Of a stretch of 64,000 bases of DNA, positions 1-64,000 are shown piece by piece. The stretch is from Methylophilaceae bacterium (GTDB lineage: Bacteria > Pseudomonadota > Gammaproteobacteria > Burkholderiales > Methylophilaceae). Below the pieces are notes generated by a model. The model saw only the letters and a program-made list of their open reading frames with translations, did not search any database and was not told the origin of the DNA. Location: contig JABFRO010000001.1 of assembly GCA_013141125.1 (NCBI GenBank), positions 1,054,001 through 1,118,000 on the forward strand. Direction: 5' to 3'. Position numbers and translations under genes: made by a program. The stretch's first letter is position 1. Each line of letters begins with the position of its first letter.

Positions 1-188
1 CTGGTGGTGAAACCGCGCTTCCGGAACTAGGTTTGACTATTGCACCCAAAAAAGGCTCTGCCCTTTATTTTGAATATTGCAATAGTTTGAATCAGGTAGA
101 CCCTTTATCCCTGCATAGTGGTATGCCAGTGATTGCAGGAGAAAAATGGATAGCCACCAAGTGGATGCGGCAAAATCGCTACGGTTAA
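1..188 (+). CDS. Prolyl 4-hydroxylase-like 2OG-Fe(II) oxygenase, C-terminal end only
   Basis: The gene is cut by the window start; reading from base 3 gives 61 residues ending at TAA 186-188. The visible tail has the pattern GGET-x-LPELG, KGSALYFEY, SLHSGMPV and GEKWIATKW, which is the end of the double-stranded beta-helix core of prolyl 4-hydroxylase alpha-subunit-type dioxygenases. In that family the His of the SLHSG segment is the distal iron ligand and the Lys of GEKW binds 2-oxoglutarate; both are present. The substrate cannot be told from this fragment. The 129 bases between it and the convergent gph gene show no clear terminator. Confidence 0.8.
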   Translation, partial: GGETALPELGLTIAPKKGSALYFEYCNSLNQVDPLSLHSGMPVIAGEKWIATKWMRQNRYG

Positions 189-317
189 AATTTCCTGATC
201 CGAATCAATTGGCCTGTGTTCGTGGCATTTCATGCATCAAACGACCTATGGAATGCCACCAAGGAATCGTGAAGAAATAACAGTAACCGTTTTGTTGTAA
301 CCGCGACTGATTACAAA

Positions 318-977
318 CTATATCAGCGCGAGCACTTCCAAAGGCTGAGCCACCATCCAGTCGGCACCCCAGGCTTGCGGCTCATCTTCACTGCCAATAT
401 AGCCATATAGCGCTACCACTGTGCGCATTCCGGCGGCAATACCGGCTTGAATATCGCGTTCGGCATCGCCCACATAAATACAATCCACAGGCGCAATGAC
501 AGCTTGTTCACATGCCAGAAACAGGGTATCCGGGTAGGGTTTGGCACGAGGGCTATCATCACCGGAAACCACGCAACTGGCGCGATGCGATAACTGCATC
601 ACCTTTAATAATGGGTCGGTAAAACGCTTGGGCTTATTGGTTACTATGCCCCAACGCAAACCTTGGTTTTCTATCGCAAACAGCAATTCGGCCACACCGT
701 CAAACAGAATAGGTGAACGTGTAAAAACCTCATCGTACAAATTCAGATATTCTTCGCGCATAGCGGAAAAATCCGCATGTTTCGGTGTTAAGCCAAAGCC
801 AACAGACAGCAAGCCCGTTGAGCCATGCGAAGCATAGGGTCTGATTACCTCCAGCGGCAAGGCCTCCAGGCCATAGCGTTGACGTTGCAGATTCAAGGCC
901 AGCGCCAAATCCGGTGCCGTATCCAGCAGCGTACCATCAAGATCAAACAGTATCATTTTCGGGGTGTTTAGGGACAC
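318..977 (-). CDS. gph: Phosphoglycolate phosphatase (HAD family)
   Basis: HAD-superfamily hydrolase that removes phosphate from 2-phosphoglycolate; in proteobacteria this gene commonly sits beside ubiG. With the chosen start, motif I DLDGT lies at residues 12-16 (catalytic aspartates D12 and D14), motif II is IVTNK, the lysine is in RAKPYPD and motif III is GDAERD. The GTG at 977 is preferred because GAGAAG lies seven bases before it, just across the end of ubiG, and because it gives the short lead before MILFDLDGT usual in the family. An ATG at 956 has no ribosome binding site, and an ATG at 1019 would overlap ubiG by 38 bases. It is probably translated from the ubiG message. Confidence 0.88.
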   Translation of the reverse strand: MSLNTPKMILFDLDGTLLDTAPDLALALNLQRQRYGLEALPLEVIRPYASHGSTGLLSVGFGLTPKHADFSAMREEYLNLYDEVFTRSPILFDGVAELLFAIENQGLRWGIVTNKPKRFTDPLLKVMQLSHRASCVVSGDDSPRAKPYPDTLFLACEQAVIAPVDCIYVGDAERDIQAGIAAGMRTVVALYGYIGSEDEPQAWGADWMVAQPLEVLALI

Positions 978-981
978 AGTT

Positions 982-1719
982 TTACTTCTCTGTATGCAGG
1001 ATAAAATTGACGGAAACATCGCCGCTGAGGCTATATTGTTGTGTTAGCGGGCTGTAACTCATGCCTTTGATGCCTAGACTACTTAATCCTGCAGCTCTGC
1101 ACCAGCCGGATAGCTCCGATGGCTTGATGAATTTTTCATAATCATGTGTCCCGCGTGGCAACAGTTTCAACACATACTCAGCACCGACCACCGCCAGCAA
1201 ATAAGCTTTGAGATTACGATTGATGGTGGAAAAAAACACGCTGCCTCCCGGTTTAACCAAGGCCGCACACGCATGCACCACAGCAGCTGGGTCGGGTACA
1301 TGTTCCAGCATTTCCATACAAGTCACCACATCAAAATAGGCTGGCTTCTCGATGGCCAAATGTTCTACTGAAATCAGGCGATATTCTACTTTTGCACCCG
1401 TTTCAAGCGCATGTAACTTGGCGACCTTGAGCGCTTTTTCACCCAAATCTATGCCAGTGACTTCCGCGCCCTTTTGGCTCATGGATTCGGACAAAATACC
1501 GCCACCACAACCCACGTCCAGCACACGTTTACCTTGCAGGCCAACTTTACTGGCTATGTAATTCAATCGCAATGGATTAATTTCATGCAGCGGCTTGAAT
1601 TCGCTGTTTTTATCCCACCAACGATGTGCCATATCAGCAAACTTTTGCAGCTCAGCTGGATCGACATTCTCCCTGGGCACTGATGGATCTATTTGTATTG
1701 CGTCAGTTTCGATTGCCAT
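982..1719 (-). CDS. ubiG: Ubiquinone biosynthesis O-methyltransferase
   Basis: SAM-dependent methyltransferase that carries out both O-methylation steps of ubiquinone synthesis. The 245-residue protein has the UbiG N-terminal signature ([14 protein letters not shown], then [11 protein letters not shown]) and SAM-binding motif [10 protein letters not shown] at about residues 66-74, followed by the acidic strand ending VTGID. Length is normal. The only usable ATG overlaps the end of mtaD by 31 bases, so the two genes are translationally close, and gph follows almost at once. mtaD-ubiG-gph therefore looks like one transcription unit. Confidence 0.95.
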
Positions 1720-3038
1720 TTTGCGCTAATTTCCTTTAACTCTGCGGGTTCGATATTGGCATATACGCCATTTTGATGATGTGACTTTTCATAACGCAGC
1801 TCACCAGCCACCCACACATGACTAACATGTTCACGACCACAGGCATAAATCAAATGAGATAGCGGATCAAAACAAGGTGAAGTTTCCAAGTCTGCGATTC
1901 TTACCGCGCTTATGTCTGCAAATTTACCTATTTCAATAGAACCTATTTTATCATCCAGACCCAGTGCCTTGGCCGCGTTAATGGTAGCCATTTCCAACGC
2001 CTGTGCAGCAGGTAACACTGCGGCATCTACACTTGTTCCTTTTGCCAACAATGCGGCCAAACGCATTTCGGCAAACATATCCAAACGGTTATTGCTGGCG
2101 GCACCATCGGTACCCAAGCCAACATTTACCCCTTTGTTCAATAACGCAGGTACAGGTGCAATGCCGCTTGCCAGTTTTAAATTGGACGTGGGGCAATGCA
2201 CAATATGACAGCCATGCGCAGCCAGCATCTCCATTTCTTCCGGCAATAAATGCACGCCATGCGCGGCTATAAAATCCGGCCCCAACAGGCCTAAATCCAG
2301 CAATCTGCGTAAAGGACGCGTAGCATATTGTGAAATACCCAGTTCAATTTCAGCCTTGGTTTCATGCAAATGCGTGTGTATGCCCAAACCCAGCTGCTCG
2401 GAATAGGTCATGACCTTTTCAAAGGTGCTATTTTCTATGGTGTAGGGTGCATGCGGTGCCAAACTGAAGCTCAATAACGGATTGTTACGCAAGCTATCAC
2501 GCGCATCCAGACCTTTTTGCAGATAGTCATCGGCATCATTGGCATAAACGCTAGCAAATTCAATCACCACCAAACCAAGATGAGCGCGCATTCCCGCCTG
2601 AATACAAGCCTCAGCAGTGGCTTGCGGATAAAAGTACATATCATTGAAACAGGTCACGCCGCCGCCTAACATTTCCGCACAGGCCAGCAAGCTTCCATCG
2701 CGTACAAATTGCGACGATAACCATTGTTTTTCAGCAGGCCAGATATGTTCCTGTAGCCACGGCATAAGCGGCAAATCATCTGCCAATCCGCGCATTAAGG
2801 TCATAGCGGCATGGGTATGCAGATTAATTAGACCTGGAATTAATACATGTTCGTCCAGACTAACCACTTGTTTGGCGCGGTAGTGTTGCCTTGCCAACTC
2901 AATAGGCAAGACATCCAGTATGCGCCCTTGATCGATGATAACCGCTGTGTATTCTAAAGTCTGACGTTGTGGCGTTACCGGCACGACCCAGCGCGCCTCT
3001 ATTGCCAGCTCAATATCTATTAATGGTTTTTCTATCAT
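1689..3038 (-). CDS. mtaD: 5-methylthioadenosine/S-adenosylhomocysteine deaminase-type amidohydrolase
   Basis: Metal-dependent amidohydrolase of the TRZ/ATZ family, expected to deaminate methylthioadenosine or S-adenosylhomocysteine (the waste products of SAM use) and so to fit beside the SAM-dependent UbiG. Metal ligands are visible in [15 protein letters not shown] (HxH), in [10 protein letters not shown] and in [12 protein letters not shown]. The start is placed at the ATG at 3038 (449 aa); an in-frame TTG at 3050 would add four residues but lies against the terminator stem. Only about ten bases separate the ompA terminator from this start, so no promoter fits between them. Exact substrate is inferred from the family. 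Confidence 0.85.
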
Positions 3039-3048
3039 TTTTACCCAC

Positions 3049-3077
3049 AAAAAAGCCCCGCAAAGCGGGGCTTTTTA
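3049..3077 (-). terminator. Intrinsic terminator after ompA
   Basis: A seven-base-pair GC stem (GCCCCGC/GCGGGGC) with loop AAA is flanked by five A:T pairs, giving a U-tract on the minus-strand transcript. It lies 16 bases beyond the ompA stop. The symmetric A and T runs could let it work in both directions, but there is no plus-strand gene ending here. Confidence 0.9.
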
Positions 3078-3092
3078 AACTACATTACTAAA

Positions 3093-4145
3093 TTACTTGT
3101 TGCAACCAACTTGTTGCTCATGTGTGGCTTCAATCACTACACGGCGATTAGGAGCTAAACATGCAATCAATTTCTTACCTCTGGTACCTTTGCAATCAAC
3201 CACTGGCTCAGATCCATCTTTGCCGACCGCTTGCAAGCGGCTGGCATCAACACCTTGACTGACCAGGTAGTCTTTAACGGCATTAGCACGACGCTCTGAG
3301 AGTTTTTGGTTATAAGCTTTTTTACCAATACGATCAGTATGCCCAGTAACCATAACCAATTTAACATCATCATGTGCTTTTATTTTTGCTACAACTTCAT
3401 CCAGTACTGGTTTACTTTCACCATTCAGCTTGTACTTGTCAAAACCAAACAGTTTCTCAGCGCCTATTGTAATGGTTTCCACTGTAGGTTTACATGCCTC
3501 GGGAGCGGGTGCCGGAGCAGCAGCCGGTTCAGGAGTAGCCATTGGTGCTGGGGTTGGTTCCACAACCGGAGCAGCAGCCACCGCTTTAGGCACACCAAAT
3601 TTGAAAATACCACCCAAACTCAGATAAGTATTGCCTGGCGTTGATCTCGCGGCTCCAGCAGTAGCCTCACTCCAAACATGACGCAACTCACCTTGTACGC
3701 CCAAGTTCTCAGTGAACAAATACTGTACACCAGCGCCGACGTTAGCCGCCCATGAAATGTGATTACCTTTACCAGCACTGTAATCAATACGATTATTTGC
3801 ACCACCAATACCGGCCAACACATATGGACGCAATGAATCACGGCTGAAGAAGTACAGCGCGTCAATACCAAGTAGTGATTGTTCGTATTTTCCAGCACCA
3901 GATTTCGGATCTGCATAAGCATGGCTACCACCAATTTGAACATCCCAATGCTCGCTCAATTCTTTACCCAAACGCAGTGAAACGCCAGGACCAACGCCAT
4001 CAGCACCTAAAACACCATCCGGATGCATTGCACTAACACTAGGGATTACATACCAAGCACCTTGGTAAGCTTCTTCTGCATTTGCTGCAACAGTAACCAA
4101 GCCAAAAGTGGCGGCAACTGCAAGACTCATTAAACTTTTTTTCAT
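3093..4145 (-). CDS. ompA: OmpA family outer membrane protein
   Basis: A 350-residue outer membrane protein. Residues 1-23 form a signal peptide cut after ANA. Residues about 24-190 look like an eight-stranded OmpA-type beta-barrel (alternating aromatic/glycine strands), then a proline/alanine-rich hinge (about 195-215) and an OmpA C-terminal peptidoglycan-binding domain with GHTDRIG and NQKLSERRANAVKDYL. Pairs of cysteines in the hinge and C-terminal domain suggest disulphides in the periplasm. AGGAG lies a few bases upstream of the ATG, and the gene ends in a strong terminator, as expected for an abundant protein. It anchors the outer membrane to the wall; a specific pore role is not shown. 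Confidence 0.92.
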   Translation of the reverse strand: MKKSLMSLAVAATFGLVTVAANAEEAYQGAWYVIPSVSAMHPDGVLGADGVGPGVSLRLGKELSEHWDVQIGGSHAYADPKSGAGKYEQSLLGIDALYFFSRDSLRPYVLAGIGGANNRIDYSAGKGNHISWAANVGAGVQYLFTENLGVQGELRHVWSEATAGAARSTPGNTYLSLGGIFKFGVPKAVAAAPVVEPTPAPMATPEPAAAPAPAPEACKPTVETITIGAEKLFGFDKYKLNGESKPVLDEVVAKIKAHDDVKLVMVTGHTDRIGKKAYNQKLSERRANAVKDYLVSQGVDASRLQAVGKDGSEPVVDCKGTRGKKLIACLAPNRRVVIEATHEQQVGCNK

Positions 4146-4227
4146 TTTATTTGCTCCTAGACGTTGAAACTACGTGATGCAATATACTTTAAAGACGGCT
4201 TAAAACGCAACGTCTAACTGTTTCAAA

Positions 4228-4938
4228 TCAAACAAATTTAACATTAGCCGCCAATTTGTTGTTTTTTTGCAACGCATGTCTTACTTCAACAACATTTGAT
4301 CGTTTAATTGCCGAAACTCGCTGCTTATTTTGACAGATGGCTCCACGAAAACCCATATAGCTTGGTGCCAAATCAAGTAAGGCAGGAATATGCAATAAGC
4401 CTAATGAACCTGCCAAACCTGATACCAAGTCTAATTGATCAGCCTTCTCTACAAAAATTTGTGCATTAGCCAGTGAAATGTAATCCAAAAGGCTTTTACC
4501 TTGCTTTGATGCGGTATCCAGCATCACGCCATAGAAACCTGCCCGTTTAAAATCTGGCAGCAAGCTCATATCCGGCTGTTGATCGGCCATCATCACGGCT
4601 ACCAGACGTACTCCACTGAGTGCTAGAGGTTGAAGTGCTTGCAGACACACCCTATGATTTTCCATTCCGAAAAATCCTATCTTGACGATGTCCACGCCCG
4701 TTTCAGCAACTGCACTAGCGGCTTTCGCCAGCACATCAGCTTGCATGGGCAAATCACCTATAGTCGCACTAATAGGTGCGCGGCCGGCTATGGCGGCTAC
4801 AACATCACTAATCACCGTTAAAGGTAATGCGCCCAACGCACCCTGCGACGGATTTTTAAGGTCAATTATATCCACACCGGCTTCTAAAGCAATAAGCGCT
4901 TCTTCGACATTAATGACACTCGCCAACATTTGCGTCAT
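4228..4938 (-). CDS. mfnB: (5-formylfuran-3-yl)methyl phosphate synthase
   Basis: Enzyme that condenses two glyceraldehyde-3-phosphate molecules to 4-(hydroxymethyl)-2-furancarboxaldehyde phosphate, the furan precursor of methanofuran/methylofuran. The TIM-barrel protein (236 aa) begins with the family pattern MLASV-N-EEA followed by GVDIIDLKNPSQGALGA; K28 matches the Schiff-base lysine known in the archaeal enzyme. Later segments include GFFGM, VMLDTA and GLAGSL. The start overlaps the stop of the DUF447 gene by four bases (ATGA), so it is the last gene of the cofactor cluster. In bacteria this family is tied to the tetrahydromethanopterin formaldehyde-oxidation route. Confidence 0.88.
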   Translation of the reverse strand: MTQMLASVINVEEALIALEAGVDIIDLKNPSQGALGALPLTVISDVVAAIAGRAPISATIGDLPMQADVLAKAASAVAETGVDIVKIGFFGMENHRVCLQALQPLALSGVRLVAVMMADQQPDMSLLPDFKRAGFYGVMLDTASKQGKSLLDYISLANAQIFVEKADQLDLVSGLAGSLGLLHIPALLDLAPSYMGFRGAICQNKQRVSAIKRSNVVEVRHALQKNNKLAANVKFV

Positions 4939-5528
4939 GCCAGATTTTCTCCATTTATGGCCGCGTTATGATTCTCTATGCGCTCTAGTAGCCAAGACCA
5001 GGCTTCAAGCTCACGCTCACCGGCTGTTTTTTCTATAGCAATCTTAAGATAGGCAATTTCAGATTCTATCTTTTCCATAGACAAGCGATTTAAGCGGCTA
5101 ACCAATACGGCCAGCTCAATAACGGCCGCTTGCGCACGATTAAAACCACGAAAAGGTGCGTGATTGACTTCATGCACGACACGGAAATAGAGCTCGGGGC
5201 GCGTGGCATCTTCTTTGATTTCAACCAACTCCAGCTCTTTGTGCGCCAAAGCAGAATCCAGCACATACCCCTGTACCGTATCCGCCTTGTGTACTGGCCA
5301 TAAACGGCGACCAGTCAGCGCACCGGCAAATACCCGTACATCATCGGTCAGATTGAGCACCGCGCTACGACTATTTAGCAAGTTATCCAAACTGGCTGAT
5401 GGACGAAACGGTGCAATCAAGATCAATCCATCGCGTTCACGCACACCAAAAGGTGCGATATGCGGATTATTGTCGCCATCAACACTAATGACGATGGTTT
5501 CATAAATCATTTCCTGTGCATTACTCAC
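4935..5528 (-). CDS. DUF447 family protein linked to methanopterin
   Basis: A 197-residue protein of the DUF447 type, related to the split-barrel flavin-binding fold (N-terminal strand pattern IYETIVISVDGDNNPHIAPFGV, then RDGLILIAPFRPS). No defined reaction is established. Families of this kind co-occur with tetrahydromethanopterin genes in methylotrophs and archaea, and here it overlaps both neighbours by four bases (mfnB downstream, the DUF6513 gene upstream), showing translational coupling. A role in making or reducing the C1 cofactors is inferred from context. The C-terminal third is rich in charged helices. Confidence 0.75.
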   Translation of the reverse strand: MSNAQEMIYETIVISVDGDNNPHIAPFGVRERDGLILIAPFRPSASLDNLLNSRSAVLNLTDDVRVFAGALTGRRLWPVHKADTVQGYVLDSALAHKELELVEIKEDATRPELYFRVVHEVNHAPFRGFNRAQAAVIELAVLVSRLNRLSMEKIESEIAYLKIAIEKTAGERELEAWSWLLERIENHNAAINGENLA

Positions 5529-6943
5529 ACTTTATCCTTCTTGTTGCGCATCTCTTTTTGCGAAGCTTCCCGATGTGCCACACGCGCCTCTGTATCTTTT
5601 TGAACCGTGTTACACCCCCATTGCAGCTCTTCATCCTGGCTATAGCGTTTTTTAAGTTGCCAGGCGATTTGTGCTCGTGCCAGCTCCACTCCCAAATAAA
5701 AAGCATGGGAAGCATCGTCGTCCACTTTCAGATGCGGATACAGCTTGAATGGATCTGTTTCCTGAAATAAACCATCGCGGTTATAAATATGTACCCCAGC
5801 CTCACTTACCTGGATGCGAAAACTTGGATCTTTGATTTGTGCGGCAAAGTCAGCAATTTCAGCGGCTGAATAAGTAAATGGCCGCCTGTCATGCAAGCCC
5901 AAAAGACCATTGCTGTAATCACGCGGCAGGCTTCTATCCTCACGTGCAGCAAACATCATACGCCGGGCAACGTCCGCCTCAACCACGGCATTAACCGCGT
6001 GTGGACTGACAGATGTTGCCAATACAGCATTCAGCTTCAACTCGGCAATAATGCCAAAAAGTATGGCGTTAATACCCGTGGTATCCGCATCCGTTAACTC
6101 GGTTAAATTGCCTACGCCCATCATGATTTGAATATCGGGATAGCGTTTGCGTAAACGCAGATAGCGCCCTATGGATTCTGCCAAGCCAAATGGAATGGGA
6201 TCAAGAATCGCATCCGCAATAAATGCTCTGCCCTTTTTTTTCATGTTATCAATGGCACGGTAAAGCGAAGCCAAACTGCCAGACTTGGCTGGAATGAGGA
6301 TGGGGATAGAAGCGACTTCGTCTGCAATCCACAGATTTTTTTCGGTCAAACTGAGTAGATAATCTGCGCCGGTTTTTCCTGCCAGCAATAAATCATCACT
6401 ACTCATGGAGTCCACACTAACCTTGAAACCAGCAGACTTGAGCGCAGAAATCGCTTCCACCATATGCGGGAAAGGCGTATTGGGCAGGCAACCCAGATCA
6501 ATGACATCAGCACCCTGGCGTTTGAAATACTCGGCTCTAGCCAGTATGCCTGCCACCGTCAGCTCAGGTGCCTCCACGATTTCAGCGAAAATCAGCACAT
6601 CCTGTTGGGATAAATCTGGTGCTTTTCCACCATGCCCAAAAAACTGCGGCAGGTCTTTCAGATCTTCCGGACCGCGCTCAACTGGCACTCCATATTTCAC
6701 TTCCAGCGGGGCTAATTCTCCACGGCATAATCCCGGCACCAGTATGCGATCTGCATCACCGGCATCGGCAAGCCGTCGCGCGATGAGTTCAGGTGTCATC
6801 AATGCCGCCACAGAAACACCGATTTGTGCGACTCTATATTTGAATTTGGGGATTTTTGAATCAGAGTTCTGCATATTTTGCAGAACTCTGTTCAAGCTCT
6901 TCTCAGCCAGTTTCCCAGTCAAAAAGAGTATGCTTTCAGACAT
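5525..6943 (-). CDS. DUF6513/dihydropteroate-synthase-like protein
   Basis: A 472-residue protein. The N-terminal part (about 1-130) is the DUF6513 type (starting MSESILFLTGKLAEKSL); the middle (about 130-360) resembles the pterin-binding TIM barrel of dihydropteroate synthase, with the segments GADVIDLGCLPNTPFP, VSVDSMS and MMGVGNLTE. The family is found with tetrahydromethanopterin genes in archaea and in methylotrophic bacteria and is proposed to act in joining pterin and arylamine parts; this is inference from family and context. The C-terminal tail after about residue 430 is charged and low in complexity. It lies four bases after the flavoprotein gene and overlaps DUF447. Confidence 0.8.
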   Translation of the reverse strand: MSESILFLTGKLAEKSLNRVLQNMQNSDSKIPKFKYRVAQIGVSVAALMTPELIARRLADAGDADRILVPGLCRGELAPLEVKYGVPVERGPEDLKDLPQFFGHGGKAPDLSQQDVLIFAEIVEAPELTVAGILARAEYFKRQGADVIDLGCLPNTPFPHMVEAISALKSAGFKVSVDSMSSDDLLLAGKTGADYLLSLTEKNLWIADEVASIPILIPAKSGSLASLYRAIDNMKKKGRAFIADAILDPIPFGLAESIGRYLRLRKRYPDIQIMMGVGNLTELTDADTTGINAILFGIIAELKLNAVLATSVSPHAVNAVVEADVARRMMFAAREDRSLPRDYSNGLLGLHDRRPFTYSAAEIADFAAQIKDPSFRIQVSEAGVHIYNRDGLFQETDPFKLYPHLKVDDDASHAFYLGVELARAQIAWQLKKRYSQDEELQWGCNTVQKDTEARVAHREASQKEMRNKKDKV

Positions 6944-6947
6944 ATAT

Positions 6948-7493
6948 TTACAACTTAACGAGTTGCGCCTGGATAGCGGCGTTCAGTTGTGGCATATCGC
7001 TCACCACCGTTGTAGCCTCAAAAGTTTTGAGTTTAGCGGTATTTTCCAGATCAATACGGCGCGGATAAACCATTACCATATTCTCACGCGGCGCTTCTGA
7101 TTCCACCTCCGGGTCGGTATCACAAGCGAAAACTATCGTCGGCACTCTGCATTTTCCAGACTGGGCAAAAATATTGGTCACCAGATTATCCGAAATGCCA
7201 CAGACCATTTTCGCCACCGTGTTGGAGGTGGTCGGCGCAATCACCACCGTATGATATGCGCCGTAATAAAACATCTCGACAGGAACCGCACTCGCGGTTT
7301 TATCCTGATAAACACGCCCAACATTATGTTTATAGCCATATTGCTGCAATATTTCAGCCGCCGCTTTGCTCAAAAACAGATCAATATCGACTTGCTCGCT
7401 GAGCAATTGGTTAATAATATCCAGGCATTCACGCAAATAATGACCGGAGCCAGTCAGCGCCCAAGCCAGGCGTTGCTTTTCAACAGGCTTCAC
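6948..7493 (-). CDS. Flavoprotein, dihydromethanopterin reductase (AfpA/DmrB) type
   Basis: A 181-residue flavoprotein of the Flavoprotein/HFCD fold. The N-terminus has [12 protein letters not shown] (phosphate-binding turn) and the middle has [25 protein letters not shown], both typical of the AfpA/DmrB group, which reduces dihydromethanopterin to tetrahydromethanopterin using FMN. Its start overlaps the purA stop (ATGA, four bases), and the DUF6513 gene follows after four bases. This links cofactor reduction to a purine gene; GTP is the precursor of the pterin ring, so the pairing is metabolically sensible. A different flavoprotein reductase role cannot be excluded. Confidence 0.78.
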
Positions 7494-8818
7494 GCGTCTG
7501 CTCCAAACGGGTGGCGTAGCACGATGGTTTCGTCGCGCTCAGGCCCGGTAGAAACAATGGCAATCGGAACGCCACATAAAACTTCCAGACGTTTGAGGTA
7601 GTTTTGTGCATTGACAGGCAAACCATCCCAGCTTTTCACACCAAAAGTGCTATCTGACCAGCCGGGTACGGTTTCATAAACAGGTTTGCAGCCAGCCACG
7701 TCATCTGCTCCCACTGGCAACAAATCCAGCTTTTTGCCATCTAATTCATAGCCTGTGCAAATATTAAGCGCATCAATTCCATCCAATACATCCAGCTTGG
7801 TGATACACAAACCGGTTAGACCGTTAATCATGGCTGAGCGGCGCAATGCGGCGGCATCGAACCAGCCGCAACGACGCTTGCGCTTGGTTACGGTACCAAT
7901 TTCCTGCCCCACAGTAGACATTTGGTAACCCGGCACACCAACCGTTTCAATATCCAACTCACTGGGGAAAGGGCCGCCACCCACGCGCGTGGTGTAGGCC
8001 TTGGTAATACCCAATACATAATGCAATTTGTTGGCTCCCACACCGGTACCTGCCGAAGCCTGGCCAGCAATACAGTTGCTGGAAGTCACGTAAGGATAGG
8101 TACCGTGATCTATATCCAGCAAAGTACCTTGCGCACCTTCAAACAGCAGGTTTTCACCCCGTGCATTTGCTGCATAAATCTCAGCAGAAATATCTGCGAT
8201 CATAGGCTTCAAAATCAGCGCATGCTGCATGCTGGAATCATACTGTTGATTAAAATCAACCGCTTGCGCACCCAAATAGTTGGTCAGCACAAAGTTATGA
8301 TAATCCATGACTTCACGCAATTTTTCAGCAAAGCGCTTCGGGTAGAATAAATCATAGACACGCAAAGCGCGGCGTGCCACTTTGTCTTCATAAGCCGGAC
8401 CTATGCCTTTGCCTGTGGTACCTATCTTCTTATCCGCGCCACGTTTGGCTTCTCGCGCCAAATCAACTGCGACATGATGGCTCAGGATGAGTGGGCAGCC
8501 AGGACTCACTTTCAAACGGCTTTTCACTTCCAAGCCATCTTTTTCCAGATCGGCGATTTCCTTAAGCAAATGCCCGGCATCCAGCACCACGCCATTACCG
8601 ATATAGCAATTAACCCCGGCACGCACAATACCTGAAGGCACCAGATTGAGTTTATACACTCGCTGCGCATCACCCTGCCCTACCACCAAAGTATGGCCGG
8701 CATTATGCCCGCCCTGAAAACGCACTACACCTTGTGCATGATCGGTCAGCCAATCGACAATCTTGCCTTTTCCTTCGTCCCCCCACTGGGTGCCAATAAC
8801 TACGACATTTTTACTCAT
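7490..8818 (-). CDS. purA: Adenylosuccinate synthetase
   Basis: Makes adenylosuccinate from IMP and aspartate with GTP, the first committed step to AMP. The 442-residue protein has the GTP-binding loop [10 protein letters not shown] near the N-terminus (preceding TQW), GGHNAGHT, the [12 protein letters not shown] segment and the [12 protein letters not shown] region, all expected. Length is normal (E. coli about 432). It follows hisZ after 22 bases and overlaps the flavoprotein gene at its 3' end, so it sits in the middle of a long run from hfq to mfnB. Confidence 0.97.
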
Positions 8819-8840
8819 ATAGACTCTTTGAATTTAAACT

Positions 8841-10010
8841 CTAATTTAGCAGCTCAGGCGCAGGGACAACTTCCCAACCCGCCTCCTGTTTGACCAGTAT
8901 GTGATCGCAACCCAGCTCTTTGCGATGTGCTTCGTGACCTGGTAGCTCTTGTATGACTTTTTTGCCCGCTGCGCGCAACTCTTCGATTTTAAAATCTAAA
9001 TCTGTATCCGTAACAAACGGTGCGAGCACACCTCTTTTTAGAGGCGCATCGACTAATGCCGTTAACACACCGCGCAAATCCAAGCTAAATCCGGTTGCGG
9101 GGCGCGCCCGTCCAAAAGCTGAGCCTACTTCATCATAACGCCCCCCCATGGCCAAGGGTCCGGCACAGCCTTGCGCATAGGCAGCAAATACCATGCCGCT
9201 GTGATAGTGGTAACCGCGCAATTCGGCCAGATCAAAACAAATACCCACGTCCAAATCACCCAACTTTTGTGTGACAAGGCGCAAGTCCAGCAAGGCTTGT
9301 TTGATTCCCGCACTGATAGGCAAGCGCCTCTCGGCCTCATCCAGCACTTCAATGCCACCATTCAGCTCGGTCAAACTGCATAGTGCATTGCGTACGCTTG
9401 CATCAAGGCCATTAGTTAGACTACGCACTTCTGTTTGATCCTTACTTTGCAGAGCGGCATATAACGCCAACTCCAATGGCTTGCTAATCTGGTTATTAAC
9501 CACCAGATTGCCAAATATTCCCACATGACTAAAATCAATCTTCAGCGATTTAACTCCGGCGGCCTGTAAAGCTTTAATCATTAGGCGCTGAATTTCTATA
9601 TCACTTTCAATACCAACGTGACCAAACAACTCCGCGCCCAATTGCAAAGGCTGGCGGGTTTGCGCCAAGCCATAAGGCTGGGTACGCAGTACACTGCCAG
9701 CATAGCACAGCCTAGTAACACCTTGATTATTAAGAATATGCGCATCAATCCGTGCTGCTTGTGGTGTTATATCCGCACGCACCCCCATTAATCTGCCGGT
9801 GAGTTGATCGACCACTTTAAAAGTCGCCAAATCCAGGCCATGACCAACGCCGGTTATTAATGATTCCAGATATTCCAACAAGGGAGGAATGACGAATTGA
9901 TAGCCATGGACATCGAACAAGTCCAACAAGCGCCTGCGTAATTGCTCAATACGAGCAGCGTCGTTGGGCAGTACATCTTCAATGTATTCGGGGAGTAACC
10001 AGTTACGCAT
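8841..10010 (-). CDS. hisZ: ATP phosphoribosyltransferase regulatory subunit
   Basis: A histidyl-tRNA synthetase-like protein of 389 residues that lacks aminoacylation function and instead partners with short-form HisG to make the first enzyme of histidine synthesis. Visible family features are NWLLPEYIEDVLPNDAARIEQLRR, the class II core (VRADITPQAARIDAH, then RLCYAGSVLRT) and GRYDEVGSAFGRARPATGFSLDL. The hisZ-purA pair downstream of hflC is the usual betaproteobacterial order. The C-terminal end (about 340-389) has a short anticodon-domain-like alpha/beta part. Confidence 0.95.
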   Translation of the reverse strand: MRNWLLPEYIEDVLPNDAARIEQLRRRLLDLFDVHGYQFVIPPLLEYLESLITGVGHGLDLATFKVVDQLTGRLMGVRADITPQAARIDAHILNNQGVTRLCYAGSVLRTQPYGLAQTRQPLQLGAELFGHVGIESDIEIQRLMIKALQAAGVKSLKIDFSHVGIFGNLVVNNQISKPLELALYAALQSKDQTEVRSLTNGLDASVRNALCSLTELNGGIEVLDEAERRLPISAGIKQALLDLRLVTQKLGDLDVGICFDLAELRGYHYHSGMVFAAYAQGCAGPLAMGGRYDEVGSAFGRARPATGFSLDLRGVLTALVDAPLKRGVLAPFVTDTDLDFKIEELRAAGKKVIQELPGHEAHRKELGCDHILVKQEAGWEVVPAPELLN

Positions 10011-10065
10011 AAAATTCTTTAGAAACTATTATTATATTTTTTGAGCTTTGTATTGCGCTATGCTT

Positions 10066-10251
10066 TTAGCCGAGTATCAACAGCAGTAATGAACCCGCAA
10101 ACATTGATGCAAGTCCAACAAAGCGCAATTGACCATCAGTCATTTCAAGCATGCGCTGAAAAGTTTGCCGCCAGGCTTTCGGTGCGACCAGCGGCAAAAT
10201 CCCTTCCAGCACCAACAAAAGGCCAAAAGCACTCAGTAAAGTCGATTTCAA
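10066..10251 (-). CDS. DUF2065 small membrane protein
   Basis: A 61-residue inner membrane protein with two hydrophobic segments (about residues 5-24 and 42-60) separated by a short basic loop (PKAWRQTFQRM). It matches the DUF2065 (YjeT-type) family, which nearly always sits directly downstream of hflC; here it begins 17 bases after hflC. Function unknown; an association with the HflKC membrane complex is inferred from position only. Confidence 0.85.
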   Translation of the reverse strand: MKSTLLSAFGLLLVLEGILPLVAPKAWRQTFQRMLEMTDGQLRFVGLASMFAGSLLLLILG

Positions 10252-10268
10252 ACTTGGATTTTCTTGAT

Positions 10269-11144
10269 TTATTTAGTACGTGCGCCTGAACTGCGCATAT
10301 ATTTGAAAAACTCGGAATTAGGCTCCAGTACCATGACATCACTTTTACTCTTGAAGCTTTTGGTATAAGCCTCAAGACTGCGGTAGAAAGCATAAAACTC
10401 CGGGCTTTTGCCATAAGCGCTTGAGTAGGTTTCCGCAGCCTTGGCATCTCCCTCACCTTTGGTACGTTGCGCTTCACGAAAAGCTTCAGCAATAATCACT
10501 TCACGCTGCTTATCTGCGTCGGCGCGTATTTTCTCACTCGCACCGGCACCCTGCGAACGCAAGTCATTTGCCACACGTTTACGCTCTGCCTGCATACGCA
10601 GATAAACCGATTCGCTTACTTCTTGTGTTAAATCTACGCGTTTCAAACGTACATCCAGCACTTGAATGCCCATTTGACGTGCATCCCTGTCTGCACGTAG
10701 CCGCAAAATCTCCATAATTTTTTCGCGCTCACCCGACACTACATCATGAATAGTACGTTTACCAAATTCGGCACGTAAACCGTCGTTCACCTTCTGCGAC
10801 AAACGCTGCTCAGCTTTTGCTTCATCGCCATTCACCGAAACGTAGTATTGAACAGGATCAATAATCCGCCATTTTACGAATGAATCTACCAACACATTTT
10901 TCTTTTCACTGGTAATAAAACGATCTGGCTCAACCCAATCCAAGGTCACAATACGCTTATCCAGATATAACACGTTATCCACAAATGGGACTTTCAAATA
11001 AAGACCTGGCGATTTTTTAACCGCAACAAACTTTCCTAAACGCTTCACCAAAGCATATTCACGCTGATCGACAGTAAATGTAGATAAACTGAATACCAAC
11101 AAGGCGGCAATCACGCCCATTAACACCACACCCGGATTTTTCAT
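10269..11144 (-). CDS. hflC: HflC, SPFH/prohibitin protease modulator
   Basis: A 291-residue SPFH-domain protein with one N-terminal membrane segment (about residues 5-22) followed by a periplasmic band-7 domain and long coiled coil (KRVANDLRSQGAGASEKIRADADKQREVI split over the helix). It pairs with HflK in a large cage that surrounds and limits the FtsH protease. FTVDQREYALVKRLGK and the YAFYRSLEAY segment near the C-terminus are typical. It starts nine bases after hflK, so the two are co-translated at matched levels. Confidence 0.96.
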   Translation of the reverse strand: MKNPGVVLMGVIAALLVFSLSTFTVDQREYALVKRLGKFVAVKKSPGLYLKVPFVDNVLYLDKRIVTLDWVEPDRFITSEKKNVLVDSFVKWRIIDPVQYYVSVNGDEAKAEQRLSQKVNDGLRAEFGKRTIHDVVSGEREKIMEILRLRADRDARQMGIQVLDVRLKRVDLTQEVSESVYLRMQAERKRVANDLRSQGAGASEKIRADADKQREVIIAEAFREAQRTKGEGDAKAAETYSSAYGKSPEFYAFYRSLEAYTKSFKSKSDVMVLEPNSEFFKYMRSSGARTK

Positions 11145-11153
11145 TATTAACCT

Positions 11154-12359
11154 TTATCTTGATTCGCGATCGCGACTACGGGAAGTGTCGCGTGAACTCA
11201 AAGCACTTTCATTACTGGCAGCACCAGATTCAAGATGAATGCTTGTAGGCTGCGCAGCAGTTGCCCCGGCTACATTAGCACCACTGGCCGCAAGCAATTT
11301 ATCCAGTGGCAAATAAAGTAAACTATTACCGCCCTTTTGATCTACAACAACCTTGCTCACACTGGACATAATTTGTTCTTGCGCATCCAGGTATAACCGT
11401 TGACGTGTCACTTCTGGCGCACGTTGATACTGCGTTAACACTTGCTCAAAGCGACTGGCATTACCTTTGGCTTCGTTTTCAACCCGCAATTTGTAACCTT
11501 CAGCCTCGGCCAGCAGGCGAGAGGCATTACCGCGTGCTTTAGGGATAACATCATTGGCATACGCCTGGCCTTCGTTTTTCTGACGCTCAAGATCCTGATT
11601 AGCCTTGACTGCATCATCAAACGCCGCTTGCACTTGTTCCGGCGGTTGCGCATTTTGCATGGTGACGTTGACAACATTGATGCCTGATTTATAACGATCT
11701 AGCACATCCTGCATCAATTTTTTAGCGCGCGTAACAATCTCCTCCCGACCTTCATACAAGGCAAAATCCATTTTGCTTTTGCCGACAATTTCACGAATTG
11801 AGGTTTCCGCAACACCGCGCACAGCTGTTTCTTCCGGGCGTTCGCCACGCGGATTGAAACGATTGTTAAACAGGAAATCCGTTTCGCTTTTTAAATTGTA
11901 TTGCACCGCGAATTGCAAATCGATAATGTTCTCATCGTCAGTCAGCATTAATGATTCATGCGGCTCTTTACCCCGTGACGAGCCAGCCTCGCTAGAGCGG
12001 TAGCCAACTTCCAGTGTACGCACCTGCTGTATATTAACCTTGGTAACACTCTCAACCGGATACGGAAAATGCCAACGCGGACCTTCCTTGGTGGTTTCTA
12101 CATATTCGCCAAAGCGCTGAACAACGCCGCGTGAACCTTGATCCACTATATAAAAACCGGATGCCAGCCAGATAATCGCCACCAAACCTACCACAGGCAA
12201 CACAGGAATACTCACGCTTTCAGGCGCTGGGGGTTGGTTCCCACTTTTTTTGCCTCCACCAAACAAACCATTCAGTTTGCGGGTGAAATCACGCATCACC
12301 TCGTCCAAATCTGGCGGGCCGCCATCATTGCGGTTGCCCCAACCGGGATCTTTAGCCAT
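11154..12359 (-). CDS. hflK: HflK, SPFH/prohibitin protease modulator
   Basis: Partner of HflC. The 401-residue protein starts with a glycine-rich cytoplasmic segment (about 1-50, with PPDLDEVMRDFTRKLNGLFGG), one membrane segment (about 52-72, VLPVVGLVAIIWLASGFYIV), then the SPFH domain (QGSRGVVQRFGEY onward) and a coiled coil rich in Ala/Glu/Lys. The C-terminus is a serine/arginine-rich tail (about 375-401) that looks disordered. It lies between hflX and hflC in the standard order. Confidence 0.96.
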   Translation of the reverse strand: MAKDPGWGNRNDGGPPDLDEVMRDFTRKLNGLFGGGKKSGNQPPAPESVSIPVLPVVGLVAIIWLASGFYIVDQGSRGVVQRFGEYVETTKEGPRWHFPYPVESVTKVNIQQVRTLEVGYRSSEAGSSRGKEPHESLMLTDDENIIDLQFAVQYNLKSETDFLFNNRFNPRGERPEETAVRGVAETSIREIVGKSKMDFALYEGREEIVTRAKKLMQDVLDRYKSGINVVNVTMQNAQPPEQVQAAFDDAVKANQDLERQKNEGQAYANDVIPKARGNASRLLAEAEGYKLRVENEAKGNASRFEQVLTQYQRAPEVTRQRLYLDAQEQIMSSVSKVVVDQKGGNSLLYLPLDKLLAASGANVAGATAAQPTSIHLESGAASNESALSSRDTSRSRDRESR

Positions 12360-12424
12360 CTACCACTCCAATAAACTGGTTATAAAACGAAATTAACTTA
12401 CTGCCAACTCAATATAAAATTCAA

Positions 12425-13552
12425 TTATGCGTAGCTACTTGCTTCCGTTAATTGTTTTAGCAAGTGCTGCAAATGTTCACTGATTACCAGCCGCACCAGA
12501 TCTAAACCTTCACCCGTTTTGGCTGAAATGCGAACTTTGCCAATTCTACCATATTCGTCACGCTCCAGCCCCGGCGCGAGGCCAAGGCGATCAATCTGGT
12601 TAAGCACTAGCACTTGTGGCACTTGCGCTGCGCCGATTTCTTCCAGCACACGATTTACCTGCAAAATTTGTTCATCACGATTGCTACTGGCCGCATCTAC
12701 CACATGCAATAGCAAATCAGCCTGCGCGGCTTCTTCCAGCGTGGCACCAAAAGCTTCAACCAAGGCATGCGGTAGATGCTTGATAAAACCCACGGTATCC
12801 GACAAAATAACCGCGCCACCTTCCGGCATGAATATTTTCCGAGAAGTAGTATCCAGCGTTGCGAACAATTGATCGGCTGTAAAAGCACCAGATTGCGTGA
12901 GCTGATTAAAAAGCGTGGATTTTCCTGCATTGGTATAGCCGACCAGAGAAACTGACATAACTTGCGAACGCCTGCGGGCGCGACGTTGCAGATTGCGCGT
13001 TTTTTTCAACTTATCCAGTTTTTCACGCAAACCCTTGATGCGCACACGCAACATGCGCCTATCCAGTTCCAGCTGAGTCTCACCCGGGCCGCCACGCACG
13101 CCAATCCCACCTTTTTGCCGCTCCAAATGAGTCCAGCCACGTACCAGACGCGTAGACAAATGCTCCAGTTGCGCCAGCTCTACTTGCAACTTACCTTCAT
13201 GGCTTTGGGCACGTTGCGCAAAAATATCCAGTATCAGACCAGTGCGATCCGCCACGCGACATTCCAACAGACGCTCCAGATTGCGTTGCTGGGATGGACT
13301 GAGATCATGATTAAACACCGCCACCTGTGAACTTGTCGCTTTCATTGCAAGTGACAATTCATCCGCTTTGCCCGTGCCGATAAAGTATTTGGCATCCGGC
13401 CGTGGACGGCGACCCTCAACCGTGCCACGCACTTGCATTCCTGCACTTATCGCCAGCTGACGCAACTCCTCCAGACTTTCCTGATAATCCGTCTCACCAA
13501 AATCAAGACTCACCAAAACTGCGGCATCACCGCCACTTGGCCGGTCAAACAC
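12425..13552 (-). CDS. hflX: GTPase HflX
   Basis: Ribosome-associated GTPase that splits stalled 70S ribosomes, notably in heat stress. The 375-residue protein has an N-terminal HflX domain (about 1-190, including the GTGK-x-DEL segment) with a basic helical linker (KLKKTRNLQRRARRR), then the G domain: G1 GYTNAGKST, G3 DTVGF, G4 NQID. It is slightly shorter than E. coli HflX (426). It starts 40 bases after hfq, the conserved order. Confidence 0.96.
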   Translation of the reverse strand: MFDRPSGGDAAVLVSLDFGETDYQESLEELRQLAISAGMQVRGTVEGRRPRPDAKYFIGTGKADELSLAMKATSSQVAVFNHDLSPSQQRNLERLLECRVADRTGLILDIFAQRAQSHEGKLQVELAQLEHLSTRLVRGWTHLERQKGGIGVRGGPGETQLELDRRMLRVRIKGLREKLDKLKKTRNLQRRARRRSQVMSVSLVGYTNAGKSTLFNQLTQSGAFTADQLFATLDTTSRKIFMPEGGAVILSDTVGFIKHLPHALVEAFGATLEEAAQADLLLHVVDAASSNRDEQILQVNRVLEEIGAAQVPQVLVLNQIDRLGLAPGLERDEYGRIGKVRISAKTGEGLDLVRLVISEHLQHLLKQLTEASSYA

Positions 13553-13592
13553 AGCGGAGGTTTATGATCAAATCAAGCATCCCTGTCATTCA

Positions 13593-13862
13593 TTAAACTT
13601 CGTCGGCTTGACCGTGGTTAACATTATTCAGGTTATCCTGACTATGCGGAATAGTTACCAAACGTCCAGGAACTATGGTCGATATGGCGTGCTTGTACAC
13701 CATTTGGGTGACAGTATTTTTCAGCAAAATAACGTACTGATCAAAAGAATCGACCTGACCTTGCAACTTGATACCGTTAACCAAGTAAATGGAAACCGGC
13801 ACATGTTCCTTGCGCAGGATATTCAAAAATGGGTCTTGTAACATCTGCCCTTTTACGCTCAT
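13593..13862 (-). CDS. hfq: RNA chaperone Hfq
   Basis: An 89-residue Sm-like protein that pairs small RNAs with mRNAs. Sm1 ([18 protein letters not shown] onward) and Sm2 (YKHAIST) are intact. The C-terminal tail after about residue 68 is short and slightly acidic, as in betaproteobacteria. AAGGAG lies a few bases before the ATG. The leader contains the 23-base tandem repeat at 13885-13930. This is the first gene of the run that continues to mfnB. Confidence 0.97.
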
Positions 13863-13884
13863 ATTTAGAGCTCCTTAATTTAGC

Positions 13885-13930
13885 TTATGGGTTAAGTATT
13901 ATTTTACTTATGGGTTGAGTATTACTTTAC
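13885..13930. repeat. Two abutting 23-bp direct repeats in the hfq leader
   Basis: TTATGGGTTAAGTATTATTTTAC (13885-13907, given here in parts as TTATGGGTTAAG and TATTATTTTAC) is followed directly by a copy at 13908-13930 with two changes. Each unit contains a TAATACT-type -10-like element on the minus strand, so it may duplicate promoter or binding-site elements for hfq. No function is proven. Confidence 0.75.
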
Positions 13931-13982
13931 AAGTGCAACAAACTACACACTGTAACAAACTGTACGTGAAAACTTAAGCTCG

Positions 13983-14048
13983 GGCTAGTGTTTACTTTGC
14001 ATGAAGATATTTTCTAAAAGCTTTCATGTGTAACGCTGGACACTAGCC
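13983..14048. other. Long imperfect hairpin at the gltX 3' end
   Basis: Nine-base arms GGCTAGTGT (13983-13991) and ACACTAGCC (14040-14048) enclose a further imperfect stem (TTAC...CATGAAG against CTTTCATG...GTAA). The outer arm overlaps the gltX stop codon. There is no T-run, so a classical terminator is unlikely; it could be an mRNA 3'-end structure or a small structured RNA. Confidence 0.5.
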
Positions 14049-15449
14049 AATACGAGTCCTGATTCGAGATAAAGTTTCATCCCGCCCCAACAGAGCCATC
14101 ACTGCATCTATGCTGGGAGATTGCGCGCCACCCGTAAGCAAAATCCTGAGCGGCATGGCGACTTTCGGAAACTTAAGCGCATTACTCTTCACTGCATGCT
14201 CGATTTCGGCATGAATCGCTTCTGCCGTCCAGTCTACGGTTGCCAAACGCTCGGCTAATGCCAGAATAATGGGCACAATTTCTGCTGTGATATGTTTTTC
14301 TGCAGCGACTGTATCAAGCTGGGGTAGTTGATAAAAATAAGCCACGCTATTCGCCAGCTCATTCAGGGTGTTGGCGCGTTCGCGATACAACGCTACAACA
14401 CCCTGCAAGTCTGGCGCATCAGCCGCGACAATGCCAGACACCGCCAGTCGCTTGCTCACTTCCAGCGCCAGATAATCCAAACTAGCCTGCTTGATGTAAT
14501 GCGCATTCAGCCAGTTCAATTTCTCGGTATTAAACTGCGCGGCAGATGGCGTAATGTGATCCAGATCAAACCACTGGCAAAACTGTTCCATGCTGAAAAT
14601 TTCTTCATCACCGTGTGACCAACCCAGCCGCGCCAGATAATTCAGCACCGCTTCAGGCAAATAGCCGTCTTCGTCATATTGCATCACACTCACCGCACCA
14701 TGGCGCTTGGAAAGCTTCTGCCCATCGCCACCCAATATCATGGAAAGATGTGCATAAGCAGGAACAGTCGCCCCCAGCGCCTGCAACATATTGATTTGGC
14801 GAGGCGTGTTGTTGACATGGTCATCACCGCGAATCACCTGGGTGATGCCCATGTCATTATCATCCACCACTACACAAAAATTATACGTAGGGGTGCCATC
14901 ATCACGCGCGATAATCAAGTCATCCAACTCCGTGTTGGAAATAGAAATACGGCCTTTGACCAAATCATCCCAAGCCACAACGCCGGTTTGCGGATTTTTG
15001 AAACGCACCACAGGCGCAACACCTTCCGGGATTGATGGTAAAGTTTTACCTAGCTCCGGCCGCCACAAACCGTCATAGCGCGGCTTTACACCTTCCGTCA
15101 TTTGACGTTCACGCAACGCATCCAGCTCTTCCCGGCTGCAATAACAGTGATAGGCTTTGCCTTCATCCAGCATTTGCGTGATGACTTCCCTGTAGCGCGC
15201 CATACGCTGCATTTGATAAAAAGGGCCTTCATCCCAATTTAAACCCAGCCAGTTCATGCCATCCAGAATAGCTTGCACGGCTTCGGGGGTAGAGCGCGCA
15301 ACATCGGTATCCTCGATGCGTAAAATAAAATCACCACCATGCTTGCGCGCATAAGCCCAGGAAAACAAGGCCGTACGCGCGCCTCCAATATGTAAAAAGC
15401 CAGTCGGACTGGGAGCAAAACGTGTGCGGATAATTTTTTTGTCAGTCAT
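14043..15449 (-). CDS. gltX: Glutamyl-tRNA synthetase
   Basis: Charges tRNA-Glu. Class I signatures are intact: the HIGH-type motif in [13 protein letters not shown] near the N-terminus and KLSKRHG in [22 protein letters not shown] lies in the Zn-associated loop region, though a full zinc site is not obvious. The ATG at 15449 (468 aa) gives the usual short lead to [10 protein letters not shown]; an ATG four codons upstream (15461) is also possible, and neither has a clear ribosome binding site. The gene stands alone, divergent from the PilZ-like gene across 233 bases. Confidence 0.95.
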
Positions 15450-15682
15450 GAGAGATAGCATAAATTAAAGGCACAATTCTAGCACGGCAGTGCCTTCTAC
15501 GGATTTGAACTCAAGACGTTTGAAAATTCAATTTACATCACCAACAATAAAATCCGCATGAAAAATTGATTAAATTACACTGAAAGTACATTGAATCATT
15601 CAAGCTTTACGCATTTAGCCTTATTATTGCGTAGCATTGCAACTTACACTCAATCCCTCTTATATATTGAAAATTCAGCCGA

Positions 15683-17365
15683 ATGAAATCATTATTTAAA
15701 CGCCTTTTCAACGCCAAAAAACAAGATCAGAAAACCTTTGATTTAAGCTGGATGGATGGGTTGAGTGATTTGGATGATTTAAGCGCCGTGCAATCCATCA
15801 CGCAGCATCTAACCCTGCTCACCAATGATGGAACCTTATCGCGCGAACAACGCGCACTTGCACTCCTGCATATTGATACACATAGCCATGTTTTGATGGA
15901 TAAAATAACAACGCAATATGTCAAGTTTGATCATTTGCGTCCCGAGCTGGAAGCCAGGTTTTGGGAAACGGCTTATTATTATTACCGCCACTTATTTACC
16001 GCTTATTTCAACGCAGTTTTTGATTCCACACATCCAGAGAAATCATCAACATTGGGTACTGTTCAATTAGAAACTGTAATCTGGAGCTGCTTACATGCTG
16101 GCTCCATGATGAATAAATGGCGCTATTTCAAGCGGCTCCCCGCGCCCGACAAAACCTGGTTGCAAATCTTCAAACTGCTTCAATTAGCCGAGCAACAGGC
16201 ACTGCTTGAAATTCCAATTCAAATCAGTGAAGACGAGCCGGGGTCAAGTATAGGCGAATCACTCATTCAAGCTTTTATGCTGGATAGCTTGCTCGAAACC
16301 GGGATGTCTAAAAATCACCTGGAAACATCGCAACAACTGCTGAAGATTTGGCTTAAAAATTCACGCATTTACAAGAGCCAAAATAACAACAAATTTATAT
16401 TTTATGTCGATATTACGCAAGATAGAGGGGCTCGAAGATTGCGTGAGTTAGCAGCTACTCCTGATTTTCGTTTTTGGGATACCACTTTGATATCCAACCG
16501 AATATCAACTGTTCAAGCTACTATCGCCAATAAAGAATCGCTAAAAATCTATGGATTAGGTGAAATCGCGGATAGCCCAACACTTTCAGAATTACTACAA
16601 CTGCTTGATACCGCATGGTCAAACACCATGTACCAAAGACAGCGTAGAAAGGAAAAACGCATTGCTATCAGCAAACCGGTGATGGCTGTTTACGGCATTG
16701 AGCATGTGCTAAAACTGATGCGACAAATCTCTAACCAAAACGTGCTCAAAGGAGCTAAAGGGATAGGCAACGACAAGTCATTTGAAGATCGTCTGGCATC
16801 ACACCATGTTGGCAAGCCATTGGCGGTTAACCAATTTTTTGAGAAAGGCAATGAACAATGGATCATTGTCAATGAAAGCGAGCAAGGTTGCGGTGCCTTA
16901 GTCAACAACAACCTGGATAGCAATTTAAAAATTGAAAATCTTGTTGGTTTGGTAACACAAGATAGTCATAAAGAAGTCATGGTCGGTGTCATTAAAAATA
17001 TCAAGCCCTTACCCAATAACCAGTTGCGCATCGGCATCTATATATTCACCAAAAAAGCCTATTGGGTTGAAATGTCGCTTCTTGAATGCAAACCTCAAAA
17101 TCAGTTATTGGAAGAAAGTGTAAACATCAATACAAGTATCATTGACAATTTGTATCCTGAGTTTTTCGCCATCTACCTATCCCCTGAAAACGGCATCACC
17201 AAAACGCCTTCTCTGCTCATACCCAGATTGGAATTTCAGCAAAATAGCTTTTACCAAATCACACTTCATGGGGAAAAATTACGCGTGCAACTGGATCAGA
17301 TTCTGGATGCAAAAAATGATTGGGTACGTGTAAACTACCCTCTGACAGGCAATGAAAGTGGCTAA
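15683..17365 (+). CDS. Conserved protein with PilZ-like c-di-GMP signature at its C-terminal half
   Basis: A 560-residue cytoplasmic protein with no signal peptide or membrane segment. Residues 1-300 are helical and not recognised. Residues about 315-330 contain RQRRKEKR (an RxxxR pattern), and residues 397-402 read NESEQG in the setting NESEQGCGAL; together these match the two PilZ signatures (RxxxR and [D/N]xSxxG) that bind cyclic di-GMP. The two parts are about 75 residues apart, more than in a simple PilZ domain, because an extra segment is inserted. Two GGDEF genes lie in the same window. c-di-GMP binding is an inference. Confidence 0.6.
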   Translation: MKSLFKRLFNAKKQDQKTFDLSWMDGLSDLDDLSAVQSITQHLTLLTNDGTLSREQRALALLHIDTHSHVLMDKITTQYVKFDHLRPELEARFWETAYYYYRHLFTAYFNAVFDSTHPEKSSTLGTVQLETVIWSCLHAGSMMNKWRYFKRLPAPDKTWLQIFKLLQLAEQQALLEIPIQISEDEPGSSIGESLIQAFMLDSLLETGMSKNHLETSQQLLKIWLKNSRIYKSQNNNKFIFYVDITQDRGARRLRELAATPDFRFWDTTLISNRISTVQATIANKESLKIYGLGEIADSPTLSELLQLLDTAWSNTMYQRQRRKEKRIAISKPVMAVYGIEHVLKLMRQISNQNVLKGAKGIGNDKSFEDRLASHHVGKPLAVNQFFEKGNEQWIIVNESEQGCGALVNNNLDSNLKIENLVGLVTQDSHKEVMVGVIKNIKPLPNNQLRIGIYIFTKKAYWVEMSLLECKPQNQLLEESVNINTSIIDNLYPEFFAIYLSPENGITKTPSLLIPRLEFQQNSFYQITLHGEKLRVQLDQILDAKNDWVRVNYPLTGNESG

Positions 17366-17438
17366 TTCGCTGCAGACTAAGCTTGCAGCTTCTCAAATCT
17401 GGCAGGCGGCTATCAAGAGAATCAGGATCAAGTTTTAA

Positions 17439-20400
17439 TTAAACCTTACTCAACTCCCCCCAAATCTTCTCCAGCCGCTTCACCGATACCGGAAAAGGTG
17501 TTTTTAACTCCTGGGCAAATACGGATACGCGCAATTCTTCTATCAACCAGCGGAAATTCAGCAAATCCGGCGTGACTTTATCCGCCTTGCTTTGCTTCTC
17601 CAGCAGTGCTTCCCAGTTTTGCCATAAAACGCCAACCGCCTGCGCATTTTTGCCGTCGCGCTCCGGGTTGCTCGGATGTTTTTCTATACGCAAACGCAAT
17701 GCTTTCAGATAGCGCGGCAGATGTTGCAAGGATTCCCACGGTGTTTGGCTGAAACAATGCTTATACACCAGCTTGCCGATTTGCTGTTCCACATCGCGCT
17801 TGAGGCGGTTGACGGTCGCTGGCATCTGGCCTTGTTTGGCAATCAGCAGCTGATATTCACTCACCACCGCCTGCACTATGCGCATCAAGCCTTCCGTTAC
17901 CGCTGGCAGGCGCGTGCGGGCGCGTTGTTTCAAGGTCATGAAGGCCTGATTGCTTCTGGGCAGCTCATCCTCACCAATAAAAGCGCGGTCGGCTATGGTT
18001 GCAACCAGGTCTTCTTTCAAATCATCGCTATTGATAATGTTGCGCAAAATCAAGGCATGTTGGGTAAAGCCGGGCAAACTTTTTTCCAGCTGTTTCATCT
18101 GCTCTTTCAGCTCAAAACGCATCAACCGGCACACACCGGTGCGGTGCGATTTCAAGGCGGCGGCTTCGGTATCAAACAGCTTGACCGCCACACTGTCAAT
18201 ATTATCTTCCAGCGCCGGATAGCCGGTGAGCTGACGGCCATCGCGCTGAAAACTTAAAGTCTGCGGCAAATCACCAAAATCCCATTGCTTGAGCCCGCTT
18301 TTTTCAATATCCGGCGAAGCTGATCTAAACGTGAGCTGCGCCGCCTGCCCCAATTGCTGTTTCAGTGCGTTCCAGTCACGCCCTGTTGCCAGCTCACGTC
18401 CGGCATCATCGACAATGCTGAAATTCATCAGATTATGCGCGGGCAAATCTTGCAGTTGCCAGTCGTCATTGGAAATTTTAAGTGTGGTGCGCTGCAAAAT
18501 GTAGTCGGATAGGTGTGGCAGCAATTGGCCTTCGCCGAATTTCACGTTCTCCAGAAATCCGGTGACAAATTCCGGTACCGGCACGCAGACGCGGCGCATG
18601 GTTTTCGGTAGCGCCTTAATCAGACCGGTGATTTTCTCGCGTATCATGCCCGGCACCAGCCATTGTGCACGGCTGGCATCCAGCTGATTTAACAGCGCCA
18701 GCGGCACCGTGGCGGTAACACCGTCCAGCGCATGATTTGGTTCAAAACGATATTTCAGCGACAACTCTGCGCCGTCCAGGTTAAAAGTTTCAGGAAACTG
18801 CGCCTCGGTAATGCCTGCCGCACCATGGCGCATAAGGTCATCTTTGCTCAGATAAAGCAGCCTGGGATTGTCTTGCTCTGCACTTTGTCGCCATTTTTCA
18901 AAACCGGCACCGTTGACAATATCAGCCGGAACGCGCGCATCGTAAAACGCAAACAGCACGTATTCATCCACTAGCACATCCTGCCGCCGCGCTTTATGTT
19001 CCAGCTCTTCAATTTCGGCAATCAGTTTACGGTTCGCCTCAAAAAACGGCGCGCGCGTATCAAATTCCATATTTGCCAGCGCTTCACGGATGAAAATCTC
19101 GCGCGCTTCCTGTGGGTTGATTGCACCGTAATGCACGCGGCGTTTGGGGATAATGGTCAAGCCATATAAAGACACGCGCTCCCAGGCCACCACCTGCGCC
19201 GGTTTACGCTCCCAGCGCGGATCGGTGTAATCGCTCTGCGTAAGCCCCCGCGCCAGCGGCTCTATCCAATCCGGCTCAATTCTGGCCACGCCGCGTGCGT
19301 AGAGTTTGGCAGTTTCCATCAGCTCTGCTGTCAGCACCCATTTGGGGCGTGTTTTTTTCAAACTGGAACCCGGCGCAACATGAAAACGTATGCCGCGCGC
19401 GCCCAGATAACTGTCCGCCTCGCCGTCCTTGAAGCCAATATTGCCCAGCAAGCCCGCCAGCAAGGCGCGGTGTATCTGCTCGTAGGTTGCATCTTCGGTA
19501 TTGGCGTGAAAATCCATTTCACCAACGATGCTGGCAATCTGCCCGTGCAGTTCACGCCATTCTTTCAAACGCAGAAAAGACAAAAAGTGGCTATGGCAAT
19601 TATTCAATAATTCGCGGTTGGATTTTTTATGTTTAAGTGCTTCATCATAAAACGTCCACAGCTTGAGAAAACCCATGAAATCGGAACGTTCATCGGCAAA
19701 TTTGGCATGTGCCTGATCCGCCGCCTCGCGCTTATCCATAGGCCGTTCACGCGGGTCTTGTATGCTCAGCACGCTGGCAATAATCAGAATTTCACGCAGA
19801 CAGTTTTCACGTTTGGCCGCCAGTATCATGCGCCCCACGCGCGGATCCAGCGGCAGTTTGGCCAGTTGTTGACCGAGTTCGGTAATCTGGCGGCTGGCAT
19901 CCACCGCGCCCAATTCCTGCAACAACTGATAACCGTCGCTAATCAAACGGCTGCTGGGCGCTTCTATAAAGGGGAAATTTTCCACATCGCCCAGTTTGAG
20001 CGCGGCCATGCGCAGAATCACGGAAGCCAGCGAAGAACGCAAAATCTCGGGATCGGTATATTCGGAACGCGCGTTGAAATCTGCCTCGGAATATAGCCGC
20101 ACGCAAATGCCGTTGGAAACCCGGCCGCAACGCCCTGCCCGCTGGCGTGCCGCTGCCTGCGAGATTTTTTCGATCTGCAATTGCTCCACCTTGGCACGCG
20201 AGCTATAGCGATTCACCCGCGCCAGACCGGCATCAATCACATATTTGATACCCGGCACCGTGAGCGAGGTTTCCGCCACATTGGTGGCCAGCACAATGCG
20301 CCGCCCGTTGCTACCGCGAAAAATCTTTTGCTGATCCTCAATCGACAAGCGCGCAAACAGCGGCAGAATTTCATAACCTTTGGGATGATGCTTGCGCAAA

Positions 20401-21362
20401 TGTTCTGCGGTATCGCGTATCTCACGCTCGCCGGGCAAAAACACCAGAATATCGCCGCTGCCCAAACGCGATAAATCATCCACCGCATCCAGAATCGCCT
20501 CCTCGATTTTTTCCTCGCGCTCGTCCTCCTCGGTTTCCTGTAGCGGTCTATAACGAATTTCCACCGGATAGGTTCTGCCGGAAACTTCAATCACCGGCGC
20601 TCCGTCAAAATGCTGTGAAAAACGCGTGGCGTCTATCGTCGCGCTGGTGACAATAATTTTCAAATCCGGACGTTTCGGCAATAACTGCTTGAGATAACCC
20701 AGCAGAAAATCAATATTCAGACTGCGCTCATGCGCCTCGTCAATGATGATAGTGTCATAGCCATTGAGAAAGCGGTCGCCCTGCGTTTCCGCCAGCAAAA
20801 TACCGTCTGTCATCAGCTTGATATAGCTGCTTTCCGACAGTTTGTCATTAAAGCGTACCTTGTAACCCACGGCTTGCCCCAGCGGAGATTGCAACTCCTG
20901 CGCAATACGCGAGGCCACCGAACGTGCGGCAATGCGGCGTGGTTGCGTGTGACCAATCAAACCGCTCACCCCCCGCCCCAACTCCAGGCAGATTTTGGGC
21001 AATTGCGTGGTTTTGCCCGACCCGGTTTCACCGCACACAATGACGACTTGATGTTTGGCTATCGCTGCGGCGATTTCATCCTTTTTGCCGCTGACAGGCA
21101 GTTCGGGCGGAAATTCAGGCTTGGGTAAACCCAGCTTGCGCGCTTCATATTTGGCCGCCGAAACACGTAGCCTGGCGGCAGTTTCGGCTAATACTTTATC
21201 AATCGGCTTGTTTTTCTCTAAATCTCCCCGTATTTGCTGCAAACGGCGGCGAAGCGGGTGACGATCCATCAACATGCAATGCCGCAGTTGCGCTTCGAGT
21301 TGTGAGATTATCTGGGAAGGGGATTTACTTGTGCTAGTCACGCGGCTGGTTGGATTCGTCAT
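17439..21362 (-). CDS. hrpA: ATP-dependent RNA helicase HrpA
   Basis: DEAH-box RNA helicase, about 1307 residues, the length of E. coli HrpA (1300), which rescues stalled ribosomes. Walker A GETGSGKTTQ, DEAH in IIIDEAHERSLN, SAT in VTSATID, and motif VI QRAGRCGRV are intact, followed by the winged-helix, OB-fold and the long HrpA-specific C-terminal region. The ATG at 21362 is chosen over an in-frame GTG at 21380. Convergent with the PilZ-like gene. Confidence 0.96.
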   Translation of the reverse strand: MTNPTSRVTSTSKSPSQIISQLEAQLRHCMLMDRHPLRRRLQQIRGDLEKNKPIDKVLAETAARLRVSAAKYEARKLGLPKPEFPPELPVSGKKDEIAAAIAKHQVVIVCGETGSGKTTQLPKICLELGRGVSGLIGHTQPRRIAARSVASRIAQELQSPLGQAVGYKVRFNDKLSESSYIKLMTDGILLAETQGDRFLNGYDTIIIDEAHERSLNIDFLLGYLKQLLPKRPDLKIIVTSATIDATRFSQHFDGAPVIEVSGRTYPVEIRYRPLQETEEDEREEKIEEAILDAVDDLSRLGSGDILVFLPGEREIRDTAEHLRKHHPKGYEILPLFARLSIEDQQKIFRGSNGRRIVLATNVAETSLTVPGIKYVIDAGLARVNRYSSRAKVEQLQIEKISQAAARQRAGRCGRVSNGICVRLYSEADFNARSEYTDPEILRSSLASVILRMAALKLGDVENFPFIEAPSSRLISDGYQLLQELGAVDASRQITELGQQLAKLPLDPRVGRMILAAKRENCLREILIIASVLSIQDPRERPMDKREAADQAHAKFADERSDFMGFLKLWTFYDEALKHKKSNRELLNNCHSHFLSFLRLKEWRELHGQIASIVGEMDFHANTEDATYEQIHRALLAGLLGNIGFKDGEADSYLGARGIRFHVAPGSSLKKTRPKWVLTAELMETAKLYARGVARIEPDWIEPLARGLTQSDYTDPRWERKPAQVVAWERVSLYGLTIIPKRRVHYGAINPQEAREIFIREALANMEFDTRAPFFEANRKLIAEIEELEHKARRQDVLVDEYVLFAFYDARVPADIVNGAGFEKWRQSAEQDNPRLLYLSKDDLMRHGAAGITEAQFPETFNLDGAELSLKYRFEPNHALDGVTATVPLALLNQLDASRAQWLVPGMIREKITGLIKALPKTMRRVCVPVPEFVTGFLENVKFGEGQLLPHLSDYILQRTTLKISNDDWQLQDLPAHNLMNFSIVDDAGRELATGRDWNALKQQLGQAAQLTFRSASPDIEKSGLKQWDFGDLPQTLSFQRDGRQLTGYPALEDNIDSVAVKLFDTEAAALKSHRTGVCRLMRFELKEQMKQLEKSLPGFTQHALILRNIINSDDLKEDLVATIADRAFIGEDELPRSNQAFMTLKQRARTRLPAVTEGLMRIVQAVVSEYQLLIAKQGQMPATVNRLKRDVEQQIGKLVYKHCFSQTPWESLQHLPRYLKALRLRIEKHPSNPERDGKNAQAVGVLWQNWEALLEKQSKADKVTPDLLNFRWLIEELRVSVFAQELKTPFPVSVKRLEKIWGELSKV

Positions 21363-21483
21363 TTGCGCGAATTTTAACACGCCAGCCTATCGCTCAATTT
21401 TGAAATTTTACGGATATAAACCGAAACAAACATAGGGTGTGCAATATGCATGCATTTGCACACCGATTGCCACACCTAAAGCT

Positions 21484-22374
21484 TTAATGACTACAACTTT
21501 CCAGACATTCCACCTCAACCGACACTTTTAGCTGATGCTGCTGGCCACCAAAAACCACGCCTTTGAGCGGGGTTACATCGCCATAATCACGACCCCAGGC
21601 TACGGTAATATGCTGATTGCCAGGTAGCTGGTTATTGGTAGGATCGAAGTCTATCCAGCCATACGCAGGCAGGTAAATAGCAAACCAGGCATGTGAGGCA
21701 TCAGTACCCACCAGCTTTACTTTACCTGGCGGCGGCAGGGTTTCTATATAGCCACTGATATAGCGTGCAGCCAAGCCCTGGCTGCGTATGCAGGCAATGG
21801 CGAGATGGGCAAAATCCTGGCAGACCCCCCGCTTGTGTTGCAATACGGTTGCCAATGGTGTGGCGACATCGGTGAAATGCGGGTCGAATGTGAAGTCTTC
21901 ATGAATACGCTGCATTAAATCGTTAACTGCCGCGATCAATGGCCTACCCGGAACAAAAGACGGTTGCGCATAGGCGGCAAGCTGAGGTGTTGCCGTGATA
22001 TAGGGCGAATCCAGTATGAACTGACGCGCTTCCAAAAATTCCGGGGTATATTGCCCAATAAGCATTGCGCCTACAGTCTCCCAGGAAAGCGCTTGAGCAA
22101 ACCCCGGCAAAACAGGCTTATCGAGCAATTCGACTTCGCTGGTGGCGGTTACCGCAAATTTTTGATGGGCTTGCTGGATGGAAAAATAGGCGATTTGATT
22201 GCCAAAAAAATCCTCGCGCACACGGTAATCGGCGGCTAGTGGATTTAATTTTAGCGTCGCCGAAATCAGCCTCTGATGCGTACAATGACGTGGCAGAAGT
22301 CGCGCCTCATTGTAGGATAAACCCACCATTTCCGGGTAGTTGTATTCTGTGGTATGCGTAATCCGGTAGCGCAT
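21484..22374 (-). CDS. Transglutaminase-like cysteine protease of an Anbu locus
   Basis: A 296-residue transglutaminase-fold protein. An N-terminal beta domain (about 1-110, starting MRYRITHTTEYNY) precedes the catalytic core, in which the Cys of RGVCQDFAH, the His of DASHAW and the Asp of WIDFDPTN form the usual triad. No signal peptide, so it is probably cytoplasmic. It lies 16 bases after the fused ATP-grasp/alpha-E gene and on the other side from Anbu; this set is the conserved Anbu neighbourhood. Such proteins are thought to cleave or make isopeptide-type bonds; the substrate is unknown. Confidence 0.85.
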   Translation of the reverse strand: MRYRITHTTEYNYPEMVGLSYNEARLLPRHCTHQRLISATLKLNPLAADYRVREDFFGNQIAYFSIQQAHQKFAVTATSEVELLDKPVLPGFAQALSWETVGAMLIGQYTPEFLEARQFILDSPYITATPQLAAYAQPSFVPGRPLIAAVNDLMQRIHEDFTFDPHFTDVATPLATVLQHKRGVCQDFAHLAIACIRSQGLAARYISGYIETLPPPGKVKLVGTDASHAWFAIYLPAYGWIDFDPTNNQLPGNQHITVAWGRDYGDVTPLKGVVFGGQQHQLKVSVEVECLESCSH

Positions 22375-22389
22375 TTCAAATAAAAACCT

Positions 22390-25011
22390 TTAGTTGGATC
22401 TTGAAGCAGATAAGGGGTAAGGCACTTGCCCGTGCTGAAAATAAGCTGCCGTTACTGTATTGGATAAAGAAATCAACAGCTGATAGAGTCGGCTCAGCAC
22501 TTGTTCCAGATTCAAACGTTCACCTCTATTATTCACGCCAAGCAACGCTTGCAGCTCAACCAAGCCTAATAGCTTGCTGGCTTCCTGCGCAAGCTGCTGC
22601 TCCATACTGGGTTGCTTGTCGTCCATGTGGTCACGCGGTAATTTCCCCAGATGCTCCTGAATGCGCGCTACCTGGTAGGCAAGTGAGCGCGGATTATTTT
22701 GATCCAGTAGCAGAAGTTCAAAAAAAGAGGGTAACTCAAAATAATTGCGATAATGTTGACGATAGCAGATCAGGTTGTCACTGGTATCCAGTAGCGATTC
22801 AACCATCTGGGTTTCTACTGCGGCAGACTGCGATGAGGTAAAACTACTGCGCAGTAGCGAAATCAACAAGAGTGCGCGCTCCAGCCTGCGACCTAAATCC
22901 AGAAAGAGCCAGCCATTGCCTCGCGTCATGCTCTCCATCACCAAGCCGCTAAAAGCCGATAGCGTAGCGATGCGTTGATCCAGATGTTCCTGCATTTGCC
23001 ACAAAGAAATGTCCCCCAGCGGATTGGGACTATCAAGGTGTTGCTCAAGCTCATCCATAACCCGCCAAGTATCTGCTGACCATAAGTCACGCACGGCATA
23101 ACTCGCTTGAAACAGGCTACGCAAGGTATGCGCGACGCTGCCAGCTCTATCCTCATCCAATGCAATGGAAAGTAGTTCCGGCTCGGGAAAATCAAGCAGT
23201 TTGTTTACCTCGACCAGATCACCCTTTTTATCGTCATCTGTCGCTATAAAACCAGGGTAAGTATGCGTCAAGTGGGTGATACTGCGTAGCAAAGAAAAAA
23301 TGCCTATTTGATAACTTGAATTAGTGTGATCGGGGTTGTTATAAAGTTTTTTTACTGTGGTACGCAGCAAGCGGACACTACCTTCGGCGCGCTCCGCATA
23401 GCGCCCCACCCAATATAAATGATCCGCCACGCGGCTGGACAATGCGCTGGAATAACGGCTACCGGCTTTTTCCTGCGGCTGGCTGATTGTTATGCTGGTG
23501 TCGGCTTGCGGTTCGCTAGCAACAATCCAGGTGTCCTTGCTCATGGCACCCATTTGATTGGAAACAGGCACATCTCCTTTCAGTGGCGCACTGCGGGTAA
23601 GCCCACCCGGCATCGCCGCGTAACCTTCGGGGCAGGCTACAACAAAACATCGTAATACGGCCTGACGCGGCTCGTAACCGCCCGCGACTATGGATGGCAC
23701 AGACGAAAAACTCTCATGCTCCTGCCCTACATAACGGGCAGGGTGGGTCTGGATACGTTCACGCCATTCGGCAAGTTGCTGTCGACTAAGTTGATTGCCA
23801 AAAACCGAGGCTTTACCGGTGCCGCGATTGACCGGTTTAATCACCAGATTTTCCAGATTTTTCAGCACATACTCCCGCTCACGCGGCTGTCCACACCACC
23901 AGGTAGCCGCAGACGGCAAGCGTAACGATCTGCCCAAAAAATGTTGCGCAATAGCAGGTAAAAAAGGCAGGAGCGCCGGATTTTCCAGCACGCTACTACC
24001 CAAGGGATTGGCAATCGCCACATTGCCGCGCCGCGCCGCCTCCAGTAGGCCAGGCACCCCTAATCGTGAATCTTCACGCAGCTCTAGCGGGTCGCAATAA
24101 CTATCATCAACACGGCGCAAGATAACATCAATACGTTGCAGACCATCCAATGATTTCAACCATACATAACCATCGCGCACAGTGAGATCATTCCCTTGCA
24201 CCAGGGGATAACCCAGATGCGCCGCCATATAGGCATGTTCAAAAAAAGTTTCGTTGAGTGGGCCGGGTGTCAATACGACAATACGCGGATTTTCTACCTG
24301 ATGCGGGGCTATTGCGTTCAATCCTGCACGTAATGACTGGAAAAATCGATCCAGCCGCTGTATCGGAGTATTTCGAAACAGGTCGGGCGAAATGCGTGAC
24401 ATTGCCAAGCGGTTCTCCAATGCATAACCGGCACCGGATGGTGCTTGCGTGCGATCACTCAGCACCCACAGGCGGCCATCCATGCCACGTGCCAGATCCG
24501 CCGCATAAAGCACGAGCTGATGCTCGCCTGGCAAGCGGACTTTATCGCATGCACGCAGAAATCCGGCATGACTGTAAAGCAACTCAAACGGCAATAAGCC
24601 TTTACGAATCAGCTCGCGCGGGCCATACAAATCAGTCAAAATCAGATTGAGCAATTCCGCACGTTCCAACAAGCCCGCTTCAACACCTAGCCATTCTTCT
24701 TTGGAAATTAACAGCGGAATCGGGTCAAGTTGCCAAGGTCGATTATTGCCCTCCGGATCGCCATACACATTGTAGGTAACCCCGTTTTCCCGTAATAGCT
24801 TGAGCAGCTCACGATGACGTCGCTCAACTTCCTGAATACCTAATTCTTGCATCTCCTGTACAAATTCATTCCAATGCGGTCGTACAATCCCCGCACTATT
24901 ATGCATCTCGTCATAATCCCCCTTAGCCAGCGAGTACCATGGATGGACAATAGCGCCGGAGCTTGTCGCTAATTGTGCGGCCTTATTATCACGCTGGTTT
25001 GAAAATGACAT
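22390..25011 (-). CDS. Circularly permuted ATP-grasp fused to alpha-E domain
   Basis: An 873-residue protein combining two families that are separate genes in many genomes. Residues about 70-480 are a circularly permuted ATP-grasp (YGDPEGNNRPWQLDPIPLLI near the start, RVDDSYCDPLELREDSRLGVPGLLEAARRG across two strands, and NLVIKPVNRGTGKA for the nucleotide-binding lysine). Residues about 550-860 are the all-helical alpha-E domain (SRVADHLYWVGRYAERAEG onward). The ATP-grasp part probably ligates a peptide or amino acid, and the alpha-E part is a predicted partner. Genomic linkage with transglutaminase and Anbu suggests a peptide-tag or small-peptide pathway; that is inference. Confidence 0.88.
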   Translation of the reverse strand: MSFSNQRDNKAAQLATSSGAIVHPWYSLAKGDYDEMHNSAGIVRPHWNEFVQEMQELGIQEVERRHRELLKLLRENGVTYNVYGDPEGNNRPWQLDPIPLLISKEEWLGVEAGLLERAELLNLILTDLYGPRELIRKGLLPFELLYSHAGFLRACDKVRLPGEHQLVLYAADLARGMDGRLWVLSDRTQAPSGAGYALENRLAMSRISPDLFRNTPIQRLDRFFQSLRAGLNAIAPHQVENPRIVVLTPGPLNETFFEHAYMAAHLGYPLVQGNDLTVRDGYVWLKSLDGLQRIDVILRRVDDSYCDPLELREDSRLGVPGLLEAARRGNVAIANPLGSSVLENPALLPFLPAIAQHFLGRSLRLPSAATWWCGQPREREYVLKNLENLVIKPVNRGTGKASVFGNQLSRQQLAEWRERIQTHPARYVGQEHESFSSVPSIVAGGYEPRQAVLRCFVVACPEGYAAMPGGLTRSAPLKGDVPVSNQMGAMSKDTWIVASEPQADTSITISQPQEKAGSRYSSALSSRVADHLYWVGRYAERAEGSVRLLRTTVKKLYNNPDHTNSSYQIGIFSLLRSITHLTHTYPGFIATDDDKKGDLVEVNKLLDFPEPELLSIALDEDRAGSVAHTLRSLFQASYAVRDLWSADTWRVMDELEQHLDSPNPLGDISLWQMQEHLDQRIATLSAFSGLVMESMTRGNGWLFLDLGRRLERALLLISLLRSSFTSSQSAAVETQMVESLLDTSDNLICYRQHYRNYFELPSFFELLLLDQNNPRSLAYQVARIQEHLGKLPRDHMDDKQPSMEQQLAQEASKLLGLVELQALLGVNNRGERLNLEQVLSRLYQLLISLSNTVTAAYFQHGQVPYPLSASRSN

Positions 25012-25239
25012 GAACTATTCCTGTAACGCTTTCGGTGATCATAACCACTGTAGCTCCGAGTGAAGTCGAGTCTACCTGGTCTTCTAAACAAGCAATAAAA
25101 ATGCCAATGTCCTGTAATTTACCAACGCTGTTTATTAATTGTGATTTAATGCATACAAGCATAAATTACGATTGATTCCATGGTTACCTAAAGGCTATCA
25201 TCAACGCTTTTTTACGTGCAAAACCAAGCGAGCAAAACC

Positions 25240-25968
25240 ATGACCTATTGTATCGGCATACTACTTGAAACAGGATTGGTAATGGCCTCGGATACGCGTA
25301 CCAACGCGGGTGTAGACCAGGTAGCCACCTTCCCCAAAATGACTACATTTGAAGTCCCCGGCGAGCGCGCCATGATAATGCTTACTTCAGGCAATCTCGC
25401 TATCACACAAGCGGTATTACATAGGTTGCAAGATAGTATCACCCAAAATGAAGGCGAGCACTTGCTCAATGTCAGCAATATGTTCGATGCCGCGCGCATT
25501 ATCGGTGCAGCGCTACGCGCGGTGCATCACGAAGATGCAGAACATCTGCGCAAGCATAACACCGAGTTCAACGCCTCCATTCTATTCAGCGGGCAAATCG
25601 CCGGTGACAAACCGCGATTATTCAGCATTTATTCGGCAGGCAATTTTATCGAAGCCTGCCAGGAAACTCCTTATTTTCAGATTGGCGAAACCAAATATGG
25701 CAAGCCCATTGTGGATCGCGTGATTAGCTACCAAAGCCGTTTGGAAGATGCACTGAAATGTGTACTGATTTCGTTTGATTCGACCATACGCAGCAATGTT
25801 TCGGTTGATCTGCCAATTGACGTGCTAATTTATCGCAAAGATGCGCTCAGTATTGATTGCCGTCAACGCATCCATAAAAATGATCCCTACTTTCTTTCGG
25901 TACGTCAGCACTGGGGTGAAGGACTACGCAAAGTGTTTAGCGAAATTCCAAAACCCGACTGGTGTTAA
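25240..25968 (+). CDS. Anbu, bacterial proteasome homologue
   Basis: A 242-residue Ntn-hydrolase of the Anbu (ancestral beta subunit) family. The start at the ATG at 25240 gives Met-Thr, so Met removal exposes T1 as nucleophile; in mature numbering D17 (of SDTRTNAG) and K32 (of TFPKM) complete the proteasome-type site. An upstream in-frame GTG at 25216 would bury the threonine behind eight residues and is rejected. It is divergent from the ATP-grasp/alpha-E and transglutaminase genes across a 228-base gap. Anbu assembles into open helical or ring-like oligomers; its physiological substrate is not known. Confidence 0.9.
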   Translation: MTYCIGILLETGLVMASDTRTNAGVDQVATFPKMTTFEVPGERAMIMLTSGNLAITQAVLHRLQDSITQNEGEHLLNVSNMFDAARIIGAALRAVHHEDAEHLRKHNTEFNASILFSGQIAGDKPRLFSIYSAGNFIEACQETPYFQIGETKYGKPIVDRVISYQSRLEDALKCVLISFDSTIRSNVSVDLPIDVLIYRKDALSIDCRQRIHKNDPYFLSVRQHWGEGLRKVFSEIPKPDWC

Positions 25969-26110
25969 TGCATTTGGCTACTGGCGCAATGACAAAAACG
26001 AGCACGGCTTTTGCAAGAGCTATGGCCAACAACTATGGCACATAGGTTTATGTTTTAGCGCAGCAGCGCCTTGCCAGCAAAGCAGATCTCCCTCAAGTCG
26101 TGCTATATTG

Positions 26111-26131
26111 CGGGTCTCGTGACGAGACCCG
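26111..26131. promoter_or_regulatory. Perfect palindrome just before a GGDEF gene
   Basis: CGGGTCTCGT-G-ACGAGACCCG, ten-base arms about one base, ends six bases before the ATG at 26138. A TATATT element (26104-26109) precedes it. It could be an operator at the transcription start or an RNA hairpin (nine pairs, TGA loop) masking the ribosome-binding region. No Shine-Dalgarno sequence is visible. Confidence 0.55.
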
Positions 26132-26137
26132 TCTAAC

Positions 26138-27196
26138 ATGCCTCAATTACTGCGATACCTTTGTGATATTACCGCCCAACGTGACCGTGCACGGCTCGAA
26201 AAACACGTCGTGCGTACTCTATATGATTTTCTTGGTGTACAACAGGTGAGCATACACCGGCTGTATATGGTGCAGGATAAACCACTCACCGGCATCACAA
26301 CCTGGGCCGATGCAAGCGGTTTGCATCATGTGGATGACGATCTATGTTGGCCCAAAGGCACCATACCCTTAGCCGAGCACCCGCAATTACAGCAGATATA
26401 TCAAGACGGTATCGAGAAAACTGAAACCGCCACTCAGGGCAGGCTAGTGACTGCACTGCCTATCCAGCGCGGCGAACAACTGTTCGGATTCGTGGAAATC
26501 ATTCATGAGCAGGCCTTGCAAGCGCAGCAAATTGAAACGCTGCGCGATTTGACAACCATCTATAGCAACTGCATTGCCCTACTTGATTACTCTGAAATTG
26601 ACAGCTTGACCGGTTTGCTTAACCGCAAAACTTTTGATGAAAAACTCATCAAAATTTTATCGCAGATGAATGCCCATGGTGATGCCTCCCGACACGATCA
26701 TAACGGCGTTCCCAGCCGACGCGAAGGACACTACGGCGGTGACAAGCAACATTGGCTAGCCGTCATCGACATTGATTTTTTCAAGCGCGTCAATGACAAC
26801 TTCGGGCATCTGATGGGTGATGAAATTCTGTTACTGGTTGCCACTTTGATGAAGCGTTCATTTCGCGGTGAAGACAAACTTTTTCGCTTCGGTGGCGAAG
26901 AATTTGTCGTGTTGCTAAAACCTGTCAAACTGGAAGATGCGCTACGGGTTTTTGAACGCTTTCGCCAGACCATTGCCGACTACCACTTCCCTCAAGTCGG
27001 CCAGGTCACCATCAGTATCGGCTTTACTTATATCACCGCACAAGACACACCCTCGCAGGTGATAGATGCTGCCGATGAAGCCCTGTATTACGCTAAAACA
27101 CACGGTCGTAACCAAGTGCAGAATTATGAGCAACTGATAGAAAACGGCGGCTTGCAACGTAAAGACAATAAAAGTGGTGATGTTGAACTGTTTTGA
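26138..27196 (+). CDS. GAF-like/GGDEF diguanylate cyclase
   Basis: A 352-residue soluble protein. The N-terminal 150 residues look like a GAF-type sensory domain (VSIHRLYMV, then RLVTALPIQRGEQLFGFVEIIHE); the C-terminal half is a GGDEF domain with DSLTGLLNRKTFDEKL, a metal-binding VIDIDFFKRVND and the active-site GGEEF at residues 252-256. RGED lies five residues before it, matching the RxxD inhibitory site, so product feedback is likely. An insertion of about 25 residues rich in His/Arg/Gly (HDHNGVPSRREGHYGG) sits between the two. It is followed by a strong terminator. Confidence 0.9.
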   Translation: MPQLLRYLCDITAQRDRARLEKHVVRTLYDFLGVQQVSIHRLYMVQDKPLTGITTWADASGLHHVDDDLCWPKGTIPLAEHPQLQQIYQDGIEKTETATQGRLVTALPIQRGEQLFGFVEIIHEQALQAQQIETLRDLTTIYSNCIALLDYSEIDSLTGLLNRKTFDEKLIKILSQMNAHGDASRHDHNGVPSRREGHYGGDKQHWLAVIDIDFFKRVNDNFGHLMGDEILLLVATLMKRSFRGEDKLFRFGGEEFVVLLKPVKLEDALRVFERFRQTIADYHFPQVGQVTISIGFTYITAQDTPSQVIDAADEALYYAKTHGRNQVQNYEQLIENGGLQRKDNKSGDVELF

Positions 27197-27201
27197 GCAT
27201 T

Positions 27202-27227
27202 AAAAAACCCGCTTACGCGGGTTTTTT
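27202..27227. terminator. Bidirectional terminator between the GGDEF gene and dnaJ
   Basis: AAAAAACCCGC-TTAC-GCGGGTTTTTT: a five-pair GC stem with six A:T pairs on each side. It lies between two convergent genes, so it can end transcripts from both. Confidence 0.9.
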
Positions 27228-27254
27228 GTTTTCCAACACCCTCTCACAAAGGCA

Positions 27255-28376
27255 TCACTGAAAAAAACTTTTTGCCTTATCCATCCAGGATTTCGCCTTC
27301 GGGCTATGTTTGCCGGAATCCAGCTGATTGATATCTTCCATTTCGCGCAATAATACTTTTTGGCGTTCGGTAAGTTTTACCGGCGTTTCCACCACCACAT
27401 GACACATCAAATCGCCATTTTCGTTTCCGCGTAAGGGCTTAATGCCTTTGCCACGTAAACGAAAAGCCGCACCGGTTTGGGTTTCTGCCGGAATTTTCAT
27501 TTTGGCGTGACCTTCCAGCGTTGGCACTTCAATCTCGCCGCCAAGGGCTGCAGTAGTGAAGCTGATCGGCATTTCACAATGCAGATTGCCGCCATCGCGT
27601 TTGAAAATATGATGTGGTTTCAAATGCACCACCACATACAAATCACCCGGCCCGCCGCCGTTCACCCCGGCTTCACCTTCACCGGTTAAACGAATCCTAT
27701 CACCTTCATCCACACCGGCAGGAATTTTCACCGATAAGGTTTTGTGCTTTTTAACGCGCCCTGCACCATGGCAAGTCGGACAAGGATCTTTAATCATCTT
27801 GCCGGTACCATGACACTTTGGACAAGCTTGTTGCACGGAGAAAAAGCCTTGCTGCATGCGTACTTGGCCATGACCGCCGCAGGTGGTACAAGTCACAGGC
27901 TGTGTACCCGGCTTGGCACCGGAACCATGACAGGTTTCACATTCTTCCATCACCGGAATTTTGATTTTTGTTTCGGTGCCGCGCGCAGCATCTTCCAGTG
28001 AAATTTCCATGTTGTAGCGCAAATCTGCGCCACGATAAACATTGGAACGTTGCCGACCGCCGCCGCCGCCGAAAATATCGCCAAAAATATCGCCAAAAGC
28101 ATCGGTAAAGTTACCACCAAAACCAGCGCCACCACCGCCACCAGCACTAGGGTCAACGCCAGCATGACCATATTGGTCGTAAGCCGCACGTTTATTACTA
28201 TCTGTTAAAATTTCATAAGCTTCTTTTGCTTCCTTGAAATTTTCTTCCGCTTTGGGGTTATCAGGATTGCGGTCAGGATGGTGTTTCATCGCGAGTTTAC
28301 GATAGGCTTTTTTAAGCTCCTCGTCTGAAGCATCACGATTCACGCCCAACACTTCGTAAAAATCTTTTTTTGCCAT
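27255..28376 (-). CDS. dnaJ: Chaperone DnaJ
   Basis: Type I Hsp40 of 373 residues. J domain at 1-70 with HPD at 33-35, a Gly/Phe-rich linker (about 75-110), four CxxCxGxG zinc motifs ([32 protein letters not shown]) and the C-terminal substrate-binding domains. Stimulates DnaK ATP hydrolysis. It follows dnaK after 120 bases, within which a weak inverted repeat (AACCTG...CAGGTT) lies. Confidence 0.97.
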
Positions 28377-28496
28377 TTTTTTAAGCCATTTAAGTGCACA
28401 GAAGGCACAGGTGCAAATTCAAGTTTTTCAACTAACAATTTACAAGCTGTGCCCGCCTCAACCTGTTATCAAAAAATCACAGGTTCTGTTAAAAAA

Positions 28497-30425
28497 TTAT
28501 TTCTTATCGTCTTTTACTTCTTCAAACTCGGCATCCACCACTTCTGCATCTACGGTTTTTTCCTGCTGACCACCTTCAGCCGGATTGGCATTTGCGCCTT
28601 CCGCTTGGCTCTCGGCATAAACCTTTTCACCCAGCTTTTGTGAAGCTTCCATCAGCGCATTGGTTTTGGCTTCAATAGTTTCTTTGTCGCCATCCTTGAT
28701 GACATCTTCTACATCTTTAATTGCGGCTTCAATCTTGGCCTTTTCATCGGCATCCAGCTTGTCACCATGCTCGGTGAGTGATTTCTTCACGCTATGCACC
28801 ATGCCATCGGCAGAGTTTCTGGCATCCACCAATTCTCTAAGCGCCTTGTCTTCATCGGCATGTGCGGCCGCATCTTCTTCCATGCGGCGGATTTCTTCCT
28901 CACTCAAACCGGAATTAGCCTTGATGGTGATCTTGTTTTCTTTGCCGGTGGCCTTGTCTTTGGCAGACACATGCAAAATACCGTTGGCATCAATATCAAA
29001 AGTCACTTCAACCTGCGGCATACCGCGCGGTGCAGGTGGAATATCGGTCAAATTGAATTGACCCAGACTCTTGTTGCCGGCCGCCATTTCACGCTCGCCT
29101 TGCAGCACTTGAATGGTCACAGCAGATTGATTGTCATCAGCGGTGGAGAACACTTGCGATGCCTTGGTAGGAATCGTGGTGTTTTTCTTGATAAGCTTGG
29201 TCATCACACCGCCCAGCGTTTCAATACCCAGTGACAATGGCGTTACGTCCAGCAGCAGCACGTCTTTCACTTCACCTTGCAACACACCGCCTTGAATTGC
29301 AGCGCCTACGGCCACAGCTTCGTCAGGGTTTACATCCTTGCGCGGCTCTTTGCCGAAGATTTCTTTTACTTTCTCCTGCACTTTAGGCATACGGCTTTGA
29401 CCGCCAACCAGAATCACGTCGCCAATATCGGAGATGCTGACACCGGCATCCTTCAGTGCGGTTTTGCATGGGGCAATGGTGCGCTCAATCAAATCTTCCA
29501 CCAGACTTTCAAACTTGGTACGGGTAATTTTTACGGCCAAGTGTTTAGGGCCGGAAGCATCAGCGGTAATATAAGGCAGATTAACTTCGGTTTGCTGGCT
29601 GCTGGAAAGCTCAATCTTGGCTTTTTCTGCGGCTTCTTTCAGACGTTGTTTAGCCAGCAAATCATTGCGCAGATCCAGACCATTATCTTTTTTGAATTCT
29701 TCGGCTAAAAAGTCGATCAAGCGATTATCAAAGTCTTCACCACCGAGGAACGTATCACCATTGGTGGAAAGCACTTCAAACTGATGCTCGCCATCTATGG
29801 TTGAAATTTCGATGATGGAAACGTCAAACGTGCCGCCGCCCAAGTCATATACGGCAATCTTGCGATCGCCTTCCTGTTTATCCAGGCCAAAGGCTAATGC
29901 CGCTGCGGTTGGTTCATTGATAATACGTTTTACATCCAGACCGGCAATACGGCCTGCATCCTTGGTGGCTTGGCGTTGGCTGTCGTTAAAGTAAGCAGGC
30001 ACGGTAATCACGGCCTCGGTCACTTCTTCGCCCAGATAGTCTTCAGCAGTTTTCTTCATCTTGCGCAAAACTTCAGCCGAGATTTGTGGCGGTGCCATTT
30101 TTTGACCGCGCACTTCTACCCAGGCATCGCCGTTATCAGCCTTGGCAATGGTGTAGGGCATCAAGCCAATATCTTTTTGTACTTCTTTTTCGTCAAAACG
30201 ACGGCCAATCAAACGCTTGACGGCGTACAAGGTATTTTTAGGATTGGTTACCGCCTGACGCTTGGCTGGAGCACCGGCCAATACCTCACCATCATCCTGA
30301 TAAGCAATAATAGAAGGCGTAGTGCGTGTACCTTCGGCATTTTCAATCACGCGTGGCTTGCCACCTTCCATTACAGCAACACAAGAGTTGGTTGTACCCA
30401 AATCAATACCAATAATTTTTCCCAT
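28497..30425 (-). CDS. dnaK: Chaperone DnaK (Hsp70)
   Basis: A 642-residue Hsp70. ATPase phosphate loops GIDLGTTNS and YDLGGGTFD, the [17 protein letters not shown] segment and the [11 protein letters not shown] linker region are intact; the C-terminus is acidic (ends in [10 protein letters not shown]), the usual EEVD-like tail of bacterial DnaK. It has its own candidate heat-shock promoter and lies between grpE and dnaJ. Confidence 0.98.
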
Positions 30426-30506
30426 TTTGTTTCCTTTTCTAAGTTATGTCATGAGCAACAGAGTTATTTTTTCTGCAGCAATGTGTTTGTTAAATCAGTA
30501 ATAAGT

Positions 30507-30534
30507 AAATAGAGCTGTTTCTCTAAATTTCAAG
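30507..30534 (-). promoter_or_regulatory. Candidate sigma-32 promoter of dnaK
   Basis: On the minus strand CTTGAAA (30534-30528) is a perfect heat-shock -35; thirteen bases later CTCTATTT (30514-30507) agrees with CCCCATTT at six of eight positions. It lies about 80 bases before the dnaK start. Confidence 0.6.
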
Positions 30535-30573
30535 CAACTACTTAAATTATTCTTATTCTTTATTTGAATATTC

Positions 30574-31104
30574 TTAGTTTTTAGCCACCATCACCAACGC
30601 TGGACGTAAAACGCGATCATTCAGCGTATAGCCTTTTTGCAACACGCTAATCACCGTATTCGGCTCAGTGCCAGCAGGTGCATCCACCATGCTAATGGCC
30701 TGATGCTTATGCGCATCAAACTTTTCACCCACGGGGTTGATTTCAGCCAGATTGAACTTCTCGAATACAGAACCAAGCTGCTTCAATGTCAGCTCAACAC
30801 CATCTTTATAACTCTCAATAGTAGCCACACCCACATTCAGCGCAGCTTCCAAGCTATCCTTAACCGCCAGCAGTTCGGTGGAAAAACGCTCCAGTGCAAA
30901 TTTGCGCGCCTTATCCGTGTCATCCGCCGCCCGGCGGCGGATATTTTCACTCTCGGCCTTGGCATACATCCAGGCATCGTAGTGTTCCTGCGCTTTGCGC
31001 TCGGCAAGCTGCAACAACTCTTCCAAACTGGGTGTAACGTCAATATTGTTATCCGCCGATTCCGACGCGATTTCGTGTTCTGATGCTTTATCTTCTGGCT
31101 GCAT
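30574..31104 (-). CDS. grpE: Nucleotide exchange factor GrpE
   Basis: Exchange factor for DnaK, 176 residues from the ATG at 31104. The N-terminal third is acidic and coiled-coil; the C-terminal beta domain contains [20 protein letters not shown] (in parts) and [17 protein letters not shown], typical of GrpE. AAGGGA is six bases before this ATG. A longer frame to 31164 is rejected because it would start at the sigma-32 -35 element. Order grpE-dnaK-dnaJ is standard. Confidence 0.95.
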
Positions 31105-31137
31105 GAAAAATCCCTTATTGTTAATGCAATAGCAGTC

Positions 31138-31164
31138 ATATTGGGGCACGGGTAAGCATTTCAA
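31138..31164 (-). promoter_or_regulatory. Sigma-32 promoter of grpE
   Basis: Minus-strand TTGAAA (31164-31159), twelve bases, then CCCCAATAT (31146-31138), close to the heat-shock consensus CTTGAAA / CCCCATNT. Predicted transcription start is about 25 bases before the grpE ATG at 31104. Confidence 0.78.
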
Positions 31165-31388
31165 TACCCATTATTTAAAATTCTTATTCCCCACGGCACC
31201 TAACTATTGCTGATTTAACAGCAAATTGCCCATGTCACAACTTTTTACAATTAATTTGCAGTTTAAAACTTAGCCAGCGGGTAGAATAATTTCAAACTTT
31301 TGTATTTTTGCACTTAAGCAATTGAAACGTAATTAATTCCGCATATCATTAAAACGCATATCATTAAAACAGGAAACAAGAAAAATAT

Positions 31389-32861
31389 ATGGATGAAAAC
31401 CTAGCCAAACGCATGCGCTTTTGCAAAACCTTACCCAGCATTCCTGCGGTTGCCATCAAAGTGGTTGAACTGGCCAACGACCCAGATACCGATATGATTC
31501 AGATTTGCGATTGCATCGCTTATGATCCAGCGCTCTCCGCCAAACTGATTAAAGCCGCCAACTCGCCCATGTATAAATCGCGCCGGTCGGCTGACAATCT
31601 GCGTCAAGCCGTCAGCATGCTGGGAACCCACGCCACCATCATCATTACACTATCCTTTTCATTGGCAAGCTCACTGATGAAACAGGATGGCAACCATCAG
31701 AATCGCATCAATAGCGACAACTACTGGCGCCGTACTATGCTGTCAGCCCTGGCCAGCCGGGCACTGGGAGAAAAACTGGGATTTAAATCGCCTGATGATT
31801 TATTTCTCGCCGGACTATTGCAAGACTTGGGCATCCTGGCCTTTAATGCCATGATGCCAGAACAATATATGCCAATATTTGCCGCTGCATCCAGTCATGA
31901 TGCACTGTTGAAACTGGAGCGTGAAACCTTTGGTTCAGGCCATGACGAAGTCGGTTATGAACTTCTCAAGCAATGGAAACTTCCTGATTACATTACCATG
32001 GCTTGTCTGGCCAGCCATGGTAAACCAAGCCCACAGGAAGTTGAGCCAACCCAGGCCGACTGTGTGGCAGTTTCAGGCTATATTGCAGATTGCCTGCTTA
32101 ATTATGGTGATGTTGCGACCATCAACGCCGCCGTCATTGCAGCGAAATCCTGGTTGGATCTGGATGAATCTGCGCTGGTTGAAGTGATCGAAATTATCAA
32201 TTTCAGCTTGCAAGCGGCACAAGAGCTGTTTGAAATCAACATTTACCATCCCTCTGAGCTGGATGGGATTATGAGCGAAGCCAAAGAATTACTCGCCATG
32301 CACAACCTGGTCAAGATACGTGAACTGGAAGAAAAATCACAGCGCGATGCCTTGACTGGCGCGCACAACCGGGGCTATTTTGATACGGCACTGGAGCGCG
32401 AATTCGAACTCTCCAGCAAGCAAGGCTTACCACTCACGCTCGCCATTATTGATCTTGACCACTTCAAAAACATCAATGATACCTACGGCCATCCGGTAGG
32501 TGATGACATTCTAATCGCAGCAGTACGGGCTATTTCCGCACAAATTCGCCAGGATGATATATTTGCCCGTTATGGCGGCGAAGAGTTCGTCGTCATCTTG
32601 CCTGGTACCTCACTGCTTTCATCAGCCAAACTGCTGGTCAGACTAAAAGACAGCATCTCAGCCATCTCACTGGATCTGGGTGATGGCCGTATCGTCAGCG
32701 TAACCGCTTCATTTGGCGTAGTGGCCAATATGGATGGCAATCTGCGCTTTGAGCATAAGGATGATTTGATTCGCGCCGCCGATCAGGCGCTCTATGCAGC
32801 CAAACGCGGCGGTAGAAATCAAATTGTTGTTTGGAGGAGCAGTTTGGCAGGCGTTGAGTGA
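31389..32861 (+). CDS. HDOD-GGDEF signalling protein
   Basis: A 490-residue cytoplasmic protein. Residues about 10-210 form an HDOD domain (LPSIPAVAIKVVELANDPD and DPALSAKLIKAANSPMY), a metal-free relative of HD phosphohydrolases. Residues about 315-485 form a GGDEF domain with DALTGAHNRGYFD, IIDLDHFKNINDTYGH and GGEEF at 396-400. RQDD stands five residues before it, so the inhibitory site is present. It probably makes cyclic di-GMP in response to a partner sensed by HDOD. Divergent from the grpE operon; an AT-rich 280-base gap separates them. Confidence 0.9.
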   Translation: MDENLAKRMRFCKTLPSIPAVAIKVVELANDPDTDMIQICDCIAYDPALSAKLIKAANSPMYKSRRSADNLRQAVSMLGTHATIIITLSFSLASSLMKQDGNHQNRINSDNYWRRTMLSALASRALGEKLGFKSPDDLFLAGLLQDLGILAFNAMMPEQYMPIFAAASSHDALLKLERETFGSGHDEVGYELLKQWKLPDYITMACLASHGKPSPQEVEPTQADCVAVSGYIADCLLNYGDVATINAAVIAAKSWLDLDESALVEVIEIINFSLQAAQELFEINIYHPSELDGIMSEAKELLAMHNLVKIRELEEKSQRDALTGAHNRGYFDTALEREFELSSKQGLPLTLAIIDLDHFKNINDTYGHPVGDDILIAAVRAISAQIRQDDIFARYGGEEFVVILPGTSLLSSAKLLVRLKDSISAISLDLGDGRIVSVTASFGVVANMDGNLRFEHKDDLIRAADQALYAAKRGGRNQIVVWRSSLAGVE

Positions 32862-32945
32862 TTTTTACGTTTTGCAAAGAAAAAGCGGCTGGCTGACAAA
32901 ATAAGGGGCGAATAGCCATTCACTCCTTACTGTTGTAGCGCGTTA

Positions 32946-34036
32946 CTATTTTGAACGCGCATTCTTACCCACCTGGTTTTGCTCGCAGGTTTTACTAAAA
33001 ACATCCAGGCTACATTGCACATAACCCATCACAGTATCGGCGGCATAAACGCCTTTTTCATCGGCAGCACCGGCCGGCACGCCGGTGAGAAACTCCATGC
33101 CTTCCAGCACATGCGACACCGTGTGTATGTGGAACAGGCCTTGCGCCACGGCTTGAATTACTTCGTCATCCAGCATCAAATGCGGACGATTGCGTTCCGG
33201 GATTAATACGCCGTGCGAGCCATCTAGCCCTATGGCTTGGCATACCTTGAAAAAACCTTCGATTTTTTCATTCACTCCACCAATAGGCATGATTTCACCA
33301 TGCTGATTCAGCGCGCCAGTGATGGCAATGCCCTGCGGCAGCGGTAGCCCGGACAAGGCTGAAACCAGCGCATACAGTTCGGCACAGGAAGCGGAATCGC
33401 CCTCCACGCCGTGGTATTCCTGCTCAAACACCAGCGAGGCATTCAGCGACAAGGGCGTGAGCTTGGGGAAGCTGGCCGAGAGCCAGCTTTGCAAAATGAA
33501 CAAGCCTTTATCGTGATTGGGACCGGTCATTTCCACTTCGCGATCGATATTGATAATACCGGCATCGCCGGCATAACAGCGCGCGGAAATGCGCACCGGC
33601 GAACCAAAGCTGGCATCGCCCAAATCAATATGCGTCAAACCGTTGATCTGCCCCACCTGCTTGCCTTGCACGTTTATCATCAAGTCGCCGTCAATAATGG
33701 CGGTGCGCATTTGCTCTTCCGGGTGCTGGTGGCGGAATTTTTTAGCAGCCAGAGCCGCAGCGACATCCTCAACCTCTACCAGACTGGCAGCACGTTCAGC
33801 CGCCAGGGCAGCACTTTCTAAAAGCAGGCCTTGCAGCTGGGAAAAATCCGCACTGAAGCGGGTTTGGTCGTCCAGTCGGCGTTGCATATTGCGCAATAAC
33901 AAGGCCACGGCAGCGGCACTGAAATGCGGCAATTGGTAATGCTGACAACGCTTGGCGATAAAAGTAGATACCATTTGATAAGTTTCGGTATTGGCCGGAA
34001 AATCACGGAGAAATCCACTTTTACCCGAAAAAAAAA
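32946..34036 (-). pseudogene. Lon-like (S16) ATP-dependent protease, C-terminal part after frameshift
   Basis: This frame carries the end of a gene whose first part is at 34021-35193. It resumes at SGKSGFLRDFPANTETYQ, directly after a T9 run (minus strand; A9 at 34028-34036). It includes the AAA lid and the Lon protease domain, with the catalytic Ser in EGDSASCAELYAL and Lys in PIGGVNEKIEGFF. Removing one T joins the parts into one protein of about 748 residues of the COG1067 Lon-like family. The frame is open upstream to 34091, but that stretch has no homology. Either a homopolymer sequencing error, a real mutation, or slippage. No promoter or ribosome-binding site serves this part alone. 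Confidence 0.85.
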
Positions 34037-35193
34037 CCGGCCAACTCGGGCGCTTCATCCTGCAATTCATAATATTCCTCACGCGTGGCAATCACCACCA
34101 TTTTGACTTTCACCGCCAAGGCTTCCGGGGTCAGATGTATGGTGGAGCCATGGCCGGAAGCACCGACCAGCTCCTCAATCTGAACGCGGCCATTGCGCAA
34201 AAAGCGATGTATTTTTTCCAGAATCTGGCTGCCGTTTTGCTGATCGGACAGAATATCGCGCAGATGCAGCATGAGAGTGCCGCCATCGGCACGCAATAAA
34301 TTCCCGGCGCGCAAGCGCATGAATTCCGGGGCGCTGCCAGCGCTATCGGATGCACCTTCCAGACCGCCAAACAGGGATTGAAAGGTTGGGTCATCGTCAT
34401 AAATAACCGGTGCCGTGGTGGCGTGTTGATGATTCACCAGCACATTGGCACGATAACGGCTCAAAAAGCCTTCAATCAGATCGTCGGTTTCGGTGCTGGC
34501 ATTCAGCTGGTACAGCTCCAGATTTTCCAGTGTGTCGCGTTTGACGGCCGCCAAAAATTCGGTAAATTTTTCCGGCTGCAAAATACGCGAACTTATATCG
34601 CTATTAAGTCGCGCTAATTGCTCATCAAGATAACTGTTCACCGCCAGCAATACGCGCTCATTGGCGGTAATGTCGATTAAACCTTCGGTGGATGTTTCTT
34701 CTGACGGAGCTTCTTCTTTCGGTGTTGCGGCAGCAGCCTCGGCACTGGCTGCTTCCGGCTGTATTCCCAGCTCTGCTGCCTGTGCTGCCACATCGCCTAA
34801 AAATGCCGGAATGATCTTGGCCAGCTGACGTACAAATTGATCCAGCCCACGGCGCAGCTCCACCCCGGCACCCGCTTGCAAGCGTAAGGCCACAGGCTGA
34901 TCCGGCGCGTCAAAATTATATAAATAGACAAAATCCGGCGCAGGTGGGCGTTGCGAGGCAGCGGCATGAATCGCGCCCAGCATCAATGAAGTCCGCCCAC
35001 TGCCCGGGCTGCCCAGCACCAACAGATGAAACCCCTGCTGCTGCATATTCAAGCCAAATTTGGCCGCATTTTCCGCGCGCGATTGGCCTATCCAGCCGAT
35101 TTCATTTTGCGTGAGTTGCGAAGTATCGGCAAAGCCCAAATCATTGGCGTTAAGTGTGGAAGTAAGTTGCTGCGGAGTAAGGGTTTGTAGCAT
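34021..35193 (-). pseudogene. Lon-like (S16) ATP-dependent protease, N-terminal part
   Basis: First 390 codons of the same interrupted gene. It carries the AAA nucleotide loop LVLGSPGSGRTSLM (Arg in place of the usual Lys, as seen in this Lon-like subfamily), an inserted acidic/alanine-rich segment (about residues 150-175) typical of the family, and a LRADGGTLMLHLRDIL Walker B-type strand. It ends at ELAGFFFG just past the T9 run. An ATP-dependent protease or chaperone in the cytoplasm is expected if the frame is restored. Confidence 0.85.
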
Positions 35194-35292
35194 TATTTTT
35201 TGTAACCTTAATGGTGCATGTTTAAGTCATGCAGATTCCGTACCAATCTGCGTAAGATTCAGTTATTCAAGAGCGCTATACCAGCGCAACTT

Positions 35293-35775
35293 TTATTTGG
35301 GCGCGTTGTTGCTCCAGCGCTGTTTGGATTCATTATCCGAAGCCTTGGCCTCTACCCAGCGTTCGCCAGTAGCGGTTTCTTCTTTTTTCCAGAATGGGGC
35401 TTCGGTTTTAAGGTAATCCATGATGAATTCACAAGCGGAAAAAGCTTCCCCTCGATGCGCTCCGCTCACTACCACCAGCACTATCTGATCGCTTGCTTGC
35501 AGCCTGCCTATGCGATGCACCACCAGCGCATCAAAAAAATCCCAGCGCTGCTGAGCCTGTTGCAGAATCTGCTCTAGTGATTTTTCCGTCATGCCCGGAT
35601 AATGCTCCAGCGTCATCGCGGAAACCTGGTCGCCGTCATTCAAATCCCGCACCTGACCGACAAAAGCCACTACTGCGCCGGTATCGGAACGGCTTAAGCG
35701 CAGACGGTTGATTTCCGCCCCGGCATCAAAATCTTCAAGCTGCACACGCACCGTCAAACTGGCTGGCGCACTCAT
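35293..35775 (-). CDS. moaE: Molybdopterin synthase catalytic subunit
   Basis: Large subunit of molybdopterin synthase, which adds two sulphurs to precursor Z for the molybdenum cofactor. The 160-residue protein has the core segments AVVAFVGQVRD, LEHYPGMTEKSLEQI, VVHRIGRL and the catalytic-lysine region FIMDYLKTEAPFWKKE. The last 20 residues are a polar extension. It follows moaD after one base. Confidence 0.95.
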   Translation of the reverse strand: MSAPASLTVRVQLEDFDAGAEINRLRLSRSDTGAVVAFVGQVRDLNDGDQVSAMTLEHYPGMTEKSLEQILQQAQQRWDFFDALVVHRIGRLQASDQIVLVVVSGAHRGEAFSACEFIMDYLKTEAPFWKKEETATGERWVEAKASDNESKQRWSNNAPK

Positions 35776-35776
35776 G

Positions 35777-36031
35777 CTAACCCCCGGTCACAGGCGGGAA
35801 AAAAGCCACTTCATCACCGGCATTGATGGTGGCATTATCGGCGACCAAAGTCTGATTGACAGCCGCACGCACCAAGCGGCAACCGGCGAACTCCTGCTGC
35901 CAAACCGCGCCGCGCGCCGCCAAAAGCTGCATCAGACTCGCCACTGTCATTGCGCCATCCGCCACCGCGATTTGCTCCTGGGATAAACCCAATGCCTCAC
36001 GTAATCTGGCAAAATAAAGCACCGTAATCAT
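35777..36031 (-). CDS. moaD: Molybdopterin synthase sulfur carrier subunit
   Basis: An 84-residue ubiquitin-fold protein ending in the required Gly-Gly (PPVTGG), which becomes a thiocarboxylate and donates sulphur to MoaE. Its ATG overlaps the stop of the small upstream gene by one base (TAATG). Confidence 0.95.
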   Translation of the reverse strand: MITVLYFARLREALGLSQEQIAVADGAMTVASLMQLLAARGAVWQQEFAGCRLVRAAVNQTLVADNATINAGDEVAFFPPVTGG

Positions 36032-36213
36032 TAAGGTGCCTCACGCACATCTTCATCTGTTACTGCACCGCGCTTGCCGCTGATGGCATCACCCAACAGC
36101 TTGATAAGCTTGGGCTTTAACACTTCATCATCCATCAGCTTGGAATCAAAGGTAATGCCAAAACGCGAGGCATAGTGCTGAATCAACATAATCAAACCGC
36201 TTTCATCTTCCAT
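36031..36213 (-). CDS. Small hypothetical protein coupled to moaD
   Basis: Sixty residues, charged and helical (IMLIQHYASRFGI, then VLKPKLIKLLGDAISGKRG), no membrane segment or cysteines. I do not recognise it. It shares a base with the moaD start codon and so is translationally coupled to moaD-moaE; a role near molybdenum cofactor metabolism is only suggested by that. Confidence 0.65.
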   Translation of the reverse strand: MEDESGLIMLIQHYASRFGITFDSKLMDDEVLKPKLIKLLGDAISGKRGAVTDEDVREAP

Positions 36214-36288
36214 CTTTTAATCCTTTAGTTTTATTTAATAATTTGAGCGCTTTTATTTGCCCCTGATTTATATGACTATTTCCACAGA

Positions 36289-36693
36289 TTATTCCTGCAA
36301 CCAATCAATCACAGCCAATCCGGTTATTCGGTTAAATTCTTTTGTATTATTTGTTACAAGTACGATCTCCAGGCTCAGTGCATGTGCGCCTATCATCATA
36401 TCCAATGAGCCGATTGGCTTGCCTTGTTTTTCCAGGTTGGCTCGCAATGTGCCATAAACCTGGCTGGCGGCTTCATCAAATGCGGCGATTTCCAGAGGTA
36501 GAATAAACTCATCTAGCGCGGCCTGATTTTTTTCCCGATACTGGCTTTTTGCTACACCGTAACGTAACTCGGCGAGTGTTACTGAGGAAAGGCAAATATC
36601 ACCCACCTTGTAAGCATTGAATTTTTGTAAAATTTGCGCGGGTTTACGTTTAATAATCGCAATGCAGATGTTGGTATCCAGCATTAACTTCAT
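36289..36693 (-). CDS. vapC: VapC toxin (PIN-domain ribonuclease)
   Basis: A 134-residue PIN-domain ribonuclease. Acidic residues that bind the metal are in place: D6 (MLDTN), E42 (TLAELRYG), D98 (IGSLDMMIGAHAL) and the N116 region (VTNNTKEF). VapC toxins cleave tRNA or rRNA when not bound by VapB. Its start overlaps the vapB stop by four bases, the usual coupling. Confidence 0.93.
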   Translation of the reverse strand: MKLMLDTNICIAIIKRKPAQILQKFNAYKVGDICLSSVTLAELRYGVAKSQYREKNQAALDEFILPLEIAAFDEAASQVYGTLRANLEKQGKPIGSLDMMIGAHALSLEIVLVTNNTKEFNRITGLAVIDWLQE

Positions 36694-36923
36694 GTAAATA
36701 AATCCTCGCGTACTTGCAAATCAGGCTGCGCGCGTTCATCCATAAAATCCTCGCTAAATTTTTCCAGGCTATGCACCAACACATCCCAAGGGTGGTCAAC
36801 CGGCAACAGCACGACAGCATCTCCCGATTTTTTGATGAAAACCTTATCACCGGTAAACCTGAATTCCTTGGGCAGACGTACCGCTTGGCTTTGACCGTTT
36901 TTAAATAGTTTTGCAGTTATCAT
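36690..36923 (-). CDS. vapB: VapB antitoxin
   Basis: A 77-residue AbrB/MazE-type swapped-hairpin antitoxin (KLFKNGQSQAVRLPKEFRF), followed by an acidic C-terminus that binds and inhibits VapC. The ATG at 36923 is chosen; a longer frame starts at 36959 with no ribosome binding site. A strong promoter with a palindromic operator lies upstream. Confidence 0.92.
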   Translation of the reverse strand: MITAKLFKNGQSQAVRLPKEFRFTGDKVFIKKSGDAVVLLPVDHPWDVLVHSLEKFSEDFMDERAQPDLQVREDLFT

Positions 36924-36965
36924 TTGGTATCTCACTGGAGTTGCATTTAAAAAAGCCATATTCGG

Positions 36966-37008
36966 TTAGTATATTAAATTAGTATATACTTTCTATGTAC
37001 TGTGTCAA
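36966..37008 (-). promoter_or_regulatory. vapBC promoter with operator-like repeats
   Basis: On the minus strand TTGACA (37008-37003), 16 bases, then TATACT (36986-36981), a near-consensus sigma-70 promoter. The -10 is inside the palindrome AGTATATACT (36981-36990), and TTAGTATAT occurs twice (36966-36974 and 36979-36987, 13 bases apart), as expected for autorepression by VapB-VapC. Confidence 0.75.
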
Positions 37009-37045
37009 CCAGCGCTTTCTCAACGCGGATTCATCAAAACAGCAT

Positions 37046-38386
37046 TCATTTACCATCCGGCAACTCATCCATATCCTCCACCGCCAATGCCAGCGAGGCC
37101 TGTGCATCGCCCGCCAGTTCCACACGTTCAATCTGCGCAAAGCGCCGTGAGATTTTCTGGCTGGTGGTTTGCACTTCCAGCGCATCTTCATGTGCCTGAC
37201 GTATATGATCGGCCAGTTTTTTCATGCGCACATCAAAGCGGCCAAACTCCTTGCCCAGCTTACCCAGTTCCTCCTTGATGATATGTACTTGCTTGCGCGT
37301 TTCCACATCTTTCAATACCGCACGTGCAGTATTTAACACCGCCATTAACGTTGTTGGCGAAACCAGCCATACACGTTTTAGCATCGCGTATTCAATCACA
37401 TCGGGGTGATAGGCATGTATCTCGGCAAACACCGCCTCCGCCGGAATAAACATCACTGCGCCGTCGGACGTGACATCGGCAATAATATATTTGCTGGCAA
37501 TATCATCCACATGCTTTTTTACATCTTTTTTGAACTGGCTTTGTGCCGCCACGCGCTCAGGTTCAGAGATGCCGATCTCATACATGCGGTGGTAATTTTC
37601 CAGCGGGAATTTGGAATCCACCGCCACCAAGCCAGTAGGCTCCGGCAAAAACAAGGCGCAATCCACGCGTGTGCCATTAGGCAATACATGCTGCATTTTG
37701 TAGGCATCATTGGGCATGACATTACGCACCAGCGCTTCCAGCTGCACCTCGCCAAAAGCGCCGCGTGAGCGCTTATCGCCCAGCAGCTCCTGCAAACTCA
37801 CCACATTGGTAGTCAGGCCGTCTATTTTTTTCTGCGCTTCGTCTATGGTTGCCAGCCGTGCCATGACGCTGACAAAGGTTTCGTTGGTTTTTTTGAAGCC
37901 TTCATCCAACCGCTCGGAAACCTTGCCGCCTATTTCCTGCAAACGCGCTTCCACTACTTTGGTCAAGCCTTCGATACTCGTGGTCAGTTGCAGGGTGGCA
38001 TGGCGCATAGTGGACTGAATCAGCTCCTGCTCGGCTTTGCCTTGTTCCGCCAGCGTTAGATGTAGTTTCTCCAGCACGCTTTCACGCATTTGCGCCAGAC
38101 CAGTGGATTGGGAAAGCTGCAAGGCCTGCATCGCTTCACGCGTTTGCGCCAACTCCTGCGCTACCGATAACCGCAAACGATCACCACTTTCACGCGAAGC
38201 TGAGTTCAGCCTATCTCCCAGCTTGTTCAGGCCATCGTGCAAATCCAGTAACATGGCGCGGTGTTTTTCTTCCAGCTGAGGCAATAAAATCAAGATGTTG
38301 TCTGGAGTGTGCAGCAAACGCCAAGCCAACCAAACCAGTAATAGAAACGCCGCTAAGGCAAGAAGGAGAGTAACAATTTCAATCAT
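37046..38386 (-). CDS. rmuC: DNA recombination protein RmuC
   Basis: A 446-residue protein with an N-terminal membrane segment (about residues 3-22), a long coiled coil (about 40-190) and the RmuC nuclease-like domain (GDKRSRGAFGEVQLEALV and VDSKFPLENYHRMYE). RmuC limits recombination at inverted repeats in E. coli. It is bounded by the vapBC promoter at its 3' side and the hairpin at 38444 at its 5' side. Confidence 0.93.
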   Translation of the reverse strand: MIEIVTLLLALAAFLLLVWLAWRLLHTPDNILILLPQLEEKHRAMLLDLHDGLNKLGDRLNSASRESGDRLRLSVAQELAQTREAMQALQLSQSTGLAQMRESVLEKLHLTLAEQGKAEQELIQSTMRHATLQLTTSIEGLTKVVEARLQEIGGKVSERLDEGFKKTNETFVSVMARLATIDEAQKKIDGLTTNVVSLQELLGDKRSRGAFGEVQLEALVRNVMPNDAYKMQHVLPNGTRVDCALFLPEPTGLVAVDSKFPLENYHRMYEIGISEPERVAAQSQFKKDVKKHVDDIASKYIIADVTSDGAVMFIPAEAVFAEIHAYHPDVIEYAMLKRVWLVSPTTLMAVLNTARAVLKDVETRKQVHIIKEELGKLGKEFGRFDVRMKKLADHIRQAHEDALEVQTTSQKISRRFAQIERVELAGDAQASLALAVEDMDELPDGK

Positions 38387-38443
38387 GTGAAATTATAACT
38401 CATGGCAGAAGGATAACCTGATTCGAATTAGTACTGGGTTAAC

Positions 38444-38473
38444 GGTAGGGGTAATTCATGCATTACCCCTACC
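38444..38473. repeat. Perfect 12-bp inverted repeat between chemoreceptor and rmuC
   Basis: GGTAGGGGTAAT, six-base loop, ATTACCCCTACC. It lies 14 bases beyond the stop of the first chemoreceptor. There is no T-run, so it may be a transcript 3'-end stabiliser or a member of the palindromic repeat family noted elsewhere. Confidence 0.75.
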
Positions 38474-38487
38474 TTGCAATACGCGGT

Positions 38488-41400
38488 TTAAAACTCTTCC
38501 CAATCGCTATTATCGGTACCGGTTTTCACAGGCGAAACTTTTGCAGGTGAAGATTGCTGCTCAACCTTCGCCTGCATGGCATGAATCGCCGCAATCGTAC
38601 GCCTGGAATTTGATGAAAAATCTCCGCCTAACATAGATTTGGCTTGGTCTGTTTTTTGCTCATGCACGCACTGCACAATAGTACCTACCGCTTTGTGAAA
38701 ATTTGCGTGCGATTTACGCAAATCATTATATTCCGGCAATGAAGTATGCCTGGTAGCTGAACCATATATCCATTTACCCAGATCACATTGATCGTCACGA
38801 CAAACCTTGCTTACTTCCAATTGCTCTTCGGATCGGCCATTAATATATTCAACCAAGCGAGTTTTCCATTTGATATGGGCTTTTTCTGCATCGGCAAAAG
38901 AAAACGAGGCGCTGACCGCAGCCGCAGTTGAAACCGAGCCGCCAACTCTACCGACACTGCTCCGCATTGAGTTAGGTGCCACGCGACGTTCACCGCTTCG
39001 GCCTTGGCTTTCACCTTCCAGCTGAAACACACTCACCGCATTCATCAGTTCATCCGCCTGTTCCATCAGCGATTCCGCAGCGGCCGCTGCTTCTTCTACC
39101 AGCGCGGTGTTTTGCTGCGTCATGTCGTCCATCTTCATTACCGCATCATTGACTTGTTCAATGCCGGCACTTTGTTCGCCGGAGGCGGCGGCAATTTCGC
39201 TGATGATGTCGGTGACACGGCGGACGGAGCTGACGATCTCCTGCATGGTGGCTCCGGCGTTTTCTACCTGTTTGGTGCCCTCACTGGTTTTACTCACAGA
39301 ATCGGCAATCAGTTCCTTGATTTCCTTGGCGGCACTGGCCGAGCGTTGTGCCAGGTTGCGCACTTCTCCGGCGACCACGGCAAAACCACGACCTTGTTCC
39401 CCCGCTCTGGCGGCTTCTACCGCCGCATTGAGGGCGAGGATGTTGGTCTGGAAGGCAATGCCGTCTATGACGGAAATGATGTCTTCGATCTTTTTGGCGC
39501 TGGCGTTGATGTCGGCCATGGTGGTGACCACTTCCGCCACCACTTCGCCGCCTTTGACGGCCACACCGGAAGCGGCGGTGGCCAGCTGGTTGGCTTGGCG
39601 GGCGTTGTCGGCGTTTTGTTTGACGGTGGAAGAGAGTTCTTCCATGCTGGCGGCGGTTTTCTCCAGGCTGGCCGCTTGTTCTTCGGTGCGGCGAGAAAGA
39701 TCGGCGTTGCCTTCGGCAATTTCGCGGGAGGCGGTGTTGATGGTTTCTACGGCGCTCTTCACGGTTCCTATCGGGCCTACGATCATTTCCAGCGTTTCGT
39801 TCACCCCTTCCACAATCTTGCGGAAATCACCCTGATGTTGGCTCGCATCCGCACGTACTGAAATTTTTCCTTCATGTGCCGCATGAGCCAACATTTGTAC
39901 ATCCTCATTCAGCGCTTTAAGGTTGCTACGCACTTGCTCTATGGTTTGATTGATGGAGGCCTTTTTACCCGGAAACTTCTCTAGCGGCGCATTGAAATCA
40001 CCCTCGCCAAAAGCCTTAACCACAGACATGGATTTTTCATTCATTTCCAGCAAGCCAGTCATCATTTTATTCACATCTTTGGCCAAAATGCTGAAGTCGC
40101 CATTGAACATATCATCGCGCAACTTCATATCAATCTCGCCTTTGTCATGCTCACTGCTGACCCAGTTCACCGACTCGATCAAGCCTTTCAAATTGCCACC
40201 AATCTTTTTAATGGCTTTATTAATAAAAGCCTTTTCACCCGGATACTCTTTAATTTTGGCAGAGAAATTACCGTTACCAAATTGCTCCACACAGGCCATC
40301 ACAGTTTTATTCTCATCAATATATTCAGCAACCATCGCATTGACACCTTCAGCCACCAGACGATAGTTCCCGGCAAAACTCTCAGGCTTCATCATAAAGC
40401 TAATATTGCCGTTTTGATGCTCTTCCGACATTTTATACAATTCAGCAATTAGCGATTTCAGATTGCCACGCAATTGTTCTACACCATCATTAATAAAAGC
40501 CAGTTTGCCCGGCAAACGCTCCAATGGCGCATCAAAATTACCTTTGGAAAACTCGGTAACACAGTGCGTAACCTTGCGCATCACTTCCGCTTGATTGCTC
40601 GCCATCTCATTGACGTTATCTGCCATAGCCTTATAGCTGCCACGGAATTTTCCAGATTCAATAGCCGCTTCAATATTGCCTTTTCTATTCTCGGCAGACA
40701 TTGCATTTTGCTCAAACATAAAAGTTTGCAATTCTTTTTGCATCACACTCATGGCAAACATCAGGCTACGCTTATCGTTGGCCTTGAGTTTTATTGGCGA
40801 CTGAATATTGCCTTCGGCGATTTCGTTGGCTATTTCCACTGCCGCTGCCGGTTCACCACCCAACGCTTTCATTAATTGGCGACCCAGACCAAATAGCACC
40901 AACAACAATAATGACCATGCCGCACCATTAATGAGCGCAATCAACCAGCCCAGCTGCGCAGTTTTATTGCCGCCTGTTACATTAAGCACTTCGTTTTGCT
41001 GTTCAATGGGCAGCACCACTTTATCCAGCGCGGCAACCAATGCCAATGAACTATCATCAAAGCCGGTTTCAGGCATTTTCATCATCGCATTGCCTGCGGC
41101 CTGACCATTGGCAATATAGGTTTCCGCCATACGTTTGCCAGTTTCATTAAACGTATTCAGCTTGCTACGCACTTCATTCAAGGCATCAGAGTATTGTGGC
41201 AAAACCTTGCTCATTTGATCCAATAAGACGTTTGATGCCTGAAAATGTTCAGCCGCCTCAGCAAACCCACCTCTATCCCCAGTCGCGCTCACGTCAGTTA
41301 AAAATTGCTGTATCTGCACCACATGAAATTGCAATTCATGCGCATGATTAGCCTGTGCCTGCAACTGTGTTGCCTGAGCATCAATCTGTTTAACTTCATT

Positions 41401-41499
41401 CGTGAGATGCTCGCTAATCCCTATCGACAACGCACCTATACCGACAATAGCCATCGCCAGAAATTTGAACGAACGACTTAAGCTAAATGTTTTATTCAT
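38488..41499 (-). CDS. Methyl-accepting chemotaxis protein with poly-HAMP and CZB domain
   Basis: A 1003-residue chemoreceptor. One membrane segment near residues 13-30, a periplasmic helical sensor (about 31-185) and a second membrane segment (about 187-210). Then comes a long tandem HAMP-like array (about 215-600) in which the pattern GNF-A-PL-PG-K-FIN repeats about four times. The MA signalling domain follows (about 600-860, with [20 protein letters not shown]). A C-terminal CZB zinc-binding domain (about 880-970) has [18 protein letters not shown] and HANFHKAV. The protein ends DWEEF, a CheR-tether-like pentapeptide. About 0.9 kb of its DNA is near-identical to the third receptor. Confidence 0.93.
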
Positions 41500-41837
41500 A
41501 CCGTACTAACCTTTCAAGAGAATTAATGTTGCTTATCACGTGATTTCACCCGCTATTATTTTCACAGTAGCCGTGTGTATAAATAAACCATACTCACTTT
41601 GATACCTGCTTCTTTAACGACTGAATTTTGCTATGACTTGATAGGGGCTAATTGATGGAAGTGAAGGAGAATAGTGGCTCAAATTGAGCCATAATATTAG
41701 ACAAGATATTGATTTTAAATTAATTTATAATAAAAACAGAAAAATAGCTTTACAGTTGTTTACAATAAAGCACCCCGCAGCAAGCGATGGCGAATTGAAC
41801 CCGCAAAGATTAAAAAATTACGTTACTGCAAACCCGC

Positions 41838-41910
41838 GTAGGGTGGCTAAGCCCAGCGCATCCACTGATAGCCGATGAGATGGTGGATGCGCTGGGCTTA
41901 GCCACCCTAC
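41838..41910. repeat. Palindromic repeat, 28-bp arms
   Basis: GTAGGGTGGCTAAGCCCAGC... (41838-41865) and its exact reverse complement (41883-41910) about a 17-base loop. It is the only recognisable element in the 508-base gap 41500-42008. The bases on both sides (aaattacgtta...aaaccc and tgtcatggtcaagttt) match those around the copy at 44728-44760, so the whole spacer is shared between the two receptor gaps. Confidence 0.85.
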
Positions 41911-42008
41911 TGTCATGGTCAAGTTTATGTGGGCAGATTTTCTGCCCACCCGTTTATATCAATTGTCTACGTGGGCAAATAAGAACATTTTGCCCACGCA
42001 ATTTAACT

Positions 42009-44675
42009 TTAAAACTCTGCCCAATCACCATCATCAGTTCCGGTTTTTACTGGTGCCGCTTTGTCTGATTGCATTGATTTGACGGGTGCAGATTTAAAAT
42101 TTGCGCCTGTCGGTTTAGCTTTGTTCATTGGACTACGCATGGGATTAGAAGCCACGCGTCGCTCACCGTGTTTGCCTGCTGGGCTTTCGCCTTCCAGCTT
42201 AAACACGCTGACCGCATTCATCAGTTCATCCGCCTGTTCCATCAGCGATTCCGCAGCAGCAGCCGCTTCTTCTACCAGGGCGGTGTTTTGCTGGGTCATG
42301 TCGTCCATCTTCATCACCGCATCGTTAACTTGCGCAATGCCCAGGCTTTGCTCCTGCGATGACGCGGCAATTTCGCTGATAATCTGGGATACATGTTTGA
42401 CCGAAGTCACAATCTCCTGCATGGTGGTGCCGGCGTTTTCCACTTGCTTGGTACCTTCTGCAGTTTTGCTCACGGAATCGGTAATCAGCTCCTTGATTTC
42501 CTTGGCGGCAGAGGCCGAGCGTTGTGCCAGATTGCGCACTTCTCCGGCGACCACGGCAAAGCCACGGCCTTGCTCGCCGGCACGGGCGGCCTCAACAGCA
42601 GCGTTCAAGGCCAGAATATTGGTCTGAAAGGCAATACCATCAATGACCGAGATAATATCCTCAATCTTTTTGGCGCTGGCATTGATGTCAGCCATGGTAA
42701 TGACCACTTCCGCCACCACTTCGCCGCCTTTGACTGCCACGCTGGAAGCCGCCGTGGCCAGCTGATTGGCCTGTTTGGCGTTATCGGCATTCTGTTTGAC
42801 GGTGGAAGCCAGTTCATCCATGCTGGCGGCGGTTTTTTCCAGGGAAGCAGCCTGCTCTTCGGTGCGGCGAGAAAGATCGGCATTGCCTTCGGCAATTTCC
42901 CTGGCGGCAGTGTCTATAGTCTCAATTGCCGTTTTAACTGTACCAATCGGTGTAGCGATAATTTCCAGGGTTTCGTTCACGCCTTCTACTATTCGACGAA
43001 AATCGCCTTGATGGCGGCTGGCATCGGCACGTACTGATATATTGCCTTCACGCGCGGCATTCACCAAGAGCTGTACATCGGCAATCAAGTCATCCAGATT
43101 GCCGCGCACTTGCTCAATGGCTTCATTTACAAAAGCTTTTTTACCGGGGAATTTTTCCAGCGGCGCATCAAAATTACCTTCACCAAACTGCTTGACACAA
43201 GCCAGCGCTTTTTCTGTCAACTCAATCTGACCCGCCAGAATGCCGTTTACCGAAGTCGCCAGCTCACTAAAGCCACCCTTGAACAGATGCGCATGCAAAG
43301 TCATGTCGATATTGCCTTGCGCATGTTCATTAGTCACCCATTTGACTGAATCCACCATACCTTTCAACTTGCTATTCAATCTATGCAGATTTTTGTTGAT
43401 TTCTGCTTTTTTGCCGGGATATTGGGGGATTTTAAAATCAAAATCACCATCGCCCAACGCATGCATAGCCTCAATAATTTGCGTTTTCTCCTGAATATGC
43501 GCACTTATCATGCTATTCACACCATGTGCCATTTCGGCATAAGCCCCTTCAAACTTGGCTTCATCAATCACCACATCAATATCGCCTGCATCGTGTTTTT
43601 CCGACATGTCCTGCATGTCAGTGATAAAGGTTTTAAGGTTACTGCGCAATTTCTCCACACTGTCATTCATCGCGCTAGTGCGTCCGAAGTAACGCCCCAA
43701 TGGCGCATCAAAATCTCCCTGTGCAAATCCGGCAATGCATTGCGTGGCCTTACCCATCACTTCTGCCTGATTAGCCGCCATATCATTGGCATTTTTGGCC
43801 ATGCTTTTGAAACTACCTTGAAACTTATCCGCATCAATCGCCGCGTCAAAATTACCTTTTTTGTTCTCCGCCAACATATCATTTTGTTCCAACATAAAAG
43901 TTAGCAACTCTTTTTGCATCACACTCATGGAATACATCAAACTGTTTTTGTCGCCGGTTTTGACTCTGATAGGAGACTCCAGATTGCCACTGGCTATTTC
44001 ATTGGCAACTTCAGTCGCCGCCACTGGCTCTCCACCCAAGGCTTGTAATAACTTGTGGCCAATGCGGTACAAGACAATCAACAGCAATGCCCAAGCCGCG
44101 CCATTTATCAGTGCAATCAGCCAGCCCAATTGATCCGTTTTGCTAATCGCCATGGCATTAAGTGCGTTACTTTGCTCGGTAACCGGCGCTACAATTTTAT
44201 TTAATGCCGTCACCAAAGCCAGAGAACTATCATCAAAACCGGATACTGGCTTTTTCATTACAGCATTGCCTGCCTCGCGGCCATTGGCAATATAAGCTTC
44301 TGCCATTTGCTTGCCGGTTTCGTTAAACGTATTCAGCTTTTGGCGCACATCAATCAGCACATCAGCATACTGTGGCAAGGCCTTGCTCAGCTGATCCAAC
44401 AGACTATTCGCCGCTTTAAAATGCGCATCAGCCTCATCAAACCCACCACGATCGGCCGTAGCGCTCACATCGGTCAAAAACTGTTGAATCTGTACCACAT
44501 GAAATTGCAGCCCCAGTGCATTAACCGCTTGCGCTTGTAAATCAACCGCCTGTGTATTGATCTGCTTCACTTCGGTAGTGAGATATTGATTAACGCCCAT
44601 AGACAAAATGCCTATGCCCAGCAAAACGAAAGCCAGCATATTGATTGAGCGCCGCAGGCTAAATGATTTATCCAT
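42009..44675 (-). CDS. Methyl-accepting chemotaxis protein with poly-HAMP
   Basis: An 888-residue paralogue of its neighbours. Two membrane segments (about residues 12-30 and 187-208) bracket a similar helical sensor; a tandem HAMP-like array follows (about 215-595), then the MA domain with the same [15 protein letters not shown] core. It ends GDWAEF and has no CZB domain. Its MA-domain DNA is clearly more diverged than the near-identical stretch shared by the first and third receptors. Confidence 0.93.
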
Positions 44676-44727
44676 GATTAATGGCCTTTTGAAAATTTAT
44701 TAAAAAATTACGTTGTTGCAAACCCGT

Positions 44728-44760
44728 GTAGGGTGGATAAGCCCAGCGCATCCACCCTAC
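44728..44760. repeat. Short palindromic repeat between chemoreceptors
   Basis: GTAGGGTGGAT, eleven bases (AAGCCCAGCGC), ATCCACCCTAC: perfect 11-bp arms. A shorter member of the family at 41838, with the same flanks. Confidence 0.85.
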
Positions 44761-44821
44761 TGTCATGATCAAGTTTATGGTGGGCAAATAAGAGCATTTT
44801 GCCCATCCTCACATAGCGGCC

Positions 44822-47800
44822 TTAAAACTCTTCCCAATCGCCATCATTGGTACCGGTTTTTACTGGTGCAATTTTGGCGGCTTTGACAGGTGCTGATTTT
44901 GCAGCAGGTCTATTTGCTTGACTTACTGAACTCCGCATTGAGTTAGGTGCCACGCGACGTTCACCGCTTCGGCCTTGGCTTTCATCTTCCAGCTGAAACA
45001 CACTCACCGCATTCATCAGTTCATCCGCCTGTTCCATCAGCGATTCCGCAGCGGCCGCTGCTTCTTCTACCAGCGCGGTGTTTTGCTGCGTCATGTCGTC
45101 CATCTTCATTACCGCATCATTGACTTGTTCAATGCCGGCACTTTGTTCGCCGGAGGCGGCGGCAATTTCGCTGATGATGTCGGTGACACGGCGGACGGAG
45201 CTGACGATCTCCTGCATGGTGGCTCCGGCGTTTTCTACCTGTTTGGTGCCTTCGGCAGTTTTGCTCACAGAATCGGCGATCAGTTCCTTGATTTCCTTGG
45301 CGGCACTGGCCGAGCGTTGTGCCAGGTTGCGCACTTCTCCGGCGACCACGGCAAAGCCACGACCTTGTTCACCCGCTCTGGCGGCTTCTACCGCCGCATT
45401 GAGAGCGAGGATGTTGGTCTGGAAGGCAATGCCGTCTATGACGGAAATGATGTCTTCGATCTTTTTGGCGCTGGCGTTGATGTCGGCCATGGTGGTGACC
45501 ACTTCCGCCACCACTTCACCGCCTTTGACGGCCACACCGGAAGCGGCGGTGGCCAGCTGGTTGGCTTGGCGGGCGTTGTCAGCGTTTTGTTTGACGGTGG
45601 AAGAGAGTTCTTCCATGCTGGCGGCGGTTTTCTCCAGGCTGGCCGCTTGTTCTTCGGTGCGGCGAGAAAGATCGGCGTTGCCTTCGGCAATTTCGCGGGA
45701 GGCGGTGTTAATGGTTTCTACGGCGCTCTTCACGGTTCCTATCGGGCCTACGATCATTTCCAGCGTTTCGTTCACCCCTTCCACAATCTTGCGGAAATCA
45801 CCCTGATGTTGGCTCGCATCCGCACGTACTGAAACACGGCCTTCATTAGCGGCTTGTGACAGCTGATTCACATCGACCACCAGTGCATTGATGGATTCAA
45901 TACAGGTATTCAGATTGTCTTTGATGGTATTGAAATCACCGTTATAACGATCCGTGATTTTGGCTGGAATATCACCGCTGGCAATACTTTCCAGATTATG
46001 TGCCGCCATATTCAGTGGCGTGATAATCGCATCCAGCGTTTCATTCACCCCTTCAACAATCTTGCGGAAATCACCTTGGTGCTTGCTGGCATCGGCACGC
46101 GTTTCTAACCTGCCATCTACCGCCGCCTGGGAAAGCAAGGCCGCATCCGCTACCAGCGCCTTAATGGCTTCACCACAGGCATTAAGATTGGTTTTGATGA
46201 TATTGAAATCGCCATTGTAATCCTGGGTGATTTCTGCGGGGATTACGCCCTTGGATAAATTGTCCACATAAGCAGCCGCCATATTCAATGGGCCGATAAC
46301 CGCCTCCAACAGGCGATTCATGCCGCTGCTAATCTCGCGTAGAAAACCTTGTGGCAAAGTGGAAGCATCAATGCGTTGTTGCAGATTGCCCGCCACGGTT
46401 TGTTCTATCAATGCGGCTACTTGTCGTTCGGCAATGACCTCCGCCGTACGATTCGTCCACTGCGTCATACGCCCCAGATAACTGCCATTGTCTTCATCGT
46501 AAACCGGATTAAGCAGAAGTTGCAGATGTTGTTCGGCGATAACCGTTTCTATCTGCTTGGGGCCACTCAGCTCCATGACAAAATTGGCTTTATCGCCTTC
46601 ATCTTCCAAATACTGCGCTACCCGGGTGCCTAACATTTTATCCACCGAGAAGCCGGGGTGATGCATGGCGATGCCAATGCTTAAATCCTGAAACAAGGCT
46701 TTGGCCGCACTGTTCATATAAGTGAGCAGATTATCTTCATTGGAAACCGTAATCGCCATGGCCGAGTTATCCAAGGCGGCTTTAATGCGGTTGATGCCAC
46801 TAATGCTTTCCGAATGATCGAAATCAATGCGCGTTTTTAATGCACGGTAAGCATCCATCACGTCCGTCAATTCATCCCTATGGCCGGTACGCAGCACAGA
46901 GGCGTGATCTATCCCTTGCGCAGTTTGCAATAGATAAGTTCTGGCGGAATTTACACGCGGCATGATGGCACCATAGAGCAAACGACCCAATAGCGCGGTG
47001 ATGGCTATGCCTAATAATAGAAAAACAATACCAAGATTTCTATGCAGTTGATAATCAGCTTCCGCATCGGCAAACACCTGCGCAGAAACCTTGAGTTGCA
47101 ACTGCGTCAAAGCATTGATTTTATCGGACAAGGGATCTATCGCCGGATAAAGTTCAGCACTGGCAAACGCTGCCAGCCGGTTGGCATCCTGCGCACGCAA
47201 TATGCTTTGCAGTGCGGCAGTAGCGGCATTGGCCTTGACGAATAAAGGCTCTATATCCGCCACCAGATTTTTTTCTTCCTGCACATGCGCATTGGCGTTA
47301 TACGCTTTCCACTGCTTATCCACTTCTGCCAAAGCACTGGCGACATTGGTCTCCCCCTGTGCCCAACTTAAATTGCCATTGCGCACCTTGTGCGAGGTAT
47401 CCACAATATTCACTGCATACATATCGGCAATGCTTTTCAGCTGTTGCAATGGAATAACACGATCCTGATACAGCTCATGCACCGCTATATTGGTATCTTC
47501 AATGCCCTTGATACCGATATAGCCCAGCGACACCCCCGACACCATGACCACAACAAAAATACTGATAATTCTCGCCTTCAAGGTGAAGTTGCGTTTGATA
47601 CTACGCACTTTTCCTACCATGGCTTGTATGGTGCCCTGCCCCTCACGCAGAGCTTTATGAAAATTTAAAGCGCCTTCAATCTGTTGCCGTGTCGGCTTGC
47701 CACGCACAGAAATATAACCCGCGACCTGGCCTCCTTCACTAACCGGCGTAATGCAGGCCTCCACCCAATAATGGTCACCATTCTTGCAGCGGTTTTTAAC

Positions 47801-48046
47801 AATGCCTATCCACGGTTTGCCGGATTTCACTGTATTCCACAAATCCTCATAAGCCTCGGGCGGCATATCGGGATGGCGCACAATATTATGGTTCTGACCT
47901 ATTAACTCCTCTTCGGTAAAACCGCTGATTTCAATGAATTCACGGTTTACAAAAGTAATACGGCCTTTCAAATCGGTCTTGGAGACAATTTGTGAAGTAT
48001 CTTTCAACTCCACTTCTTTTTGCGTGACTGGCAAATTGATTTTCAT
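44822..48046 (-). CDS. Aer-like methyl-accepting chemotaxis protein (PAS, poly-HAMP)
   Basis: A 1074-residue receptor. The N-terminal PAS domain (about 20-120) is of the Aer type, with [21 protein letters not shown] (in parts) and [21 protein letters not shown], suggesting FAD and redox or energy sensing. A membrane segment (about 153-178), a helical region (about 180-335), a second membrane segment (about 340-360), a second PAS-like domain (about 405-540), tandem HAMP units with repeated [23 protein letters not shown] and the MA domain follow. The end is GDWEEF. About 0.9 kb matches the first receptor almost base for base. Confidence 0.93.
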
Positions 48047-48306
48047 TTCTTATCCTTATTGGTTGGTTCGAAATTTTTAATAGCTGGCATCCCGCTCCCG
48101 TGTGCCATTAGCTTCCATTACGGCTGTATTTTGCTATACCTGAAGGACTTTCAATGCAACAAAAAAAGGTGTAAAAATGTGTTAGATTGAGAAATTGAGA
48201 TATGAATTTAACCATCCGCATTTAAAACATGCCCCAGCCAACAATCAACACTCCGAACTTGCACAAAATATTTTTAACTTTTTATCCAATGAAGCGCAGT
48301 TGGTCA

Positions 48307-48335
48307 TTGACATCAGCCAGCGGAATCACTATTAT
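48307..48335 (+). promoter_or_regulatory. Promoter of the tRNA-Ala/Glu/Arg cluster
   Basis: TTGACA (48307-48312), 17 bases, TATTAT (48330-48335); tRNA-Ala begins 15 bases later. Nothing else was recognised in the gap 48047-48306. Confidence 0.85.
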
Positions 48336-48349
48336 GGCGGCTCTTTTTC

Positions 48350-48425
<76 letters not shown>

Positions 48426-48536
48426 AGACCGAACCTCGAAAAAGAGGCTGGGTAAAAGTTGTAAGATGTACAATAGGTAATCAAATTGCATATGTAGTAG
48501 GCAAGAAAGTTTTTTTGCGGTACAATGTGAAAATGT

Positions 48537-48612
48537 GTCCCCATCGTCTAGAGGCCTAGGACACCTCCCTTTCACGGAGGCGACCGGGGTTCGAATCCCC
48601 GTGGGGACGCCA
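48537..48612 (+). tRNA. tRNA-Glu (TTC)
   Basis: 76 bases, acceptor GTCCCCA/TGGGGAC, anticodon loop CTTTCAC (TTC), T-arm GGGGTTCGAATCCCC and encoded CCA. Confidence 0.96.
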
Positions 48613-48698
48613 ATATGGTGTCAAAAAATTAGTATACGTACTAATAAGTAATTAGCGTGACGTAACAAAAATACATCGCGTTCTTAATGTGTTACATA

Positions 48699-48775
48699 GC
48701 GCCCGTAGCTCAGCTGGATAGAGTACTTGGCTACGAACCAAGGGGTCGGGCGTTCGAATCGCTCCGGGCGCACCA
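48699..48775 (+). tRNA. tRNA-Arg (ACG)
   Basis: 77 bases, acceptor GCGCCCG/CGGGCGC, anticodon loop CTACGAA (ACG, read as ICG) and encoded CCA. Its 3' end is the attachment site of the element at 48776-49929; a second copy of the 3' 40 bases lies at 49890-49929. Confidence 0.96.
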
Positions 48776-48781
48776 ATAAAA
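48736..48781 (+). repeat. Left attachment repeat (tRNA-Arg 3' end)
   Basis: 46 bases starting AACCAAGGGGTC at the tRNA anticodon stem and ending six bases past CCA. It recurs at 49890-49935 with one mismatch (G48748 against T49902), the hallmark of tRNA-site integration. Confidence 0.88.
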
Positions 48782-48789
48782 TCAGAGAC

Positions 48790-48990
48790 TTAGGCTACCT
48801 TCGGGTGGCCTTTTTCTTTTGCTGCAGCAAAAGCGTCAGTACCTCCCACCAGTTTCAGACCGACACGCCTATCTACATAATTTGCAAGATGCTTAGTTGA
48901 GAGATACGCATAGCGTTGCACCATCTCAGCAGAAGCCCAACCTCCGAGTTCCTGCAACACATGTAAAGGTGTTCCATCTTGCTGTATAAA
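48790..48990 (-). pseudogene. Tyrosine-type phage integrase, C-terminal stub
   Basis: Minus-strand reading from about 48990 to the TAA at 48790 gives about 65 residues with GTPLHVLQELGGWASAEMVQ, then RYAYLSTKHLANYVDRR. This is the end of the catalytic domain of a tyrosine recombinase: the LQELGGW-S--MV-RYAHL pattern with the nucleophilic tyrosine in RYAYLS. The catalytic Arg and first His regions upstream are missing and no start is present. Its place directly after the tRNA is where such integrases lie. Confidence 0.83.
48792..48820 (+). terminator. Terminator after tRNA-Arg
   Basis: AGGCTACC-TTCG-GGTGGCCT (eight pairs, stable TTCG loop) followed by TTTTTCTTTT. It overlaps the last codons of the integrase stub on the other strand. 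Confidence 0.88.
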
Positions 48991-49057
48991 TAATGCTTGA
49001 TTTACTCTTGATAATGTATCATTATTGGCTACATTTGTAGCTTAAAAGAAAACATTT

Positions 49058-49666
49058 ATGTTATCCGATATATTGTTTGGTGAGTATAGAAAGCGTATTC
49101 TGGGATTGCTTTTACTGCATCCAGAACAAAGCTATCACGTGCGCGAGTTGGCCAGACTAACTAATACCAGCGCAGGAACCCTGCATAAAGAACTCAGTAA
49201 GTTATCTGAAAATGGGATTTTGCTAAGTAAAAAAGTGGGTAATCAGCAGCACTATAGTGCAAATTTGCAGTGTCCTATTTTTGAGGAACTTGCGAGTATT
49301 TTTCGTAAAACATCAGGTTTGGCCGATGTGATAGTGGGTGCGCTATCTAGTGTTAAAAGTCAGATTACTTTCGCGTTTGTGTTTGGGTCTGTGGCGCGTG
49401 GTGAGCAGCAGGCAAATAGCGATATTGATGTCATGCTCATTGGTGATATTGGTTTTGGCGATGTGGTGAGCTTATTGCACAGCAGCCAGTCTACGTTGAT
49501 GCGTGAGATTAACCCAGCAGTGTATTCAGTAGATGAATTTAAAAATCGCATTGAAAAAAATGACTCGTTTATAAAAGAAATATTGAGTAAGCCGAAGTTG
49601 TTTATAATTGGCTCTGAAAATGAGCTTAGCAAATTTACTGAAAATCAAACAACTTCAATTGCATAG
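49058..49666 (+). CDS. HTH/MNT-domain nucleotidyltransferase (antitoxin-like)
   Basis: A 202-residue protein. Residues about 1-75 form a winged helix (SYHVRELARLTNTSAGTLHKEL and NGILLSKKVGNQQHYSAN). Residues about 95-190 are a minimal nucleotidyltransferase: GSVARGEQQANSDIDVMLIG contains the GSxxRG and DxD metal motif. MNT proteins of this kind pair with HEPN toxins and can neutralise them by adding nucleotides to a tyrosine. The next frame is a truncated HEPN gene starting inside this one, so the pair is present but broken. Confidence 0.83.
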   Translation: MLSDILFGEYRKRILGLLLLHPEQSYHVRELARLTNTSAGTLHKELSKLSENGILLSKKVGNQQHYSANLQCPIFEELASIFRKTSGLADVIVGALSSVKSQITFAFVFGSVARGEQQANSDIDVMLIGDIGFGDVVSLLHSSQSTLMREINPAVYSVDEFKNRIEKNDSFIKEILSKPKLFIIGSENELSKFTENQTTSIA

Positions 49667-49889
49667 TCCGTCTAATGAAGCTCTGCTTCGTTTATTGGAT
49701 GCGATTAAGCGCAATATTGAAGATTCACAAGTTGAAGCTGTGAGTGGTGAAACCAGACTTGATGCCGCTTACAAAGCCATTATGCAATGCGCAATGCTTG
49801 GCTTGTGGTTAAATAGAGCTGAAAATGAAACTTCCAGGAACTGTAAGTTATTGATAAGTAATCACTATAACTCAAAATCCACCCCTACA

Positions 49890-49935
49890 AACCAAGGGGT
49901 CTGGCGTTCGAATCGCTCCGGGCGCACCAATAAAA
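49890..49935 (+). repeat. Right attachment repeat (displaced tRNA-Arg 3' end)
   Basis: One mismatch from 48736-48781. It lacks the 5' half of the tRNA, so it is not a functional gene. Confidence 0.88.
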
Positions 49936-49938
49936 ATA

Positions 49939-49967
49939 AAGGCTTACAGTTAACAACTGTAAGCCTT
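49939..49967 (+). terminator. Original tRNA-cluster terminator
   Basis: AAGGCTTACAGTT-AAC-AACTGTAAGCCTT, a perfect 13-bp stem, then TTGTCTTTC. It follows the displaced tRNA end by about ten bases, so it probably ended the tRNA operon before the insertion. Confidence 0.88.
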
Positions 49968-50126
49968 TTGTCTTTCTAAAGCCCCATGGGTTCATCAATG
50001 GCTACACCCTGTATTTCCCCACCTTAAGACAGCACCAACGCCCCAGCTATAATGAACAAGCTAATACGGTTGATATTTATTTAAAATGTATTTGTAATTT
50101 TAAAAATCATATGTGCGCTGCCACCA

Positions 50127-52178
50127 TCAAAACTTATAGCTAAACGTCAGACGCGCACTGATGGGTTCTACCGGGTGAAAGTGGGTATCAGCTACTCCGG
50201 TTGCCGCTTCGCCATTCAAACGTGACTCGTAGTAGTAATCAATATCACTGGCTTGGCTGTTGAAAAGATTAAATATATCCAGCGCCAAATTGGCTTTCTG
50301 GTTGAATTTGTATGCCACGCGAGCATAGGCGACGGTGGTTGATTTTGAGCGCACGCTATTGTCTTCTATCAATGGTCTGGGGCCAAAATGGCGCAATTGA
50401 AACGCGGCTGACCATTTGCCAAGATTATTGACGCTAGCGCCAAACGAAGCGACTCGGTCTATAGCACCGGGAATGTAATTACCAGCCGCATCATTTTCAC
50501 TATAGCGCGCATGTGAGGCAGCATAGTCGAAATCAAACAATAGCCAGTCATTGGCAATATAGTGGTTATTCCATTCCACGCCCTGACGTTTGCTGGAGCG
50601 GCTGGCTTCCGTTTCACCGGCATCGCCAACAAATACCAATTCAGAGGCAATATTTAGTTGCCAGAAAGCCAATGAGCTTTGCAATCCCGGCACGATTTCC
50701 GTGCGCAAACCAATTTCGCCACCGTGGGTGGAAACCAGCGGGGTTACCGGCGTTGCAGCGCCGCCACTGGGCAATTGCGTTTGCGTGGTGCCGCGTGCAT
50801 CGTTGCTGTGAAAACCTTTGCCGTAATTAATAAAAAACTCGGTCTTGACCCATGGTCCAAAAATCAGGGAAATCTTGGGCGAAAAAATGCCGTCGTGCGC
50901 GGAGCCTGAATTTCCCGCAATGCTGCTGGCAACATCAAAGCTGTAAGCGTCATATCTCAAACCTGCCACTGTGCGGAACTTTTGCTGCCATTGCATAGTG
51001 TTTTCCGCATAAATACCTGCACTGGCCTCTTTAACGCTATCCTTGCGCACCAGCGATATGCGCTGTCTGGCCACAGTGTTGTACAAGGCAACCGGAGATA
51101 AATCATCGTAACGCACTTGCAGACCGATTTTGTTCTGCATATCCATGCCCGCCAGCGTAGTGAACCAAGTCTGACCAAGATTGAAACCACCCAGCAGGCG
51201 GCGCTCACTCTGATTGAACTGATCGCCATCGACAGGATTATTCAGGAAAAAAGTGAAGTTGCTGTAAAGATCCAGCCGCGATTGCACGGCATAGGCGTTG
51301 AAATCGAACTTGCCGTATTTATTACGCTGATGCATGGCGTAGGATAGGCTGTAGCGCGAAGCAACACCGCCATCGCTGCTATCCAAAGAGCCGAATCGGC
51401 CAATCTGCCCGGATTGCACGGTACGCAAGGGAATCTGGTCGGTAGCATCCCAATAGTTGCGATAAACCATGGCTGTCAGGTTATAACCCGCATTGGAGTC
51501 GCCGCTACTGTAACGTAAAACACCGCTGTATTTTTTAACTTTTTCGGCATTTTCCCAAGGTCCGTCGTTACGGTTGATTTCCAGACCATATAACAGCGTG
51601 CCATCTGCCAAATTGAAGGAATCCGCCAGCACCCCGCGCTGATATCCACGATTACCCAGTGAGAGTGAAGCAATACCTTGGGGCAACTGGTTAGCCAGGC
51701 GAATATGCGCCGCGCCGGCAGAAGAAAAATCACCTTCATCGGCAAAATAGGGGCCTTTTTTGTAATCAATGCGGTTCACCAACTCCGGGATTAAAAAATT
51801 CAGATCGGTATAGCCTTGACCATGGGCATTGGTACGCATGTTGAGCGGAATATCGTCCACAAAAGTGGCAAAATCCGTACCATGATCCAGATTGAAGCCG
51901 CGCAGATAATACTGATTGGCCTTACCATCGCCGCTGTGCTGAGAAACAATCATCCCCGGCACAAATTCCAGCAGCTCTCCGGGGCGTAAGGTAGGCCGGT
52001 TCTGAATGAGACTGGCAGTCACCGTGCCCTGGCTTGCGGCATCGGAGGTACCCACCGCATTATCATAATGGCCGGTAATGGTAATAGGCTCCAATTGCAA
52101 ATTATCCGCCGCTTGGCTGAAACATGGGACAGATAAACTGATGATTAAAAAACCAATGCATTTGTTACAGAAAACCAT
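50127..52178 (-). CDS. TonB-dependent outer membrane receptor
   Basis: A 683-residue receptor from the ATG at 52178, which has GGGGAG six bases before it; an upstream in-frame start at 52241 would precede the signal peptide by 21 residues and is rejected. Residues 1-23 are a signal peptide (ending FSQAADN). The plug domain (about 30-160) has ELLEFVPGMIVSQHSGDGKANQYYLRGFN (in parts), and the barrel ends in the outer-membrane signature SYKF. The ligand is unknown; no iron-responsive box is recognised upstream. It stands alone on the minus strand between the tRNA island and fdx. Confidence 0.87.
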   Translation of the reverse strand: MVFCNKCIGFLIISLSVPCFSQAADNLQLEPITITGHYDNAVGTSDAASQGTVTASLIQNRPTLRPGELLEFVPGMIVSQHSGDGKANQYYLRGFNLDHGTDFATFVDDIPLNMRTNAHGQGYTDLNFLIPELVNRIDYKKGPYFADEGDFSSAGAAHIRLANQLPQGIASLSLGNRGYQRGVLADSFNLADGTLLYGLEINRNDGPWENAEKVKKYSGVLRYSSGDSNAGYNLTAMVYRNYWDATDQIPLRTVQSGQIGRFGSLDSSDGGVASRYSLSYAMHQRNKYGKFDFNAYAVQSRLDLYSNFTFFLNNPVDGDQFNQSERRLLGGFNLGQTWFTTLAGMDMQNKIGLQVRYDDLSPVALYNTVARQRISLVRKDSVKEASAGIYAENTMQWQQKFRTVAGLRYDAYSFDVASSIAGNSGSAHDGIFSPKISLIFGPWVKTEFFINYGKGFHSNDARGTTQTQLPSGGAATPVTPLVSTHGGEIGLRTEIVPGLQSSLAFWQLNIASELVFVGDAGETEASRSSKRQGVEWNNHYIANDWLLFDFDYAASHARYSENDAAGNYIPGAIDRVASFGASVNNLGKWSAAFQLRHFGPRPLIEDNSVRSKSTTVAYARVAYKFNQKANLALDIFNLFNSQASDIDYYYESRLNGEAATGVADTHFHPVEPISARLTFSYKF

Positions 52179-52325
52179 TACGTACTCCCCAATTAGGTGT
52201 TTAAGGCATATATTATGATAAATTATAAATTCTTCATACATATGGGCGATTAAAGGCCTTTGGCGAATATTAATATATGCGTCAAATTGCGTATTTATAG
52301 CGGTGGGGATTTAGCCGGGGCGGGA

Positions 52326-52664
52326 TTACTCGTGTTCGCGTGCGTGATTGAGGCTATAACGTGGCAACTCGATGGTGAGTGGGGTTGTCCCCACCCTGAT
52401 TTGACAGGACAGACGGGAAACCGGGGTTAAGCCCCAAGCTTTGTCGAGTTGATCTTCTTCTTCATCTTCGGCTGGCGACAGCGAAGCAAAGCCTTCACGC
52501 ACGATCACATGGCAGGTGCTGCAAGCGCTGACACCATCACAAGCGTGTTCAATTTCCACGCCGCCGGCTAGCAGCGCATCACAAAGCACTTTGCCGGGTT
52601 TGATTTCCAGCGCCAGACCTTCGGGGCAAGTTTCGGGATGTGGAAGCAATATCACTCGAGTCAT
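52326..52664 (-). CDS. fdx: ISC [2Fe-2S] ferredoxin
   Basis: A 112-residue ferredoxin of the isc operon, which donates electrons for cluster assembly on IscU. The cluster ligands are in CDGVSACSTC (C-x5-C-x2-C) and the downstream SCQI cysteine. The N-terminal ILLPHPETCPEG is the Isc-type lead. It starts ten bases after hscA and is the last isc gene; no iscX follows. Confidence 0.95.
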   Translation of the reverse strand: MTRVILLPHPETCPEGLALEIKPGKVLCDALLAGGVEIEHACDGVSACSTCHVIVREGFASLSPAEDEEEDQLDKAWGLTPVSRLSCQIRVGTTPLTIELPRYSLNHAREHE

Positions 52665-52674
52665 AATTTTTTAC

Positions 52675-54552
52675 TCATACGGCAAGGCTTTCTATTTGTT
52701 TACCTGTCAGGGCGCTACGGATGGAAGCGTCCATGCGGCGACCAGCGTAGATAGTGGTCGCTGCATTCAGCGCTTCGCTGGACTGGCGTATAGAATCCAG
52801 ACTGTTGGCATCTCCCATAATCAGTATTTCTGCCAGTTCGTAGATTTTTGTCCAGATCAAATCCCACTCCGCTTTATCCAGTAATTCATGTCCATCCTCG
52901 GCCATTGCCGCTTCAGTAGCATCCAGCAGGCGGCGGGCATCCACCTGTGCTTCACGCAAGGCACGCATATGCTTATCATGTTCGGCATTGGCAATACCGG
53001 CCGTCAACATGCCGCTGATCTCGCTATCGGTCAGGCCATAGGATGGTTTTACTGTGATATGGGATTCATGCCCTGTGGTTTGCTCACGCGCGGAAACCGA
53101 TAACAAACCATCGGCATCGACTTGAAATGTCACGCGAATGCGCGCACCACCGGCCACCATGGGAGGTATGCCTCTTAACTCAAAGCTGGCCAGCGAGCGA
53201 CATTCCGAAACCAGTTCGCGTTCGCCCTGTACCACGTGAAAACTCATGGCAGTCTGTCCGTCCTTGAATGTAGTGAAATCCTGCGCGCGTGCACTCGGGA
53301 TAGTGGCGTTGCGCGGAATGATTTTTTCACTCAAGCCGCCCATGGTTTCTATGCCCAATGAGAGCGGGATAACATCCAGCAGCAGCAGCTCGTCGCCATT
53401 ACCGTTACCCGCCAAGGCATTGGCCTGGATGGCAGCGCCCAGCGCGACTACTTTATCCGGGTCGAGATTGGTGAGTGGTTCGCGGAAAAAGAATTCGGTC
53501 ACGGCCAGACGTAAATGCGGCATACGTGTCGCACCGCCCACCAGCACTACGCCCTGTACATCTTCCACCTGCAAACTGGCATCACGCAAGGCACGGCGCA
53601 CTGGGCTAAAGGTTTTAGCCAACAACGGCTTGGTCAGTTCAACAAAAGTTTCGCGCCCCAGAATGGCATGTACCGGCGTGCCATTCGACAATTTACAGCT
53701 AATCTCGGTAGCCGCAATATCGGTTAGCTGTTCTTTGGCGATACGTACTTCGGTCAATAATAAGCGCATGTCTTCTGGCGCTAATGCTGACAAATTCAGT
53801 AGTTGTGTCAACCAGTCATAGATGGCGCGGTCGAAATCATCGCCTCCGAGAGCAGAATCGCCACTGGTGGCCAGCACTTCAAACACACCGCGCGTCAAAC
53901 GTAGAATGGAAAAATCGAAAGTACCACCGCCCAGATCGTAGACGCAGTAAATACCTTCCGAGGCATTATCCAGGCCATAGGCAATGGCGGCGGCGGTTGG
54001 CTCGTTCAACAGGCGCAATACAGAAAGCCCGGCCAGACGCGCGGCATCCTTGGTGGCCTGGCGCTGTGCATCGTCAAAATAGGCCGGCACGGTAATCACC
54101 GCGCCTGACAGCTCGCCACCCAGACTTTCCTCAGCACGCAGACGCAGCACTTTCAGGATTTCAGCGGAGACCTCAATCGGGCTAAGTTCACCTGCTATTG
54201 TTTTCAGCTTGACCATGCCTGGTGCTTCAATAAACTGATACGGCAAATTATCTACATCGGCAATATCTGCCAGCCCACGCCCCATAAAGCGTTTGACGGA
54301 GACGATGGTATTGCGCGGGTCTTTCGCCGCATCATCACGCGCTGTCCAGCCGACTTCCACCTCGCTCCCATTTTTGTAATGCACTACCGATGGCAATAAA
54401 GCGCGACCTGCATGATCGGGCAATACTTCGGCGGTGCCACTGCGCACTGAGGCCACCAGTGAATGTGTGGTACCAAGGTCTATGCCCACTGCCAATCTGT
54501 GCTGGTGCGGGACGGCGCTTTGGCCGGGTTCTGCAATTTGGAGGAGTGCCAT
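52675..54552 (-). CDS. hscA: Fe-S chaperone HscA (Hsp70)
   Basis: Specialised Hsp70 that releases clusters from IscU, 625 residues. Phosphate loops GIDLGTTHS and YDLGGGTFD are intact; the peptide-binding half follows [11 protein letters not shown]. The target motif LPPVK is present in the IscU here (residues 99-103). It is separated from hscB by a 329-base gap (54553-54881) instead of the usual tight spacing. Confidence 0.96.
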
Positions 54553-54814
54553 TAGCTATCCAATCGGGCTATTTACCTAGTTGATGGAATTGGAAATTAC
54601 TAAAGAACACTTCTATTAATCCAATTATCGTCGTTATACTGCGTTGCTCAAAAAAATTATTAGTTACGACATAACCAAAAGGTTAGTCTCCACTGAAACG
54701 GCGTTTTCCTTACATATCAAACATATGCCGCGTCATAATTTTTCGCAAGCGCCTTGTCTAACTTAGCAACTTGAATTAATAGAAGCGCCCTAAATACTAT
54801 TGCTTTAGGTAATT

Positions 54815-54842
54815 GGTGAATGCGCTACGCTTATCCACCCTG
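54815..54842. repeat. Palindromic repeat in the hscB-hscA gap
   Basis: GGTGAATGCGCTACGCTTATCCACCCTG, read in two halves as GGTGAATGCGC and GCTTATCCACC, a weaker member of the GTAGGGTGG family. Apart from it the gap 54553-54881 shows no gene or strong terminator. Confidence 0.68.
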
Positions 54843-54881
54843 CAATTAAATGGGTCTGTTGGTACTTTTTCGTTCTCTGCG

Positions 54882-55409
54882 CTATTTGTCTAGTTGATCT
54901 AGTGCGTCATCAATCTCGCTGCGCAACTTTTGATAAAAAAACAATTCGTTGAGCCGTTGCTCTGCCAGTTGAAAATTAGCTTCATCATCCAGCGCGCTGG
55001 CCAAATCTTTTTCCTGAATGGAAACCTTGTGTTTCAAACGCTTTGACAATGCATCCAAAGCTACGACATCACCGGCATGACGTGCATCCTCAATGGATTC
55101 ACGCCATTCCATCTGTGCCATCAGAAAACCCGGAGTAAGGGTTTTAGCTTCCAAACCAAGCACTCCAGCCAAATCAATCAGGCATCGTGCCCGAGTAACC
55201 GGGTTACGCAGTGTTCTATAAGCATCATTCACCTGTGTCGATTTCTGCAAAGCTACACGTTGTTCCGCTTCGCTATTGCCAGCATGACGATCTGGATGCA
55301 GCTCGCTCTGCAATTGCCGAAAAGACTGCTCCAGACTGTGCATATCTATCGTGAATCGTGGTGCCAAGCCGAATAGTTCAAAGTAGTTAGTGTCGCTCAG
55401 GGTATTCAT
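54882..55409 (-). CDS. hscB: Fe-S co-chaperone HscB
   Basis: J-type co-chaperone that brings IscU to HscA; 175 residues with a J domain in which HPD lies at residues 38-40 (SELHPDRHAG) and a C-terminal three-helix IscU-binding domain. Starts 77 bases after iscA. Confidence 0.95.
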   Translation of the reverse strand: MNTLSDTNYFELFGLAPRFTIDMHSLEQSFRQLQSELHPDRHAGNSEAEQRVALQKSTQVNDAYRTLRNPVTRARCLIDLAGVLGLEAKTLTPGFLMAQMEWRESIEDARHAGDVVALDALSKRLKHKVSIQEKDLASALDDEANFQLAEQRLNELFFYQKLRSEIDDALDQLDK

Positions 55410-55486
55410 GCATAACTCCCGTTGAATATTTATCAGCCGGTAAGATTTAAAAGAAGTCGGCTGCTAATCGGCAATGACGCGCAAAA

Positions 55487-55810
55487 TCAGACTGTAAAGC
55501 TTTCACCGCAACCACAATTTGCGGCGGCGTTCGGATTGTTAAACTTAAAACCTTCGTTCAAACCCTCTTTGGCGTAATCCAGCTCGGTGCCGTCCAGGTA
55601 GACCAAACTAGTTGGGTCAATCAGCACTTTTACGCCATTGCTGTCAAAGATTAAATCTTCGGGTGCCGCTTCATCGACAAATTCAATGGTGTATGCCATG
55701 CCCGAACAACCGGAGGTTTTAACACCCAGGCGCAGGCCTATGCCTTTACCACGGCTATCGAGGAATTTCTGTACGCGTGTGGCAGCGGTAGTCGTCAAGG
55801 TAACAGCCAT
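55487..55810 (-). CDS. iscA: A-type Fe-S carrier IscA
   Basis: A 107-residue A-type carrier. The three cluster ligands C35, C99 and C101 match E. coli exactly (GCSG and the final CGCG). The start is the ATG at 55810 with GGGGAGA eight bases upstream; a longer frame (to 55918) would overlap erpA. Confidence 0.95.
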
Positions 55811-55823
55811 GTGAGTGTCTCCC

Positions 55824-56186
55824 CTATACCGAAAAGGAACTGCCGCAACCACAGGTGGCTGTGGCATTGGGATTGGTGATAACAAAACGCGCACCTTCGA
55901 GACCTTCCTGATAATCAATAGTTGCGCCTACCAGATATTGATAACTCATGGCATCGACCAGCAAGGTGACCCCTTCTTTTTCCAGCGCCAGATCATCTTC
56001 GGCCACCTGGTCATCAAACGCAAAGCTATATTGAAAACCGGAACAACCACCACCGGTGACATAGACACGTAGCTTGAGTGCGGGATCGCCCTCCTCTGTA
56101 ATCATCTCGCTCACCTTGCTTGCAGCATTGGTAGTGAAAACAATCGGGGCTTCAACAGCAGCTTCCATAACAGCGGTATCAGACAT
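55824..56186 (-). CDS. erpA: Fe-S insertion protein ErpA
   Basis: A 120-residue A-type carrier, closer to ErpA than to Isc[26 protein letters not shown] (in parts), the [23 protein letters not shown] stretch and the end CGCGSSFSV. In most proteobacteria erpA stands alone; here it lies between iscU and iscA in the isc operon. Confidence 0.92.
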
Positions 56187-56210
56187 TTGAAATACTCCTT
56201 AATAATCAAA

Positions 56211-56630
56211 TTAGGCGGCAGATTTACAGGCGTTATAGCCTTCTGCTTCCATGAGGTTTTTGCTTCGATAATCAGTAATTGCCGCACGGATCGCATCTTC
56301 AGCCAACACCGAACAGTGAATTTTTACCGGTGGTAACGCCAGCTCTTCAGCAATGTGCGTATTTTTAATGTCCATGGCCTGATCCAGCGTTTTGCCCTTG
56401 AGCATTTCGGTCACCAGTGAAGATGAAGCTATCGCCGAACCGCAGCCATAAGTCTTGAACTTGGCATCTTCAATCACACCAGCCTCATTCACCTTTATCT
56501 GTAACTTCATTACATCGCCGCAAGCCGGTGCACCCACCATACCCGTGCCTACATCTGAATCTTCTGCCTGAAAAGAACCCACATTGCGCGGATTTTCGTA
56601 GTGATCCAATACTTTATCGCTATAAGCCAT
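56211..56630 (-). CDS. iscU: Fe-S scaffold IscU
   Basis: Scaffold on which clusters are built, 139 residues. Ligand cysteines C37, C63 and C106 are in standard positions, and LPPVK (99-103) is the HscA-binding motif. The C-terminus has a further cysteine in YNACKSAA. Confidence 0.96.
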   Translation of the reverse strand: MAYSDKVLDHYENPRNVGSFQAEDSDVGTGMVGAPACGDVMKLQIKVNEAGVIEDAKFKTYGCGSAIASSSLVTEMLKGKTLDQAMDIKNTHIAEELALPPVKIHCSVLAEDAIRAAITDYRSKNLMEAEGYNACKSAA

Positions 56631-56646
56631 AATAATTCTCCTATTG

Positions 56647-57894
56647 TTAAGCCGCTATTTTTTCGGGATCGCGGTGTGACTCCGACCCATGTGCCCACTG
56701 CACAGAAGCTATATCTATCCCCGCCTTGAACATATCCCACAACGGCGAGAGTTCGCGCAATTGCCCCACCTTGTCCTTAATAAGCTTGATGGCATAATCC
56801 ACATCGGCTTCTGTGGTATAGCGACCAATTGAAAAACGGATGGATGAATGTGCCAACTCGTCTTCACGCCCAATGGCGCGTAACACATAAGAGGGCTCCA
56901 GACTGGACGAAGTGCACGCGGAACCACTGGAAACCGCGATGCCCTTGACCGCCATCATCAGCGATTCACCCTCCACATAATTAAAGCTGATGTTGAGATT
57001 ATGCGGCACACGCTGTTGCAGATCGCCATTAAGATAGGCTTCTTCCATATCCGCCATTCCTGCCCAAAGCCGGTCACGCAACGCCTTGATACGTGCGTTT
57101 TCACTCGCCATTTCAGTCTTGGCTATATGAAAAGCCTCGCCCATACCGACGATCTGATGCACGGCCAGCGTACCGGAACGAAAACCACGCTCGTGACCCC
57201 CGCCGTGCATCTGCGCTTCCAGACGCACCCGTGGTTTGCGGCTGACATACAAGGCACCTATGCCTTTGGGGCCATACGTCTTGTGGGCAGAAAAGCTCAT
57301 CAGATCCACCGGCAGTTTTTCCAGATCAATGTCTACTTTGCCTGTGGCCTGCGCCGCATCCACATGAAAAATAATGCCTTTCTCGCGGCAGAGATTACCG
57401 ATGCTGGCTATATCCTGAATCACACCAATTTCATTATTCACCAGCATCACCGAAATCAGCACCGTATCCGGCTGTATAGCCGCCTTGAGTGCGTCAATAT
57501 CAATCAAACCATTTTCCAGCGGCGAAAGATAAGTCGCTGTAAAACCTTCCCGCTCCAGTTCACGAAAGGTATCCAACACGGCTTTATGCTCGGTTTTGAT
57601 AGTAATCATATGCTTGCCGTTAGCCGCATAGAATCGCGCCGCGCCTTTAATGGCAAGATTGTTGGATTCGGTTGCCCCAGAAGTCCAGACGATTTCCTTG
57701 GGATCACAATTGACCAGCGTCGCCACTTGCTCACGCGCTGTATCCACCGCTTTTTCTGCATCCCAGCCATAAGCATGGCTACGCGAGGCAGGATTGCCAT
57801 AAATTTCAGTTAAGTAAGGAATCATTTTTTCGGCTACGCGCGGGTCTACCGGAGTAGTCGCTGAGTAATCCAGATAAATAGGCAAGTGAGTCAT
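56647..57894 (-). CDS. iscS: Cysteine desulfurase IscS
   Basis: PLP enzyme that takes sulphur from cysteine, 415 residues. The PLP lysine is in [12 protein letters not shown], the catalytic cysteine in [18 protein letters not shown]. The C-terminus is about ten residues longer than in E. coli (ends HRDPEKIAA). First gene of the isc operon, transcribed away from nifA; no iscR precedes it. Its control region holds sigma-54, IHF and NifA sites. It probably serves both housekeeping and nitrogenase cluster assembly. Confidence 0.96.
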
Positions 57895-57933
57895 GGGGGC
57901 ACGTCCTGTAAGAATGCTAGTTGTAGCTAGACT

Positions 57934-57949
57934 AGCAATCCCTATGCCA
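57934..57949 (-). promoter_or_regulatory. Sigma-54 (-24/-12) promoter of the isc operon
   Basis: Minus-strand TGGCATAGGGATTGCT: GG and GC are spaced exactly as in TGGCAC-N5-TTGC[A/T], with one mismatch (T for C at position 6). It lies 40 bases upstream of the iscS start. Confidence 0.85.
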
Positions 57950-57965
57950 TAAACATTTAAATCTG

Positions 57966-57978
57966 TAATGCTTTGATA
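57966..57978 (-). promoter_or_regulatory. IHF site between NifA enhancer and isc promoter
   Basis: TATCAAAGCATTA on the minus strand fits WATCAA-N4-TTR at every position. It lies between the enhancer (58034-58049) and the -24 element (57949), in an AT-rich stretch, as for bending in NifA-sigma-54 promoters. Confidence 0.75.
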
Positions 57979-58007
57979 TTAATAATAATAATTTATTTAT
58001 GCTAAAT

Positions 58008-58034
58008 AATTGCGACAAAATCATTGTCGCAATT
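58008..58034. promoter_or_regulatory. Perfect inverted repeat beside the NifA enhancer
   Basis: AATTGCGACA, seven bases, TGTCGCAATT. It shares its last base with the enhancer. The regulator is unknown; it does not fit the Fnr or NtrC consensus. Confidence 0.6.
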
Positions 58035-58049
58035 GTCGGGTTGATTACA
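58034..58049. promoter_or_regulatory. NifA upstream activator sequence (isc operon)
   Basis: TGT-CGGGTTGATT-ACA, an exact TGT-N10-ACA. It is about 119 bases upstream of the predicted isc start. It is also about 285 bases upstream of the nifA start. Confidence 0.75.
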
Positions 58050-58300
58050 TGACAATACAAGACTGAAAACCAAGCCGGATTTAAGTTTTGGCTACCTGAC
58101 AGGCTCTGAACATATTTAATAATACATAAAGTGCTAGAAAACTTATTACGAAAGGCAAGATGTAAGAAATTCATTTATAAATAAAAGCTTATCCATAGCC
58201 GTGTTTGCATTTTCTACCAGTCATCCCAACAACTACCTTGCTATACTTTGTAATAAGCTTAACTCATTAAGCACGCGACCTGAGCTTGCAAACCAACTGG

Positions 58301-58316
58301 TGGCATACACATTGCT
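58301..58316 (+). promoter_or_regulatory. Sigma-54 promoter of nifA
   Basis: TGGCATACACATTGCT has the same -24/-12 spacing as the isc element; nifA begins 39 bases later. A TG-C-TATACT element at 58239-58247 could be an extra extended -10 sigma-70 promoter. No exact NifA enhancer lies in the 250 bases before it, other than the shared site at 58034. Confidence 0.78.
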
Positions 58317-58354
58317 TGTTAAATAACACCATAACGAACTACGGGACGTAAAGT

Positions 58355-59980
58355 ATGCTCTCTGCATCGGGTTCCAGTCGCGTTGCACTGGTCACCATCT
58401 ATGAAATCAGCAAAATTCTCAGCTCCTCACTAGAGCTACACAAGACCTTGCGGCAAGTGCTAAACGTCATTGCAGTGCATTTGGACATGCAACGCGGCAT
58501 GGTCTGTTTGCGCACTGATTCAGAAAATCTCCATATGATTGCCAACATTGGCTACAGCAGTGAAGAAGCCTTGCGCGGTCATTTTCATGCAGGTGAAGGC
58601 GTTACCGGTCGCATTTTTCAGACGGGTATTCCTGCTGTGGTTCCCAATGTGGCGCATGAACCTCTATTTTTAAACCGTACTGGTGCATTTAAGCTGGTAG
58701 AAGATCAGGTGATTTCATTTCTGGGGGTGCCGATCAAGGTTGGCCGAGAGTGCATAGGAGTGCTGACTTTTGAGCGCGAAACCAATGACAAATGGCAAGG
58801 TTTTCAGGATGATCTGCAACTGTTGACCATGGTCGCCAATCTAATAGGTCAAGCCACACGCTTACATCAGCAAGTCACTAACGACCGTGAACAGCTGATG
58901 CAGGAAAAATCCAGATTGCAAAAGGAATTAGGCGGAAAATATCGCCTTGATAATGTGATTGGCAGCTCCAAGCGTATGCAAGAAGTATTCGCCGATGTGC
59001 ATATGGCAGCACCAGGCAAAAGTACGATACTTTTGCGCGGCGAATCCGGCACAGGTAAGGAAGTCATTGCCAAATCCATCCACTTCTTATCCTCACGCAA
59101 GGATAAGCCGTTTATTAAGGTCAACTGTGCAGCTTTAACCGAAAGCCTGCTGGAATCCGAGTTATTCGGTCATGAAAAGGGCGCATTTACCGGTGCACTA
59201 CAAGAACGAAAAGGTCGTTTTGAACAAGCCCATGGCGGTACACTATTTCTGGATGAGGTTGGCGATGTAACACCAGCCTTTCAGGTAAAGCTGTTGCGGG
59301 TATTGCAAGAGCGTGAATTTGAGCGCGTGGGCGGCAATAGAACCATCAAGGTGGATGTGCGCCTGATCTGTGCCACCAATCGTGATCTGGAAGAAGCCGT
59401 TAAAAATGGTGAGTTTCGCGCGGATCTATATTACCGCATCAATGTTATTTCAGTTTTTCTGCCGCCATTACGTGAACGGCGGGATGATATTCCATTGTTG
59501 GTAGAGAGCATTCTGGCTCGATTCAACCGAGAAAACAGTGCAAAAATCGGCATTACGCCGGAGGCAATGCATGTACTCAGTAATTGCCATTGGCCGGGCA
59601 ATGTGCGCGAGCTGGAAAACTGCGTGGAGCGCTTCGCCACCATGTCACGCAGCAATCTTATCCGTGAAGTAGATATTCCCTGTCAAACCAACCAGTGCCT
59701 CTCTTCCACACTTTGGAAGTATCAGCCCACGGGCGGTGTCATTCCGATTGCACCGATGGCTCCCGCCCCGTTGCACAGTGCACCTTCCAGCCTTGGTCAT
59801 GACGAAGATGCAGAAGAAGAAAATGATGATGATGAAGTTTTCACCGAGCGCGAACAACTGATCAGCGCCATGGAAAAAAGCGGTTGGGTACAAGCCAAGG
59901 CGGCACGCTTGCTTAATCTCACCCCGCGTCAGATGGGCTATGCGTTGAGAAAATACAACATTGAAGTGAAGCGGTTTTAA
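58355..59980 (+). CDS. nifA: Nitrogen fixation activator NifA
   Basis: Sigma-54 activator of nif genes, 541 residues. An N-terminal GAF domain (about 24-165), a central AAA+ domain with Walker [15 protein letters not shown] at 276-281 and FLDEVGD, and a C-terminal HTH ([20 protein letters not shown]). Between them C411, C423, C443 and C448 form C-x11-C-x19-C-x4-C, the motif that makes rhizobial-type NifA directly oxygen-sensitive, so no NifL is needed. The region 455-510 is acidic and serine-rich. Divergent from the isc operon. Confidence 0.96.
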
Positions 59981-60108
59981 GATTTAAATTGCATCCTTTC
60001 ACCTTGGCTTCAAACTCCACAATAGTCTGTGACAAAGCAAGCTGCATTGCATTATGCAAAAGCCGTGATGCATGGAATGCAACTTATAAATTTTTTCGTC
60101 TCAAACGC

Positions 60109-60154
60109 TGTTCATTTCGCTACAAATACGGCTCCGATTGTCGGAATCGCTACA
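60109..60154. promoter_or_regulatory. Two NifA enhancer sites of nifB
   Basis: TGT-TCATTTCGCT-ACA (60109-60124) and TGT-CGGAATCGCT-ACA (60139-60154), exact matches 30 bases apart, i.e. on about the same face of the helix. Centres are about 132 and 102 bases before the predicted nifB start. Confidence 0.83.
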
Positions 60155-60182
60155 AGCCAACCATACCCCCAACTATAGATTT

Positions 60183-60195
60183 AACCAATTGTTTA
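60183..60195 (+). promoter_or_regulatory. Possible IHF site of nifB
   Basis: AACCAATTGTTTA fits WATCAA-N4-TTR with one mismatch (C for T). It is between the enhancers and the -24 element. Confidence 0.5.
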
Positions 60196-60222
60196 TTAAC
60201 ACAAAATAAATAAACATTAAAA

Positions 60223-60238
60223 TGGCACGCGTCTTGCA
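60223..60238 (+). promoter_or_regulatory. Sigma-54 promoter of nifB
   Basis: TGGCACGCGTCTTGCA is a full match to TGGCACG-N4-TTGCA. nifB starts 37 bases later. Confidence 0.93.
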
Positions 60239-60274
60239 ACGCTCCAGATACAAATCTCACCAAGGATCAATATC

Positions 60275-61843
60275 ATGGAAGCTATATTTGAAAACGCTAC
60301 GCCAAACTTAAGCCGATTGCGGCCTATCACTGGCATCAAGGTTGAAATTACTGGGCAGCCTGCTGCTTCCGGCTGTGAAACTGAAGGCGGCGAAGGCAAA
60401 GCGAGCTGCGGCACGTCGGACGGGCCGGATGATATGTCACCGGAAGTATGGGAGAAGGTCAAGAATCATCCCTGCTATTCGGAAGAAGCGCATCACCACT
60501 ATGCGCGTATGCATGTTGCGGTAGCTCCGGCTTGCAATATTCAATGCAATTACTGCAACCGTAAATACGACTGCTCCAATGAATCACGCCCCGGTGTAGT
60601 TTCACAAAAACTGACACCCGATCAAGCGGTGAAGAAAGTGATTGCCGTGGCCAGTGAAATTCCGCAAATGACCGTGCTTGGCATCGCCGGCCCCGGCGAT
60701 GCGCTGGCCAGCCCGGACAAAACCTTTGAGACATTTCGCCAGTTGCAGGAACAAGCACCGGACATCAAGTTATGTCTATCCACCAATGGCTTGATGCTGC
60801 CGGATTATGTAGATGAAATTGCCAAATATAACGTTGACCACGTCACCATTACCATCAACATGATTGATGCCGAAGTGGGCGAAAAAATCTATCCATGGAT
60901 TTTCTACAACCACAAGCGCTATTACGGTCGTGAAGCGGCACAGATTCTAACTGACCGCCAAATGCTGGGGCTGGAAATGCTGACGGCGCGCGGGATTTTA
61001 ACCAAAATCAACTCCGTGTTAATCCCCGGTGTTAACGATAAACACTTGTATGAAGTCAATCGCGCGGTTAAATCACGCGGCGCTTTTCTACATAACATCA
61101 TGCCGCTGATTTCCGAAGCCGAGCATGGCACGGTATATGGCCTGACCGGCCAACGCGGCCCTTCGGCGCAGGAATTAAAAGATGTGCAGGATGCGTGTAT
61201 GGGCGGGGCAAATTTAATGCGCCATTGCCGCCAATGCCGTGCCGATGCAGTGGGCTTGCTGGGTGAAGACCGCAGCGATGAATTTACACTGGATCAAATA
61301 GAGCAAATGGATGTGGTGTATGACCTGGAAAAACGCCGTGCTTATCAAGAAACCGTTGAGGCGGAACGGCAAGCGCAACACAACGCCAAGCATGATGCGC
61401 TGGCTGCCCATGCTGGTGCGGATGACGGCATGAAAGTGCTGGTAGCAGTTGCCACCACTGGCGGCGGCAAGGTCAATGAACACTTTGGTCACGCCACCGA
61501 GTTCCAAATTTTCGAATTAACGGCGGCCTCGGCCATGTTCGTCGGTCATAGGCGGGTGGATCTGTATTGTCAGGGCGGTGAAGGCGCGGAAGAGTTACTA
61601 CCTTCTGTGGTTACAGCTATCAATGATTGCCATGCGGTATTGGTCGCCAAAATTGGTGCTTGTCCGCGTGATGAGCTGAAAGCGGCCGGTATTGAACCGG
61701 TGGATGCTTATGCCCATGAGTTCATTGAAAAAGCTGCATTGACCTGGTTTGCAGATTACCGCAGCCGCGTGGCTTCTGGCGAAACTTTCCATATACAGCG
61801 CGGCGATGCTTCCATCCGCCAAGGGGCTTTTATGGCGGCATGA
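60275..61843 (+). CDS. nifB: Nitrogenase cofactor biosynthesis protein NifB
   Basis: Radical-SAM enzyme that fuses [4Fe-4S] units into NifB-co, the core of the nitrogenase cofactor; 522 residues. The SAM cluster motif is ACNIQCNYCN (CxxxCxxC), preceded by the HHHYARMHVAVAP-type segment. A cysteine pair later (HCRQCRADAVG) is also conserved. The C-terminal NifX/NafY-like domain (from about 390) has NEHFGHATEFQIFEL. Ends near a palindromic repeat that precedes the ferredoxin gene. Confidence 0.97.
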   Translation: MEAIFENATPNLSRLRPITGIKVEITGQPAASGCETEGGEGKASCGTSDGPDDMSPEVWEKVKNHPCYSEEAHHHYARMHVAVAPACNIQCNYCNRKYDCSNESRPGVVSQKLTPDQAVKKVIAVASEIPQMTVLGIAGPGDALASPDKTFETFRQLQEQAPDIKLCLSTNGLMLPDYVDEIAKYNVDHVTITINMIDAEVGEKIYPWIFYNHKRYYGREAAQILTDRQMLGLEMLTARGILTKINSVLIPGVNDKHLYEVNRAVKSRGAFLHNIMPLISEAEHGTVYGLTGQRGPSAQELKDVQDACMGGANLMRHCRQCRADAVGLLGEDRSDEFTLDQIEQMDVVYDLEKRRAYQETVEAERQAQHNAKHDALAAHAGADDGMKVLVAVATTGGGKVNEHFGHATEFQIFELTAASAMFVGHRRVDLYCQGGEGAEELLPSVVTAINDCHAVLVAKIGACPRDELKAAGIEPVDAYAHEFIEKAALTWFADYRSRVASGETFHIQRGDASIRQGAFMAA

Positions 61844-61850
61844 TAATGAT

Positions 61851-61932
61851 GTAGGTCGGATGAGCGCAGCGCTATCCGACACAGCTGCCATCTATTATTA
61901 ATGTCGGATAACGCTGCGCTCATCCGACCTAC
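61851..61932. repeat. Palindromic repeat between nifB and the ferredoxin gene
   Basis: GTAGGTCGGATGAGCGCAGC... (61851-61881) and its reverse complement (61902-61932), 31-bp arms with one mismatch, loop 20. A variant of the GTAGGGTGG family (GTAGGTCGG). Could weaken read-through or stabilise nifB mRNA. Confidence 0.85.
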
Positions 61933-61969
61933 ACGCTACAAATTACTATTTTTTAACAGGAGAAACACC

Positions 61970-62191
61970 ATGGCTTACAAAATCGTTGGTTCCCAATGTA
62001 CCGGCTGTTCGGCTTGCGAGCCGGAATGTCCGAATGACGCTATTTATGAAAAGAACGGCGTATTTTTTATCAAGCCGGACAAATGCACCGAGTGCATTGG
62101 GCACTTTGACGAAGCGCAATGCGTTGCCGCTTGTCCAGTAGATCTAACCTGCATTATTGATACTGCTTATCCGCGTTACCAAGCCGCATAA
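61970..62191 (+). CDS. fdxN: 2[4Fe-4S] ferredoxin, nif-associated
   Basis: A 73-residue ferredoxin. [12 protein letters not shown] (CxxCxxCxxxC) and [17 protein letters not shown] (C-x2-C-x8-C-x3-C) are the two cluster motifs, of the FdxN type found after nifB. The ATG at 61970 has AGGAG seven bases before it; an upstream ATG at 61901 falls inside the palindrome and is rejected. Likely an electron donor to NifB or nitrogenase. Confidence 0.9.
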
Positions 62192-62245
62192 ACCTACATT
62201 AAGGAGATTGAAATTACTAAAAATCCATTTATATATTTAGACCGC

Positions 62246-62275
62246 AGGGTGGACAAGCGCAGCCGCATTCACCCT
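62246..62275. repeat. Short palindromic repeat between ferredoxin and A-type protein
   Basis: AGGGTGGACAAG...GCATTCACCCT, weak arms. Related to 44728. Confidence 0.68.
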
Positions 62276-62339
62276 AAAGTTAAATGCGTATATTTTTAGC
62301 TTTCATCTCCCCTAACCTCAAGCTGTACAAGGAAAAATT

Positions 62340-62756
62340 ATGGAACTGACAATTACCCCCAAGGCTGAAAAATTCATAGCGCGCATGCTCCGCTTTAACG
62401 GCGGCACGCCAGAACATGGCTTTCGTTTGTGTGTTAGCCCGGGCGGCTGCTCAGGCTTAAGTTCAGAGTTCACTGTGGAAGTCGCGCCACTACAAGGCGA
62501 TGCCATTGTGTTAGCCAGCGGTCTGCGGCTATTTTTGCCGGCTGAATCACGTATTTTGCTGGAAGGTGCCACCATTGATTTCAAGGATACGCCCATGGAA
62601 TCCGGCCTCACCTTTATCACACAACAAAGTGCTGGCGGCAGCTGCGGCAGTGGCAGCGGGGGAAGTTGCAGCAGCAGTAGCGGCGATGGTCATAGCCATG
62701 GCGAACATGCCGGCCAGTCTACAATCAGTCTTGACAGCATTCAGCGTAAGTACTGA
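62340..62756 (+). CDS. Nif-linked A-type Fe-S protein with Cys/Gly/Ser/His-rich tail
   Basis: A 138-residue A-type (HesB/IscA-like) protein in the nifB operon. The core has GFRLCVSPGGCSGL (C31, C37), the C37 matching the first ligand. The usual CGCG end is replaced by a flexible tail with C102 and C110 (C-x7-C) in Gly/Ser repeats, followed by GDGHSHGEHAG (H118, H120, H123). The change in ligand spacing and the His cluster suggest a different metal or cluster handling. Possibly supplies clusters to NifB. Confidence 0.83.
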   Translation: MELTITPKAEKFIARMLRFNGGTPEHGFRLCVSPGGCSGLSSEFTVEVAPLQGDAIVLASGLRLFLPAESRILLEGATIDFKDTPMESGLTFITQQSAGGSCGSGSGGSCSSSSGDGHSHGEHAGQSTISLDSIQRKY

Positions 62757-62772
62757 TTACTAGTTAGCCATC

Positions 62773-63291
62773 ATGCCAAATTCCATCATGATAGAAGAGG
62801 AAAATGTCTGGTTTGCCTCTCGCTACCACAGCTTGCCTACGGCGGCGGAAGAACAGCTCAAATTCGCCAGCTTATCCTACGCCAACAGTGCTAAAGCTGA
62901 AATGCATCTGGCATTGGCTAAAGCAATTGCTCCGGAAAATGCCGTAGTCATTGTTGGTGAGTATCGCTATTTCTTTTACAAGGGGCGGCTGAACGAGGCG
63001 CTGGTCGTGGCCAAAGACTGCTTGACAGCCGTCGCCAAAGAGCTGGGCTTACCCGCACATTGGCGTATGGTGGAGCCACACCATGCGGATTTCAAAGGTG
63101 ATGAACCCGCTCACCGCTTCTATCTGTTTTGCCTGAAAGCCTACGCCTATTTATTGTTGCGCCTAAACCGCCTAGATGAAGGTCGCGTAGCAGCCAACAA
63201 GCTGTTGCACCTGGATCCAGCCAATAAAATTGGTGGCCAGGTATTGCTGGATGTGTTGGAACGCATGGGTCGGGATGATTATGATGATTGA
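62773..63291 (+). CDS. Nif-cluster TPR-like helical protein
   Basis: A 172-residue, all-helical protein with TPR-like units (EMHLALAKAIAPENAVVIVGEYRYFFYKGRLNEALVVA in parts, and LLRLNRLDEGRVAANKLLHLDP). No cysteine cluster or membrane segment. Proteins of this kind sit between the A-type protein and the LRV protein in nif regions; the function is not known to me. Overlaps the next gene by 11 bases. Confidence 0.7.
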   Translation: MPNSIMIEEENVWFASRYHSLPTAAEEQLKFASLSYANSAKAEMHLALAKAIAPENAVVIVGEYRYFFYKGRLNEALVVAKDCLTAVAKELGLPAHWRMVEPHHADFKGDEPAHRFYLFCLKAYAYLLLRLNRLDEGRVAANKLLHLDPANKIGGQVLLDVLERMGRDDYDD

Positions 63292-64000
63292 GACCGACAT
63301 CCCCGCGCTTGATTGGCAAGGTTTGGCCATAGACTGCTCCAGTTGCGCGCATGTTGACAGGCTGGCTTTGGGGACTTGCGGGCTACTTCGCTCCTGCGTG
63401 CATGATCGCTACGCCAAACGTATTGAACGATTTTTTGCCACTAACCCCAGCCTTGCAGTTGACTATATCGCACACCCTTATTTTGAAGTGCGTTCGTTGA
63501 CGGCAAAGTATTTAGACGTATTTCACTTGAATCGACTAATGAGCGATGCCGATGAAACGGTACGTGCCAGTGTTGCACTCAGGTTGCCGCCTAAATTATT
63601 AACAAAATTGATTCATGATCCTGATCGTGAAGTACGCATACGCGTGGCCTTGCGTATGGAAGTCAATGACTTAAATACAATGTTGCACGACGCGGACTAT
63701 TACGTGCGCTTGATGGTGGCGCGTCGCATTGCCCCCAGTTTGTTATTTCATCTGGTGCATGATGCCGATGCCACCGTCAGACGTGAAGTTGCCGCAAAAA
63801 TTGGAGTCGAGTGGCTCACCATGCTGGCCAATGACAGCGAAGCGGAAGTGCGGCTGGTGGCGATAGGCAGAATTTCTTCTGGTCTGTTGCCGCCATTCCG
63901 ACATGACACCGATTGGCGTGTAAGGATGGAAGTCGCCCAGCGTGTGCCTGTTGAGTTTCTTGCAGATTTAATCAACGATGAAGATGAAATCGTAGCCGCC
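63281..64000 (+). CDS. LRV Fe-S protein of the nif region, cut by window end
   Basis: The frame starts at the ATG at 63281 and is open to the window edge (240 codons). The N-terminus has C19, C22, C33 and C39, matching the LRV_FeS4 cluster domain, followed by tandem leucine-rich-variant (LRV) repeats of about 24 residues, e.g. LMSDADETVRASVALRLPPKLLTKLIHDPDREVRIRVALRM (read in parts). These proteins are recurrent nif-region members of unknown reaction. The end is not seen. Confidence 0.87.
   Translation, partial: MMIETDIPALDWQGLAIDCSSCAHVDRLALGTCGLLRSCVHDRYAKRIERFFATNPSLAVDYIAHPYFEVRSLTAKYLDVFHLNRLMSDADETVRASVALRLPPKLLTKLIHDPDREVRIRVALRMEVNDLNTMLHDADYYVRLMVARRIAPSLLFHLVHDADATVRREVAAKIGVEWLTMLANDSEAEVRLVAIGRISSGLLPPFRHDTDWRVRMEVAQRVPVEFLADLINDEDEIVAA

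Follow-up and report, generated by a model that had tools for sequence, protein, structure and literature searches.

The isc–nifA locus and its control region

The window analyzed here, a 64,000-nucleotide stretch of DNA from a Methylophilaceae bacterium, carries a set of ISC genes on the minus strand and, divergent from them, nifA and nifB on the plus strand:

52326 to 52664, minus strand: fdx, ISC-type [2Fe-2S] ferredoxin (TIGR02007, 153 bits, above cut-off)
52675 to 54552, minus strand: hscA (TIGR01991, 866 bits, above cut-off)
54882 to 55409, minus strand: hscB (TIGR00714, 106 bits, above cut-off)
55487 to 55810, minus strand: iscA (TIGR02011, 178 bits, above cut-off; internal ATG at 55810 used, the ORF being listed from a TTG at 55918)
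55824 to 56186, minus strand: erpA-like A-type carrier (NF010147 ErpA, 190 bits, above cut-off)
56211 to 56630, minus strand: iscU (TIGR01999, 226 bits, above cut-off)
56647 to 57894, minus strand: iscS, nif-linked copy (TIGR02006, 721 bits, above cut-off)
58355 to 59980, plus strand: nifA, divergent from isc (TIGR01817, 733 bits, above cut-off)
60223 to 60238, plus strand: predicted sigma-54 promoter of nifB, with UAS at 60109 to 60124 and 60139 to 60154
60275 to 61843, plus strand: nifB, named by reading the sequence without a family search (its matches adjoin nifA in relatives)

The ISC set is complete: for IscS, IscU, IscA, HscB, HscA, and Fdx alike, one or more like-named models scored above their curated cut-offs. 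Intergenic gaps in the operon are short except for an unusually long one of 329 bp between hscB and hscA (54553 to 54881), in which we found one weak sigma-70-like site (54651 to 54624) and neither a terminator-like site nor a recognized gene. The head of the operon is not occupied by iscR, a regulatory and not a biochemical feature of ISC systems; nifA lies upstream instead. The gap between iscS and nifA contains the following elements:

57895 to 58354: iscS–nifA gap, 460 bp, between the iscS ATG at 57894 (minus) and the nifA ATG at 58355 (plus)
57934 to 57949, minus strand: predicted -24/-12 (sigma-54) promoter of the nif-linked isc operon, TGGCATAGGGATTGCT, 0 mismatches to TGGCAYRNNNNTTGCW
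57966 to 57978, minus strand: IHF-consensus site between the isc promoter and the UAS, TATCAAAGCATTA, exact match to WATCAANNNNTTR
58008 to 58034, no strand assigned: perfect 11-bp inverted repeat, AATTGCGACAA-N5-TTGTCGCAATT, adjoining the UAS
58034 to 58049, no strand assigned: predicted NifA UAS, TGT-N10-ACA, TGTCGGGTTGATTACA, exact, 84 bp upstream of the isc promoter
58301 to 58316, plus strand: second exact -24/-12 (sigma-54) element, TGGCATACACATTGCT, 38 nt before nifA

Here TGGCAYRNNNNTTGCW is the sigma-54 -24/-12 consensus. The 84-bp distance of the UAS agrees with the ∼80 to 150 bp typical of NifA/sigma-54-dependent nif promoters. The original prediction had named the UAS, the IHF site, and the isc-side -24/-12 element, and all three were recovered at its coordinates as exact matches; its inventory of the gap was otherwise incomplete, missing the second sigma-54 element at 58301 to 58316 and the inverted repeat at 58008 to 58034. 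The predicted isc transcript would start at 57923, with the iscS ATG at 57894 ∼29 nt downstream. When the 460-bp gap was Markov-shuffled 20,000 times, TGT-N10-ACA arose in 3,278 shuffles (16%), an exact sigma-54 element in the isc orientation in 13, a sigma-54 element (≤2 mismatches) with a UAS at the right distance in 30, and the full triad of sigma-54 element, IHF site, and UAS in none. An exact IHF match would fall in the isc UAS–promoter spacer with a chance expectation of ∼0.03.

Other candidate signals in the gap were few. A consensus scan found no sigma-70-like site on the isc strand and one such match on the nifA strand. When the gap was scored against consensus boxes, the closest matches had 4 mismatches for NtrC, 2 for FNR, 5 for Fur, 9 for IscR type 1, and 6 for IscR type 2; the scan thus found no NtrC-like site below 4 mismatches and no IscR box below 6. 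Rfam returned no RNA at the gathering threshold in the window from 52000 to 64000. Among 252 loci compared, the core pattern of the inverted repeat was confined to loci of the same place; the repeat could be a RegA-like redox-regulator box or a pair of outward-facing NifA half-sites.

On the nifA side, a GG-N10-GC element was also found at the nifA start in the four other NifA-bearing members of the window's family, with 1 mismatch in G054 and G006 and 2 in G014 and G025 (in G014, the element overlaps the start of the listed nifA ORF). The only exact UAS in the gap lies ∼250 bp from the nifA-side promoter. From these motifs, nifA is likely to be sigma-54 dependent itself, with NtrC, NifA (autoregulation), or both as candidate activators.

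A second isc operon and the search for NifU

The genome (3.2 Mb in 4 contigs) contains a second isc operon ∼115 to 120 kb away on the same contig, consisting of iscR, a NifS-like desulfurase gene, iscS, iscU, iscA, hscB, and hscA; the window's isc copy is therefore an extra operon. The IscR of the second operon scored 200 bits, just under the 208-bit TIGR02010 cut-off. Upstream of the operon, a sigma-70-like promoter is overlapped by a box that departs from the IscR type-1 consensus at 2 of 25 positions. This iscR-linked operon presumably covers housekeeping. The two operons hold the same genes in nearly the same order, with 44 to 81% identity over the five pairs compared (IscS, 78%; IscU, 81%; IscA, 77%; HscA, 66%; HscB, 44%), whereas the window operon lacks iscR, has a sigma-54 element and UAS instead, and includes the erpA-like gene. 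Thus, the locus that had been described as "the isc operon," lacking IscR, is indeed an isc operon without iscR, but it is not the only one, and the genome does encode IscR within a separate housekeeping operon.

NifU was not found in the genome: PF01106 gave no matches, PF01592 matched the two IscU proteins only, and the best TIGR02000 match fell below the cut-off. A NifS-like gene, however, starts 1.1 kb past the end of the window (its protein fits TIGR03402 best, at 456 bits, and falls short of the 531-bit cut-off of that family). The suggestion that the operon takes over from nifU and nifS is supported for NifU, both by its absence here and by its failure to co-occur with this type of operon in other genomes (see below); as to NifS, a NifS-like protein is present, and iscS may be partly redundant. 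Directly 5′ of the NifS-like gene is a small ORF (L096:6748-7098) with no NCBIfam match at 1e-10, and sequences resembling it by eye precede nifS in L152 and L156. The second NifS-like desulfurase gene, between iscR and iscS of the housekeeping operon (L098:10075-11220), is found in the same order in several relatives.

Exact sigma-54 elements number 28 genome-wide (11 forward and 17 reverse), compared to 2 + 1 for the reversed pattern. Nineteen of the 28 sites were inspected, and some of them precede nifH, nifE, and fixAB (recognized by sequence) elsewhere on the same contig. A sigma-54 element with a UAS at 70 to 100 bp occurs 6 times in the genome, against 0 for the reversed-pattern control, and three of the six are isc, nifH, and nifB; a UAS is also present upstream of the fixAB promoter. 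A longer UAS consensus, guessed from nifH, nifB, and fixAB and rejected, gave no excess over chance (4 sites at ≤1 mismatch versus 2.5 expected). The nifB site alone matched it without mismatch, and the isc UAS did not fit it.

Recurrence among NifA-bearing genomes

We then compared IscS upstream regions among relatives. In a sample of 399 genomes of the order, 46, this one included, had NifA at an E value of ≤1e-185; four more from the window's family brought the set to 50 NifA-bearing genomes, all chosen by NifA match (G083, whose partial NifA match exceeded the family cut-off but lay outside the 1e-185 limit, was left out). These yielded 60 IscS copies at E ≤ 1e-175 in 41 genomes, 58 of them from other genomes and 2 from this one. 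We scored a copy as positive if a sigma-54 element (≤2 mismatches) lay within 130 bp of IscS and a UAS 50 to 150 bp further upstream. This pair was present before 19 of the 60 copies, versus 0.013 expected from Markov shuffles across the 50 NifA-bearing genomes, and the 19 genomes span 8 families. Where a genome has two IscS copies, the pair stands at exactly one of them in 18 of 19 cases; the exception is G316, whose second IscS is preceded by just a weak promoter, with the UAS lacking. Genomes with one IscS carry the pair in 1 of 22 cases (G088). A recognized iscR lies upstream of 24 of the 60 copies, none of which has the pair (0/24), and for 17 copies neither a recognized iscR nor the pair was seen. 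Spacing between UAS and promoter is 66 to 88 bp across the 19 positive copies, and five of these spacers, that of the window among them, contain an exact IHF site (0.33 expected).

These data strongly support the proposed NifA/IHF/sigma-54 control of the window operon, combining exact elements with recurrence and an internal control in the iscR-linked copies. Conservation in relatives holds for the sigma-54 element and UAS, with the exact IHF site kept in just the 5 spacers. The original prediction had also called a dedicated NifA-driven isc operon lacking IscR unusual; the arrangement is not unique, being found in 19 of the 50 order genomes and in 4 of the 32 examined outside the order.

The isc and nifA genes are divergent in eight order genomes, seven by gene neighbors and G105 by coordinates. 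Where ORFs overlapped, our ORF picking retained the longest one, and genes in GC-rich genomes were lost (nifA was missed in L018 and L202), so counts based on gene neighbors are too low. A NifA scan of genome contigs returned 80 mostly distant loci, with an isc, hsc, erpA, or nifS match in 2 of the 80 (L018 and L072, both hscA). In G088, the sole IscS at threshold in a 96%-complete genome is the copy with the sigma-54 element and UAS (L223; G088:C256:11774-20973); a housekeeping ISC may be absent from this assembly or replaced by SUF. Nine of the 50 NifA-bearing genomes have no IscS at threshold and may use SUF.

Outside the order, 37 of 369 genomes of the class besides this one had NifA at E ≤ 1e-140, and IscS was searched for in 32 of the 37, five being omitted because they scored under the NifA cut-off. 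The search returned 24 IscS copies in 23 genomes, and 4 of the 24 (in G580, G694, G705, and G594) are preceded by a sigma-54 element and a UAS at similar distances. By coordinates, isc is divergent to nifA in G705 and G594. It is also divergent to nifA in G657, where UAS matches are present but the -12 element lacks GC. In all 23 positive copies from the two samples, the SGSACT loop of IscS is intact and an LPPVKxHCS motif follows within 2.5 kb; since the other 61 copies mostly do so too (SGSACT in 60, downstream LPPVKxHCS in 58), this indicates just that the extra copies have not decayed.

NifU (TIGR02000) exceeded its cut-off in 7 of the 50 order genomes, comprising 0 of the 19 with the sigma-54/UAS pair and 7 of the 31 others (one-sided hypergeometric P ∼ 0.026, calculated by hand and uncorrected for relatedness). 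Five of the seven NifU genomes belong to one family, and with relatedness considered the link between the operon and NifU absence is weak. Neither NifU nor a NifA-type isc operon was found in 24 of the 50 genomes, among them G006 from the window's family, indicating that NifA-bearing genomes do not strictly need a dedicated system.

A tree built from the 60 IscS copies groups those that are nif-linked in the window's family (G000, G014, G025, and G054) in one clade with 100/100 support, apart from the housekeeping copies of the same family. The nif-linked label requires 6 changes on the tree, compared to 17 in shuffles. A single clade for all rows so labeled was not rejected (P-AU = 0.155; 20 rows instead of 19, because the weak copy of G316 was labeled nif-linked). 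Given these two results, the nif-linked copies may go back to a single early origin followed by losses or may have been recruited several times.

Proposed role and alternatives

We consider it very probable, from the motifs and their recurrence, that this second isc operon is controlled by NifA and sigma-54. Under low fixed nitrogen and low oxygen, NifA would bind TGT-N10-ACA at 58034 to 58049, IHF would bend the 84-bp spacer, and NifA would activate RpoN-RNA polymerase at 57934 to 57949, inducing a predicted iscS-iscU-erpA-iscA-hscB-hscA-fdx transcript. Its products would supply iron-sulfur clusters for NifH and for FeMo-co maturation, the operon standing in for NifU, probably together with the NifS-like desulfurase encoded past the window end, while the separate IscR-controlled isc operon would serve housekeeping. 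Our best reading of the comparative data is that the operon is dedicated to nitrogenase maturation, doing the job of NifU, and that such operons recur in the 8 families; that it replaces NifU here we hold to be somewhat favored.

Two alternatives concern the control region. If the motifs were chance matches, the operon would be constitutive; the gap is AT-rich and a consensus scan easily misses sigma-70-like sites, but this explanation is hardly credible given that no gap shuffle contained the triad and that the pair recurs far above expectation while avoiding the iscR-linked copies. Alternatively, isc could depend on sigma-54 while owing its activation mainly to an enhancer-binding protein other than NifA (e.g., NtrC), the UAS being fortuitous or there for nifA. 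With two sigma-54 elements and one UAS in the gap, the UAS could serve nifA; moreover, a perfect inverted repeat adjoins it, and TGT-N10-ACA alone is common in shuffles. Nevertheless, the 19 order genomes keep the UAS at 66 to 88 bp from the isc promoter and the four outside keep it at similar distances, it is kept also where isc does not adjoin nifA, and the gap scan found no close NtrC-like site, making this explanation improbable.

A third alternative accepts the same NifA/sigma-54 control and differs from our preferred reading solely in where the clusters go: the operon would provide an extra dose of ISC for the general Fe-S demand of N2 fixation (respiration and electron-transfer proteins). 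It fits a complete, ordinary ISC set whose IscS and IscU are so near the housekeeping proteins, as well as the 24 genomes that have neither NifU nor such an operon. However, the operon does not overlap with NifU in its distribution, and the nif-linked IscS proteins of the window's family form a fully supported clade of their own, so that we regard the extra-dose explanation as rather unlikely, though clearly less so than the other two.

NifU is usually regarded as the scaffold for nitrogenase clusters, and the NIF system (NifU/NifS) is under NifA control. In Azotobacter vinelandii, that system provides a nitrogenase-dedicated cysteine desulfurase and scaffold (NifS and NifU), as described in two reviews (PMC8593673, PMC2682760). 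The proposed operon resembles it in having a dedicated desulfurase and scaffold; however, the scaffold here is IscU, accompanied by HscBA, Fdx, and two A-type carriers, with no match to a three-domain NifU. A third class of A-type carriers has been described with nif genes around them (PMC2682760, in part). In Herbaspirillum seropedicae, hsc, hes, and fdx genes belong to operons that depend on NifA and sigma-54, but the excerpted text names nifU and nifS there and describes neither a full isc operon nor a divergent isc-nifA pair (PMC3093359). The isc-like genes AFE0672-78 of Acidithiobacillus ferrooxidans, which adjoin the gene of a sigma-54-dependent regulator, are thought to assemble the nitrogenase cluster; these are, however, linked to hydrogenase and fermentation genes, the gene named nifA (AFE1527) lies in another cluster, and promoter anatomy is not described in the accessible sections (PMC2621215). 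A second account, as far as its available text goes, discusses nifA of this species without isc genes (PMC2607301). On the acid-mine-drainage fosmid DX-1A-14, hscA and erpA lie between nifA and nifB with a sigma-54 site before erpA, and nifS is present, apparently without nifU; iscS and iscU, unlike here, are not mentioned in that report (PMC3912193). The main text of the Azoarcus BH72 NifA transcriptome, as far as available, includes no hsc, erpA, or nifU, and its one isc-word refers to Azotobacter IscR (PMC3916325). Our literature search, in which subscription journals were thinly covered and many sources were available in part, found no description of a full NifA-driven isc operon, so one may be published. 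The biochemical pieces are known, the regulatory recruitment and its breadth apparently less so.

With 43 of the 50 NifA-bearing order genomes lacking a match over the NifU cut-off, a second full ISC under the nif regulator offers a specific explanation, open to experiment, for a sizable share of them. If the preferred reading is true, HscBA and Fdx would act in nitrogenase maturation. The operon would then also be an alternative part for transferring nitrogen fixation into ISC-using hosts, mitochondria included. For the broader proposition, that duplicated complete ISC operons, with their chaperones and ferredoxin, have joined the NifA/sigma-54 regulon, perhaps repeatedly, to take the place of NifU among proteobacterial diazotrophs and constitute a distinct widespread system, we see the case as evenly balanced. 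Under this proposition, the IscU/HscBA/ErpA route would be a chaperone-driven delivery of clusters to nitrogenase that is absent from the classical NIF system.

Other parts of the window were noted in passing. ORFs at 4228 to 7493 resemble tetrahydromethanopterin-pathway genes, hinting at a methylotroph. Two overlapping ORFs in different frames (32946 to 35193) look like the halves of a Lon-like protease, perhaps split by a frameshift. Three large neighboring ORFs (38488 to 48046) have, by eye, near-identical chemotaxis-receptor-like C-terminal halves and are probably duplications.
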